From NCBI GenBank assembly GCA_029891345.1, contig CM056994.1, positions 61,597,251 through 61,661,250 of the forward strand: 64,000 nucleotides of DNA, in the 5' to 3' direction. Shown here piece by piece: positions 1 through 64,000 of this stretch (its first letter is position 1; every line of letters starts with the position of its first letter). The notes under the pieces were generated by a model. That model saw only the letters and a program-made list of their open reading frames with translations, did not search any database and had not been told where the DNA came from. Origin of the DNA: Dryococelus australis. Lineage: Eukaryota; Arthropoda; Insecta; Phasmatodea; Phasmatidae. Made by a program: the position numbers and the translations under genes.

Positions 1-1085
1 GGATGCACGTCATTGAAATAAATTAATATAAATCCTCCAATTTCCCTGCAGGAAGATACTGAAAATGAACTTTACGCTTGGTAATACAAGTTGCTCGATC
101 TTCAAACTTTTTTTGGCAACAAGGGGAGGTCAAGTATACACTTCTGGGCATACCATTTTATTATTCACGAAAATGTTGTCCATTGAGTTAACTGATATTA
201 AGTTTTAAAATCATGTTGATTTTATTCCATATACAATTAAACACCAACTTTACGTAAAAATCATCCTCTAATCACAAAAGAAAATATTTGCAAATAATAA
301 TTCCTTATTAAAAATTATTGTGTAATGTTTACAGGCAAAACCATTTTCTTTGAAATATTAATGATGATAAGCTATTTTGAGCAATGGATAATTTTCATAG
401 AATTTCTATAATTGCCAGGTACACTTTACTTGCTCTACGGCCAGGTGTGTAAGGGGTAGCGGCACTCTTTTTTTTTTTTCCTACATAACAGCTTCCCTTC
501 TCAAACGCATGTAAGGGGAGGAAAAAAAGTGCATGGCTGAGAGACAGAAAGAGAGGTGGGAGGGAGCAAGGACACTAGGTCGCCATGCTGGTTGCTAGGT
601 AACCACTTGCCCAGACTCATCAGGGGTGTAAGGAGAGGGAGCAAACTAGACTCGCACGTCGCACCGCGCCGCAGAGCAGTGATAATTGGCTGACTGCATG
701 ACGTATTTCACATCCAATTACTAGACATTTCCATAAACAACCAGCTTAAAAATGATAGTTATGGAAAATCTTAAATGACAGGACCAAAATATATTTTGAT
801 TGTTGACGCTCTACCTGATAAATGAAATGATACAAGCTTTATCATTATTGATATAGGAGATTTGTCGGGCCCACTGAAAATTAACTGTGGATACAATTTA
901 TCAATACGTGCATTTTCGATACGAAAGTCCACTATACATAAATCAAAGCATAGCAATTATAAGTTACCAATGATACCCAAACAAAATGTAAATCAAAGTG
1001 TTTCTATAAAAAAAAAACATTTTTCTATATTACACAAAAATAAACATGACAGAAAAACATTAACTAAATTGGGGCCAAGACTAGG
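1..1085. other. Intronic sequence, no gene seen
   Basis: AT-rich sequence with no convincing coding region. Positions about 415-700 are clearly more GC-rich and contain several short 'GTAAGGGG'-type motifs and a poly-T/C stretch; this patch looks like an inserted old repeat, but I do not recognise the family. The short plus-strand reading frame at 862-1176 has no recognisable domain, and its 3' half overlaps the minus-strand Tc1 relic. Confidence 0.5.
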
Positions 1086-1099
1086 GTGGGTACCTTTCT

Positions 1100-1320
1100 T
1101 CCCACTGCAGGTTTGTACTGTGTATGGCCTCCATGTACATTATACAGCTCCCCGACATGCCGTGGCATGCTTGTAATCAATTTGCTGATGTCACCTGCTA
1201 GAAGCTAGTAGCTCGTATGAGTTCTATAAGTGTTTCTGGAGGTTGTGGACAATTATAAACTGCTGTTTTCAGCTAGTCCCAGACATTTTCAATAGTGTGC
1301 TCTCTGTTCATCACAAAAGA
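1100..1320 (-). mobile_element. Tc1-like DNA transposon, transposase C-terminal relic
   Basis: On the minus strand, positions 1293-1276 read IENVWD. This is the hallmark of the Tc1/mariner DDE transposase C-terminus (family pattern 'NPIENxW'), and it is followed directly by a TAG stop. Further down the same strand, about 1172-1115, a second frame reads LITSMPRHVGELYN and then GGHTQYK, matching the family ending 'LIxSMPRRxxxxxxxxGGxTxY'. The two motifs lie in different frames with stops between them, so the copy is dead. The N-terminal DNA-binding part and most of the DDE core are not visible, and I did not find terminal inverted repeats. Family assignment rests on the two motifs. Confidence 0.6.
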
Positions 1321-1339
1321 ACTATATAACTCTTACCAT

Positions 1340-2362
1340 CCAAAATTTTTGTGAGGTGTTTACTACAAAGAAGCATGCACTGTATGGCATATTGTTCCAC
1401 AAGTTTTTCATTAAACTGCAAACCTTTCACAGTGAAATTATTAAAAATTTACATTGCTTATTACATTAATAACTCATATTCTTTTTTTACATGCATAAAA
1501 TACCATACATAAATATTATTTATTTTATATAAGAAACACGATTAATAAGTAACATCACAGGCTACACTTATGGGCCAGAAAAACTAAACTAGATGAGGCC
1601 ATTGTGAAATAGTACATAGTAGCACTACTTTGCACATCAGATTTTGAGTTAACCAGCAATGTATTAAAAAGTACATATATTTGTAAGTTATCATGAATCA
1701 AGCAACTTTCAAAACAGTGTTTACAAAAGCAGCTTGTAATATATGGGCAATAAAGGCAAAGTTCTGATTCACATGTTCCACCATTTTAGAAGTATAAAAT
1801 GATATTTATTAGTTGTTTTTCTAAATTTTTACAGACATTTTGACTTACTCAGATACATATTTCAGTTTCCTTTTGAATTATACACGATAATACAAACCCT
1901 ACATTTCAATTATTTATAAATATTTTAATATGTAAAATTTTGATTCTTAATGGTGTATACAAAAGAGAATATGTATTCTGATTGATTGATTGATTGTAGA
2001 TTAAAGTGAGTGCACTGATGTAATTTAGACAAAACTTTAACATTATTTTAGGTTTTATTGAGCATAAAATCCTAGCCAGTTCTTATTGTATTACGAAGAT
2101 AATAACAAAGAAAGCAGTAATTTGGAAACATACATAGAGGTTAAAAAATTGTCTTTTGGATTTAAAAAAAAAACATCAATTTTCAATACACTCTCCCCAG
2201 CCTACTGAGAGACAAAGTCCTTCAAGTAAGCAGGTCTTCTCTTGTTCTGAATGTAACGCCTATGGGGTGGATTAAAGGGCTCAGAGGTGAGATTGCCATG
2301 AGATTCATTAAAGCTATGTGGTAGATTTCCAGCATCAGTTTGACGTGTGACGATTATATATT

Positions 2363-2364
<2 letters not shown>
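1340..2364. other. AT-rich intronic sequence, nothing recognised
   Basis: Very AT-rich, with no coding potential that I can support. It contains a short (GATT)n stretch near 1978-1998. No exon of the host gene was recognised here. Confidence 0.5.

Positions 2365-2393
<29 letters not shown>
2365..2393. repeat. Homopolymer run of 29 T
   Basis: An uninterrupted T run. It could be the poly(A) tail of a minus-strand LINE/SINE insertion or simple-sequence expansion. It sits directly before the GC-richer gypsy-type relic that starts near 2404. Confidence 0.8.
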
Positions 2394-2403
2394 CTGACAC
2401 TAA

Positions 2404-4330
2404 GTATAATCACGTGCGCCACGTAACCTAGAAGTGATACAAACCTGAATGGCAACTACCCAAGCTAGTATTCCGTCTCATTAAATAAGGTGGAGGCCTA
2501 GTGACTGGAGTGCACCTGAAGGAAGAATATATTTAATTGCCCCCCAAAGAAACCCAGTGATAAGGGAATACTAGTAAACTACGCCAGCAAAGTTGTGCCT
2601 GAGCTCACGCAGCCAATACCACCCGCACAACAGGAAGACCTGTTTCCAGCCGCCCCGAGAGATCGCAGCAAAGTACAGCTCCACCTACGAGGAAGGAGCC
2701 ACTCCGCCGAAGTTACCGGAAGGCCGAAGACACCAGAGACATCCCCAGTACAGGGGAATATATGTCCCTGCACCACCACAGAATGGCAGTTGATACCAGC
2801 AGCTTGCCTTCGCACACGTCATGCCAAGGCTTTGTGCTCTGTCTGCTCTCTTCCACCTCATTAAGAGCCCCGAGTAATCACCAGTACCAATGCCGGACTT
2901 CTTCAAGCGCGCACTGCAGCACTGAAGAGTTGTCGTTCCCCCTCTTACACTAAACACTTGCCATCAACATAATTCCCCTACTTCCCCTTAAGTCCTTTCA
3001 GGACACCATCAGCTTAATCTAGGGTTTAGTTGTTCTTATGGCTACCAATTTCATTGCTCTTTGCTCTTCTAGCACGCCCTTCAGGCAAGGCTCTTCAAGC
3101 TGACAGGCCTCTTCACATGTCTTTGTTTTACCTTCCGAGAGTTAATCAGTGCCTTGGTTACAGTAGGAGAGTAAGGGTCCCATGTTCTGTTCTGGATAGA
3201 ATAAAACACGTTATTAGTCTAAGCTCCGTCTGCTCTTTCTTGTGTGAATTGTGCTAAGTCATCCCTGGTAAGCGACATCCCGCAAAAGAGACAGGGAACC
3301 GCGGAATTGGAGACTTGTTTTCTGAACGTAGTGTACGAGTGCAGCCTGTCCCCTAAAAGGACATTACATACGTCATCAAAACACAACCCATTAGACGGCC
3401 ACCCATAATCTGGACAAGGCATGTAAAGGTACCTGGTGGATACGTATGGTAGAACCACAACCACTAGCAAGAGACACGACGGAGAGGCTAGGTCAAACTT
3501 GTCAGCTAACCCACTACCTCCACCATAAACTCACCGAAGGGAGTGCCAGGTCTGACAAGGAGGCATCTACTCCTTCTGGAATAAACTCTAGCTAGGGGAA
3601 AATTGTTGCCTGCCACCCCGTTGCAGAAATGAACCATAGCATTTCATTCCTGGTAAATGCAATTTACCCATCGGAGGGGTTGTAAGTGGAGTGACCGGAA
3701 GGCAGCTGCTATCCTATCTGGGAAGCAAGCCCTGATTAAACAGTCTGACCCAACCTTCAGCTACTTGACCCCCCAGGAACGAGCGCAAGCCACCCGCCAA
3801 CTGTCGAGGCCTCACCTTACAGTTCCCCCCAGTAACTAGTTTGGGCCCCTTGTGAAACTCCCAGAAGCTGCACACCCAGTTGTCTAGTACCTCTGCCTAG
3901 GCCTAACCCTAGTACTGGGCATTGAACCAGTTGACTATGTCGAATAAGCACAGCCATCCAGCATCTGCAGGCCGGATGCCTGCCTACCACAGCCGAGCCA
4001 GCCTCTCACCAGAGCTGTCCAGCAGATGCCGTCACTGCCAGCCGGGTCAGGAGACCTGCCGCAGGTCCTACCGAACGCCCAGCAGTGAGAGATAAGCCAG
4101 CAGCTCTGCCAACAACCCGCACACACAAGCCCATCATCCTACTCAGCTAGACTTCATGTCGAGCCAGCGGCCTACTCACCCGATTCTATATAAAGGCACC
4201 ATTAAGGCCAAGCACCAGATTTTGCAGACCCCGCCAAAGTACGGTTTGTCCCCCCCCCCTCCCTTCCCCCTCCCGTCCCCCTCCAGGGCAAGACTGTGTG
4301 ACTGATCTTACACAAAACTAAACAATTTAC
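2404..4330 (+). mobile_element. Ty3/gypsy-lineage leader and gag relic
   Basis: This GC-richer block resembles the 5' internal part of the gypsy copies further right. The reading frame at 3657-3839 carries the motif LTPQERAQA, also found as LSPQERAQA at 51108-51326 and LSPRERAQA at 60089-60409. The non-coding leader around 3310-3460 shares a 'GTTTTCTGAAC..TAGTG' segment and 'CATTAGACGGCCAC' with 59700-59800. A TATA-like string (CTATATAAAGG) lies at 4186-4196. It is a broken fragment; no pol was seen. The 5' boundary is set by the T run and the 3' boundary by the return to AT-rich sequence, so both are approximate. Confidence 0.55.
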
Positions 4331-5556
4331 TAAGCTATTGAGATGCAGACACGCTCCTTTCCCTAGACAGTCACGCGTCAAGTTGAAAGAGAAAGTACTT
4401 CAGTAGGTGCTTGAGAGATGATAGCAGGAGAATCTGAATCCTCTGCCATACTGGGCCAGAAGAAATACTTTGTTGCATTTGTTTTTATTGAGGGTTAGAT
4501 GGCTCTCTTAAAACATTATCTGAAGTCTCAAGTAGAGAATCACCACATGGAGCCAAGTGCTGAGTAGAGACCATAGTTTCCTGTCTTGATAGTTGTACTC
4601 ATGCATACATAGGATTTGCTTAGATTAGTCTCACTTCTTTGACTAAAGGATCTTATTTGCTCTACCTAACATGTTTCTTCATAAGAACTCTTCCAGGAGA
4701 CATTAGTCATAGTGGCAATGAAGTTCCCGGTGGTGAAAGATAAGTTCATGAGGGGTAGCATTGGTAGATATGGAAATTAATGATCTTAATGCATGCAGAG
4801 ATTCCTGAAGTACTGATTCCCAGTAGCTGACAGGTAGATGTTTGGTCTTAAGTGCAAGGCACATACTTTTCCAGATTATTCCATTGTACCATTCTACCAG
4901 CCCATTTCCTTGAGGGTTATATGTAGTTTAGCTTGTCCCTATTCCTAGAGTGTCACGATAGGTCCTTAATTCATCTGACAAAAAGAAGCTACTCAATATT
5001 AGTGGATATAAGAATGCTATCAAAACATAAATATGAGGTAGTCGAGTTCCTTAATAATGCTTGCAGTGGTTATATCTGCATGTGGGATAATAAAAATAAA
5101 TCTGCAATATTCATAGATGAACGTAAAGATTTGGGGGTTCTTTGATACTATAGGAAGTAATCCCTTGAAGTCAAGGTTTAATCTTTTGGAGGCGCTCGTT
5201 GTTTTTATAAACTTCCCATTTTCTCTTCGGAAGAATTTTGGTTTAATTTGACAGCATATTTTGTACTGAGACTGAACTCTTCGGACATCTTCAATAGTGT
5301 AGAGCAGATTCTGAATACAACATCAGCTGCAGAATTTTTTTATGCTAACCAGTATATTATATTGTATGAGTATGGTGCTAGTTCCAGATGTCAGTGCAGT
5401 ACTTTTTTACTAGAAGTTAGCCCGTGACCTTTTTTCTTTGTATTTTCACGGGGCTAGAACAGTTACCATGTTAAAAAATTTGGTTAACATATAAAAACCT
5501 GAAAAAAAAAAAAAATTACATAGATATATGTAGGTAATAATGAAATGATGTGAAAG

Positions 5557-5573
5557 TAACTCAACATTGAAGC
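5557..5573 (+). repeat. 17-bp direct repeat, left flank of box A array
   Basis: TAACTCAACATTGAAGC is identical to 6236-6252 on the other side of the array. This is the appearance of a target-site duplication or of a breakpoint duplication. Confidence 0.85.
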
Positions 5574-6235
5574 GACTGCGGTCCTATTTAACATTTCTCT
5601 ATCCACTTGGCCACTGCAGCCCCACTTAACATAGTGCTATCCACTTAGCCACTAAGGCCCCACTTGGAATCACTCTATCCACTGAGCCACAAAGGCCAGA
5701 CTTAGAATCTCTCTATCCAATGAGCTACTAAGGCCCTATTTGATATATGTCTATCCACTTGGCCACTGCAGCCCAACTTGTTATAGTTCTATTCATTAAG
5801 CCACTGTGGCCCCACATAACATAGTTCTATCCACTGAGCCACTAAGGCCCCAACATGGAATCGCTCTATCCACTGAGCCACTAAGGCCCCACTTGATATT
5901 GTTCTATCCATTAAGCCACTGCGGCCCCACTTGGAATGTCTCTATCCACTGAGCCACTAAGGCCCTACTTGGAATCGCTTTATCCACTGAGCCACTAAGG
6001 CCTCACTTGATATAGTTCTATCCACTGAGCCACTGCGGCCCCACTTGGAATCCCTCTATCCATTGAGCCACTAAGGCCCCACTTGGAATCTCTCTATCCA
6101 ATGAGCTACTAAGATCCCACTTGGAATCAGTCTATCCTCTGAGCCACTGTGGTCTCACTTAACATAGTTATATCCACTGAGCCACTAAGGCCCCACTTGG
6201 AATCAGTCTATCCTCTGAGCCACTGTGGTCTCAAT
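5574..6235 (-). repeat. Tandem array, 17 units of 38 bp, each with a tRNA-type box A
   Basis: Aligning the recurring CTATCC string gives starts at 5599, 5637, 5675, 5713, 5751, 5789, 5827, 5866, 5904, 5942, 5980, 6018, 6056, 6094, 6132, 6170 and 6208. Spacing is exactly 38 bp, with one 39-bp exception. On the minus strand a typical unit contains GGGGCCTTAG followed by TGGCTCAGTGG and ATAGAGC. TGGCTCAGTGG fits the RNA polymerase III box A consensus TRGCNNARYNGG, and the surrounding bases resemble the acceptor and D-arm of a tRNA. No box B was seen in the unit. At least two unit subtypes are interspersed ('ACTTGGAATC' and 'ACTTAACATAG/ACTTGATATAG'), suggesting multi-unit duplication steps. Units differ at several positions, so the array is not recent. 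Confidence 0.9.
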
Positions 6236-6252
6236 TAACTCAACATTGAAGC
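6236..6252 (+). repeat. 17-bp direct repeat, right flank of box A array
   Basis: An exact copy of 5557-5573. Bases immediately outside the two copies differ. Confidence 0.85.
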
Positions 6253-7682
6253 AAGACATTTAAAGTGAACAAAAATTAATTCCATTATTTTCATATCTCT
6301 ATGCAATATTCCCTATGCATTAATACAAAACTTTCATAGGGAAAAAATAATTAAAAAATTAATTTTTAGGGTAAAAGGTAATGATTGCGTAATCTGATCT
6401 TGCTGAAATTCGAACTTGACCTGTATTTTACCCTGAGGATTCACTCTGCAATATTTGAAGAACTTCTGTTGCGTTTCAAGGGACTTAGAGGTATTAAAGA
6501 CCGACAGACAGACAGAGATCATTTACTTATTATATAGGATTCTTTGTCTTGCCTTTCTGCTTGTTATCAAACAAGTGTCTCCGGATGAGGTAATGCCTCA
6601 ATTTTCTGAGGGCTTCAACGATAGCATAGGCTTCCTTCTCAACTGCTGAATGCTTCTGTTCATAACTGGACAAAGTCCTGGAAAAAAAGCAACTGGTCTC
6701 CCATTCTGAGTCAGTGTCGCAGCAATAGCACAGTTAGATGCATCAGTCTGAACAACACATAGATCATCATCTTCTATAGCCATCAAAACACAGTTAGCTA
6801 AATTTCTCTATGTTTTCTATTATTTACCAAAGAGTGAATCTTGTCTGAGAATTTCGGAATCCACTTTGAATAATAATAAAATATTCCAAGAGCTCGGAAT
6901 AAAGAACAAAGATCACGAGGAGCAGGATATTCCAGTATTGGTTTGATGCGATCTGGATTAGGCTTGCTTTCCTTGTCCCTGATTAAATATCAAAGTACAT
7001 CAATAGATCTTGCAGAAAATTTACATTTATCTTCATTCAATGTGAAATTGTATTTCTTTAAAGCAGACATAAAACATTCCAAGTTTTTATCATGTTCCTC
7101 TTCGTTCTCACCACAAATCGTTAACATCATCTAGATATGGAAAAGTGCCTTCTAATCCTTTTGGGCATTATTCATAGTCGTTCTTAGTCTGGACTAAGGA
7201 AAGATCATTCTCTGACCAAATTTTTTCATATTCAGAGAGACTTATTATTTCTAGTCCAGGGATCATCTTGCTTTAGTACCGACTAACATTTAATCCAGAA
7301 TTAGGGTAGGATTAACAATGTATTAAAGTCAAACAGAAACATGCCGAACTTAAAATAAGACAAGTTTGTAAAATCGCATGCAAGTGAAAACTACATAAAA
7401 TTTACAAAACACAAAAAATACAGTTAATGCTGATTCTGTCAATATGTTGAAGCAAAAATATGCTAACTTAATGAATTAAATGTTCTGTGAATAATATTTC
7501 AAAGAGAATATAATCATAATACACCAGTTTTAAGCTACAGTAATGCCTTTTGAATTTCTGCTTCAATCAAATGCCTTCTCTGAAAACATATTCATACCCG
7601 ACGCGATATTAATAATATCAAAAAGAATTTTTTTACAAATCCAATTGTGACAAAATATAGAGTAAAGTATTTTATAGCATTA

Positions 7683-7752
7683 AGTGTATCAGTAGCTCAA
7701 TGGTAACATTGTGAATTGATGTGCACAAGGGCACAAGTTAGAATCTCGTCTG
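7683..7752 (+). repeat. tRNA-like segment (SINE head or tRNA pseudogene)
   Basis: The segment reads AGTAGCTCAATGGTAACATT, which resembles box A (TAGCTCAATGG), and about 40 bases later AGTTAGAATCTCG, which resembles box B (GGTTCGAATCTC). The spacing is right for a tRNA-derived promoter. The arms do not form a complete cloverleaf by eye, so this is a relic rather than a working tRNA gene. Confidence 0.55.
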
Positions 7753-8095
7753 AGAAAAGTTCTTTTAACTATTTTATAATGTATTTAAGACTAAAATACA
7801 AATTTATCATCATTATAAAGACAGTATTGGCATAAAAAATGAAACAAGCACATACTACCAATGCAAAGGGGTATGCTACCAAAAAGTAACAAACAAATCA
7901 ACAATTAAAAATAGAGAGTGTATTAATTTTTTCGTCCTCTATCGTACAGCATTACAGTAAAGGATTGAGAATCAACAGTACAAAAAATTTTAAAGAAAAA
8001 AATTGATTTTCATTTATGGAAAAAATAGCAAAGGAAATAATTAATTTCATTAACATGTACTTGCCACTGAGAGAAATAGTCATATTAAAAATTTT

Positions 8096-8166
8096 GAGTG
8101 AGATTCAGACCTGCAGTTCAGAGTTACAAAGCAAGAACCTTATCCATTGCTCTACACAGTCATGGA
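8096..8166 (-). repeat. tRNA-like segment, opposite orientation
   Basis: On the minus strand it reads GTAGAGCAATGGATAAGG (box A-like), then after about 30 bases GGTCTGAATCTCAC (box B-like). It faces the plus-strand tRNA-like segment at 7683-7752 inside the same inverted-end element. It is a probable SINE head or tRNA pseudogene. Confidence 0.55.
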
Positions 8167-8715
8167 CATTTTTGACTTAACAAATTAAAACATTACTGAC
8201 CACTAAATCATAGAAAACATATTGAATAAGTTTTAATTTACAGGAAACGTGGTCATTAGGTAAACGAAAAATCTCTATTTGAAATGATTGAAGCTACTTT
8301 TAATGTGTGTCATCGCAAATGTGGCTTTCCTTTCACAGTAAGGCTTTTATTTGAGATGAGAATCTACAATGTGCATGCACTATACACTTGGCAATAGTGT
8401 ACTTTAATGATTCCTCAACTAAAGTTAGTGCCACTCAAGTCGGGGATTACGAAAATGATATAGTTAGTCCACCCTTAGTCCAGACTAACATAAGACCAAC
8501 TCCAAGGATAATGATCTCTGGATCATCCTTGGAATAAGACCTGATTATGAATAAGACCATCTGTCTCAACAATAGCATCTATTTTTCTTTGAAATAAAGC
8601 AACACTATTTTTAGTTCCGAAGGGTATTCTAGTAAATTGATAGAGTTTGCCATCAGCTTCAATTCAAATGCTGTGCACTGTTTATCTTGTTCAGGGATCT
8701 TAATATGATGGTAGG

Positions 8716-10165
8716 TACCCCTAAGTGGGCGTAGATACCACCCACCCGACCAACAGTTACAGTTTCACAACTTGGCCTAGCTCTGTCACCACTCACTATC
8801 ACCCCCTTACGTACGCAGCCAACTTACACAGCGGTTGCAAAGTGGGGGTAAGAAGGGACCCTTGAAACATCTGCTCCACCATTTTACATTGAATTCCAGC
8901 CCCAGAATCACAGTTATTCTTCCTCAGCCATCTCCTAATCATCTCTCATAAAAGCACTGTGATACTCTGCCACTTTCCACCAATAACCAACCATTCATTA
9001 TGGACGAGCAATCTGCAGCACTAAGAGTATGATCAAAGGTGTTTGGAAACCATGCTCACCGGGCTGTCTGCCTCATCACGACAACATCCGTTACTTCGAC
9101 TCACATGCCTAAGTTTGTTAGACAGCTTGATCAGAGCAGGCAGCTGCATATGTACATGGCTAAGGCCATGCTCCTGCACAGGTCAGACCCCACCAGGATT
9201 TTGTGAGCTTGGCAATAGAGACTCGAACAAGTAGAGCTTCCTACTGGAGAATATTTGTTTACTCAGAATAAACCCTGCAGCCCTTTATTCCAGAGTTTGG
9301 TCAGCACGATATCCTTATTTAACTTGCCATTACTTACAGCCCTCACTAACCGAGAATCCTACCACGTCTACAGGGACTTCTCGGCGAGGAATAGAGAATC
9401 GGAAATATACGCTCAAACAATAACATAAAATAATACCTACGGCAAGCAATTGCGCCTCATGGGGATGGGAACCCTGTCGGAACTTGAAGCGCGGTGCTGT
9501 GGCTGTTCTATCTGTCTTGGTTGGATCTGAGTCCTTCACACACGACAGGCAAGCTCGGTACCCAAAAGCCGGTACTGAAACACACAAAGGTGAATTCCAA
9601 GCTGCTGTCACCACTCCCAATAATTCAACCCGCTACCGCGATTCATAGCTGAGTATTGGAATTAAAGAGTCAGTGTGAATGACTGGGATCCTGGCATACA
9701 GAGGCAAAGGATAGAAACAGCCTACACATCCACCTCTGTAAGTTACACCAAGATTCCCCACCAGGTGCAGAGGTTTGGAGGGACAGCAAGATGCCTACGG
9801 TATCCTGATCTTCCACGGGAGGACAACAAACACTTGTAAACTTATGCATTGCCACCAAGATATCCCTGTAGCACTTTCACCCACCCACTTTTTTTTCTGA
9901 TACCTTTCTCCAAGCTAAGAGGAGAACGGAAGGGTAAAGCTGCTGCAGTATGAGAAACCAAAGAGTCAATGCCCCAAAGACCTCCAACTCAGGTGGTGTA
10001 TACAAAACAGAGGAAATTTGCCCAGCTCGCATGGCAGCAGCAAGCCACCCTCCAAGAACCCAGATCCTAATCCTTGGATATGACCAAAGGTACTACCAAA
10101 CAATTGCTCTAGTAACTGTAACTGTCGACCCAGTTGTTTTAATTTCACAAGGCTTCGAATAAATG
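8716..10165 (+). mobile_element. LTR-retroelement relic (LTR-like plus gag-like parts)
   Basis: The gypsy pol fossil breaks off at about 8715 and GC-richer sequence follows. A CATAAAAG TATA-like string lies near 8949. The region around 9080-9300 resembles the R/U5 part of the other gypsy LTRs in the window (a 'TTAGACAGCTTGATCAG' stretch and a degenerate TTTGTTTACTCAGAATAAAC). Near 10010-10080 one frame is rich in Gln with FAQLAWQQQATLQE, a pattern common at gag N-termini. The copy is decayed, with several breaks, and may be a composite of more than one element. The stretch 9300-9900 has no recognisable domain. Confidence 0.4.
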
Positions 10166-10560
10166 TATTTTTGTATATAATTAATAAATTCACCAGTAAA
10201 AACAACATAATCGTGAGAAATATTTAGGTATTGCCAAAAAGTAAAACTATTTGACCAAGATGAATAGGTTTCATAGCACAACATTGCAAAAATAGGGAAC
10301 TTCGGGCTCTAGTGGTTGCACTTTTAACTACATTCAATTGGGATGCCATTTTGTCAAACTAAACTGCGGAAAGTGATACCTCATAATATTACCAGTTAAT
10401 ATGAAGAAATTGATATTTACAAAAAATAGTACAAACATAGCAGCCATTTGTTTTACAAGAATTAGAAATTTTAATAAAATTACATTATAGAAGAATTGAG
10501 ATACAAAATACGATTATGTTACAAACAAAATTGGAAGTGACATAAATTAACATTTGACGC
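10166..10560. other. AT-rich spacer, nothing recognised
   Basis: AT-rich sequence with no supported coding region, lying between two retroelement relics. Confidence 0.5.
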
Positions 10561-10579
10561 CTGATGCCCTGAGGGTGGT

Positions 10580-12150
10580 GGAGGTACACAATCACGTCCA
10601 AAGAGCTTTGGTGGGTGCTAGATCAGGTGCACCCGGTGGCAGTGGGGTTTTCAAATGATTCCAGTCTTTACAATCAACTGGAGTGCATCCAGTGTAAACA
10701 AATGGCCTGGTAGCTTTTCGGCAGGGCACGAAGTCAGGTTCTATGAGAATGACTTTGCATTTCGGCGGGATTGCTCTGGGCATTATACTTGCGCACGCTG
10801 CTTAACCTGTGTCAACTCTGGCTGACGTGAGTCGAGCTGGTGCAAGGGGGAGCACATGATGTGTTGCCCTATACTGGTGTACAGCCTTGTAGTGTGTCTG
10901 CCAGCTGAAGGCGGTATCCCTAGCCCAGCACTCTGCACTGAAACACAGTGAATGATGAGAATCAGGTCTCTCTGGCGGACAGTCCCAGCACGTGGACGAG
11001 TGTTTCAGAAGAAACAATCTCCCCCAACTCAGGGAGCAATAACTCCAGCGCAAGGAGCATGGTGGAGAGAGTGGCCAATGAGCTGGCAAGCCGACCTCAA
11101 GAGACTTGAGTACCTAGTGTCAGGGATCCACAGTTCTGTACACCATGGTGCATAGAAAGGGTGACCGCCCAATGTGTGTGTGGGTACGCTCTTGGTGTAC
11201 TGTGTTTATGAGTAATATTCTCGATCACCTGCTATCCCTTGGATGGGTCCGAAGTCCACAGGGAGAGGAATTACCACTACGGGAAAAGATACCCTTGAGT
11301 TGGTTAAATATCTGTTTATTCCTGTGACGGAAATAAACAGGATGGTGTCGCACTACCTCCTAATGTCAGCAAGAGCTTACGGAAGCTTAAACTACACTGA
11401 GCCAGGTGAAGACGACCTGGTCCTAAGCTAACAATGGCAGGGCAGACGAGCGTTATGTAACTAACATTAACTTGTAGTACTCCTACTGTGAGTTGCCCAG
11501 AAGGGGCCGCAGTGTCTAGTGTGTATACAACGTTGGCAATGGTAAGGATCTTCGGCACAGTGTGCGGTGAAAATGAGGTAAGGCTGTGGTGCATGGTGCA
11601 GGCGAGATAGGATATCTCCAGCAATGAGTTGCAGTGGAGACCAAGGAGCAGGAGGTTCAGGGCAGGCTGAGCAAACAAGCAGAACGGTCACAATCTCCAG
11701 CAAGGTATGCAGTGGAGAGAATGAAAACTGGTCACAAATCATTAGTTCCATTAGGAATTTCAGCACGAATGCGGTGAAGGCCCGGAATAGACGTATTTAA
11801 GAGCTGCGGCCCGCTATTTATACTCTGGCTGGTGTACCCTATGTGTCAGCTGGAGAGGGTTGGTCGATGGAGAGGGGGATAGCTGTGGTATAGCTTCCTC
11901 GAGGCGTGATGTCACTGGCCAGCTCGGAATTCGAGATGTGGCAGAACATACTGGTAGAGGCATCTGGCAGCATACTGTGGTACTAAATGCCTTGGATGCA
12001 TATCCTCTGTGGCTCGGCTGGTGAATAATACAATCTTCAGGCTGGAACGTCCATTCTTGCCGTCGGTAGACAGTACAATCTGATGTCTTGTGATGCATGG
12101 CAACAATGAAAACTCCATAGGAATTGAGCAGCAAGGCTTGCTCACTGTTG
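10580..12150 (-). mobile_element. Ty3/gypsy-lineage LTR and leader fragment, minus orientation
   Basis: Two structural marks of this LTR family are present in minus orientation. One is the hairpin at 11402-11420 (stem CCAGGT/ACCTGG, 7-base loop). The other is the poly(A)-signal hairpin at 11312-11340 (TGTTTATT ... AATAAACA arms). Downstream on the minus strand, the frame at 10783-10592 shares spaced residues (VILI.PDFVP, then R.FVYTG) with the leader reading frames at 37160-37606 and 59015-59275. It is a broken single fragment without pol. Boundaries are approximate. Confidence 0.6.
11312..11340 (-). promoter_or_regulatory. LTR poly(A)-signal hairpin (minus copy)
   Basis: CTGTTTATTCC, loop TGTGAC, GGAAATAAACAG: an 11-pair stem with one unpaired A. 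The upper stem uses CC/GG where the other copies use GAG/CTC, G/C or TC/GA. Confidence 0.7.
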
Positions 12151-12199
12151 AGGCGAAGTCATTTAATGATTGTTGAAAAGACGTCATGCATCACACACT

Positions 12200-12489
12200 G
12201 TACAAGAATTTGGAAGTAATACTGAAGTTAATTACAAAATAACTTTTGTATCAACAGAAAAGTTAATGAGTCTGAACTGTATTGTCCCTATAAGAAGACT
12301 TTTCTATTGGTTCATTGGCGACAGTCATTCACAAGGCCAAGGTCAGGCAAGGTTATTTATTTTGAGAGGGGTGCAGGTTGGTTGTTGTAATTAACTCAAA
12401 ATGTATTAGATATGCATATAAACTCATTATTAGACATTAAGTGGGGTGTGTCATAGAACGGAAGGCAACTTGAACTCAAGTAAATATGA
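12200..12489. other. Spacer, nothing recognised
   Basis: No coding region, repeat or exon that I can support. Confidence 0.4.
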
Positions 12490-13075
12490 CAAGACCTCAT
12501 TCCCTCACAAAACAATATTTTAAAAGGTAGGTGTGTTACTGTTAAAATTATTCCTGTGAAATGCACAGATACGAACACAGATTATTTTCAAAATTGGCAT
12601 AAAAACAGGACTACAGATTGGCTTAAAATGTGGTACTCAATGAGACAGTTTGTTTAAAGTTTGCTGCAAAATATAACATTATTCATTCATGAAAAAATAT
12701 TTAAAGGTAGGTGTGTTATGGTTAATACATAATACTAAACACTGCAATAAAAATATTGAATATCAATTAGTAAAAACTTGCATGTATGTATATAATTACT
12801 CAGGACTACAGATATAAACACAGATTACCATCAAAATTTGCATAAAAATGAGGCTGTGAATCAGCCTAAGATGTGGTGCCTGATGTGACAGTTTGCGACA
12901 TGTTTGCTACACAGTAAAATGGTATTCATCCAAAAAATAATATTTTAAAATGTGGGTGTGTTACGGTTAAAAATATTCCTGAGCAGTGCAAATATAAACA
13001 CAGATTACCATCAAAATTAGCATATAAACCTGGCTGCAAATCTGCCTAAGATGTGGTGCCCAGTAAGAAAGTGTT
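12490..13075. repeat. Degenerate three-unit tandem repeat
   Basis: The string GGTGTGTTA(C/T)(T/G)GTTAA recurs near 12530, 12708 and 12955. The string CAGATTAYYWTCAAAATTDGCAT recurs near 12578, 12823 and 12999. Each unit also shares GGCTTAAAATGTGGT or CCTAAGATGTGGTGCC. Unit spacing is about 178 to 247 bp because the units differ by a block of roughly 70 bp. The copies are diverged. No coding potential. Confidence 0.75.
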
Positions 13076-13560
13076 AACAGCTGCTAGAATAAAAAATATT
13101 TATTATAAAACTTCCTTTTCGAATGTAACAAGTAATAAAACAGCTTGAGATTGAACTTGAATCTTGGAAACTTTTCATTAGGCTCGCCCAAGCTCAGCTC
13201 GAAATAAAAATACCAAGCTTGCAGACCTCTGCACACACCTTGTAACTGTCCCACCACTTTTTTTTAACATCATTTACTGTATATTAAAATGGGGGGGGTG
13301 CACACGTAAATATGGTAACTACTGCAGAGAAATCATTACATTTATGCTCTGTCATGTTTACACAGCTCTAAATGCTAAAAGTAGACCATGATTTTAGATA
13401 AGTAGCCCAGTTTTCTATCGGTCTAATTAGTGAGCACTAGGGTTATGCAAATATTCTGCATACCACAACCAAAAAAAAATTACACCTTTAATTTGAGTTT
13501 CGATAAGAAATTTGGTTGCCGAAAGTTGTAATGAAACTAAAATGCTCTATTTTATAGAAT
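13076..13560. other. AT-rich spacer, nothing recognised
   Basis: No supported feature apart from a short G run near 13291. Confidence 0.4.
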
Positions 13561-13564
13561 ATTC

Positions 13565-13865
13565 AGGTGTTTAATAAGTATTCACATAATGCATCAGCAA
13601 AGGAGTGAGTGAGTGAAGATATTTGGGCATTTCTTAACATCAAGGTCTTAAGAGCCAAAGAGGGTGAAGCAAGACGAGTATGGAGCAGCACCGGTATGAA
13701 AGGGTGGGGGAAACGAGAGATCCCCGAGAAAATCTGCCGACCAGTAGCCTTGTACGGCACTATTCCCACATGCAAAAATCTGGGAGCGACCCTGTCGGAA
13801 ATCAAACCCGGTTTGCTCAGTTGGGATGTGAGTAGTCTAACCACTACACCACCAGGCCCCTCTCA
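13565..13865 (-). mobile_element. tRNA-derived SINE
   Basis: On the minus strand the sequence begins GGCCTGGTGGTGTAGTGG, with TTAGACTAC after it (box A region). About 35 bases later is GGGTTTGATTTCC, matching box B (GGTTCRANTCC). The following 150 bases (containing GGTCGCTCCCAGATTTTTGC) would be the tRNA-unrelated SINE body. Orientation is minus, the same as the host gene. No long poly(A) tail is obvious. I do not recognise the family name. Confidence 0.6.
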
Positions 13866-14278
13866 GCCAAGGAAATCTGTACATCATCTTGTTTATTTTC
13901 ATTATTTTATAATTAAAATAACTACATAGTATATACATTTTAATGTATGGAAGAACCAGTGTGAGTAAATACTCCAGATTCTTAATTTTTTTGGTTTGGT
14001 TCTACAACAAAGTTACTACAATAAATATCTTGTTAAAATTTTATGAAATTGGTTAAACTTTCATTAAGACTGAGCTCTTAAAATATTAATTTTCATTTTT
14101 GTTTCAGTTTCAAGAAAGTTCATAATATATTTTTTGTTTTTGTTTCATGAGAAAAAATTAGCATTCACACAACTCTAGTGTACACATTACAATGGCAATG
14201 CCAAATGAATAAAAATAATCATGTTTTTAGGTCACTGAAAAACAGGTGTAAATAGCAACACAATATCACAGTCCTCAC

Positions 14279-14448
14279 CTATTTTTCCCCAATCTTGAGG
14301 AATGAACTGACTTGTGATAAGCATCATCAATCGTGGGCAACATGTTATTGCGAGAGTTGACTCATGAGAATGCCTTGCTATGCGTGTCAGAATTTCCAAC
14401 ACATTGATCACTGCTTTGGGACAAGGCTTTAAAACTTCCAGTATATAT
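14279..14448 (-). CDS. RPAP1: RPAP1 exon C (partial host gene)
   Basis: This is a 170-bp internal exon of RNA polymerase II-associated protein 1, a nucleo-cytoplasmic factor needed for RNA polymerase II assembly or import and for its link to Mediator. On the minus strand the acceptor is TTTGGTTTTCAG|A and the donor is AAATAG|GTGAGG. The first base completes an Arg codon begun in exon B, giving LRYILEV across the join. The exon then reads NVLEILTRIARHSHES and CCPRLM, with FIPQDWG near its end. From memory, vertebrate RPAP1 has RLRY(V/L)LEV, LIR(L/M)ARHSLESA and CPRLIET..REFLPTSW in the same order, so the match is specific. It lies in the helical-repeat middle of the protein and ends in phase 1. 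The following exon, to the left, was not found in this window. Confidence 0.88.
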
Positions 14449-14560
14449 CTGAAAACCAAAGTAATTCACATCAATTCCTCAGAAACAAAATGAAACAAGC
14501 AGTTATAACAGTGAATTACTGTATTTCCACTATTCTAAGCTACACATTTTTTTTCCAAAA
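14449..14560. other. Intron start, SINE/MITE-like edge
   Basis: Intronic sequence directly upstream of exon C on the coding strand. 'TACTGTATTTCCACTATTCTAAGC' near 14517-14540 resembles a DNA-transposon end, but no partner end was found. Confidence 0.3.
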
Positions 14561-15990
14561 ATATTTTTCAAAAACAAGAGTGCGGCTTAAAATTAAGTAC
14601 CATAAATTTTTCGGCCTGAAACAAATCTTTGGTGCAACTGTACTATTTATTTGAAAAATTATTTTTGGTTGCTACAGCCGTGCTAGTCATAGTATTTCTT
14701 CAGGACTCCCATTTTAACATATTTTATCAGTTTTCACTGAATTTTGATACTTCACACGGATTGATGGATTTCATCCAAATATCATGGATGGATATATTAT
14801 ATTCAGGAATGAAGTTGGAACAAGAGAGACTCTCTCTAGCATCCAAGTACTATTTCAACAATGCAGAAATATAAATTGTGACACTTATGCCTGCTTTATA
14901 GATTACCAAAAGGCCTTCGATAGAGTACAGCACCAGAAGATGATTAAAATTTTAAATAGTATTGGCTTGAATGACAATTATCTAAAAATTGTCAATTTAT
15001 ACTGGAACCAGTCTGCTTCAGTAAGGTTAGAAGGTGAAATCACTGACGATATATATATCCAACAGGGTGTAAGAAAAGGTTGTATAATGTCTCCATTATT
15101 ATTTAACATATATTCAGAATACATCTTCAGGGAAGCATTGGAGGATGTGGAGATGGGACCCCTGTTGAATGGGCAATGGTTACACAACATTCACTATGCA
15201 GATGATACTATCATTTCTGCAGATAGCCTGAAAAGTTTACAACACCTAATGGATTGTATCACACAGAGTAGTTATGAATATGGTCTTGATATTAATATAA
15301 ATTAAATAAAACTAATGGTCACTAGCAAAAATTGTATCCCTACGTGTCATATTAGTATAAAACAGAGACCTGTTGAACATGTACACAAATATACATATCT
15401 TAGTACAACTATAATTGACCAGTGGGATTGCTCTGAGGAAGTGAAGTCTCGTATTGGAAAAGCTAAGGGTGTCTTCAACAAAATGAGTAACTTTTTTAAA
15501 AGTCATGAGATAACAATGACCACAAAAATGAGACTTCTACGCTGTTATATGTTCTCTGTTCTATATTATGGTGTTGAATCTTGGACTCTGACAGAGACAC
15601 TCAGTAAAAGATTGGAAACACCTTTGAGATGTGGTTATATTGGAGAATGAGTGCCATGGACAGACCATGTTACAAATGTTGAAATTCTTCGGAGGATGAA
15701 AAAGTGCAAAGAAGTATTGACCCCGATGAAAACAAGGAAGCTGCAGTACCTCGGCCATATCATGAGGAATGAAAGCAGATATCAGCTAAAAACAGTCTAT
15801 TCTACAAGGAAAGATACCCGGGAAGAGAAGCGTTGGTAGGAGAAGAATCTCCTGGTTGAAAACCTCACAACATGGACTTCTAAGACATCTACAGAGTTAT
15901 TCCGAGCAGTGCTTAATAGAGATAGCACAGATGAGATGGTTGCCAACATACAGAATGGATAAGAACTAGAAGATTCTATTCATATGTATG
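14560..15990 (+). mobile_element. LINE (non-LTR retrotransposon), 5'-truncated, dead
   Basis: The frame at 14784-15305 contains reverse transcriptase motifs in order: CFIDYQKAFDRV (about 14893), GVRKGCIMSPLLFNIY (about 15065) and HYADDTI with the catalytic YADD near 15196. The frame then shifts after a stop near 15303. The thumb and C-terminal region continues at 15315-15650 (YTYLSTTIIDQWDCSEEVKSRI, ending around VESWTLTE) and, after another shift, at 15651-15839 (MPWTDHVTNVEILRRM, KLQYLGHIMRN). This C-terminal layout is typical of abundant insect LINEs whose products are often labelled endonuclease-reverse transcriptase. The endonuclease domain is missing because the copy is truncated at its 5' end. 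At least three frame breaks are visible. The clade is not determined. Confidence 0.85.
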
Positions 15991-16926
15991 TTTTACATGT
16001 TGTTTATTTACAAATGGCCACGCACCATAGATATATGCACAAGTTAAGAGAATGCCTCTTAGAGAATTGTAAATATAACTTTACCACTCATAGTGGTGAC
16101 ATTTTAAACAATTTCAGAACATTGCTGTTCTGACTACATAAATGTCAAACTAATCAATAATATAAATATTTTTGTCATTTCAGAGACATACTTTATATTT
16201 CAAGTATTCTCTTACCTTTGCCTAATAAAACTGTGACTCATTAGTTGTTTCTGTTTTATGTAATTTGTTGATGTAAATGGATAACCTTGTATGTATGTTT
16301 TGAAATGTGAAGAGTTTATTCAAAAGTTGTTTTTACCAACTACAGCATTTTGAAGCATATAGTCCACAGAAGAAAGAGTTGTGTGTGGTTAATAGCCATA
16401 ATTATAAGATAAAATAAACAAAAAACATAAAGCATCACATAATTAGGCTCTATTTAGGCAGCAATATAAACAAGAGAGTATGAAAACGAATTGAGGCCTT
16501 GTTCCAATTAGTTTTGAGTTCCGTCTTTCGTCATTTGTATTAGGAATTTGTAAGGTTTTATTGAACACCACGACATTTAGAATTTAAAATTAATAAAATA
16601 AAACATATGATGTGAAATTGTTACATAACAAAAATTGTTACATGAGGAAATACCTATTTAGAGGATATTTCATTAATTTGTTTTGTGAAATAATTATTGT
16701 AAGTACAATACACATAGACATTTGTTTAATTACATTAACCTTGTCTATACACGTATTTAAATGTTTCAAATACGTGAAACTAATATGGCAACAAATTGGT
16801 AATTTGTATTTTGTAATTTGGCAGCTTCAAAGAGAATAAAACACAAAAATGCAAATTACAAAACTACTTTTTATATTTTGTAGACAGAATGGGTCACGTG
16901 ATCATTTTCTTTAAAAAATGTGACAG
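15991..16926. other. AT-rich intronic sequence, nothing recognised
   Basis: No supported coding region or repeat. The plus-strand frame at 16612-16839 is low complexity and unconvincing. Confidence 0.45.
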
Positions 16927-17313
16927 TTGGAACACGGCCTCAAATGGTTCAAACTGGGAGAAAGCACTTATCGGGCAAAGTGCTCAGTACAGTATATAAT
17001 GCTATTCTTAGCACTTAGAGTGGGGAGACCTAATTATTTACGATGTTATGCCAACACCAAAACTCACAAAAAATGTCTAAGATCTTTAGAAGCCAATTTG
17101 TCTCTTTCAAGCTTTGTTGTGAAGGAAAACAATGATGTGATTGATACTGAATTATTGTGGGGCAATGTCTTTTGTGAAAACAAAACCTGCCTATTAAGTA
17201 ATAAATTCACAATGTTGGTGCCAAAGATGTTTCCTGATAGTGACATATCACCAAACTTTCATTACAACTGCACAAAAATCAGTGTGATAATTCAGCCACA
17301 AATCATTTGCTAA
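16927..17313 (+). pseudogene. hAT-like / BED-type transposase-related N-terminal relic
   Basis: A 128-codon frame whose second half reads TKTHKKCLRSL, SLSSFVVKEN, TELLWGN and LVPKMFPDSDIS, then a Thr-Lys pair within NCTKIS. This matches a widespread animal family of hAT-derived proteins. Its members have a BED-like or U1-like zinc finger with a His-x-x-x-x-His type ending, then an 'AE...F...HNL......H...L...MFPDS.IA..F.C.RTKT..I' stretch. Only this N-terminal part is visible and the zinc-finger cysteines upstream are not recognisable. The frame stops after IIQPQI, so it is a fragment, not a complete protein. There is no evidence for transcription. It could be a hAT relic or a retropseudocopy of a domesticated gene. 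Confidence 0.55.
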
Positions 17314-17529
17314 TGACTTTCAGTATGTAATCGAACCTGGATTTTTCAGGATATTTATGGTTAATGTTTCCAGGATTTCCCAGGATTTTTGTTGGTTGGA
17401 TTTAGGATTTATGTTCAGAGTCAGCGGCAGCCCTTGTATATATCATAAAAAATTAACTATTCATTTTCTAATTTTAAAATATTGTAGATAAGTTTTGATC
17501 CATGACCCATAGCTGGAAATATACAGTGT

Positions 17530-19260
17530 ATGAATCTACAACTTCAACTCAACCCATGGGAAGCCAAGACACCCACGCTGGAGAACCAAACTGGACTACT
17601 ATCTTCCAAAGATGATTACTGCACGCTGTTGCCAGTAACAATAAATACGCATATAAATCATGTGCCCCTGCCACACCACCTGAACGAAGTCGGCCTGCCC
17701 CTAAGGAAGCATCATGATATTACCCGCAACCTAAAGCTACCCTGCTTCCAACCCTCGCCAAGAGAGCGCAGTAAAGGGATGCTACCCCGACCAATGCAAT
17801 AGTAGGGCTCTCTGCCTCTACCAGATCATCTATCAGCGAAGCTTGCTTCAACCCCCAGACACACAATCCACATGGAAGTGCTTATCCCACTTCCCTCAGG
17901 GCCACACTAGGCAACAGTAGGGTTTGAGTCGTACTCACAACTGCTTTATTAGTTGTTCTAAACTTGCTCTTTGCTTTAACAGGTATCCATCTGTTATTAA
18001 CTTCTGCCGGTTGCTTGTAACTACAAAAGCCTAGGAAATAGTATGAGTCACCATGTTTATCCTCCCAAGAATAAATATGTTCAAGTCTATGCACAATGTT
18101 CTGATTCCGAAGGTTATTTGTACCTCTCAACAGCCATATAAACGCCGTCCCCCAAGGAGATGGCAAGTGACAGTGTCTTGGCAAACTATTGCCGATATTA
18201 GAGTCGGATTGTGGGTTCTCTTAACTGGGTTGTACATAAGTGCAAAATACCACAATGCTCTGACCACCCATACTGTGGGCCCAATGCGCAAAGGCACTAG
18301 GTGCACACGTATAGTAGAAGTAGAGCCCCCTACTATGTACATTTAACAAGGAAGCAACTGGATCACCCGAATCAGCTAACCCATTTTATCCACTGCGTGA
18401 GATTCGCCGATTGGAGTGCCAGGCCTGACAAAGTGTGACCTAGTAGCCTCTGAGCGGTTCACGATGAAACTTTAGCGCCACCCCAAGTCAGCTAACCCGC
18501 TCTATCCACATCACTTGAGATTCACCAGTTGGAGTGCTAGGACTGACACAGCATGCCATTGCATTTGGGTACTCTCGTTACGGGATTTCTGTCACCTGCC
18601 CCTTGCTTTCTGCGACAAGCCTTAGTACCTAACCCCGTTCCAATCACCTGACGAGAGGGGACTAAGTGGACCGATAAGAAGGCATCTATGGCTCCTACAG
18701 CCAACCAATTAACAAGTAACCCATCCCAGTCTGCCTTCAGCCTTTCCTCTACTCGGGATCAGGCACAAGCCACCCAACTACAGGGGCCTCATTTCTCAGT
18801 GCACCCTAGCCATTAATACAAGCCCCCACAGAAGACCTCCGGGACACAGCATCCAGTAGTCATCTGCCTCTGGCTGGGTTTGCCCATGGGCCTGGGCCTC
18901 GCCTGCACCCACTACCAAGCGACACCACCTGCCACTGCCACCCGGAGCCCAGCAGCCACAGGACCCGCCAGTTCCAGCCGTATGCCAGCCACCCCTGGAC
19001 AGGGCCCCGAGAGTCGCCTATTGCAGCCTGCCAAGGTCAGCTACAGTGCCGGTCTAAAGGTGGTAAGCCAGCATCCACTGCTAAACACACTGCCTTAGAT
19101 GCCTACATAGCTTATCGCTGCCTGACTAGGCCGACTATGTACACCGGTTCCCTCCAAGCTAAGGCGCACCCACAGTAATCAGCCCATACAGGGTTCTCAG
19201 CTTCAACACGAATAAAAAAGCTCCCTTGTAGACTACGTGATGTGCCAAGCATCCCGGCCG
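17530..19260 (+). mobile_element. Ty3/gypsy-lineage leader and gag relic
   Basis: GC-richer block related to 2404-4330. The segment 17540-17800 resembles 2600-2760. The region 18721-18815 carries a degenerate form of the gag N-terminal block (a frame reading TRDQAQATQL, compared with QERAQA elsewhere). The sequence 18370-18560 contains two similar 'GAGATTCRCCRRTTGGAGTGCYAGG' segments about 120 bp apart, a local duplication. No pol was seen. The copy is broken and stops just before the BEL/Pao element. Confidence 0.5.
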
Positions 19261-19357
19261 TCACACACCAGTGTTAAAAAAATTCTGTGAAGGACCTAAA
19301 TAAAATGATTTAAGTAAGGTGTACATACTAGACAAGTTACTTGTTCTACAGGTATTG

Positions 19358-19569
19358 TTTGTGTTGAAAACAATGTAGTTTATGTTGTAAATAGTACTAT
19401 GTGACTTCATTGCTAAAATTGTGTGCTGCAACAGTTGGCAAGTCTGACTCAAGCAAAGAAGATCAGTGTTTTCGCAAGATAGCGGCCGGTCATTAGTTTT
19501 ACGAGAGAAACTCGAGCAAAATTTTGTTTAATGGTCCTCCGGGTTCTTCAGATGTTAGTCAAATCAACA
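19358..19569 (+). repeat. BEL/Pao 5' LTR
   Basis: 212 bp, TGTTTGTGTTG ... AAATCAACA. It aligns end to end with 34791-35006; both contain 'GCTGCAACAGTTGGCAAGTC' and 'TAATGGTCCTCCGGGTTCTT'. I could not see a clear target-site duplication with its partner. Confidence 0.85.
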
Positions 19570-22075
19570 TGGTCAATGCCAGGCCGGATTAGGTGAACTG
19601 CAACCAAGTTTTTGTTTTGTTGTATGTGTTCAAGTGACAAATGGTGAAGTACACTCATGAAAGGCGGGCAAGCGTGTTGTTGCAATATTCATGTATCAGA
19701 TTGTGTCGGCTTCGTCAGTTATTTTCTGCTTGAGTTTATGGTGTTCATATGTGTATATTTTTAGCACATCCTCTAGCAAAACTTTATTTATAAAAATTGC
19801 AAAGTGAGGTTAAGTGAATGTGTACACAAAGAATATTCCCGCTAATATTTTGACAGTGAATTCTTGTCAAATCCTTTTGTACACCACGCAAGACACCATT
19901 AAAGAAACACATCATCCATCATGTCAGAAGAACAGGTTTTAAAACAAAACTGCAGTCGCACCAATGAAGGTTGAACTGAGTTTTGGAAGAGGGAAGAAAA
20001 GCGCTAGCGAATCCTGAAAACTGTGAAAAAGTACTTTCTTTCTGTCGATGTGCAAGAAAATTGAAAAAAAAAAAAAAAACCAAAGACTAATTTGAAGCTA
20101 ATATTTCAGACTTGGAGATACTTTGTTGTGGTTATGAACCCCCAAACCGGTAGAATCTACATCATTGTGGGATAAATTTGACACAGTTTACTTTGAAATT
20201 GACTCTATAAAGGATAGGCTGGAAATCAAATTGAATCCTAAGCTTAGTGCTGAAAGGGAAGATAAAGAGAGGGCATAGGCCCTAAAACTGCCAGCTTTAC
20301 AACTGCCAATATTTAATGGGGATGTGACACAGTGGCAATCCTTTTACGAGTTATTTCTTACACTGGTGGATAACAATTACCAGTTGTATGCAGCGGAAAA
20401 ATTCTTGTACCTGAAGTCATTGCTGCAAGGGGAAGCCAGTGCCTTGGTATGCACCTTGCCAGGGACAAATGCAAATTACGAAGTGCAAAGGATCTCCTGG
20501 TGCAGAGATATAATCTGCCAAGAGTGACAGTATCACACCATTTAGATACCATCTTCGATGCACCCCTGGTAAGTGCAGACTCTGTAAAATCTATTAAAGC
20601 TTTGCTGAATATAATTATGGAAAATATGGGTGCCTTGAATCTCTTAGGACTCCCTACAAATCATTGGGATGTAATACTGCTACATTTATTAATGAGTAAA
20701 CTTGATTCCAAACTAAGGAAATATTGGGAACTCTCTGTGCAGCAAGATGAAATACCTATGTATAAAAAATTTATGTCATTTTTAGAAAGACGGTCACAAG
20801 TATCTGATTGTGTCAAGAGCAGTGGAAGGTCATGGGAGAGTAAGAAATATACTAAGGCTGCTGGAAACTTGAAATTTGTCTTGAGTTCTTGAAACCAGAT
20901 TCTCAAAACTGTGTACACTGAGAAGATGAGTACTCCATTCTCAAATGTGAATCCTTTCTTCATCTTTCTGGTGGACAACAGCTACATTGTATGAAGGAAC
21001 TGAACCTTTGTATAAACTGTCTGACGACTGGATACATCATGAGAGATTGTTTTTCTAATTTCAAATGTCGAACATGCAAGAAAGGTTATCACACTATCTT
21101 GCATTTCTCTTCACAAGCAACCATTGGCTCTAGGAATGATAGTGAAAATTTGTATTTACCTAGTAGTGACAACAGTACAACAAAGTCAGTCTATTGCACA
21201 GTAACCCAGGTTGAGTCACCCACAGTGCTTCTATCCACAGCAGTAGTCAAAGCGTTAGATCAGGTCAGCCACTTGCTGTTAAACCTCTTACAAACCCTGG
21301 TTCACAAGCTTCCTTCATTACAGAGGAATGCCTTCAGAGATTGCATTTTACTTATTCTCTTCATAGTTCATCATTGCTGCACTAGGCCAAACACGTTAGT
21401 GTTAAATTAAGCCAAAGGTCTTCCATCAACACTCAATGTAATTCATAATTGATTACATACCAACAAAGACAAAACAACACAACCTTTTACAGGAAGTCAC
21501 ATAATCTCCAACTGAAACACACACTTCCCGTGGAACATAGTCTCCAACTCAAAACACTTCCACTGTAACTACCAACAGGACAAAAACAAAAATAAAACTA
21601 TTTACAATACGGAAACATACATAATGATAAATTGCATCTTCCAACACTTCTTCCAGCTGCAAAGGGGGTAAAAAGCTGTAAGATAATGCCACTTGTGGGT
21701 AAGACTGAGGAAATAGTTATTGAAGCTGATGTGCTCTCGCAAATTGCATCTTCCATTCTTCAGGCACTTATCCAGAAGCAGGAGTGGCCTCACTTGTCCA
21801 ACTTGGTCCAGGCAGATCCCAATTTTCATAAACCTCACGAGATTGATTATGTTGCTTGGTGCAGGAGTGTTCCCCGAAATTATTCTTGTAGGTCGAATTC
21901 ATGGATCCCAGGAGAGCCAGTTGCCATAAACCTATTTAGGATGGCTGTTAATAGGAAAGATTAATCAAGATTCACCTTCGGAAACATTACTCCAAACATT
22001 TTTTGTATCCTGTATTGAACCGGTAGATACCTTAATTAAAAGGTTTTGGGAAGTAGAAGTGCCAACCCATCATAC

Positions 22076-22701
22076 TGCTGCGGCTGGACACAGTATGGGT
22101 TGCCAAGCAGCGAGCCGATGCGAGGCGCAGAGTGACCTCGGCCAGCCGAGCCGCTGTTGTGGAAAACAAATTCCGGGGGAATGAGCGCGAGGTCGGGAAG
22201 GCGGCATATAAGCCCGGGGCAATGGCGACTCTGGGCGCCATATTGCCTGCGACGCCAAGGGCCCTGCCCGAGGACCGCCTGCCGAGAGGACCACCTGCCG
22301 TGGTCCTGCTTCAATGCCCAACGAGCCGCTGTCGAGTGTGTCTCATCATTGACGTCGCCGCAATAAGGGTAAATATATTCCCTGGTAGGGCAACTAAGAC
22401 AAGAGAGACTTCGGGACAAGCGAAGGCTAGAGTAAGCTCCCTCAGAACAGAATATTTGCCTCTTTTCGTGATTGATTGTATTAATAAGAAGTGGCGTCAA
22501 TGCCTCCAGTCTTGAATATCTGAGCAGAGTTGTTTGACCTCTGCACTTCTCTTTATGATTGCTTATCGCTGTTACAGAGCGGACTTTGTATTGCTGTTAG
22601 ATCAATAAAAGTAGAGTTTTGTAATTGAGTGCTCTTTTCGTCTTGCTACCTTAATCCCCTTATTTAATGTGTGACCTGCTCCCACAGGATAGGCCACAGC
22701 A
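22076..22701 (+). repeat. 5' LTR of nested element
   Basis: 626 bp, with a TATA box near 22207, AATAAA at 22604-22609 and terminal CA at 22700-22701. The internal region begins AATGGTGGAGGTGCC, a TGG-initial stretch where a tRNA primer site would lie; I cannot name the tRNA. Confidence 0.88.
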
Positions 22702-23490
22702 AATGGTGGAGGTGCCTTTGCTTCCAACCCCTCCCTCTAGCTTGGAATTAAAATTTAAAATAAAGTTCACGGTAACATTCATAATATAGTAAATAAAAGA
22801 GGCTAGAAATTTCCTGAGTAATAATTAAAGTAAATTGCAGTACAATTTAAGAGGAATTCGTAGAGATGTTAAACGCCTTCCACCTGCCCACAGGGTTAGA
22901 ATTCCCTCGCAAATTACGGGTCAACGAATCCAGAGTAGTAAACGATAGTAACAGGGTGAGCACTCATTCAAAATCCAGTGTATTGTACTACTCAGCAAAA
23001 ATTGCGACAGTGACAGAGCACGTGAGCAGAAACTACCGCGTTGCACATACCTCGGCCATAAGGTCGCCCAGTATTTAGTAGTGTAGTACCTGTGAGCTTT
23101 GCTTTGCTTTGCTTATTGCATGCCTAACCACAGCTCCGCTTTTCAGACCTTTCTCCTGTGCTTAACGGAATTTCAGTAGATGTATAGTGCCGATCCTGGC
23201 TCACCTTTCATTTTCATTGAAATAGCGAGGGTTTATGTTTCAAAATCAAGGTTTTTGAGTCTAAATTTAGGATCTAAAAATTTTTTAAGAGGAGGTCATA
23301 AAAACAAGCTAATTTAAGCTAAAATTGAGAAAAATTTTCAAAATGTAAGCAAGAACCATGAAAATTTATCACTTTTCAAGCAAATTTTCACGTTTTTTAG
23401 AACTCGTTAATTTTGCAGGCAAGCAATCTAAATCAAGTGAATTTAAGAAAAAAACAGGCAAAATAAGATATAATCAAATTTAAAAATATT
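22702..23490. other. Interior of nested element, nothing recognised
   Basis: The primer-site region is followed by AT-rich sequence with no supported coding domain. A gag would be expected here in an intact LTR element, but none is recognisable. Confidence 0.45.
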
Positions 23491-25030
23491 GAAAAGACAA
23501 TTGATAGTTTAAATTCGAAGCTCTACTAATCTTTTAAAAACTTCTTCTATTTGCTCTAGATTTTCACCAATATCTAGAAGCTTATATTTATCGTCAATGA
23601 TTTCTAAGAGTGATAATTGTACGCTTAGTAAATTTGAATGAAATTTGCGAACTACATTTTTAAGATCTTCAGATGCATTATCTAATCTATAGGAAGGAAT
23701 TTTTGACCCACTATTCCCTTTTAAAATGTTTGTCAAACTGCAAGGTAACACAGGAATTTTAATTTTATTTATAAAGAAAATAAATTTATTAAGAGAAAAA
23801 GACTTATTTAGAATTATGGAAATAATATTTATTTGGTCAACTAATTCATCTATATTTCTAAAAATTCCTAAAACTTTTAAATGTAACCATTCAACTATGA
23901 GTCTAAAATATTGTTTTAAACTATTGAAACCATTTGTTGAATCCTCCATTTAATAATATTAAAATTTTATAAATCTTCAGTAATTCTTACTTTCAAATAA
24001 TCTTAAGTAAGATTCCTTCGACTAATTAAAACAACATTACAAATGGTACCTGCTTCAACCTTTTTTTTAAATCAAAACTAAATTTTATATATTTTTTTTT
24101 CTTTAACAGCTGTTTTTCTGTATGAACAATCAATAACATATAAAGGTCTTCGCCCCCAAAATGAATAGTAATTAATATCACCATCAAAGTTTACAGTTGG
24201 TTTATAATAAAGTTCATTATTTCTATAGCCGAATCTACTTTGGTTTTTGAATTTTTAAAATCATTATAAGCAAGAAACTGTTTAAGATAAACAACATTTT
24301 CAATGTCTAGATTCCAGTTTTCTTTAGAAAAATTTTCAAATCTACCATTTTTAACATAAATATTTTTTACACTATAATGATCAAACATAGCAGCGAGTTT
24401 ATGCAGTTCAGCACAATTTTTTCTAATAAATTGTAAGACTACAATTACAAAATCAGACATATAAAATTGTAAATTACTAAACTGATCTTTTATATCAAAG
24501 TTAAAAACAGTTGTTCCTTTAGGAACTTCTTTTTCTAAAAATTGCCAATAATCAAAACTAATAGGTATTTTTGGATCTTTGTATATTTTTTCTATCATTG
24601 CAGTGGTGATGTTAGATTCATATTCAACAATAGGCCACATATTTTCTAATTTTTCAATAACAATTTTACCAGGCTCAGGACAATGTTCTGTAACTTATTC
24701 ATCTTTATCGAAAGTTTCATAAATAAATAAACAGTTGTTATCAGATGAATTACGAAAAAAAAATAATTTCATAGCCACCTTTTCAATAAACAGATATATA
24801 AGAGGATAGATTAGTTCATTTGTTTTATTACTAGAAACTACCTCTTTAGTTATATTACTAGAAACAGATTTATCTCGATATAGATTATCAACACCAGTAA
24901 ATTCTAAATAATATTATTTTTATGCATACTATTACATAATTTGTTTGAAATTAGTAAAGCATGCGTAAGTTTTTTTGCAGGAACCTCGAAAGTTATATAA
25001 TTTGTTTTATTTTCAAGCTTTTTAAGTTGT
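23490..25030 (-). mobile_element. Polinton/Maverick-like fossil with double-jelly-roll capsid segment
   Basis: The minus-strand frame at 24640-24191 (149 codons) reads MWPIVEYES, then KIPISFDYWQF, VPKGTTVFNFDIKDQFSNLQ, FVIVVLQF, AAMFDHYSVKNIYV and NWNLDI. The order and spacing match the C-terminal part of the major capsid protein of insect Polinton-like elements and adintoviruses (family pattern: W..P.VE......+..I...I.F.SW......P.....F.....+.....RFVI+.FQ.......FD+..+.N+.+...+......LD). An upstream, more decayed part (about 25020-24700) has YITFEVPAKKLTHALLISNK. A second frame downstream, 23949-23509 (146 codons), is Leu/Ile/Lys-rich and unrecognised; it may be another gene of the same element. 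No polymerase, integrase or terminal repeats were found. The fossil is partial, with a handful of breaks. Confidence 0.62.
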
Positions 25031-26159
25031 TTACTGTGCTCTGCTCACCCCCCTACCACCCCTCCCCTCCGTCTTTTTGTCCTTTCAGGCTCAAACATTA
25101 ATGTGGACATTTGTCAAAAACTGAAAGTTATATGCAATATCATATGTTATCAAACTCATTTAACTATTTGTCGCTTAGTGAAAAACATCCATACGGAATA
25201 AAACTGCCTTGAGTATGAAACCTCCTCACCCCTTCTGACAATTCGGACTTTCCTATGAATCCTTATGATTAAGTCTACCCTAGTACCTAATTTCATGCAT
25301 ACATCATAGTTTGTCCTTATTTTCTTGCAAATTGCACTTACATTAGATGTATTTGTTGTATTACACAAAAACTTTAACATCACTACTCATACAGTACAAC
25401 AACAAAGTAGGCCTGCTCGTGCTTTGTTTCATACATGGTAACTATAACTGCACTGTCGCAGTACACCTGACTCGTGGTAAAAACCACAACAACTGTTTCG
25501 CACTTCTTTATCTAAAGACATTATAACCTTATTGGTATGGTGCATACATAACTGGCAAATTTACCTGCACACAAATGCTATATTTTCCTTTTTACAGACT
25601 TCGTTTTGCTACATAATGGCAGTTGTTTCTAAGTTTTTCTTCTCCCATTGTTTATCATTTGTCTGATAAACGCACGTGGAACTACAACACTCACACGTGG
25701 CTGTCAACTTCTTGGAGCGCAGCTGGGATTACAGATGAGCCCAAGCATAATTTCTCAAGGCCATGCGGTCGGCACTATGACAAACGTGACAACAACGCCA
25801 GCCTGCCATACTTCCCCGCTCCCCTCCCGATGCCCGTGTGCCATCCAACACATCACCCATTACTTCGCAAATATTTTGTTTACATCCTGATGTATTACAT
25901 CCTTCCTATAAGAAATACAGTTATGCCACCACTGACTTTTTTCATTGTTTCATAGTAACAGAGTTCGCTACATGATTTTTAAACCATCAAATTGCATAGC
26001 CTGTATGATGCAGCATATTTAATATTTAAACTTGCGATATAACATACTTTCAGTAACGAAAATATTGTTTTTGTCTTGCAGCGCATTCGTTGTTTTCAAA
26101 ACATGTATTATGGTTTTTGATTTAATGCTTAATCATGTAAACTGACTGTGTAATGTCAC
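25031..26159. other. Interior of nested element, no coding region recognised
   Basis: Mixed sequence between the Polinton-like fossil and the gypsy pol part. The frames at 25623-25955 have no recognisable domain. Confidence 0.4.
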
Positions 26160-29120
26160 CTACAATTTTGCACTGAAATCCCTATCTCTCGCATACTGTT
26201 CCTGTCAATCGAGCCGGTCCTTAATACTAACTTATTGGAATGCAACACAAACAACTGTATAGAATACTATGTAAACAAAATAGAATCTCAGGAGGATTCA
26301 TCACACGACACCATCATAGGAAACATTAACGAAACACTGCCACCACACAAAAAAGCTCAAATGAAGGAATTACTCCAACAACACAAAGACCATTTTGCTA
26401 GCTCAATCACCGAACTGACGGAAACTAAACATTATGAAATAAAGCTTGAGCTAACAACACAGAAACCAATACTATTGGGACACCATGTCCAAAGATGTGA
26501 AAGAGTATATTAAAAACTGCCCCACCTGCCAAAAAGTAAAACATACAAATCAAAAGCCAATAGGCCTTATGATGCCAATTCAAGCTCCTCCCTTATTCCA
26601 TTCTTGGGGACTTGATGCAAAAGGACCATTACAAACCGCGGCATCAGGAATATGCATATACTTGTTATGACTGAGTTTTTTACACGTTATGCAGTAGCCC
26701 AACCCGTCAAATCCATTGATGCAAAAACGTGTGCCCACTTTATTAAGGGCGTCATCACTTCAATATGAGTGCCCCAAATCAATACTAACTAACCATGGCA
26801 CGTTTTTCAACAACAAAATGATAACGGAACTATTACAGAAATTACAAATTAAAAAGCTCCAATAACCGCATACAACCCGGCATGTAACGGGCTGACTGAG
26901 CAAGTCAACAAAATTCTGTCGCAACAATTGACGGTGTGTGCAAACGAAGATCACGCACACTGGGATGAGTACATTCCCTATATTGTTTTCAACTATAATT
27001 CCACAACCAACAAAGGCAAGAAATTCTCTCCATTTTTCCTTTTACATGGCATCGAAGCTGTCCAACCCTGCCATGTAATAACACACACGTTTTCACAACG
27101 CGCCGAAGACTGGTGTGAATGGTTAAAAGAAGCCCATGAACAAGTCTGCATAAACCTCCTTGCATCACAGCAAAAAGAAAATGTCATTTTCGAACACAAA
27201 TTTTGTCCGAATGACATCAAGATCGGGCAGTTTGTATGGATAAAGACACACGCGAGGCAAAAGGCCTTAAATTTTTAATACCACGGTACTTACTGGGTCC
27301 ATGTAATTTTAGGGCCCTCCACAATCACAACTGAAATCCACAAAAGGGGACACACAAAGATAGATACGGTCAATACAAGGAACATAAAAATTTCTGATTT
27401 AAGAGGCAAATAATCATATGTATGTTACAAGTCAACAGCCCTTAACATGGGGACACCCCAAATCAGTGTGCTGGTCCTTGCACTCCATATAGTGTCGGCT
27501 ACCATGGGGCTGCAATTGTACAAGACCCACACCAAGGTTTATTTCCAACAGCTCATGCCGATAACGACAATTAATATTGACATATGGTACCATCACACCT
27601 GTACAAAGGACAGCACAGTTTGTTGAAATGCGGACAAACTGCGTCACTTCTTCAATGAAATATCTCATAACATTGTACAAGAGTTTCTGTCAGAGATTGC
27701 TATGTCAAATAAAATGAAGCATGGCATTGCCTTCCTAGGGGATGTCGCAACATGGTGTTGCGATATTCTCACATACAGACACCTGACATCCCTTCTACCC
27801 AATGAGAAGATGCTTGCAGTGCAAATTAGTGGTTAAGAAAATAATGTCATAACATCTAACAAAAATTTTAATATTACCATTCACAGTGTGACACAAATCA
27901 AAAATGAAGTAGAGAATAAAATTAATCTACTCACACGAAATATAGGTTCAATGTCACACCAATTAAGTAATCAAAATAAGGAAATAAAATCTTCTCTTGT
28001 GCAATCACAAATGCCGACAAGTATGGTGCTACAGTTCATAAATACCGTAGTTAATGAACTTAGAATTAATACATACATCCAGCAATGTCAACATAAATTT
28101 TTACCCTTGCAAGCTGTTTCAAAGGAAGTATTAAGTAATGACCTTTCTACATTACAAGAACAAGTGTATGCCCTTGGATTGGAACTGAGTATTTCGATTA
28201 AAGATATATTAAAATATTACATGCTGCCACTAACGGAATGTATGTTGTCACCAACCCAAACGATACTGACAATCTAAATCCCCCTACAAAATAGTAAAAA
28301 TACACGGCAGTTCTTTAGAACCACTAAAGTACTGTATATGTATAGAAATGAAACTAGCCACACAGGAACCAAACAGAACATAATTGCAATTGATATAAAT
28401 TCAAAAGAGACTAGAGAACTATGACACCCCTGGACAAGCTAAAGGTATTTATTTTCTTTCAAAGCAGATAGTAGAAAACCCCCAAATCAGTTGCTTAAAG
28501 GCAGCAATCAACCTTGATGATATTGACACTTTATTTAAATATTGCAAATTCCAATGCGAGCCTGGTAACACCTTGTCAGTTCAAGTTATTGAACCACATC
28601 ATTATGTCGTAATCAATGCTCCTGGTAACCTAGTACTGAGATGCATTAATAAAACGTTAAGCAAAGAAATTCCTAACGCAAGGGTAGGCAGAATTGAAAT
28701 TCACTTACCATGTGGATGCGAATTACATTCAATCAGATAACGCTCATCAAAGCTACACATGTTTGCTATATCAAAAATCCCAAAATAGCCATTTCTCACA
28801 CTATTTTGCCCGTGCAATGGCTTCAAAATAACAATTTCAAGGCACAACTTAAGGCTAATTAAAGAATTTTCTTTTATTCTATAAATGACAGTATAAACAC
28901 TGAGTGGAAAATACAACATGCAAAACTTTCTACAATACAATACATATATAGAGAACAGGGTGTCATTTAGACAAACACATGTATTTTATCTTTTAACACA
29001 AGAGCATTACAATTATATAAGCTTTTCCAAGATTGCAATCCTTATTTTCGCTCTTGTGTTAATATATTACAAATTAATCACAATAGCAATGCTATTGAAC
29101 CACTTGGCACAGGCGGCATA
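26160..29120 (+). mobile_element. Gypsy-type pol remnant with envelope-like region
   Basis: From left to right: a pre-reverse-transcriptase linker (26235-26460; LPPHKKAQMKELLQQHKDHF, an errantivirus/gypsy pattern); an integrase zinc-finger end and core start (26485-26670; CPTCQKVKHTN, then WGLDAKGPL); a late integrase core and C-terminal region (26928-27278; NYNSTTNKGKKFSPFFLLHG). A long envelope-like stretch follows (about 27440-29120). It has GIAFLGDVATWCC, a heptad-rich segment (27888-28277; NLLTRNIGSMSHQLSNQNKE-like) and a terminal hydrophobic span (KIAILIFALVLIYY, near 29020-29070) that looks like a membrane anchor. This is the gene order of env-bearing gypsy elements (Errantivirus type). 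It is broken, with roughly ten breaks, and the central reverse transcriptase is not seen. Confidence 0.68.
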
Positions 29121-30875
29121 ATCATTTGATAGAGGCAAATAACAGACAGGCAGTCGTTTCCATAAAGTTACTGTGCTTAGTAGCACAAATTTTACCTCAG
29201 GAAATAAAAAAGAGAATTACTGTTAGGAATTACTTACAGAATTGTAAGACCAAGGTAGAAGTAATCTATGGAATAAATTAAATCAGTATATATGGCCACA
29301 GTAAAATTTTTCATCGTTAGCTCAATATAGCTTACGGACTCATGTTAAATGAAAAAGGCGCATACTGAATGTATGTGGGAGCAAAGGCATAAATGAGGCT
29401 TCAAAACTATGGGATAGTTAATTCCAATATATTATTTCTTCTACTACGAGAAAAAAATCAGCAATATGTCGTTACAAATATAACGAATAATATGACTGCC
29501 GCTCACGACAATTAATTCAATGTCCAAGTAAAACCAGGCAAGGCACGTAAAATGCTTATGCACGAACATGCCATGATACAGTTAGCGCTACCTAGTACCA
29601 GGCAGCATAAGCGCAGCTGACGTTGCGAGTGCAGCTCGTTTACTGCACAAGTCAAATGCAGAGCGCAGCAGTTTACGTGCATAATTATTAAAGTTCTTTA
29701 AACTAACTCTAGAGAGTGCTAAATGGCACTTCAACACCGTGCAGTATCCATGCCATACCTTTTTATTTTTTACGGGGCCCCTTTAAGTTGTACATTCTTC
29801 ATTTTTAATGGTTAAAACTCACAGATAATGTTACATTCATAAGTTTTTTTGCAACACATGTACATACCATTTTATGATGATTTGTAATTCAGTTCTTAAG
29901 AAGTATATTTGCACTGAAAACCAATAATTCTCATATGTATACTACAGGCAATATGTAAAGTAAGGCTTTTCATACACCTACATTGTATAGAGTTATAAGA
30001 CTGTAATTTCAGAAATCAAAGTAGACAAATGCAGACTTTAATGCTGAGTAGAGTTAATTATAAAACAGAGACTAGTACGGCGCTATTGCAGACTATTGTA
30101 TACAATCAGTGCGCACAACTTCAAATCCCACCCTTAAGTGTTCAGCGCCGGTTTTTCACTACTGTATATTCTTTCTTTTTAAGGGGGTTCAATACAGTCA
30201 CGGAGTCGAGCACATCATATCCTTCCATAACAGTCAACAGGAACCAATAGCAGCCATAAGTAAATTGTTTTAGGTGCTGGCACAACCGTTATTAGCGTGA
30301 ATGTATTTTACTGGAAGTATTGTTTTTATACGATCGTCAAACGCTGTCAAACTTCACAAGTGTCACGTGTAAATATCATAAATGTAGTCCTATATTAGCA
30401 GTCTTTCGTATAACATAGACACACAGAGTCTCCAGAAACACAATTTCACCTCAGAATATGTAAAAAAAAAAAACTTAGTGATTATAAATTATAAATGAAA
30501 ATGTAAATAACGTTTCAATTATTAATAAGTTCTATCACCTTTACATACTAACACACATAAATTATAGAGAATGGCTTTCAAACGCCAATAGTAAAAATAC
30601 ATTCTTATATGTGACACATGCCCAAACCTCCATGCCTGACATCGCCCTAGGGACGTAGACAATTCACTGCATGAAGGACACTTTAAGTTAATTGTAATTA
30701 CCCTTTTGGCCAACCGCGAAGAAGAAAGGCTCATTCCGGCAGGCTCAACTCCTCCCAGGGGATTTGGTCTTCCAACCATTCGTCTTCTTCGACCGACCGC
30801 CCGACCTCACCATGCCATTACCCCGCAACAAACAACCCCCGGCCTTTCCAGATGAGGACATCTGGATTTTCTTAT
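29121..30875. other. 3' interior of nested element, nothing firmly recognised
   Basis: AT-rich to about 30690, then a GC-richer 180-bp stretch leading to the G-rich polypurine tract. A plus-strand frame ends MPLPRNKQPPAFPDEDIWIF just before the tract, but it has no known domain. Confidence 0.4.
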
Positions 30876-30889
30876 GGGGGGGGGGGGGG
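30876..30889 (+). promoter_or_regulatory. Polypurine tract (14 G) of nested LTR element
   Basis: A run of 14 G followed by TTTA and then the TG that opens the 3' LTR. The position is that of the plus-strand primer of LTR elements. Run length in the assembly may be unreliable. Confidence 0.6.
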
Positions 30890-30893
30890 TTTA

Positions 30894-31514
30894 TGCTGCG
30901 GCTGGCCACAGTAAGGGTTGCCAAGCAGCGAGCCGATGCGAGGCACAGAGCGACCTCAGCCAGCCAAGCCGTTGTTGTGGAAAACAAATTCCGGGGGAAT
31001 GAGCGCAAGGTCAGGAAGGCGGTATATAAGACCGGGGCAATGGCGACTCTGGGCGCCATATTGCCTGCGACGCTGAAGGCCCTGCCCGAGGGTCGCCTGC
31101 CGAGAAGACCACCTGCCGTGGTCCTACTTCAAAGCCCGACGAGCCCGCTGTCGAGAGCGCCTTATCATTGACGTCACCGCAATAAGGGTAAATATACTCC
31201 CTCGTAGAGCGACTAAGGCACAAGAGACTTCGGGACAAGCGAAGGCTAGAGTAAGCTCCCTCAGAACAGAATATTTGCCTCTTTCCATGATTAATTGTAT
31301 TAATAAGAAGTGGCATCAACGCCTCCAGTCTTGAATATCTGAGCAGAGTATTTTGATCTCTGAGTTTTTCTTGATGATTGCTTACCGCTGTTATAGAGCG
31401 GACTTTATATTGCTGTTAGATCAATAAAAGTAGTGTTTTGTAATTGAGTGCTTTTTCGTCTAGCTACCTTAATACCCAATGCGTGACCTGCTCCCCACAG
31501 GACAGGCCACAGCA
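30894..31514 (+). repeat. 3' LTR of nested element
   Basis: 621 bp, the partner of 22076-22701 and colinear throughout. AATAAA lies at 31423-31428. It is followed by the target duplication ATAC and then by BEL/Pao sequence again. Confidence 0.88.
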
Positions 31515-34500
31515 ATACCATCCAAACAAAAGAAGATAGAAAAACACAAGTCTTCTTTGAAGAAACACGTTCTCATAACTCAAATGGAAGATACTGTGTA
31601 GTTCTGCATTTCAAGAATGAACGCCAAGCCTTGGGAGACTCCAAGACAGTGGCATCTCATCGATTTTTGTCCCTGGAACGCAAGCCTGCTCAAAATCAAA
31701 GGTTGAAGGTGGAATATCATATGTTCCTGCAGGATTATCTCGACCAAGGCCATATCAAAATTATTGGGGAGCTTTCATTGGTAAGTGCCAATGAGTACTT
31801 TATCTCTCACCACTGTGTAACTTGCCCAGGGAATCTAAGTACTAAACTTAGAGTGGTGTTTGACGCATCAGCCCATGCCAGTAATGGGTAATCTCTCAAT
31901 GATCATTTACTTGTTCGACCAAAGCTATTGCCTAATCTTGTAATGGTTTTGATCCATTTCCAGCTTCATTTGGTTGCACTTACAGCAGATGTACAAAAGA
32001 TGTATAGTCAAATTCTACTACATCCTAATGATCGTACTTATCAGAAAATAGTGTGGAGATTTTTATCAGATCAACCATTGTTTGAATACCAGCTCAACAC
32101 AGTGACATTTGGTCTTTCGTCATCACCTTACCAGGCGAAAAATGTCACTCACAAGTTGGCTTTGGATGAAAAGTATAAGTTTCCCACTGTGGCTCAAAAA
32201 TCATGCAAAATGTTTACATGGATGACATCCTGACTGGTGCAACTCCACTGAGGAAGCTATTAGTCTCCAGCATGAGCTTACAGGCATCTTGGAATAAGGT
32301 GGTTTTACTCTTCACAAGTGGGCTTCTAATGATTCATTTGTAATGAGTCAGGTTTTCCCACCAAATAATTCTTCTAGTTCTCGTTCATTCTAATGCCCTG
32401 AAAATTATTCTATAAAGGTCCTTTGTTTGTAGTGGAATTCTACATCTGATTGTTTCTCGTATTTGTCCTAACCTACTGCAGGTATCAAATGTACCAAACT
32501 GTCAGTTTTGTCAGTGGTTGCTAGGATCTTTGACCCCTTGGGTATAACATCAATAGCTTTGTTTATTAAACAGGTTATCCAATAACTCCGGTCACTGCAA
32601 TTAGGTTGCAATGATCTGACTCCAGAGATCTTGCTGAAGAAATGGAGTCTTTTCAGAAAGAACTGGATGATCTTCCAAAGGTGACACTCCAACGCTATGT
32701 AGTCCCATTGGGAGCTAAAAGGTTTGTTTGAGTTGCACAGATTTGCGGATGCTTCAGAAAGAGTATGCACTGCTGTAATCTATCTTTGGGTAGAAGTGAC
32801 CGAAAAGGTTGTAGTGTGTTTGGTCTGTGCCAAATCTAAAGTAACGCCTCTTAAGGCTCTCACGTTACCAAGGCCCGAACTGTGTGCTATTCAGTTACTT
32901 GCCAAGCTGATGAAGGTTATCGCTGAAGTCTACGCCATTCTGCCGCGGCTGGAGCTGTTCACTTGGTCAGATTCCATAGTAGTCTTTACCTTGGATTAAA
33001 TAAGAAAACAAGGAATGGAAGACCTTTGTACATAATCTAGTTGATGAGATCCAATCTCTTGTGCCAACAATGCACTGGGCGCATGTTCGATCAGAGAAAA
33101 ACCCAGTGGATTGTGCCTTCAGGGGCTTGTTGCCCTCTCATCTTCTCGACCACCTCCTTTGGTGAAAAGGACTTACCTGACTATCTCAGTGCTCCCCTCC
33201 CACTAAAGGTAGTGAAGCCAGTGAAGCTCTAATAAATCAAGAAGAGGTGGAATTAGACAGACAGCCACAGGTATTTGCAGTTATAGTAATAAAATTGGAT
33301 TCTTTTCCTTTCACTAACTACACTTCTCTAACTCAGTTACAAAGGATTATTGCATGTTGTTTTAGATTTGTGAACAATTGTCGTGCAAGTCATCCCAGCC
33401 GAGGACCGTTCACCTCTGTCGAGCTACAGCATGCTCTTCTTGCTTTGGTCAAAATTGTGCAGGAAACCAACTTCAGCAGGGAAATTGAGAATTTGCAGAT
33501 AAGGAAACAATTCCCCAACCAACTGTGCAGCCTACATCCATTTGTGGATGGAGGAGGATTTTTGAGAGTGGGAGGCCACCTACAGCAAAGTTACCAACAA
33601 AAGCATCCATTGTTACTTCCTGCGAAGCATCATTTCAGTTTATTGCTCACTGATTCTGCACATAAAAAATATATTCATGCAGACCCTATGTTCATACATT
33701 CATTGCTACGACAGAATTACTGGATACTGAGTGCTCGTCGCACCATTAGACACAGGCTAAAACAGTGCAATCAATGCTTCCGTCATTCGCCACAACCATG
33801 TGCTCCTCCAATAGGTGACTTGAATAGCTGTAGAGTGCAACAAGCTCGAGTCTTCCTACATGTTAGGGTTGATTATGCTGGTCCATTTATGGTCACCATA
33901 GGGAGATTGAGAGGTGAAAAAATCTTACAAGGCATACCTCTGCTTTTTTGTGTGCATGAGTACAAAGGCACTGCACCTGGAACTTGTAACAGTACTGTCA
34001 ACAGAGCACTTCCTAGCAGCACTCAAGAGAATGACAGGCCGTCGAGGAATCTGCGCTCATGTCTATTCAGACCAAGGCAAAAATTTTGTCAGGACTACGA
34101 CAGCACTGGGAGAGCTATATAGTTTTGTAACCTCTAATGCACATCACCAACAAATGTTGACAAACTTAGCATCTGAGGGTATCAAGTAGAAACTGAACCC
34201 TCTAGTAGCACCTCATTTCGGAGGATTATGGGAGACAGGAGTGAAATCTGTAAAAAGGCACTTATCACATGCTGTTGGCAGCAAATTTTGACCTACGAAG
34301 AACTGAATACATTGTTTACTCAGGTTGAGGCAATTTTGAATTCTCGTCCCCTCTGTTCTGTTAGTGACTATCCTAATGACCTAACAGCTTTGACTCCACA
34401 TTTCCTGGTAATGGAACTTTTGAAAGCAATTTCAGAACTGGAGTTAACAAACACTCCTCTTTCACACTTAAATCATTGGCAACTTATCCAACAAATACAC

Positions 34501-34790
34501 TAAACTTACTGGAAACTCTGGAGTCAAGACTATCTGCATACTCTGCAGTAGAGGTCCAAGTGGACAGATCAACAGTTGTCCATCACTGTGGGCACCCTCG
34601 TGCTGGTTAAGGACAACCAAATACCTCCTACCAAGTGGAAGTTGAGACAGGTTACTGAAGTTAACCAAGGACCAGATGGAGTCATTCAAGTAGCCTCCAT
34701 TCACACAGAACAAGGTGTTCTCCTGCATCCCACCAGAAAGTTGTGTCCCCTTCCTTCCCAGTAAAGAAAACTTTGTTTTGGTCAGGGGAA

Positions 34791-35006
34791 TGTTTGTGTT
34801 GTAAACAGGGTTGTTTATGTTGTAATTAGTACTATGTGACTTCATCGCTAAAATTATATGCTGCAACAGTTGGCAAGTCTGACTCAAGCAAAGAAGATCT
34901 GTGTTTTTGCAAGATGGCGGCAGGTTACTAGTTTTCTAAGAGAAATTCAAAGGAAATACTTTGTTTAATGGTCCTCCGGGTTCTTCAAATGTTAGTAAAA
35001 TCAACA
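34791..35006 (+). repeat. BEL/Pao 3' LTR
   Basis: 216 bp, the partner of 19358-19569, preceded by a short purine-rich tract. By eye roughly 10-12% of positions differ from the 5' LTR. Confidence 0.85.
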
Positions 35007-35590
35007 AATACAATTGTATGCAAAACATGAAATACTGTTTTTGGCAGTAATTTTCTAACAAAACATGATAAAACATGTTGCAATCATGCTCTGTAACGTG
35101 AAAAACATCCTGCACAAAACTAGAAATTTCCATGGCAGCAGATCAGGAGGATGTGTTGATGTGTCTTTGTGAAAACAGGATCCAATGTAACACAATGTTT
35201 TTTATCAGTATTGAACAGCACTGCTATCTAGCGAGAATCCTAGAAACTGCACATGGAGTAATAGTGCAGCCATCTAGTAGCAAGTGTAGCAACTGCATGT
35301 TGAAGTAACAATGCAGCTATCAACCAGATCATGCGGCAACTACAGGCTGCAGCCATCGATGATCACATTATCGTACGATTTCATGATATACACTGCATCT
35401 TGAAAATAGTTTACAGATGATTCCTAAATGAAAGCAACCCATGAATGGTATAGCTTGATGCATGATGCATTTTATGCTTAGAAAAAGCACGTATATAAAT
35501 AACGGACTTTGTCCCATCTCAGATGGGAATTCTCCAATGGACAAGTCATTCCCAATTAAACACGGTAATGGAGGCAAGACACGTGGACCA
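35007..35590. other. Sequence right of BEL/Pao element, nothing recognised
   Basis: No coding region. Short recurring 'GCAGCCATCTAGTAGC/GCAGCTATC' motifs occur near 35269-35320. Confidence 0.4.
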
Positions 35591-37820
35591 ACCTAAGTTG
35601 ACAGAGCCTCAACATAACCAATAACTACATGTTCCTTGCTTTTACTGTACGCCTGAACTCTACAAGAAGCCATCACGTCAATGCCCCTCCCCAAAGAAGC
35701 AACCATTCTACTTGCCGCTCCCAATAGAAGAACAGCGCTTGATTCAAATCTTGTGCCGCTGTAGGGATGGGAGTTACCCGCCAAAAAGTCATGGCCTCAA
35801 CGAGAGCATAAGGGCCAGATGTGCAACGCCTCGTGCCTTGTGCCACTCTAGATAAGGATCCATGGTGCATGCATGTGACGTTACAAGCTCCACCCCCAAG
35901 ACACAGGGCTAATTCCCCGCACCCTTCGGAGTGCCATCAAACTGAGAAAATTAGTATAAAAAGGAGTTCCAAGTCCGGGCCTCACGAGTGATCGCTACTC
36001 CTGGCTGTGAAAGCAGTCAGTGCTAGCGCAAGGGCAGAGACCCTCAACCGCACTGGTGACCGCAAAAGACCCAGTGGTCGATGACGACACGTACAGCATC
36101 CTTCCAGAAGGCCCTCAACCTCTTCGGCAGCTTCCAGCAACCTCCCAGAGGACCACCACCAACCAGAAGTCTTCCAACTCTTCTGCCTCCACCAGCAGCA
36201 CCAGGATCATCAACTAGCACCAGAGGCTCCAGCACATTGTCCCTCCATCACTCCCTCAATAACTTCTCCATCGTCCGTCCAGGTATTACAGGTAATGATG
36301 TTGTCGTCCCTTCTAGACGCTCCCACTTAAGGCCCTAGCCCGGCCACATCCTCTTCATTTGAGTAAGGAACTCCCATTGTAACTTACACAACTACCTCCC
36401 TTCAACACCACTCCTTCAGGACACCACTCCCCTAATTCAATTAGGAAGTACCTCTAGCTATTAATTTAATTTTCTCTAACTAAATTAATGCTTCTATGCT
36501 CAAATACATAAACATGCTTCATGTACTTTATCCAGGTTATCTTCACCTGGCCTAGCGTAAAGCTTCCGCATTTATTCAAATTAAAATATTTTATATTTTA
36601 TTTGATTTTATTTCTTATATAGGAGAGTGCAGCCCACGTGTTTGTAAACTTTTTTTTTAATACATGATTGTAGTAAACATATTATCCCAGTCTATTTAAT
36701 GTTTCTTTTTTTTTTCAGAAAGTAATTAGAACCTTGAATCCGTTTTTCTCACTAATTGAATTCAGCCTTAAGCTTGTATTGCCCGGAAGTTAAATCCAGC
36801 TACGTGTACATCGCCAAACGGCAGATACACCTGTCAACTTAGCAGCAACCCGAGTTCTGCCAAGGTAATACAAACTGTATTGCAATGGCCAATATTCGGA
36901 GACGCCCTTCACTAGGAACTTACTACACTTTCGACTACCTACGTGGGATCCTTGCAATCCTTGCACTATAGTTCTGTCCCTTGACAGGAGAACAGCCGCA
37001 CTAGAATTACAAGGTGGATCACACTAGGTACAGTCATACTCTTAGAAGCAGCACACTGTGGAGCTGCTATTATACCCAGCTTCAACTTACGTAATTTAGT
37101 AACAGCTCTTTAACTTCTGCCTTATGCCATGATCACATAGGAGTTGTCAAAAACTTTGATTGACACAAGTATTAAAGAAATTAGAGTTTGAGATTAATAA
37201 TTCAATCATTCCTGAAGCACAGGAGAGCAACCCTCTTCTCGCACCTCTTACAAAGCCAGCAGGTAGACTACCACTAAAGCATTTAGTAATTTTTCACTTT
37301 GATATCAATGTACTGGGGCTCGATCCCACTTTCCTACAAGACTCATACATTTCAATTGCTCCACACATACCACAAGGACCTACGGGCAGTGAGAGCCCTC
37401 TTCCACCACAACCACAGTCACCCGCTGTTTCACAGCTGGCCATCCCAGCGAGCCAACCAGAGAGGAAGAGGAAGCAGCTGCTGCCTCCTGAACAACAGGT
37501 AAAAAAATGGCGTCCCGTAATAGTGTATGTGACTTCAGACTTCGTGCCAACACATAAGCTTACCCGACAAACACTGTACACCAGCGTCTTGCCAAGACAA
37601 GAGTAGTCTCTTGGGGTATGATCCCCATGATATTGGCTTCGCTCTATTTGAAGGCCACCACCATCGCTTGTACACGCACTGTATCTAGCAGAATTTTAAA
37701 AGTGAAATTAAATCTAGGGGTTACAGTTGTCTATCAAACAGGAACACCTGCAGAGCTCCTAACCATTAACCTAATATTCCAACATGAGGGGAGGAACCCA
37801 TTTAAGAGCTAGTCAGGGGC
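35590..37820 (+). mobile_element. Ty3/gypsy-lineage LTR and leader, plus orientation
   Basis: A TATA-like AGTATAAAAAGG lies at 35953-35964. The LTR hairpin typical of this lineage is perfect at 36532-36550 (CCAGGT, 7-base loop TATCTTC, ACCTGG). Downstream, the frame at 37160-37606 (148 codons) has a Pro/Gln-rich middle and then KKWRPVIVYVTSDFVPTHKL. This aligns with the leader frames at 10592-10783 (minus) and 59015-59275. No gag or pol follows before AT-rich sequence resumes at about 37820. It is a broken fragment. The 5' edge is approximate. Confidence 0.5.
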
Positions 37821-38380
37821 TTGTGTGTGATCCACGATGACATCAGGGATAGTAATTCTGATTTTACTTGTACTAGGTGACAACCCTAGATTATCGGGCA
37901 CTGCAATTACAAGCCTCATTTACCGCCCATATAGAGTTGACCTTGTGTCCAACCCTTTTGGTGTAATTGATTTCTTGTCATTACAATTGACGGATTAAAA
38001 TTCTTCAAGCTAAAAAATTTAAATTATAGTTGCAATATTCTTTTAAAAATGCAGACAATAATACTGCAAAATAAATAGTTGTCACTTCAGTTTCCTCCAC
38101 ATGTTGTATTTGTATAACAATGATTAATTTAAAGCAACAGAAAAACATGTGAATTATTTTGTTTCCTTGAAACAAATGTGATTATTTTTGCAAAACATAA
38201 CAAAACTACAGCAGCTGGGAAACTATCTGAAATCATTTAATCAAACCTGCATTGCTGGAGAGCTATTATATTGACAAGTGTCCGGTTAAACTGAATGGAA
38301 CGTTGGTTGAGGATTTTGTCGCTAGACCAATAGCAGGGTTTTTAAGATAGGCTCGTCGCGGTTTGGCGAGGGGTGTTCAA
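37821..38380. other. AT-rich spacer, nothing recognised
   Basis: No supported feature. Confidence 0.45.
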
Positions 38381-38387
38381 TATTGAC

Positions 38388-39850
38388 TTACACAGTCGTC
38401 CTGGTTGATGCTGGTGATGCTATCCTGGTCTCACTCAATGGCGGTGGGCACGCCCCTCTTTGAATGCGGCAATTCCAGGCATCTGACTCACTGCTCCAAA
38501 GGTGTGGGTTTGACCAACCGAACCTAGCCTCAGTCTTGTACACCAACCCTCTCACCACTGGGTGGTACTCTGGGCTGGTACGAAGTGATGGGGAAAAATA
38601 TACAATTACAACCAGAGCAGGTGCAACTGCTTCGCATCTGAGTTCTGCGGCACGGTCCTGTTCCTCATGTCTTTCCTTCGTGGGAGATGCAAGTGCACTC
38701 AACTGCTTGGCAGCAAGGAACTCTATGTTTTGCTCACTACACTTTTTGCCGTACCTCACCTGGTAAGACACAGAGTTGCTGCTTAACAAGATATGGAGTG
38801 CACCATGATGAGGAAACAACGTCACAGTGTATGTCCAGTATCGGCTTGCTGACACAGGCTCGGTAAGAGTCTCCACTGATCCTCCAAGCTTTGCGGGCTG
38901 ATCAGAGAAATGGAGCTGTGTGAGCCACTAATGCCTTTACTGCATGTGCGTTCATTCAAGGTTGAATGACAGGTCTCAGCCTACGGTTACCCCCAGCACT
39001 TAGACAGTGCTCTGGAGCAAGGAAATAATCTGGGATTGCCGCCCCTCCTTGAATGAAGGTGTTTCTAGTGGTTGTGGCTATTCTGTTCCTCCCCTCCGGC
39101 ACTAATCAGTACTCTGGCGGTAGGAAAGCAACAGATGGCCATTTAATGGGTGTGTATAAGGACTGATGGACCCTTGAGGGGCACCAGTAGTCAAAGCTAA
39201 TTCAGTTGTTAAAAAAGTCCCGGTTCATATAAATGGTGCACGTCATAACTGGTTTCTAGCGGGTGAATAGAATGATACTCTGTGAAAAAAACAAGCTGAA
39301 GTATAGAGAACAAATTATGTTTATTGAGAACTCAATAAACATGCAACACGTGCTAGCTCCTACCAGGCAGTAGTGTGCTGAAGGTAATTACCTTGGCCAG
39401 GTGTAAGCGACCTGGTTCTGGTTAAAGAGGGAAAGATAGCGCTATACGAAAAAGAATACTTTACTACTAACTGAACTAAAGAAAACAGGTGTCTAGAAGA
39501 CACAAAGTGAATTTAATAAGAATTAGCATGTTCACTGTTCGTTGGATGACTAGTCGTCATAGTTGGAAGTAGCCACTGGGGGCGTACTCAAGACTTGGAA
39601 GATCTCTGTATGTCCCAGCACAGAGCAGTGCTCAAGATATTTCGAGAGAAGAAACAAGAATGACTCTGGAAGAATGACTGCTGGAGCCCCGCTGCACACG
39701 GACTTATATAGTGCTCAAGTCTACACTGCCGCAGCAGGGTACGGGGAAGGCATGACATCCTTCTACCCTGGCGCAGGAGTTGAAAATCTTTGGTCAGCAG
39801 TAGTCAGAAATACTGCTTCATTCATCTTCGGTAGCGCTTGCCTTGCTGGG
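38388..39850 (-). mobile_element. Ty3/gypsy-lineage LTR and leader, minus orientation
   Basis: Read on the minus strand, the LTR comes first. The core promoter has a CTATATAAG TATA box at 39711-39703 and TCATTC at 39677-39672, 32 bases apart. Then come the lineage hairpin at 39397-39415 and a perfect 12-bp poly(A)-signal hairpin at 39317-39342. About 440 bp further is the leader frame 38876-38388 (162 codons), containing AAKQLSALASPTKERHEEQD, PVVRGLVYKTEARFGWSNPH and AWNC, which aligns closely with 58995-59275. No gag or pol was seen after it. It is a fragment and appears to be one of the less decayed LTRs here. Confidence 0.68.
39317..39342 (-). promoter_or_regulatory. LTR poly(A)-signal hairpin (minus copy)
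   Basis: ATGTTTATTGAG, a 2-base loop AA, CTCAATAAACAT: a perfect 12-bp stem. It is one of four LTR copies in which TGTTTATT pairs with the poly(A) signal region AATAAACA. Confidence 0.75.
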
Positions 39851-40620
39851 TAATAGGCGGCTTGTAGGATCTCAGCAAGGGGGGAAGGGGGGGACACGGC
39901 ATGCCTGCTGGTTGCGTAACCTTGTGGCCACATGCTCGGCCGCTTGGCAGATTTTCAGCGGCCAAGAACTCATGTGTGAAGTGTTGCATGCACAATTCTC
40001 TCATGAGTGATTTATGTAGACAACTCTTACGTAGGTTGAAGTAAGGGTGTACTTCACGTAAAGAGCAATGAGTCATAATCGTAGTTGATTCGTAGTAGGA
40101 GCAGCACGCATCAATATTTACTTCCAAATGCACAGTACTGTCATTTTTGAGAGCAAAATATATTTGTTTTAATGGAAAACAATTTATATCAAAGGCAAAA
40201 TTAAACTTCAAAGTTCTTTGAGAAACAAAATTTCCTACTGAAGTGGTGGTTTAACCTGTAGTTTCATTTGTACATCAATATATTTTCCCTTAAATTTTCA
40301 CCAAAAAGCTTAGGCTGAATGCCATCTTACATTTCAGTAAATATGGTAGTATTGTTCATTTCTGTTACAAGAAGTTCAAGATTAAGAATTAGTGACATAT
40401 AACTACTTTTCAGAAAAAGTGCTAAGAAAAAAAGTAAATAAATTAATAGTGTTAAATTCTTGTTACAAAAAGTTACAAGAATAAAGTTCAGATACTGTAT
40501 AACATTACTGTTTTTCAGACAAAACGCTAAAAATAAATAAATAAAATATATTGTTAAACAGCTTCACCTAAGCCACCCATTATCTCTCTGAAAAACATAC
40601 CTTAAGATATCTGCACTGAC
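39851..40620. other. Intronic spacer, nothing recognised
   Basis: AT-rich intron sequence between an LTR fragment and RPAP1 exon B. The minus-strand frame 40211-39822 shows no domain. Confidence 0.45.
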
Positions 40621-40808
40621 CTTAGTCTGAGAATGAGGTCTGTTCTTAGAGCTCCTTTAATCATGTCCAATTTCAACATCTGATGGTCCTTCAGTTCGGC
40701 TTCTGCTTCTTCTTGCTCTTTTGCCTTTGTGGTTTTGTCCTCTAAGTTTACACTCAGTGATGGCTGCCAAAGACCTCCAGGACTACCCAACAACCGTCCC
40801 AAACATAT
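40621..40808 (-). CDS. RPAP1: RPAP1 exon B (partial host gene)
   Basis: A 188-bp internal exon. On the minus strand the acceptor is CTGGTGTTACAG|ATATG and the donor is AGACTAAG|GTCAGT. In frame it reads ICLGRLLGSPGGLWQPSL, then a charged linker rich in Glu and Lys (EDKTTKAKEQEEAEAEL), then KLDMIKGALRTDLILRL. In vertebrate RPAP1 (from memory) the same order is seen: a 'LDSTFSWYHG...P' block, an acidic linker, then HDVIKGLL.TSLLPRLRY. The exon starts in phase 0, matching exon A, and ends with two bases of an Arg codon that exon C completes. The variable acidic linker is probably a disordered loop between helical repeats. The start and end follow from splice signals, not from an ATG. Confidence 0.88.
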
Positions 40809-41875
40809 CTGTAACACCAGGAAAATGTTACTGTAAACATTAAATCATTTACAGTTTCAAAACCTAATAAATACATGCTCAGAATTACATTTTCAATTAG
40901 ACCATAATTTTTTCTCAAGTGAAATAAACATGAAATTATTATTAAAAGTTCCATTACAGTAAACACAGTATAGTTACTTAAATCACAATATTACTAATGT
41001 GGTAATTAAATAAAAATTGTATGCATTTATACATAATGGAGCTTGATTCTGACTTCCACTATTTGAATTTCAAAACCACCTTATGTCAACAAGATGATGT
41101 TTTCAAGTAAAAATCCTGCAATGTAGAATATGTGTGTGCAAATTTACTTAAATCACATAATTCCAGACATGAATCACTGCCAAACAAGTACAAACAATAT
41201 GAATGATGAACTGAATTAATTATAGTAATAATTATATAGTTGTGAGAGATAAATATAATAAATTTAATTACTTCATATGTTTGAGAGACATTTTAAGCCC
41301 TACTGAAATCAGTGGAATTCAGTGTTAGTGACATTCCCTTTGTGTGTGAGACAAATGACAGAAGACATTAACAATTACATTTGCAATAGACAAATAAACA
41401 CTCATAGGACATAAAACATGAAAACAGTTGATAAAGCACTCAGGATAATGTTTAAAAGCTACTGTAGTTACTGACAAAATGAAAGAAAGGATGAATTTTA
41501 CATGTATTTATTAAATGAAAAAATTCACTTAAAAGGAAATTTGTTGTGTAAAAATTAATGTACTGACTCTCCATCAAAACTTAATACTGCCAAATTAAAA
41601 CTCAAAAATGGATAAGCAGTCTAATAGCTTCAAATTACCACCATACTTACAGAATGTATTAAAGTGGAGAAAATCTGAAAAATTAGGAAAAATTACAGTG
41701 CTGCTTACTATTGGTCCAAAAAAAATAGTTTCAAGTGTTACTTCATATTTTAGCGATAACCTGGCATCGCTACACCACCTAAGGCTGTGTAAGGTATAGC
41801 TGGTGGCCGTGTGCAGTGGTGGCGCAACCGTGCCCAACTTTGGAACAGCTATAAAAGAAACCCCACATAGTGTTA
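40809..41875. other. AT-rich intron, nothing recognised
   Basis: No supported coding region or repeat. The segment 41770-41875 is GC-richer and leads into a run of 18 C (41876-41893), which marks the edge of the gypsy cluster. Confidence 0.45.
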
Positions 41876-44800
41876 CCCCCCCCCCCCCCCCCCAACCCTT
41901 GTCAGACGACACCACATATTGAAGCAGTTAACTTGTGAGTGAGATTGCAGGCTGAAGAAGATAGAAGCCGATGACCCTAAACGCAGTGAGCTCCGAGGCC
42001 AACCAGATCTTCAGATTGACGCGTGCCGCTTATACATCTAATCTTATACTATTACAACTCATCACCTAGAGTATCTCTTCCACCACTACAGACGTGGGTG
42101 ACATGTTGCCTACCCTACAGGCAATGGGCACTTTAGGAGAATCCTTCTCACCTGGAAGATACGCAACCCGACAGGCACGCCCCCCGCCCCCTGCTGAGAG
42201 CCAACAAGCTGCCCAGACCTCGGGCAAGGCCGAGTGCCTCCGACGAGGCATGAAGCAGAATCGCTGACTAGAGTATTCCCACGCCAACCAGGGCCGGAGG
42301 ACGTCACACCTCCCCCGCACCCCGCGCTGGCAGCCTACAAGCTTCCACTAAAGTCCGGACGCTGCCGAACTCTGCAGTCATTCTTGTTCCATCTCTTGTG
42401 TTATCCCACAGCACTGCTGCCAGTGCTGGGACCACCTGAGATCTTCGAAGCATTGCATATTCACCCTGCGACTACTTCACCCAGTTGCATTCATGCAGGA
42501 ATGCGAAAAAGAATTTAAAGGAATGGACCTACCACCGAAACAATGGGTTGGCCGGGCCCAACTGCATTTGAAGGGCCTCGCCCTCACATGGTGAGAAAGA
42601 TACGGGGAATTTTTAACGGACTGGAAGCAGTTCAGTAACTGGATAGCAGCGGAATTCACAGGAGAATAGGTGTTGACTAGGCTAACTACACAGTTATATA
42701 GCCAGACCCAGGTACTTGACGATGAAGCCGAAATCTTCATACGAAGATAAGAACAAATGTTTCGACGGGTGTTTCCCGGAGTCAACGAGAACTACCGCTG
42801 TTCATTCCATCAGTCGAATGTTATTGCCAAATCTCCAAAACGTACTCTTGACAGCAAGACCCACGACCTTGGATGAATTAGTTAATCGAGCCGGAGAAGT
42901 TGAGCAAAACTTTGCAGCACAGACTAGTCTCGAAGAATCAATATCCGCCAAGGCCTCTGAGGTACGAACACCACCTACTGCACCTACTAAAGGCGTACCA
43001 ACCCCAACCCATCATGTGGCATTCATACTCAAATACTGGTTGTGTCTGGAAAACCACTGGAACAAGGACTGCCCTCAGAAACCAGAAGGAGCTGCCGTTC
43101 CACCAAACTGAGACGATAAAACGTCGACAAATATCCCACCACGACCAGTTGGAAATCCAACCCCCCGAACCAAGCCGGAAAACACCAACGCCAAGGTACG
43201 AAGCGGGCCACCACCCCGGGTTTACAAGGGCTCTTCCTCCAGGGATTAAGTGAGGAAGTACCGATTCCCATAGCCCCCCACATAGAGGTGGAGGTAAATA
43301 ATAATAGGATACTCGCCCTACTTGACTCAGCAACCACCGGAAATTTTATCAGAAAGGATTTGTTAACATCAGACCAGCTCGCCGAACTAAGACCACAAAC
43401 CAAAATGGTAAGAATGGCGCAACCTGAATCCAGCCTGGATGTAACAGGCCGTATAACTATGAACATAAAAATTCAAAGTATTGCTACACTGATAGAATTC
43501 ATTGCATTACTAACCATGTTTGAATCGATGATACTAGGGTGCCCAATGGCTCATCCACAATCAATGCATTTTAGATCACGGACAACAAAGAGCCTATCTG
43601 GGAGAAACTCACCGAATTACCGTAAACTGGGATCAAAATCCGGACGACATGCTGCCAATGCCCATCGACCCAACGAGCATTAAACACGAACTTAACGAAC
43701 CAGAATTTTCCCAATTAAAGGCCATACTAGATGAACACGCCCGAGCATTCGAAAACAAGGAGGACTCCTACGACAGACACGTTCCATGCAGTATGAAATA
43801 TGGCCAACCACTGATGTACCAGTCTACAACCGTCCATATCAAGTGTCAGCCCATCGCCGTGACCTCATGATGGAGCAGGTCAACAATATGAAGGACCAGG
43901 GCATTGTAAAGTCATCAAATTTGCCATATAATTCACACGTGGTCCTCGTACCAAAAACAGGCGGGAAATTACGATTTTGTGTAAACTACAAGTCATTGAA
44001 TGAAGTTACCCACCCGATCAGTCCTCCAGCTATAGACTTGTCTCATACACTATGAGACATTGCCAAGGCCAAAATATTCAGCACTCTCAACATGAAGTCT
44101 GGCTATTGACAGATTGCTGTCTACACGGACAGTCACAAATATACGGCCTTTACAACACCAGAGGGAGAAACCCTCCAATTTAGAGTCATGCTTTCTTCTT
44201 GAAAAACGCCCCAGCAACATTTCAACGATTAATGTCGGCCGAAGTATTAACAGGTTACATTGGCGAGTTCTGCTTCTCTTATCTCAACGATGTAATAATA
44301 TAGTCCAACAGCTGGGAGCAGCATCTAGGACATCTGCAACGAGTATTAGAAAGACTTGAATTACACGGAATGATTTGCAAGATGTCGAAAAGCTTCTTCG
44401 GCAAGTTTTCAATCAATTATCTGGGACACGCCATATCACCTGAGGGAAACTTCCCCCAACACAGTTTGATACAAGCGATCGAAGAAGCGGAAGAACCTTC
44501 AAATAAGCGACAACTACGACGGTACCTGGGTCTGCGTAATTGGTTACGAGACTTCGTTGCAAATATTGCAACATATATGGCACCACTACATACACTCCTT
44601 GAGAAACAGATACGTTGGTGATGGGGTCCAGAACAACGACAAGCATTTTCCAACTTGAACAGCTTCAAGAATATCCACCAGCTCCATCGACCACAAGGAG
44701 ACAAACCCTTAATACTGCAAATGGACGCGTGTCAAAACAGGCTGGGCGCAGTAATTTACAAGCAAGACATAGAAGGACATCCACATATGATAGCGTATGC

Positions 44801-47790
44801 ATCTACCCGCTTAAACGAAACAGAGCAGCGCTACCACATCAATGAGCAAGAGTATTTGGCCATTATCTGGGCCATAAAGAACAGGTATTATCTTGAAGGT
44901 CAACACTTAATTCTACGGACCAATTCCAAAGCCCTCCAATGGCTACACGAGTCCCGGAATTCGAAGGCCAAGCTCGGGCGGTGGAACATATTCCTTACTG
45001 AGTTCGACTTTGAGGTACAGCATTGCCCAGGAAAGGAGAATGATCTGCCAGATGCCCTGTCTCAATTCCCAACAACCGAGGAGAAAGCCGAGGAGGAAGA
45101 GGTGGAGAAAATGTCTCCCTCCCTTCAGGGCAAAAGAAGTCCGGAAGAACAAATACATCTTCTCCAACTGCAAATAACCCACCAACAAAAAACCTTAAGC
45201 CAGCAGGAGAACCCCGACATCCAACGCCTACTACGGGACCAGCCCCAGCGATTCAAACTCCGGGATGACGACGTGTGGATAAGTAGCGGACAGTCCAATA
45301 CGCCTTGGAAAATCTAGGTTCCACCACACCTACGTGCCGATATATGCCGGTACCTCCACAACCATCCCCAAGCTGGTCACCCGGGTACTTGGGAAACCCC
45401 GCTGGACATTAAAACCCGCTATAATTGGGACAGGATAAGCCGCAATCTCCGACAGTACGTTAGCAACTCATGTGCTGCCATGGGAAAGCTTATCCGGTTA
45501 CCCCTCCCACCGCAAAACCACGGAGACCCAAGACGACCTGGACCTACATCGCTGCCGATCTGATGGGCCCGTATCCACGGAGCACAAAAGGGAACCGCTA
45601 CCTGCTCATAGTAACCAATCAATTTTCAAGATGGGTAGAGGCATTTCCTCCACCCAGCCAAGAAACCACCCCAATTGTGCGGAAAATGGAGATTTTCTCA
45701 CGATGGGGATATTCAAAAGCCATACAGACAGACAATGGCACACAGTTTATAAGTCATCAATGGCAAACCACCTGTCAAGAGTAGGGGTAGACACCTGAAC
45801 TACTCGCACCTTCCAGCCCCAAGGCAACCCCACTGAACAGAGGAACCAGGAGATCAAGAAATGCCTCCGTATCAGTCTGGGTAACGATCAAAAACATGGG
45901 ATAAACACATCCCCACCATACAGTTTGCCCTTCGACGCTGCACAATGAAGCCGTCTATACCATAACAAGCATCCTACTCCTGGGTCAAACATTATGCTGA
46001 CCAGCTAACTGGCAATGGGAACGCAAGCCAACCAACATGCCTCAACCCGAGGACATCTGCAAGCAGCCTTAGTCTGCACCACACATGCCCAGCAAGCCCA
46101 AACTGCATACATTCTCAAGAAATACCCCCAACCGAGAACTGGGGTAACAGAATTTAACCTAGGGGAAGCCGTCCTTCTGCAAAATCACCCTCTAAGCAAA
46201 GCCAGCAACCAATTCAGCACTGGCCTTGCTGACAAGTGGGAGAGACAGTACCGTATAGTAGGCAAGAGAGACAATTTCTACTGGGCCGAAGATATACAAG
46301 GACGAATACGTAAGACTACCCGAGGCCAGATATGACCGTACCCAGGGAACTTGCCGATACTTGGGGACGACGACGCAGGAGGAGATTCTTCTGGCCAGTC
46401 CGAAGATGAAGACAAGACCCCACCCAAGAGGGTTGCTCCAGATACCGAACTGGGATCCATGCCAATACCTGAGCCGATGCCGCTCATCGTTATTAAACCT
46501 CCCAGTTACATCACCCCATGGAAGCCCGAAGAAGAATGATGCCAAGGTATATTTTCTGTCAGCTCAATGCCCTCGATGCTAAGCAGCTATGCTGAGAAAA
46601 TCACAGCCAAACGCGGCACAGCAACATCTGGCTGCTATGAAGTGTCACGGCAGAGTCCACACGACTGAGAACCCCATCAGACACCCCGCCGATCAAGCCG
46701 AATTAGTGAACGATCAGAGGCCCTTTTGGCGAGATGGGTAGGAATTCCACCAGTGCCTACACCACCACCCAGTACCACTCCGAAGCCAGAAGTCAAGGCC
46801 GTACCTGCTTCAACGAAGTCAACCTCTGGCTCCGACGAGGACGAACCTGCCACGCAGGAACACCCGCCTATCGAGACGGCGAGCTGCCACGCCAGAAGTG
46901 CTCCGCCTCAAGTACCTGCCATGCAGGAACTCCCGCCACCCTGGAAGTCAAGCTTGGACAAGAGTGTTCCATCCCAGGAACAACCTGCCACGCAGGACAA
47001 CCCACCTACCAAGACGTCGAGATGCCATGACAGAAGTGCTCCGCCTCAAGATCCTGCCAGGCAAGAACTCCCGCCAGTTTGGACGTCGAGCTCGGACAAG
47101 AGTGACCCATCCCAGCCACCTGTTACACAGGAAACTCTGCTAACTGGAGTGTCGAGCTGCAACAGACATGCTTTGTCTTGAAGTCCTGCAACACAGGAAT
47201 ACCCTCAGACCCGGACGTCGAGCTGCCACATTGGAAGTGCTCTGCCCCGCCATCTTGATACACGAGAGGCTGCTTTTATTGAGAATGTTGATGCCACCCA
47301 CTGCCCCTCCACAGGCACATCACCCGCAGTGGAGGTCGACATGGATATCCCCTCCACTGCCTTGCCCCAGGACTTAGCCACAGAGACCGCCGATGACGCT
47401 CATGACCTAGTACCACGACGAGCTGTGCTGCCCACAGTCGGGGTGAGGATCTTTCCCCTTGCACTGCCCCATCAGAGAAACATCCTGCCCTACGGGTAGG
47501 AACCTGTGCAGTCGGGGTGGAAGGCTTGACACTCCCCCACACTGCTTCAACATCCCTTGAACGAATGCCTTCCCACTGTGTTGCAGCAGAAACAGATGCC
47601 ACGACCGCACAGGCTGCTCCACGACGCCTGATGTCTCCACGTACCGTCAATGCCACCCACACACCTGGCCGGTACCGGGAATCACCATAGAGACCCACAA
47701 CCAGGTATATGTGGCCATACCCTCTGCATGCTGCCGTTCGTCCAAAGGGGAGGCCCGTTGAAAGTGAAACCGAAGATCGCTAGTAAGCGC
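41876..47790 (+). mobile_element. Ty3/gypsy copy B with pol and repeat-rich 3' region
   Basis: An LTR-like segment (42018-42480) is colinear with 49640-50070 and 57700-58160. Then come a capsid part of gag (about 42500-42900; LPPKQWVGRAQLHLKGLALT), a single zinc-knuckle-like CLENHWNKDC near 43045, and a retropepsin-like region (about 43288-43560). Next are reverse transcriptase (43800-44620; VVLVPKTGGKLRFCVNYKSL, INYLGHAISPEG) and RNase H (44690-45060; LILQMDACQNRLGAVIY). Integrase (45330-46335) contains AADLMGPYPRS, AIQTDNGTQF and a C-terminal FNLGEAVLLQNHPLS. A proline-rich frame with 69-bp tandem repeats follows. Broken, with roughly ten breaks. The gag-pol order is standard for Ty3/gypsy. 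The final part (about 47650-47790) resembles 54830-54930 in copy C. Confidence 0.85.
46846..47255 (+). repeat. 69-bp (23-codon) tandem repeats, 3' of gypsy copy B pol
   Basis: CCTGCCACGCAGG-like strings start at 46846, 46915, 46984, 47053, 47119 and 47185, giving spacings of 69, 69, 69, 66 and 66 bp, all multiples of three. Units alternate between two types, so the true period is 138 bp. One type translates to PATQE.PP..T..CH.RSAPPQ and the other to PA.QELPP.W.SS.DKS.PSQ. The region is Pro/Ser/Gln-rich and lies after integrase, where env or an accessory frame would be in other elements. Confidence 0.85.
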
Positions 47791-50345
47791 GCAAAGTTTA
47801 ACAACAGTGTAGTGGCCATAAACCACTACTACGTGCACATGACAAAAGGACTCGTTAAAGACCGGTCACGTGCACCACATTCAATTTAGCCGCAAGCAAA
47901 AGATATTGACGTAAGCAGAACAATCACATTTAGGCTACATTAAAAGGATTCAGTACAGTTCAAGTACAAAGAACTAACAAGGTAAATGAACTAGTAATTA
48001 ATCACTTGACTATGTGACAGTTAACTTTTTACATACAGCCATAAAAAGCTGTACGTCAGTAACTTTTGATAGACATTTTACACCTCACGGTTCAAGTGTT
48101 TCAGTCGCTGACAGCCCACTTAAGTAAGTAGCATTACGAATAGATGCTCTCCACATTGCCAGTAATGGCTACCATTAACAAATCACGTAAAGACGCTCAC
48201 CACAGTGCCAGTGATTAAGTTGAAGACAGAGACTTCGACTTTACAATAACATTTTAGATTTTATATTTTATAATGATCATCTATAAACCTGACTTGATGT
48301 GTAGGTAAACCTATAAATGTCACGATACGTTTTGAAAGTGTTTATGTAAAGATCACTTACATGAAGAATGCCATCATGTAAGAGTGTGTTTTCAGCACGG
48401 ACAAAAGTGAACATTCCTTAGGAACTTATCTTGAACATTCCAACGAAGAAACACAGTGTACCTACTAGATGTTAGACCTACAATATAAGATGGACTCCCG
48501 CAAGGGATAGCTAGGTTAGTTTTTTTTAAATTCTTTTAAGCATTAAATCTGAATTGATGTTAGGCACACAATTAAATATCATAATACGTTTTGAAAGGGT
48601 ATATGTGAAGATCGCCTACAAGAAAGAATGAAGTTTTATAGGAGGGTATTTTTATGTGTATGCTTATATGTGTATGTGCTTTTGTTTACAATATCTTGTG
48701 CACCTACTCAGTTATCAACCAAAGACTCTGAGCGTTAAAGCTCCCTAAATCTGGTGCTAGATATTCTTTACTTAAAAATTTGAGTGTTTATGTGTATTGC
48801 ATTTAGTGACCAACGTGCGCACAATTTGCCGTGATAGTCATGCATGTAGTGTACACGCTTTGTATTTTTTTAGTTGGTCAACCCAGGTATTGAAGGGCCT
48901 GTGATTGGTCACTTTGCAATCTGTCACATGTAACTATTTAGCTTGCTGACAGACACAGAGGTTTCCTGGAAAGATTTTCCTTTTTCTTTCTTAACTCACT
49001 GCAGCAAGCTCCAGGATAGTATTGGCGTTTCCCCGCCTTCCGCGAGTAAGGCTTGTACATACTATAATTATTCTTACTTTAATCCCCTCGTTTTGACGTG
49101 CCACTATTTCAAATGATATTTCTTTCAAGTTTTATGTACGATTCCCTTGTAATATCCACCAGTGCTATGCTGGTTTTTGTCAATGGCACGCATATGAAAT
49201 GTAGGCCGGTGGGACACCCGACACACGCGGCTTCCTAACCTAGTAATCTTTGCACACAGGGGAATACACACACTCGCCACATCAGTAAAACCGATAATCA
49301 GGGCAAGGGGCAGAGAATGATGCCTGCCCACAAGAGAGAGAAAGAATCAAGGTCACCAGCCGGCCAACACCACTCCACGTCTCACAAATTTCGCTTCATC
49401 AGCCGGCTGCCCAGAAGCGCACAGAACACGCGCCACTAGAGCGGTCAAGGACCCCAACCTTAAGGGTACCACATACCTGTCTACAAAAAAAAAATTTCGT
49501 GCTACCTGCCTTAGCACGTCTACCAACGTCTACCCAGACCTTCTAGACCTTCCAGAGAGGAGGCCTACGCCTTTCTCCACCACCTTTTCCACGATGAGTC
49601 TTCATTGCAACGGAGTGGGGCGATTTGAGGCATGCCAATTATACATCTAATCTAATATGATTACGAATCATCGCCTAGAGTCCCTCTTCCAGCACTACAG
49701 ACATGGGTGACACGTTGCCTACCCTCCATGCAATGGGAACTTTGAGCAAATCCTTCTCAACTACTACTAGCTGAGAGCCTACTAGCTGCCCAAACCTCGG
49801 GTAACGCCAAGCACCTCCGACAAGGCACAAAGCAGAATCGCAGACCAGAGTATTCCCATGCCAACCAGAGCCGGAGGACGTCATGCTTCCCCCGCACCAG
49901 CAGCCGACAAGCTTCCACTATATAAGTCCGGACGCTGCCAGGCACGAGCGGTCATTCTTGTTCCATCTCCTGCGTTATCCCACAGCACTGCTGCCAGTGC
50001 TGGGACCGCCCGAGATCTTTGAAGCATTGAGTATGCCCCCTGCGGCTACTTCACCTTCGACGACCAGTCAACTCGACAGCCAGTGAACATGCTTACCAAC
50101 ACATTAAATTCACTTTGCCTCCTCACGACATCTTTATTAGACAGTTTAGAAGTATTATATATTTTCTCGTTGAGATAAATCTTTCCCATTCCCCATTCGA
50201 ACCAGGTCACCTACACCTGGCCACCATAGTAACCTTCAGCACTCAATTGCCTGATAGCTGCCTGTTTGCCTGCTAGATACAGGTTACCACATACACCTTT
50301 GACAAGGACCGGGGAATTTTTAACTATCAAATTAACTTCAGCCAT
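47791..50345 (+). repeat. Long LTR-like segment between gypsy copies B and C
   Basis: Several stretches match the segment 54950-58526 in the same order: 'GCTCACCACAGTGC' (48195 and 55090), 'CATAAA(A/T)AGCTGTA' (48040 and 55136), 'GCAATCTGTCACA' (48920 and 56385), then the entire block 49640-50345 against 57700-58526. It carries a TATA box (49918-49926), TCATTC (49952-49957) and the lineage hairpin (50202-50220), and ends near TTCAGCCA just before TTGGCGCCC, a primer-site-like string. The interior 48290-48640 contains a duplicated block (GATACGTTTTGAAAG near 48322 and again near 48576). If this is one LTR it is about 2.5 kb; the 5' edge is uncertain. Confidence 0.6.
49918..49957 (+). promoter_or_regulatory. 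LTR core promoter: TATA box plus TCATTC start
   Basis: CTATATAAG at 49918-49926 and TCATTC at 49952-49957, about 32 bases apart. TCATTC fits the arthropod initiator (TCAKTY-like). The same pair at the same spacing is found at 58017-58055 and, on the minus strand, at 39711-39672. Confidence 0.65.
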
Positions 50346-53300
50346 TGGCGCCCTTCAGGGGTCTGTCATATTTTCACACACCCATTAGACGGCCGCCTCT
50401 TTCCAAACTACCACAGCATTGCTTCCAGTGCCGGTGGAGAAGAACAGAGGAGTCACAACCACCAGTAACACCTTCACCCAGAGAGGGGCGACAGTCTCAG
50501 TTATTGTCTTATCCCACAGGATTGCTTCCAGTACCGGGATAAACCGTGGCTTGAGACCTGCCATCCATTCCTGTGTGGACGCACATCGATTCATGGCATT
50601 GGTGACCCATAGAGCTCCCTGTTTCTGATCAGCCCGCCTAGCATGGGGGATCAGTAGAGACATTACAAAGTTCGGTCAGCAAGCCAAAACCAGACTTACA
50701 CTATAACTTGTATTTAGTTTGTTCGCGTCAAGGTGTACACAGTAACCTGTGAGCAGAGACTTTATGCATTTCAGCCAGAGGCATGGCCAAAAACGTAGGG
50801 AGCGACACGCAGCACTCCTTGCCTCCAGACAGCTGAATGCTCTTCCTCAACTTACACCGGAAAGGCAGGCAGAACGGGACTGCGCCACCCAACTCAGGCA
50901 CGAGTCAGTGCACGTGATTTAATGTACTAATGCGAATAGGACTTCCCCAAGTGAGCATTAGTGCTCTATGATGGGGCGAAGTGGCGAGTAGAGAGCACAT
51001 GCCAACTGCACAGGAATTCGTTACACACCAACCTTTGCAGGGCTGGTAGTAGAAATCTTTATCCTCATTCCCTACTCCCGTCGAAGTGGTATTAAAAGAG
51101 AAATAAATTGGCTGCTACCGCCTTTAAGTTCAAACATGGGATCAACTCCAACCCGACTGCACTCGACATTCTAAGTCCCCAGGAGCGAGCTCAGGCCGCC
51201 CATCACCGCCTGGAGAGGCCTGTCCCCCCAGCTCCCTTCCAGTTTTATTTGTACCCCCCAGTGAAAACTGAAGGAGAGATCCACCCCATCATCCAGGCCT
51301 TCATCAGCGGTGAGGAAGTATCTTAAGCTATTGCCAACCCCTGGATCAGGGGACACCAACTCTCTGACCCACCCAGAACAGCTAGCAGTGCCAGTCCCAG
51401 CCGATCCATCAGTGCTCCAGGTCCTGGTGCCAGCATCAGCTCATCGTCATCAGTGCCACAGAAGGGTCAGCAGCCTCCACACATCACCAGTCACCCAGGT
51501 ATAGAAAGTGAGAGTGGTTCCACCCAGATGGAAGGCTATACTCACTATCCTTGACTTTGAGCAAAGCAGGAAAGCCACACGGCCAGTCCTTTTAACTGGC
51601 CAGGCTCCTGTTCCATGCTAAACAAATCAAAGTTAAAATTCACCCCGGTGTGTCTCCCCTCACACTAACCAAAACCACTTAAACCATGACGAGCCTCCGC
51701 TGTTAAAAGGCAGTCAAACGTCAAGGAGTTTTCTGGAGCCCAGCGTGGGGCCTTTGTACTTAATTAACTAGGGTAATTAAGCAGAACTAGGCCAGTGCGA
51801 CCCCAAGCCTAAGTGATCTAGCAGGGAGTTACTCTCCAATAGACCAGACTTTGAGGAGTCTTAAAACCACAACCAGTGGCACTCAAGAAACCTAGCCATT
51901 ATGTTAGACACAGAAGTGAAGGAACCCGAGCAAGCCAAAGAAAATTTGGCCAAAGCCATTGTTGAACGTTACCATAAAACCACTTGTCCTGGCACTGGGA
52001 CATAGCATAAAGTGCGCGGATTAACAACATAAATTTAATTACATCGGCCTGGGGTGGGCCGATGAAATGCGGTACATAGACTGGCTGAAGTTCAGATGTG
52101 AGGAATGGCGTACTAGACAGACAGTTTTTTTTCAGCTGGGTCACATGCCCGAGACACGGGAATAACATAGTCTGCTACATCCTATGTTCAGAATCCTTCT
52201 ACCACAGTTGCATAGGATGGCCTGAAGAAAGGGTAACAAGGCGTGCCTAGTTTACCGCAGCGAGGTATGTCGGCAAGCCGCCGAATACCGCCCAAGAAAC
52301 CTAGGGCCAGCCATTAATACTGTCACCACCCGATGCACAGGGGAACCCCAAATCCCAGAATTTGAGGACGTCCACATGAGGATCCACTTGCATTCACAGC
52401 AGAATGCAAAAAAGAATTTCATGAGAATGAAATTCTGCCGAAACAATGGGTAAGCAGGGGGCAAACCAAGATCAAGGGTAAAGTACTCAAGTGGAGGAAT
52501 AAATATAGCAAATTCATCAATGAGTGGGGAGAAATTAGTAGCTGCCTCGCCGCCCAGTTCACTGGCAAAGAAGTGCTAGCCAACCTCACCACCAATCTTT
52601 ATAGCCGTACCCAGAGTGCCAATGAGGCTGAAATATTTATATACCAGAAGATACAAATATACAAATGCCTTTTCCTTAAAATGGAGGCTGAAGAGAGTCA
52701 CGTACGTAACATCACCAGATTACTCCTACCTAAGCTCAGGTCAGGTATTTCTTACAATGCCCGAAACCACAGACGGAAGAATTAATAGAGCGGGTGAGGG
52801 AGACAGAGCACAATTACCAAGAGCAGGCAGCATTAGACCGTAGACAGGCACGCACCCTCCCCTACTCCTCCTGCCTCCCCTGCTGTGACCCCCCTCTCCA
52901 TGCACCAAGATTCTTCCTAATTGCTAGTTCTGTCCCGATCTGTCCCGAGAAGCTTTTGAACCTTGACTGTCACAAACAGTTCGCTGGCTGGACGGAAACA
53001 AGCAAAGAAAGGCGACACTCCCCACCCCCCCCCCCCCAAGCTACGGGGAAAAGAGATGATAAACCTGGCATAACACTGCAGACATTGACCGAGGACAACA
53101 ATCTCCTGAATACTCCCCGGATCAATGTGAAGGTCAACCGGCAAGTTATTGTGGCTGCAATAGACACTGCAGCCTCTAATAAATTTGTTCGGAATGACTT
53201 ACTCAACCCATACCAAAGAATCCACCTGACACCCCATGCTGGAAAGGTACAGATGGCCCAGCCAGATTGCCCTCTTCAAGTGGAAGGGAGATTAAAACTG

Positions 53301-54940
53301 GCCATTCACATCAATCAGACAAATATATACATGGAGTTCTTGGTGGCACCCGAAATTGGGGAGACTATGATTTTGGGACAGCCATGGCTCCAGCAGCAGG
53401 AGTGTATAGTGAACTGTGAACACGGCATGCGCATTGGGGGGGAAGAAGAAGCGCTTCATAATCCAATGAGGATGAAGCAGCAATGCCACTCCCCAACATA
53501 CAGCACCACCACATCACACAAGGGAACCGGTACACCTGCAACAGCTACAAGTGCTCTGATCCCCGCTAAAACAATGCCAACAGTGACACCAAGGGAGGAC
53601 ACTCCTATGTCACCCTGAACCAAACCAACTGAAGAAGCCCAGAAGTCAGGCCCGAAGACCCCGATACCACCATGTGCGGCTTCCGCCTAAAGAAGTTCCA
53701 GACCAAGAGCTTGCGTGGTCCCAGGCCCCTGATCACGAGGTCAACACCGCAGTCAGTGACCTCGGAACCACCAGCCGACATAGAGGACCCAGCACAAATA
53801 GCCCCTCCAGAAGACAGGCCGCCTCCTCATAGAGAATCTGAGGTCCGGACAAACACCAGCCGGAGGGCCAACTATTCCATTCCCACCCTGGTGGAGTACC
53901 CTAAAAGGTGAGCGGCCGAATTCATCTGAACACTGCCCTCAACTTCAACGGAATACATATGGGGAAGAATAACACCAAGCACAAGTGAAATCTCCTGGCG
54001 AAGTCCCCTCGACATGACACCTCGCCAGACAAGACACCAATCCAGTCCGATTGACAAACAACTAGAAAACAGCCCAGCTGTTGAGGCAGAGGTCCCTCAT
54101 GAACCTCTGCCTCTGGCATACTAAGCCGAGGAGGTAGAAGAACCAACCTAACCACTACCTCTGACGGCCACCAAGGTCCCTGTGTTGGTAGATGCCAAGG
54201 CCAACACCTAGATAGAGCTCCTTGTATGACAGAATGTGCTCAGCAGCCTTGCTGTCAAGACGGAGGTCACCCACGGGCCTCTGACTCAGGCACTACCAGC
54301 CAAGGGGGTAGGCAAAGCTGCCATACCACTACCTCTGAAGGCCACCGAGGTCCCAACATCAATAGATGCAGAGGCAGCCACCTGGACACTTCTTGTACGA
54401 GAAGATGTGCAGCAGCCCCGCCGTCAAGACGGAGGTCACCCAAGCACCTCTGACTACAGCACCACAAGGCAAGGGAGTAAGTGACGCTGCCACACCACTA
54501 CCCCTGATGGCCAACGAGGTACTGGTGTTGGTAGATACCGAGGCCGACACCTGGACACAGCTTCATGTACAAGAGGATGTACCCAGCACACCCGCCGTCG
54601 AGACAGAGGTCACCCACAGGCCTCCGCCTCCGGCGCACCAAGCAAAGGGGGTAGCCAAACCAGCTGAACCAATAGCTACGACGGCCACCCATATTGTAAC
54701 TCTCTTCAAAATGATGGTCGCTGTTCGTCCCCCGATATGACCACTACCGCGGGGATGAGCCCTCAGCGCCTGTCAATCAAACCTGCAGATTGCTGCCACC
54801 CCGTGCCTGCCAGGACGGCTCGACGCCAGGACAGTACTGAGCCAGCCTGAAGGCCAACATCCCGCTTCACCTGGCCATACCCTCAACATGTGGCCTTGAG
54901 GAAATGAGGATGCCCAGCAAAGAGGAAACCCCCACAAAAT
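50346..54940 (+). mobile_element. Ty3/gypsy copy C: leader, gag, protease, repeat-rich 3' region
   Basis: It begins with TTGGCGCCCTTCAGGGG, a primer-site-like string next to the LTR. The leader shows part of the conserved leader frame (near 50830-50920). Gag starts near 51108 (LSPQERAQA, PFQFYLYPP) and continues to the capsid (52390-52780; ILPKQWVSRG-like, and EAEIFIYQKIQ). A retropepsin-like region lies at 53100-53420 (PRINVKVNRQ, then TMILGQPWLQ). After it comes a proline-rich region with about 171-bp tandem repeats, and then a short part resembling the 3' end of copy B. I see no reverse transcriptase, RNase H or integrase in this copy. It is broken, with several breaks. Confidence 0.75.
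54085..54740 (+). repeat. About 171-bp tandem repeats, four units, in gypsy copy C
   Basis: GACGGAGGTCACCCA-type strings start near 54085 (variant), 54259, 54428 and 54602, giving spacings of about 174, 169 and 174 bp. Each unit also contains CACCACTACC followed by a GATGGCCA-like stretch, and GAGGCCGACACCTGGACA-like sequence. Units are about 80-90% alike by eye. They occupy the same position as the 69-bp repeats of copy B but have a different sequence. Confidence 0.8.
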
Positions 54941-55417
54941 GAGTAAGTGAAGTGCTCTGTAAAAGACAAAACTTATTAAATTCAAATAGCCATAAATATC
55001 CTATTTACCAGTATCGTAACATTTTACACATGTGTCAATAATACCTAATGAAAGTAGTAAAGTTTTAAGTAATTTCAAAACATAATGAATGCTCACCACA
55101 GTGCTAGAACCAAGTATAAACATAAATTACACAGCCATAAATAGCTGTAAGATAACCTGTATAAAATAGACAGAAATTACGTCAATTATTTCCATAATCA
55201 ATGATGTCAAATGGCCAAATGCCATTCACAAACCTTTTACGTAAACAAGTTGGACACCACTCAGTACCAGTGCTACATATATTAATAAATAAGAGACTTC
55301 CAGTCAACTGCGAAACCAAACAAACTCTTGTCTAAACAGACTAAAAGAAAATCATCAAGAATTTTCAAATCACTGTTGTAAATAATTAAAGGGTTCCTTA
55401 TAATTACCTTGTTTTAT

Positions 55418-55510
55418 ACAGTGGAACCGTGTTATAACGATAATCAACAATGGCAAAATATATTGTTGCTATAGCGAGTTATCGCTATAAAAAAATTTAC
55501 TGTGCCCCAT
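55418..55510 (+). mobile_element. Possible pogo/Tigger-like DNA transposon edge
   Basis: CAGTGGAACCGTGTTATAACG preceded by TA resembles the terminal repeat of pogo/Tigger-type elements (CAGT-RGAACC). It is followed by a degenerate inner repeat (ATAGCGAGTTATCGCTATA, itself near-palindromic). The opposite end was not found, so the assignment is tentative. Confidence 0.35.
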
Positions 55511-55528
55511 AATTTTTTATAGTTGTTC

Positions 55529-55557
55529 CGATACCAATACTTGGTATTGGTATCGGC
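55529..55557. repeat. Perfect 13-bp inverted repeat (hairpin)
   Basis: CCGATACCAATAC, a 3-base spacer TTG, then GTATTGGTATCGG. Both arms match exactly. Likely part of a DNA-transposon end; there is no evidence for a transcript. Confidence 0.8.
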
Positions 55558-55916
55558 TGATACTTGAACTTTTCCGCTGTATCTGTATCGGGCCAATCCA
55601 TTAGTATCTTTTATAGACAATGAAATTGGGTTATTACTTCCTTTAGACACAAAAATTATATTGTGTGGCTGTATGTTTTACAGTATTGATCACTCGTGCA
55701 ATAATTTGTTCACTCACATTCATTAAATAACCTTCATCCCGCACACGTAAAATGTAAACAAGTTGAAGCTCTGCTATAGAAGCCGTACATCCTGTGTTAA
55801 GAAATGCAACAAGTTAATACAAAAAAATTGAGACGACAGACGGTTTGACAGCGGCATTATATAATGATCAACTGATGCGACCTTGCTTCCTCCTCCATTC
55901 TTCTCCCCTCCCCCCT

Positions 55917-56171
55917 CCAAGGTTTGTGGGTGACGTGAGGGAGTTAGCTGCCTACCAATCAGCGTGCTACTTCTCCCCCCTCCCTATCACTCCTCCCTTC
56001 TCCAAGGTTTGTGGGTGACATGAGGGAGTTAGCTGCCTACCAATCAGCGTACTACTTCTCCCCCCTCCCTATCACCCTTCCCTTCTCCAAGGTTTGTGGG
56101 TGACATGAGGGAGTTAGCTGCCTACCAATCAGCATACTACTTCTCCCCCCTCCCTATCACACCTCCATCTC
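55917..56171 (+). repeat. 85-bp unit repeated three times
   Basis: GGTTTGTGGGTGAC starts at 55921, 56006 and 56091, exactly 85 bp apart, and the units differ at only a few bases. Each unit contains GTGAC(G/A)TGAGGG and ACCAATCAG (a CCAAT-type motif). It lies inside the LTR-like segment between copies C and D and has no counterpart in 47791-50345. Confidence 0.9.
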
Positions 56172-56981
56172 CCCCTCCCTCTGCCTACTCAATCCTCCTC
56201 TTCCCCTCCCCCCAGAGTATTGTTATAATTATCTCAGGGTTCTTGCAAATGTTTCAGGGTAACATGTTTTCTTGTTGTAGTTGGTATTGTACGCATTGTT
56301 TAGTTAAATTCATTTTTGTAGTGTTCTCGTTTGTATTAACTATCCAGTCAGCCGAGATGACAGAAGGTCTCGGTTGACAACCCCTAGCAATCTGTCACAC
56401 CTAACTGTTACCTGCTGTGAAACAAATAGAATGACCACAAGGTAGGGTCAGTTTCTTTTGCCTTCAGCCCCACAGCAGGTAAAAGATAGTTATAACCACG
56501 CACACCTTTTACGAATGAGACCTTGTACATATTCCTGAGTCTCAATTTTTTTTAACGTGTCGTTCATGACTTGCCTTTCCTCCACAGATTGAAATTTGTT
56601 AACCACGTATTGTATACGTATCCACAGCCATCAGCTGCAAAATGTAGGAGGGCACGTATATGAAAGTAGGTCGCAAATCACTGACACCGGATCCCCACAC
56701 AACACTGATCTTACACACACATTAAAGAGAAAATATCGTTATCTGGTCGTCAAGACTGCCAGTTGCCACGCTAGACAGAGATAATGCCAACCCGCCATGA
56801 GTAAGAGAGAAACAGGGCATGTCTAATCTGCCCAGCTGCGCCAGAGAGAGACGGAGCTACACAGATGCCAACCAAGAGAAAAAGTTTTTCTTGGGAGGAC
56901 AGTTCTACATTCCCTCAAGCGAACTTTTTCTCTCACACCTTCGTACACCGAGATGCATCTCAGTCGCAATGGCAAGAAGAA

Positions 56982-57016
<35 letters not shown>
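56982..57016 (+). repeat. Homopolymer run of 35 G
   Basis: An uninterrupted G run in the LTR-like segment between copies C and D. A run this long is rare. It may form G-quadruplex structure, and its exact length in an assembly is doubtful. Confidence 0.8.
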
Positions 57017-57017
<1 letters not shown>

Positions 57018-58369
57018 TTGACGTGTGACATTTTTTCAACCTATTAAAATAAACTTTACCTCATCAGAGTGAATCTTCCTGCTACACCCAACCGAGTTTG
57101 ATTGACAGTACAATCTTCCAGATACCAATAAATTGTGCTGTTACCCAATGGTAAAAGATGCACGCTCATATCCAAAGAATAAATGAGCTACCGGCAGAGC
57201 CGCCGAGATGATAATTCAAGGCCACTTCGTACTATAGCATGCCAAGGGATGGCACTAGTAATATTAATCGCCGGCCCACGCAGCAGCTGGAACTTCTGGC
57301 CGGTAACGTCACATGCCCTGAGGATGTCAAGCGACCTCCCCTCACCAACCTGACAAGAGCGAGCTGGGAGATTATAATTACCAGTGCACAGCCCTTGCAA
57401 CGCCAGTCTGTTCCTTCATTGCACTGTGCAGTACCAAACACATTTGTTTCTTCACTGCACTCTTGGTGCCGAATGAACCATCAGCAGCAATTCGCTCCAC
57501 CACCTCGCATGCCGGGACTCTCTTCTGCCACCCAGGTCTTCCAGATCTTTGCAAAGCCTTCGTAGAAGTCTCTGTACCTTGCAGAAAACATTCAGAAGCC
57601 CCCTTCGTATAAGTCCTCGAACACTTAGCACTTTTGTACCCTTCAGGAAAACCAGATCCCTTCAGGACAACACGCAGCGTTAAGTAGTTTGATGCATGCC
57701 ACTTATACATATAATATAATACGATTACGACTCATCGCCTAGAGTACCTCTTCCATCACTACAAACGTGGGTACCGTGTTACCTACCCTACAGGCAACGG
57801 GAACTTTGAGCAAATCCTTCTCACCTAGCAACCCGACAGGCATGCCACCCCCCTACCCCGCGCTGAGAGCCGACAAGCTGCCCACACCTCTGGCATGGCC
57901 GAGCTCCTCCGATGAGGCTCGAAGCTGAATCGCTGACCTGAGTATTTTCACGCCAACCAGGGCCGGAGGACATCATGCCTCCCCCGCACCCTGCGCTAGA
58001 AGCCTACAAGCTTCCACTATATAAGTCCGGACGCTGCCGAGCTCAGGAGTCATTCTTGTTCCATCTCTCGCGACATCCCACATCACTGCTGTCAGTGCTG
58101 GGACCACCTGAGATCTTCGAAGCAATGAGTACGCCTCCTGTGGTTACTTCACAGTTGACCAGTCAACACGACAATCAGCGAACATGCTTACCAACACGCT
58201 AAATTCACTTTGTCTCCTCAAGACATCTTCTTTAGACAGTTTAGTAGTATTATATATTTTCTCGTTAAGATCTTTCTTTCCTATTCTCTATTAGAACCAG
58301 GTCGTCTACACCCGGCCAGTGTAGTAACCTTCAGCACTCAATTGCCTGGTAGGAGGTAGCATGCGTCGC

Positions 58370-58395
58370 ATGTTTATTGCGACTTCAATAAACAT
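58370..58395 (+). promoter_or_regulatory. LTR poly(A)-signal hairpin (copy C/D LTR)
   Basis: ATGTTTATTG, loop CGACTT, CAATAAACAT: a perfect 10-bp stem containing AATAAA. Confidence 0.75.
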
Positions 58396-58526
58396 ACTGT
58401 TGTTTCCTACTTCTCAGCTTTTCTTTAATACAGTATCTGTCTTTTTACTCGGTAGATACAGGTTGCTACGTACACCTTTGACGAGGACCGGGGAATTTAT
58501 AACTACCAAATTAACTTCAGCCACAG

Positions 58527-60700
58527 GCACCCTTCAGGGGCCCAACATATTTTCACATAACCATTAGATGGCCATCTGTTGCTTCCCAAACTACCATAGC
58601 ATTGCTTCCAGTGCTGGTGGGGAGGAACAGAGGAGCCACGACCACTAGCAACCCCTTCACCCAGAGAGGGGCAACAGTCTCACGTTATTGTCCTATCCCA
58701 CAGGATTGCTTCCAGTGCCAGGATAAACCGTGGCTTGAGACCTGCCGTCCATTCCTGTGTGGACGCACATCCAGTGGTGGCATTGGTGACCCAAACAGCT
58801 CCACGTCTCTGATCAGCCCGCATAGCGTGGGGGATCAGTGGAGACTTTACAGAGCCTGGTCAGTAAGCCAAAACCGGACTTACATTATAACTTGTGTTCA
58901 GTATTCGAGTCAAGGTGTAACTAGTAACCTGTGAGTGGAGACTTAATGCCTTTCAGCCAAAGGCACGGCTGCAGGTGTAGGGAGTGACATGCAGCTCTTC
59001 TTGCCGCCAGACAGTTGAGTGCACTTCCTCAGCCTACACCAGAAAGGCAGGTGAAACGGAACTGTGCCGCCCAATTCACGCACGAGTCAGTATCGACTGC
59101 TCCGGTTGCGGTATTATACGTTTCTCCGTGCATACACATTCACCCATCGTGCCAGCCTGTGGTAAAAGGATTGTTGACTGGTACGGAAGTGAGGTTCGGT
59201 TGGGATAACATCCACTTCTGGACAAACGAATATCACCTGTGGAACTGCAGCCACGGTATGGGCCAGGCTTGTTAAGACTGGACCAAGTACACCACCTACA
59301 CAATACCCACGAAGTATGAGTAAGTGATTACTAGCCAACATTCCTCGTCTCTCGTCGCCTAGCTAACTCAATCACCCCGCTTTTAGTCCAGCGGAGAGAA
59401 TCGTTTACTGTCGTGACTATTAACCTAGCCAGTCACGGGTCAAGTTGTTGAAATAACTTGTTAACCTTCCTACCTTGCCAGTTTAGAACCAGATCACCTT
59501 CACCTGATTACCGCAGCCAGCTTCCATTCAACAATTGTTTGACAGGAGGTAGTACAAACCACCATGTTTATTTCCTTTCTGAAATAAACACGTTTTTATC
59601 CAACTTAAGAATATTATTCCTATTATTGCTTGTACCCTTCCTAGTAGACATCAGATCCACCAACGGACAACAGGAGAAAGCAGAATATTTTCTAAACCCA
59701 GTTTTCTGAACCTAGTGCAGAACTGTGACTTCCCTTTCGGTGATACTCGTGCATCAAAACACACATTAGACAGCCACACGTTTTATACACCTCAGTGTGT
59801 AGAAAAGTAGAGCCACAACCACTAGGAATTCAAACCTCTCGGTGGCTAGACAATCAGTCCAGGTTATACTCCGTCCACCACGCTTCTGGTGCCGGAGAAA
59901 GTATCTGCTTGCGTCTGAGGCCCTGGCCCCTTGGGACCACACACACGTATTGGGATCGTCAGCTATTGTGAAACCCGAAACTCAGTGTCCACCGCTGAAG
60001 TACACCTATATAGGGACGAACGTCACCTGCTCTACCTTCCCGGGGCTGGTAGTAGAAATCTTTATCCTCGTGCCCTACTCCCATTGGAATGGTATTCAAA
60101 AAAGGGATAAAAAGGCTGCTACCGCCTCTAACTACAAACATGGGATCAACTCCAACCCGACTGTACTTGACATTAAGTCCCCGGGAGCGAGCTCAGGCCG
60201 CCCGTCGCCTGGAGAGGCTGGTCCCTACAGTTCCCTTCCAGTTTTATTTGAACCCCCCGGCAAAACCGAAGGAGAGATCTACCCCATCATCCAAGCCTTC
60301 CTCAAGGGTGAAGAAGTCCCCAGCGGTATCGCCAACCCCTGGATCAGGGGACACCAACTCTTCAAACCACCCAGGACGACCAGCAGTGACAGTCCTAGCC
60401 GATCCATAAGAGCACCAGGTCCTGGTGCCAGCACCAGCTCATCACCATCAGTGCTGGCAGGTTCAGCAGCCTCCACAGGTCACCAATCACCCAGGTAAAA
60501 GTGAGAGTGGTTCCACCCAGACGGAAGGTTATACTCACTGTCCCTGACTTTGTGCCAAGCCGGAAAACCTCTAAACCGGTTCTTTATACTGGCCAGGCTC
60601 CTGTTCCATGATAAACAGATCAAAGCTCAAATTTCCACCGGTGTCTGCCCTCACACCAACCAAAATCACTTAGGCAGTGATGAGCCACCGTTGTTAAAAG
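58527..60700 (+). mobile_element. Ty3/gypsy copy D: leader and start of gag
   Basis: The leader (58527-58960) matches 50346-50770. The conserved leader frame is at 59015-59275 (RQLSALPQ-like in an adjacent reading, PVVKGLLTGTEVRFGWDNIH). A second set of LTR-type hairpins lies at 59489-59507 and 59565-59590, followed by a leader like 3310-3460, which suggests that two related copies have been joined. Gag begins near 60090-60160 (LSPRERAQAARR, PFQFYLNPP) and runs to about 60490. Similarity to copy C (51108-51715) ends near 60700. Broken, with several breaks and no pol. Confidence 0.68.
59565..59590 (+). promoter_or_regulatory. LTR poly(A)-signal hairpin (copy D)
   Basis: TGTTTATTTC, loop CTTTCT, GAAATAAACA: a perfect 10-bp stem. 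The two pairs nearest the loop differ from the other copies but still pair. Confidence 0.75.
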
Positions 60701-61788
60701 CCCGTCATGCATCACATTTTAGCACGAGATATTTAAAAACTGACTTTTGCCTTCACCATGTGTTTCATCACTCGCCAGTCTACAAGTACAAGAAAAGCAG
60801 TCTGTGCTCCATTGTCGCTAGAATACACAACTATAGTAGTATCAATAAGGGTAATGTGTATGCACCTTTGTCGCAGGAGATATGGTCAACTGTCTGCCTT
60901 TCCCTCATGTGTTGCCTTACTGTCACTTGATTCCATTGCACATGGGTCATTCAGAGGAAAAGGAAACCACGCTATCTGTAATTGTACTAGGACATCTACT
61001 TTTATCATCCTTATGTCGTGTGTGAATAAATACCGTGAGGAATGAGTAATGGACCTGTGATAAGAAGTTAACATTTAATTGATAAACCCTCTGATTTTCC
61101 TACAAGAAACTAGTAAAAATTAACTTCATGCACACTGAAAGTTTTCTCAGTGTGCTCTGTTTATGCTTTTTCTTTTTTGTGACAAGGGGGGGGACTTATA
61201 TGTCCATCTAGGGTATAATTTCTTCGAAAAAGACAAAATATTCAAATAATCTAATACTGTATTTCACTTTATAAATATGTTATTTTCACTCTAGAAACAA
61301 ACCGAACACAAAAACTTTTTCTTTTAGTTTTTTTTAGGGGGTGGGGGTGGGCGTCAGAATCAATCAAAATAAGTCAAATTTGAACAAGGTAATTCACGGT
61401 GCCCATGACAACTCTTAAGATCAATATTTGACTGTAGTTAACAAATATAACATGTAACATTGCTGCTACTGGTGTGGAAAAAACAGTTTAAGTAAAATTT
61501 AAAAGCAATTTTTGTAATAGCGGTTGTGGGTAGATTAGAATTATTACAAAAAAAAAAAAAAACCCTTCGAAATAATGACACTTTTTCTGGGAACAGTGAA
61601 AAGCTGATAAATTGAGAGTTGACTAAAATACCCTAACATTTGAAAAGAGAGGGGAGATAACAAAATTTCATCAAAACAGAAATTACACCTAAATAGGGTC
61701 TAGGAAATCAGGATGCAGTTAGTGTGATCAGATCCTGGAAGAAAGCCTGCAAACAGCTGGAAGACTCGAGGTAGGTGGCAGAACCAAC
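60701..61788. other. Intron upstream end, nothing recognised
   Basis: No supported coding region. It contains an A17-like run near 61547 and G-rich patches near 61188 and 61338. This is the part of the intron directly after RPAP1 exon A on the coding strand. Confidence 0.45.
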
Positions 61789-61956
61789 CTCATCAGCATC
61801 ACTACAAAAGAGGTTCCTGATGGCAGCAAGGGTGGCAGTCAGCTGATTCTCTGTGTTGTCATCCAGTGAGAAGCGCAGCAGCAGGAAGATGTCAGAATCC
61901 TGTAGCTGGTTTAACAGAGGAGCCTGGAGGCACTCATCGAAGTATCCAAACTTGGT
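61789..61956 (-). CDS. RPAP1: RPAP1 exon A (partial host gene)
   Basis: A 168-bp internal exon, 56 codons, phase 0 at both ends. On the minus strand the acceptor is TGTGTTCTAG|ACCAAG. The frame reads TKFGYFDECLQAPLLNQLQ, then DSDIFLLLRFSLDDNTENQL, then AAIRNLFCSDADE. The block FLLLRFSLDDN followed by a short helix and an Asp/Glu-rich turn is diagnostic of RPAP1 (from memory, vertebrate FLLRFSLDDN..CVLAAAVHALRALL). The donor chosen is GATGAG|GTTGGT: it lacks the usual A/G at +3 but gives phase 0, and a join (DE then ICLGRLL) that aligns with vertebrate 'DEE.LDSTF'. Reading on instead reaches a TGA at 61710-61708 with no family similarity, so I prefer the splice. Confidence 0.85.
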
Positions 61957-64000
61957 CTAGAACACAACACATTGTCACTAGAATGCAAATAAATAAGCAG
62001 CGCTGCCATTATTAAAAATTTACTCACTCCTCTTTTTTTCTCTCTCTCACCTACTTCATTCTTTCATTTGTCCATTCATTTATTCATTAATTCATCAGTC
62101 AATCATCCATCTACTTATTCTTTCATGCTGTTACTTATAAAAGACAACTAAATGAACCATTTTATTCTGCAACGTGAGTGACCACAAATTACTGATCACT
62201 CATTTTAGGCATGTAGCAAACAGCAAACACTCAAAAATTTCTGGATGGACATGACCTTTATAAGAAGTAGGTCAAATGTTTGGAAAATGAAAGTATGTAC
62301 TTATGTTGGTTTTCACCTAATGGAGGAAAAAATTTATGGGGTGATGTCAGTACTTAGTGGAGCCAAGCATTTTACATAAGTGACAGAACGTCATTTCTGG
62401 CTAATCTGAAGAATGCATGAAGTGAGATGTGCAAGAGTAGAGAGGTTGCAAAGTAAAGTTATTAGAGATGACAAAAGAATAACTCACAAGAAATTTCAGA
62501 CAACAATAGTGTCCTCCACACTCGCCACATGAGAATCACACTAGATATTTGCAATCTACCAAAGTCTGGGACAGCAAAAACTGGTACTTACCAGTGGAAA
62601 TGCTTAAGAGTAACAAAAAACTCAGCCAATAATGATACATCTTGGAACCTAATACCTATACTTCAGAAAAATTCTAAAGAGCAAAGTCATTCAATAAAGT
62701 TTATTATCTTGTCACTGATACATAGCTTTAGAAAATCATATATGCTATTCAGGGTAAAGTGAGCATTTAGAAAGCTCTCTCATTTGGAATAATAGTCAAT
62801 AAATACATATTATTTTAGCCTTAAACATTAACTTGTGAGTGTAGTGGAATACACACTCTGTGTTTATTACTTACATGACAATATCTGTTTTAAAAGATTG
62901 TTAAAGTATTAAAAAATGGCTGAAAGGAAAAAGTAACTAGAGCCTCAAAAGTACTTAATTTATTGTGAACAGCCTATACTCAACATCATGCTTGTCTAAA
63001 GTACCATAATCATATTTTTTTCAAGTTGGTTAAATACAATAATCACTGCCTTTCAGAATCATCATCACAAAGGTACAAATCTTACTTCTCATGCAAAAAA
63101 TTACACTGACACAGTAACAGTACTCCATACTCCACCAAAAGAGAGAACTACACAATCAACGAACTTCATATTCCCCCAAGTACATGAATTTGTCACAGCC
63201 ACAGAACATGCAGCATTGCAGAAGAAATAAAATGTGGCCAAGAAATGTGGTTCTCTACTTGAGCTCGGGTAACTGTACCACTAGCATTGGAAGTCGGCTG
63301 TGCACAAATAAATGCATGTCTGGCATGTTTTTTTATGCTAATTATCATTCGTCCATGAGGCTTACATTCCTATGTTAGGGTGAATAGTAGTCAGCAGAAT
63401 CTGTGGTATATGCTGATGCTTGCTGATAGGTAGTATGTATCATAGCATCTCAGTGGCAGTGACAGTGGCAGCTTTTAGTTTAGTTGTATTCCTGAATGTA
63501 ATGTTTAGTATGGTAGCATGTACATGGCATACTGTTCAAATTGTCCGAGTTCCAATGCAATGGGTTTTAAATAGTACTGACTAGGTGAAAAAAGAGGCCA
63601 AGCAAGTTTTACCTCTCACAAAGTAAAGAGATCTGATAGTTTGGCACAAATAGGTAAAAGGGAAAATAAGTAAAAAGTTAAAGGACAATTTGTCATGAGG
63701 GTAAAACCTATGAGTAGATTTTGGAGGGGTGAAAGTTGCATGGGTTTTATTTCCTTTGCAAATCTATGGCTAATCACCTAATCAGACAACAAACTTGGCA
63801 AGCTTCATTAAGCACACAATGAATAGCTGCAAAATGCTCCGTAACACATCCTTATTAAACATACTGGTCAAACTACAACACTGAACACTAAATATCTTGG
63901 ACCTCGCTATCCTCGACTTCTAATTACTCTGAGAGGCAAAATATATTTTTTTTTATGTAGAGGAGAGAACATATTTTTCATTTTGCAAATAATAAAGGCT
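61957..64000. other. Upstream RPAP1 intron, nothing recognised
   Basis: AT-rich intron with low-complexity CATTCATT-like sequence near 62050-62130. No further RPAP1 exon is recognisable up to the window end. The short plus-strand frames at 62529 and 63184 lack any domain. Confidence 0.45.

What the first reader, a model, noticed from the sequence alone, without database searches (positions are those of the whole stretch)
5557..6252. Tandem array of 17 tRNA box A units flanked by a 17-bp direct repeat
Seen: seventeen units with almost perfectly constant 38-bp spacing. Most carry, on the minus strand, TGGCTCAGTGG or a close variant, preceded by GGGGCCTTAG and followed by ATAGAGC. This is the 5' half of a tRNA or SINE head (acceptor start plus box A) without box B. 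The array is bounded by identical copies of TAACTCAACATTGAAGC. Known: box A alone binds TFIIIC weakly, but clustered B or A boxes can act as TFIIIC sites or insulators. Inference: a SINE head was amplified, either during reverse transcription before insertion (flanking repeat = target duplication) or later in situ. A satellite made only of box A heads would be an unusual product and possibly a TFIIIC landing site.
Basis: partly seen in the sequence, partly recalled or inferred. Interest (0 to 1): 0.75.

Follow-up and report, generated by a model that had tools for sequence, protein, structure and literature searches.

The report
Tandem tRNA-head minisatellite between direct repeats
A stretch of repeat-rich, insect-like DNA holds seventeen diverged 38-base copies of what looks like the front end of a tRNA-type mobile element, framed by an identical 17-base duplication that suggests the whole block was inserted ready-made; it is a curious minisatellite, with no sign yet of a function.

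Summary
The array is real: 17 units at 38 bp (one step of 39) between two identical 17-mers. The 17-mers have no other copy in the window at up to 3 mismatches and do not align to the unit (p = 0.93). Units are diverged: mean pairwise identity 75.6%. The unit holds a tRNA/SINE-type box A; box B, a tail and a tRNA fold are not found. A SINE about 7.4 kb away has a similar head but is not shown to be the parent. Identical 17-mers around units differing by 24% favour insertion of a pre-formed array over growth in place (P about 0.009, but 0.105 at the rate of the conserved core). The host is probably a stick insect or relative. The closest published kind is the SINE-derived satellites of squamates (PMC10702118); this differs by its much shorter unit and lack of SINE ends. 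A TFIIIC or insulator role is untested and has no support here. The decisive genome-wide copy search did not complete (11 attempts). Interest is modest.

The parts
5557..5573 (.). left copy of the 17-bp direct repeat (putative target-site duplication)
   Evidence: identical to 6236-6252, no other copy in the window at up to 3 mismatches; no alignment to the unit beyond shuffles
5574..6235 (-). sequence between the 17-mers (662 bp): tandem array of 38-bp units, heads on the minus strand
   Evidence: GC 48%
5592..6238 (-). the 17 unit frames; one step is 39 bp (extra base at 5858); the first frame overlaps the right 17-mer by 3 bases
5859..5896 (-). unit closest to the consensus (37 of 38): head GGGGCCTTAG, box A TGGCTCAGTGG, then ATAGAGCGATT
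   Evidence: unit 10, 0.97 to consensus; coordinates
6236..6252 (.). right copy of the 17-bp direct repeat
5502..5515 (-). T14 run on the minus strand, 41 bp beyond the left 17-mer: the first run of four or more T met from the array start onward on that strand (could end a pol III transcript, if there is one)
   Evidence: no run of four T inside the array. A function is inferred only
13603..13860 (-). tRNA-derived SINE in the same window (box A, box B, ACTC tail, short imperfect flanking repeat); compared as a possible relative, not shown to be the parent

Best explanation
A minisatellite made from the 5' end (acceptor start plus D-arm/box A) of a tRNA-derived sequence, most likely a SINE head. 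The unit was amplified and diverged elsewhere in the genome. A block of about 17 already different units was then copied into this site through a staggered break, by a LINE-type reverse transcriptase or by break repair with filler DNA, which left the 17-bp duplication. Shown: array, unit, box A match, identical flanks, unit divergence. Inferred: SINE origin, block insertion, route. No function is needed to explain it; the stronger conservation of the box A part is most simply a relic of constraint on the parent.
For: Regular 38-bp array. The consensus carries TGGCNNAGTGG, seen in 65 of 100,000 shuffled 38-mer tandems on either strand, and the longer box A plus D-arm motif in 0 of 100,000 (motifs chosen after seeing the unit). 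Columns 16-31 average 87.6% pairwise identity against 66.9% outside. A SINE in the same window shares GGGGCC plus a box A with the majority unit (p 0.005 shuffling the SINE, 0.0105 shuffling the unit; 0.0245 and 0.036 for the second unit type). The 17-mers are identical, have no other copy in the window and are unrelated to the unit. P(17 of 17 identical) is 0.009 at the mean unit divergence. Adjacent units are not more alike than distant ones (lag 1 p = 0.67), as expected of an old array. Duplications of 14-17 bp stand in four HaSE1 rows seen in a passage of PMC3272025.
Against: No poly(A) or simple-repeat tail and no SINE body at either end, so LINE-type retroposition is not demonstrated. 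The P for identical flanks rises to 0.105 at the slow core rate, so growth in place is not excluded; units 1 and 3 are 97% alike, so some duplication is recent. The match to the window's SINE is weak: some shuffles score higher (maxima 33 and 30 against 25), and in a scan of 200-bp pieces the pieces covering it tie for first place with a place near 50.9 kb. The conserved core as a block has only p = 0.04. No second array and no empty site could be examined.
Confidence: 0.5

Rival explanations
1. In situ expansion: a single truncated SINE or tRNA head inserted here with a 17-bp duplication and then grew by slippage and unequal exchange, diverging over time.
For: Needs only one short insertion and ordinary minisatellite growth; units 1 and 3 are 97% alike and units 7 and 10 are 95% alike, so some duplication is recent.
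Against: The flanking 17-mers stayed identical while units diverged by 24% on average (P about 0.009; 0.105 at the core rate). Neighbouring units are not more alike than distant ones.
Confidence: 0.25
2. A mobile array family: the multi-box-A block is itself the transposing unit (transcribed from one of its box A copies and reverse transcribed), with many copies in the genome, each with its own duplication.
For: Units already diverged between identical 17-mers; no run of four T inside the array and a T14 run beyond it on the head strand.
Against: No tail; no box B better than 3 mismatches in 9 fixed letters; no second copy seen. Two-unit patterns gave 0 stretches in viral contigs and 0 in genome contigs, collections of viral and of bacterial and archaeal contigs, so this says little.
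Confidence: 0.15
3. A non-tRNA minisatellite whose unit resembles box A by accident: it holds three AGTGG-type words (AAGTGG, TTAGTGG, TCAGTGG), as if it had grown from a short motif.
For: The three words can be read in the consensus; no tRNA from ARAGORN or Rfam, nor in the array at E up to 10; D-stem 3' side not kept (G10-C25 in 8 of 17, C11-G24 in 8 of 17).
Against: Long match through box A and the D-arm (0 of 100,000 shuffles); tRNA D-arm invariants U8, A14, G18 and A21 (recalled) are 17 of 17. ARAGORN and Rfam at gathering score also did not report the SINE at 13603-13860, so their silence is weak evidence.
Confidence: 0.1

Closest known systems
SINE-derived satellites (sSats) of squamate reptiles, Vassetzky et al. 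2023, PMC10702118 (abstract, background, results and discussion read; methods and supplements not)
   Same: Tandem units cut from part of a SINE; short loci with diverged units; locus-specific subvariants that can be mixed.
   Different: Their units are about 67-290 nt and most reach a SINE terminus in a longer end unit; here the unit is 38 bp, only the head, with no SINE terminus, between 17-bp duplications, in an insect-like genome.
SINEs with short (about 30 nt) internal duplications (mentioned with references in the discussion of PMC10702118; the cited papers not seen)
   Same: Short duplicated stretch of a SINE, near this unit length.
   Different: There a duplication inside a SINE; here 17 copies and no SINE around them.
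tRNA-derived SINEs
   Same: Box A and acceptor-like head; a flanking duplication of usual size.
   Different: No box B found, no body, no tail; head repeated 17 times.
Amphibian tandem repeats with tRNA-like segments (PolIII/TAN, OAX, Rana/polIII, Hy/polIII, as described in PMC10702118)
   Same: Tandem repeats said to hold a tRNA-like segment (questioned there for Hy/polIII, which lacks box B).
   Different: Units of about 200-360 nt (OAX only said to be long) against 38 bp.
Extra-TFIIIC (ETC) sites / tDNA insulators (recalled; PMC5340127 seen in a search listing only)
   Same: Pol III promoter elements without a gene.
   Different: ETC sites rest on box B (recalled); none is convincing here.

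Membership tests
SINE-derived satellite (sSat) | tandem units similar to part of a SINE family of the same genome | tested here: inconclusive
SINE-derived satellite (sSat) | end unit extending to a SINE terminus (most, not all, squamate cases) | tested here: not met
   the 662 bp between the 17-mers are covered by units and partial units; the flanks do not align to the unit
SINE-derived satellite (sSat) | many loci in the genome | not tested
   The genome search unanswered in 11 attempts
tRNA-derived SINE | box A | tested here: met
   TGGCNNAGTGG exact in 10 of 17 units, TRGCNNARNGG in 14 of 17 (consensus words recalled)
tRNA-derived SINE | box B downstream of box A | tested here: not met
   best matches to GGTTCGANNCC in the array have 3 mismatches (3 places on the minus strand, 5 on the plus)
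tRNA-derived SINE | A-rich or simple-repeat 3' tail | tested here: not met
   sequence at both inner edges of the 17-mers
tRNA-derived SINE | flanking target-site duplication | tested here: inconclusive
   17 of 17 identical and without another copy in the window, but no empty site was seen
tRNA gene array | full tRNA fold | tested here: not met
   ARAGORN 0 in window, Rfam 0 at gathering score; at E up to 10 in 5540-6270 the only match is a snoRNA model far below its cut-off (11.8 of 45 bits)
TFIIIC / ETC site | TFIIIC occupancy | not testable with these tools
   needs ChIP data

The most novel reading that the evidence does not exclude
The box A array is itself a mobile family: a non-autonomous element made only of tandem tRNA heads, transcribed by pol III and inserted by a LINE machine, each copy with its own target duplication and its own number of units.
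Probability: 0.13. Interest if true: 0.6.

Novelty: new variant of a known kind. Interest (0 to 1): 0.3.

Why it matters
If arrays of tRNA heads can move as blocks, a minisatellite could spread by insertion instead of only growing where it lies, which would add a direct route from SINEs to dispersed satellites. As it stands this is one locus, and the claim rests on one 17-bp duplication and on the divergence of the units.

Tried and rejected
The 17-mers as worn units: rejected (score 8, reached by 93% of 2000 shuffles). A tRNA gene array: rejected. RNA-level D-stem conservation: rejected, since the 3' side varies and no pair shows a change on both sides to another standard pair. Periodicity of units above one: none clear (lags 1-8; best lag 4, p = 0.063). 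RNA fold of the array: z = -3.06 with 0 of 20 shuffles folding as well; not used, because shuffles destroy the tandem repeat. The test of six chosen tRNA-invariant columns (p = 0.003) was set after seeing the columns and left out R15 and R24, which are less constant (R in 15 and 14 of 17), so I give it little weight. Relatives in collections: 0 in viral contigs, 0 in genome contigs. Literature: ten searches brought the squamate paper and, in what was listed, nothing on a 38-bp box A array; that is absence from those searches only.

Full report
What is there. Between window 5557 and 6252 there is a tandem array of 38-bp units whose tRNA-like reading lies on the minus strand. TRF reports it with period 38, 16.5 copies, 76% matches and score 610. 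Anchoring on the core gives 17 units, 15 of 16 steps at 38 bp and one at 39. Two identical 17-mers frame it, at 5557-5573 and 6236-6252; neither strand of the 64 kb holds another copy at up to three mismatches.

The unit. The majority unit, minus strand, reads CCAAGTGGGGCCTTAGTGGCTCAGTGGATAGAGCGATT. Box A as TGGCNNAGTGG is exact in 10 of 17 units and as TRGCNNARNGG in 14 of 17 (consensus words recalled). Shuffled 38-mers repeated in tandem show TGGCNNAGTGG on either strand in 65 of 100,000 trials and the longer motif through the D-arm in 0 of 100,000; both motifs were chosen after seeing the unit. Mean pairwise identity of units is 75.6%: 87.6% in columns 16-31 and 66.9% elsewhere. That the best block of 16 columns is so conserved has only p = 0.04 under column shuffling. 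Four classical D-arm invariants (U8, A14, G18, A21; recalled) are 17 of 17, G19 is 16 of 17, and R15 and R24 are R in 15 and 14 of 17. The 3' side of the D-stem is not kept and no pair shows a compensating change, so what is conserved looks like the box A side and not a tRNA fold. The units fall into subtypes (TT, GC or AC before AG; linkers ending GATTCC, CTATGTT or CTATATC and variants) that are mixed along the array. Neighbouring units are no more alike than distant ones (lag 1 p = 0.67; none of lags 1-8 below 0.06).

What is missing. No tRNA is found in the window by ARAGORN or by Rfam at gathering score. In 5540-6270 at E up to 10 the only Rfam match is a snoRNA model at 11.8 of 45 bits. 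These programs also did not report the window's SINE, so they are blunt for tRNA-derived repeats. The best box B resemblances in the array have 3 mismatches. There is no A-rich or simple-repeat tail at either end, and the flanking 100 bp on each side do not align with the unit beyond shuffles (p 0.33 and 1.0).

The flanking repeat. It is not a worn unit: its best local score against the unit is 8, reached by 93% of 2000 shuffles. It behaves as a duplication of target DNA, though no empty site was seen. If its two copies had diverged like the average unit pair, 17 of 17 identity would have a chance of 0.009; at the rate outside the core 0.001; at the slow core rate 0.105. This favours units that were already different when the block arrived. 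It does not prove it: the sample is 17 bases, and units 1 and 3 (97% alike) show that some duplication is recent.

A relative in the window. On the minus strand at 13860-13603 lies a tRNA-derived SINE: head GGGGCC, a box A at one mismatch and a box B at two mismatches of the consensus words, an ACTC-repeat tail and a short flanking repeat matching in 8 of 9 bases. Its head aligns with the majority unit over 25 bases (p 0.005 shuffling the SINE, 0.0105 shuffling the unit; 0.0245 and 0.036 for the second unit type; 2000 shuffles each, some scoring higher). In a scan of 200-bp pieces outside the array the pieces covering it share first place with pieces near 50.9 kb, so the match is suggestive only. 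It shows that a SINE with this kind of head lies in this DNA.

The host. The ORF at 44622-45314 (RNase H-like domain of a reverse transcriptase) has three database relatives at E up to 0.001, all named as proteins of the stick insect Dryococelus australis, at 66-73% identity over 55-71% of the query (taxonomy). The window is therefore probably from a stick insect or a relative; this is inference from one element.

How it most likely arose and works. A SINE or tRNA head was duplicated in tandem elsewhere, the array grew and aged, and a block of it was inserted here at a staggered break, leaving the 17-bp duplication. The route may be LINE reverse transcription (duplications of 14-17 bp stand in four HaSE1 rows of PMC3272025; passages only) or break repair with filler DNA (recalled). 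The missing tail speaks against ordinary SINE retroposition. I see no evidence of function. A pol III transcript on the head strand would meet no run of four T inside the array and then a T14 run 41 bp beyond the left 17-mer, but box A without box B is a weak promoter (recalled), and this T-run is simply the other strand of an A-run.

Comparison. The closest published kind found is the SINE-derived satellite of squamates (PMC10702118; abstract, background, results and discussion read; methods and supplements not). Shared: tandem units from part of a SINE, short loci with variable units, mixed subvariants. Different: their units are about 67-290 nt, and most loci have an end unit that reaches a SINE terminus. 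The paper says it is uncertain whether such satellites are restricted to squamates, and mentions SINEs with internal duplications of about 30 nt. Here similarity to a SINE family of the same genome is inconclusive, and the terminus feature is not met, so I call this a variant and do not file it as a member.

Limits. Two-unit patterns found nothing in viral contigs or genome contigs, which hold viral and prokaryote contigs and so say little about an insect repeat. All conclusions on mobility rest on one locus.

Noticed in passing
13603-13860, minus strand: tRNA-derived SINE with boxes A and B, an ACTC-repeat tail and a short imperfect flanking repeat (CTTGGCTGA / CTTTGCTGA).
   Followed up: partly
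12506-13072: Diverged repeat pieces (72-84% identity, offsets of about 180, 243 and 425 bp) in AT-rich DNA, not in the TRF list.
   Followed up: no
22076-22702 and 30894-31515: Two copies of a 0.63-kb repeat at 90% identity, overlapped by long open frames that were not tested for domains.
   Followed up: no
42013-42487, 49624-50909, 57686-59091 and, inverted, 38618-39915: Related stretches at 68-84% identity on both sides of Ty3-type pol remains (44622-45314); they might be long terminal repeats of several elements, not tested. 51031-51716 and 60034-60707 match at 83%.
   Followed up: no
55907-56166 and 56982-57016: 85-bp tandem repeat, 3.1 copies, 94% matches, and a run of 35 G.
   Followed up: no
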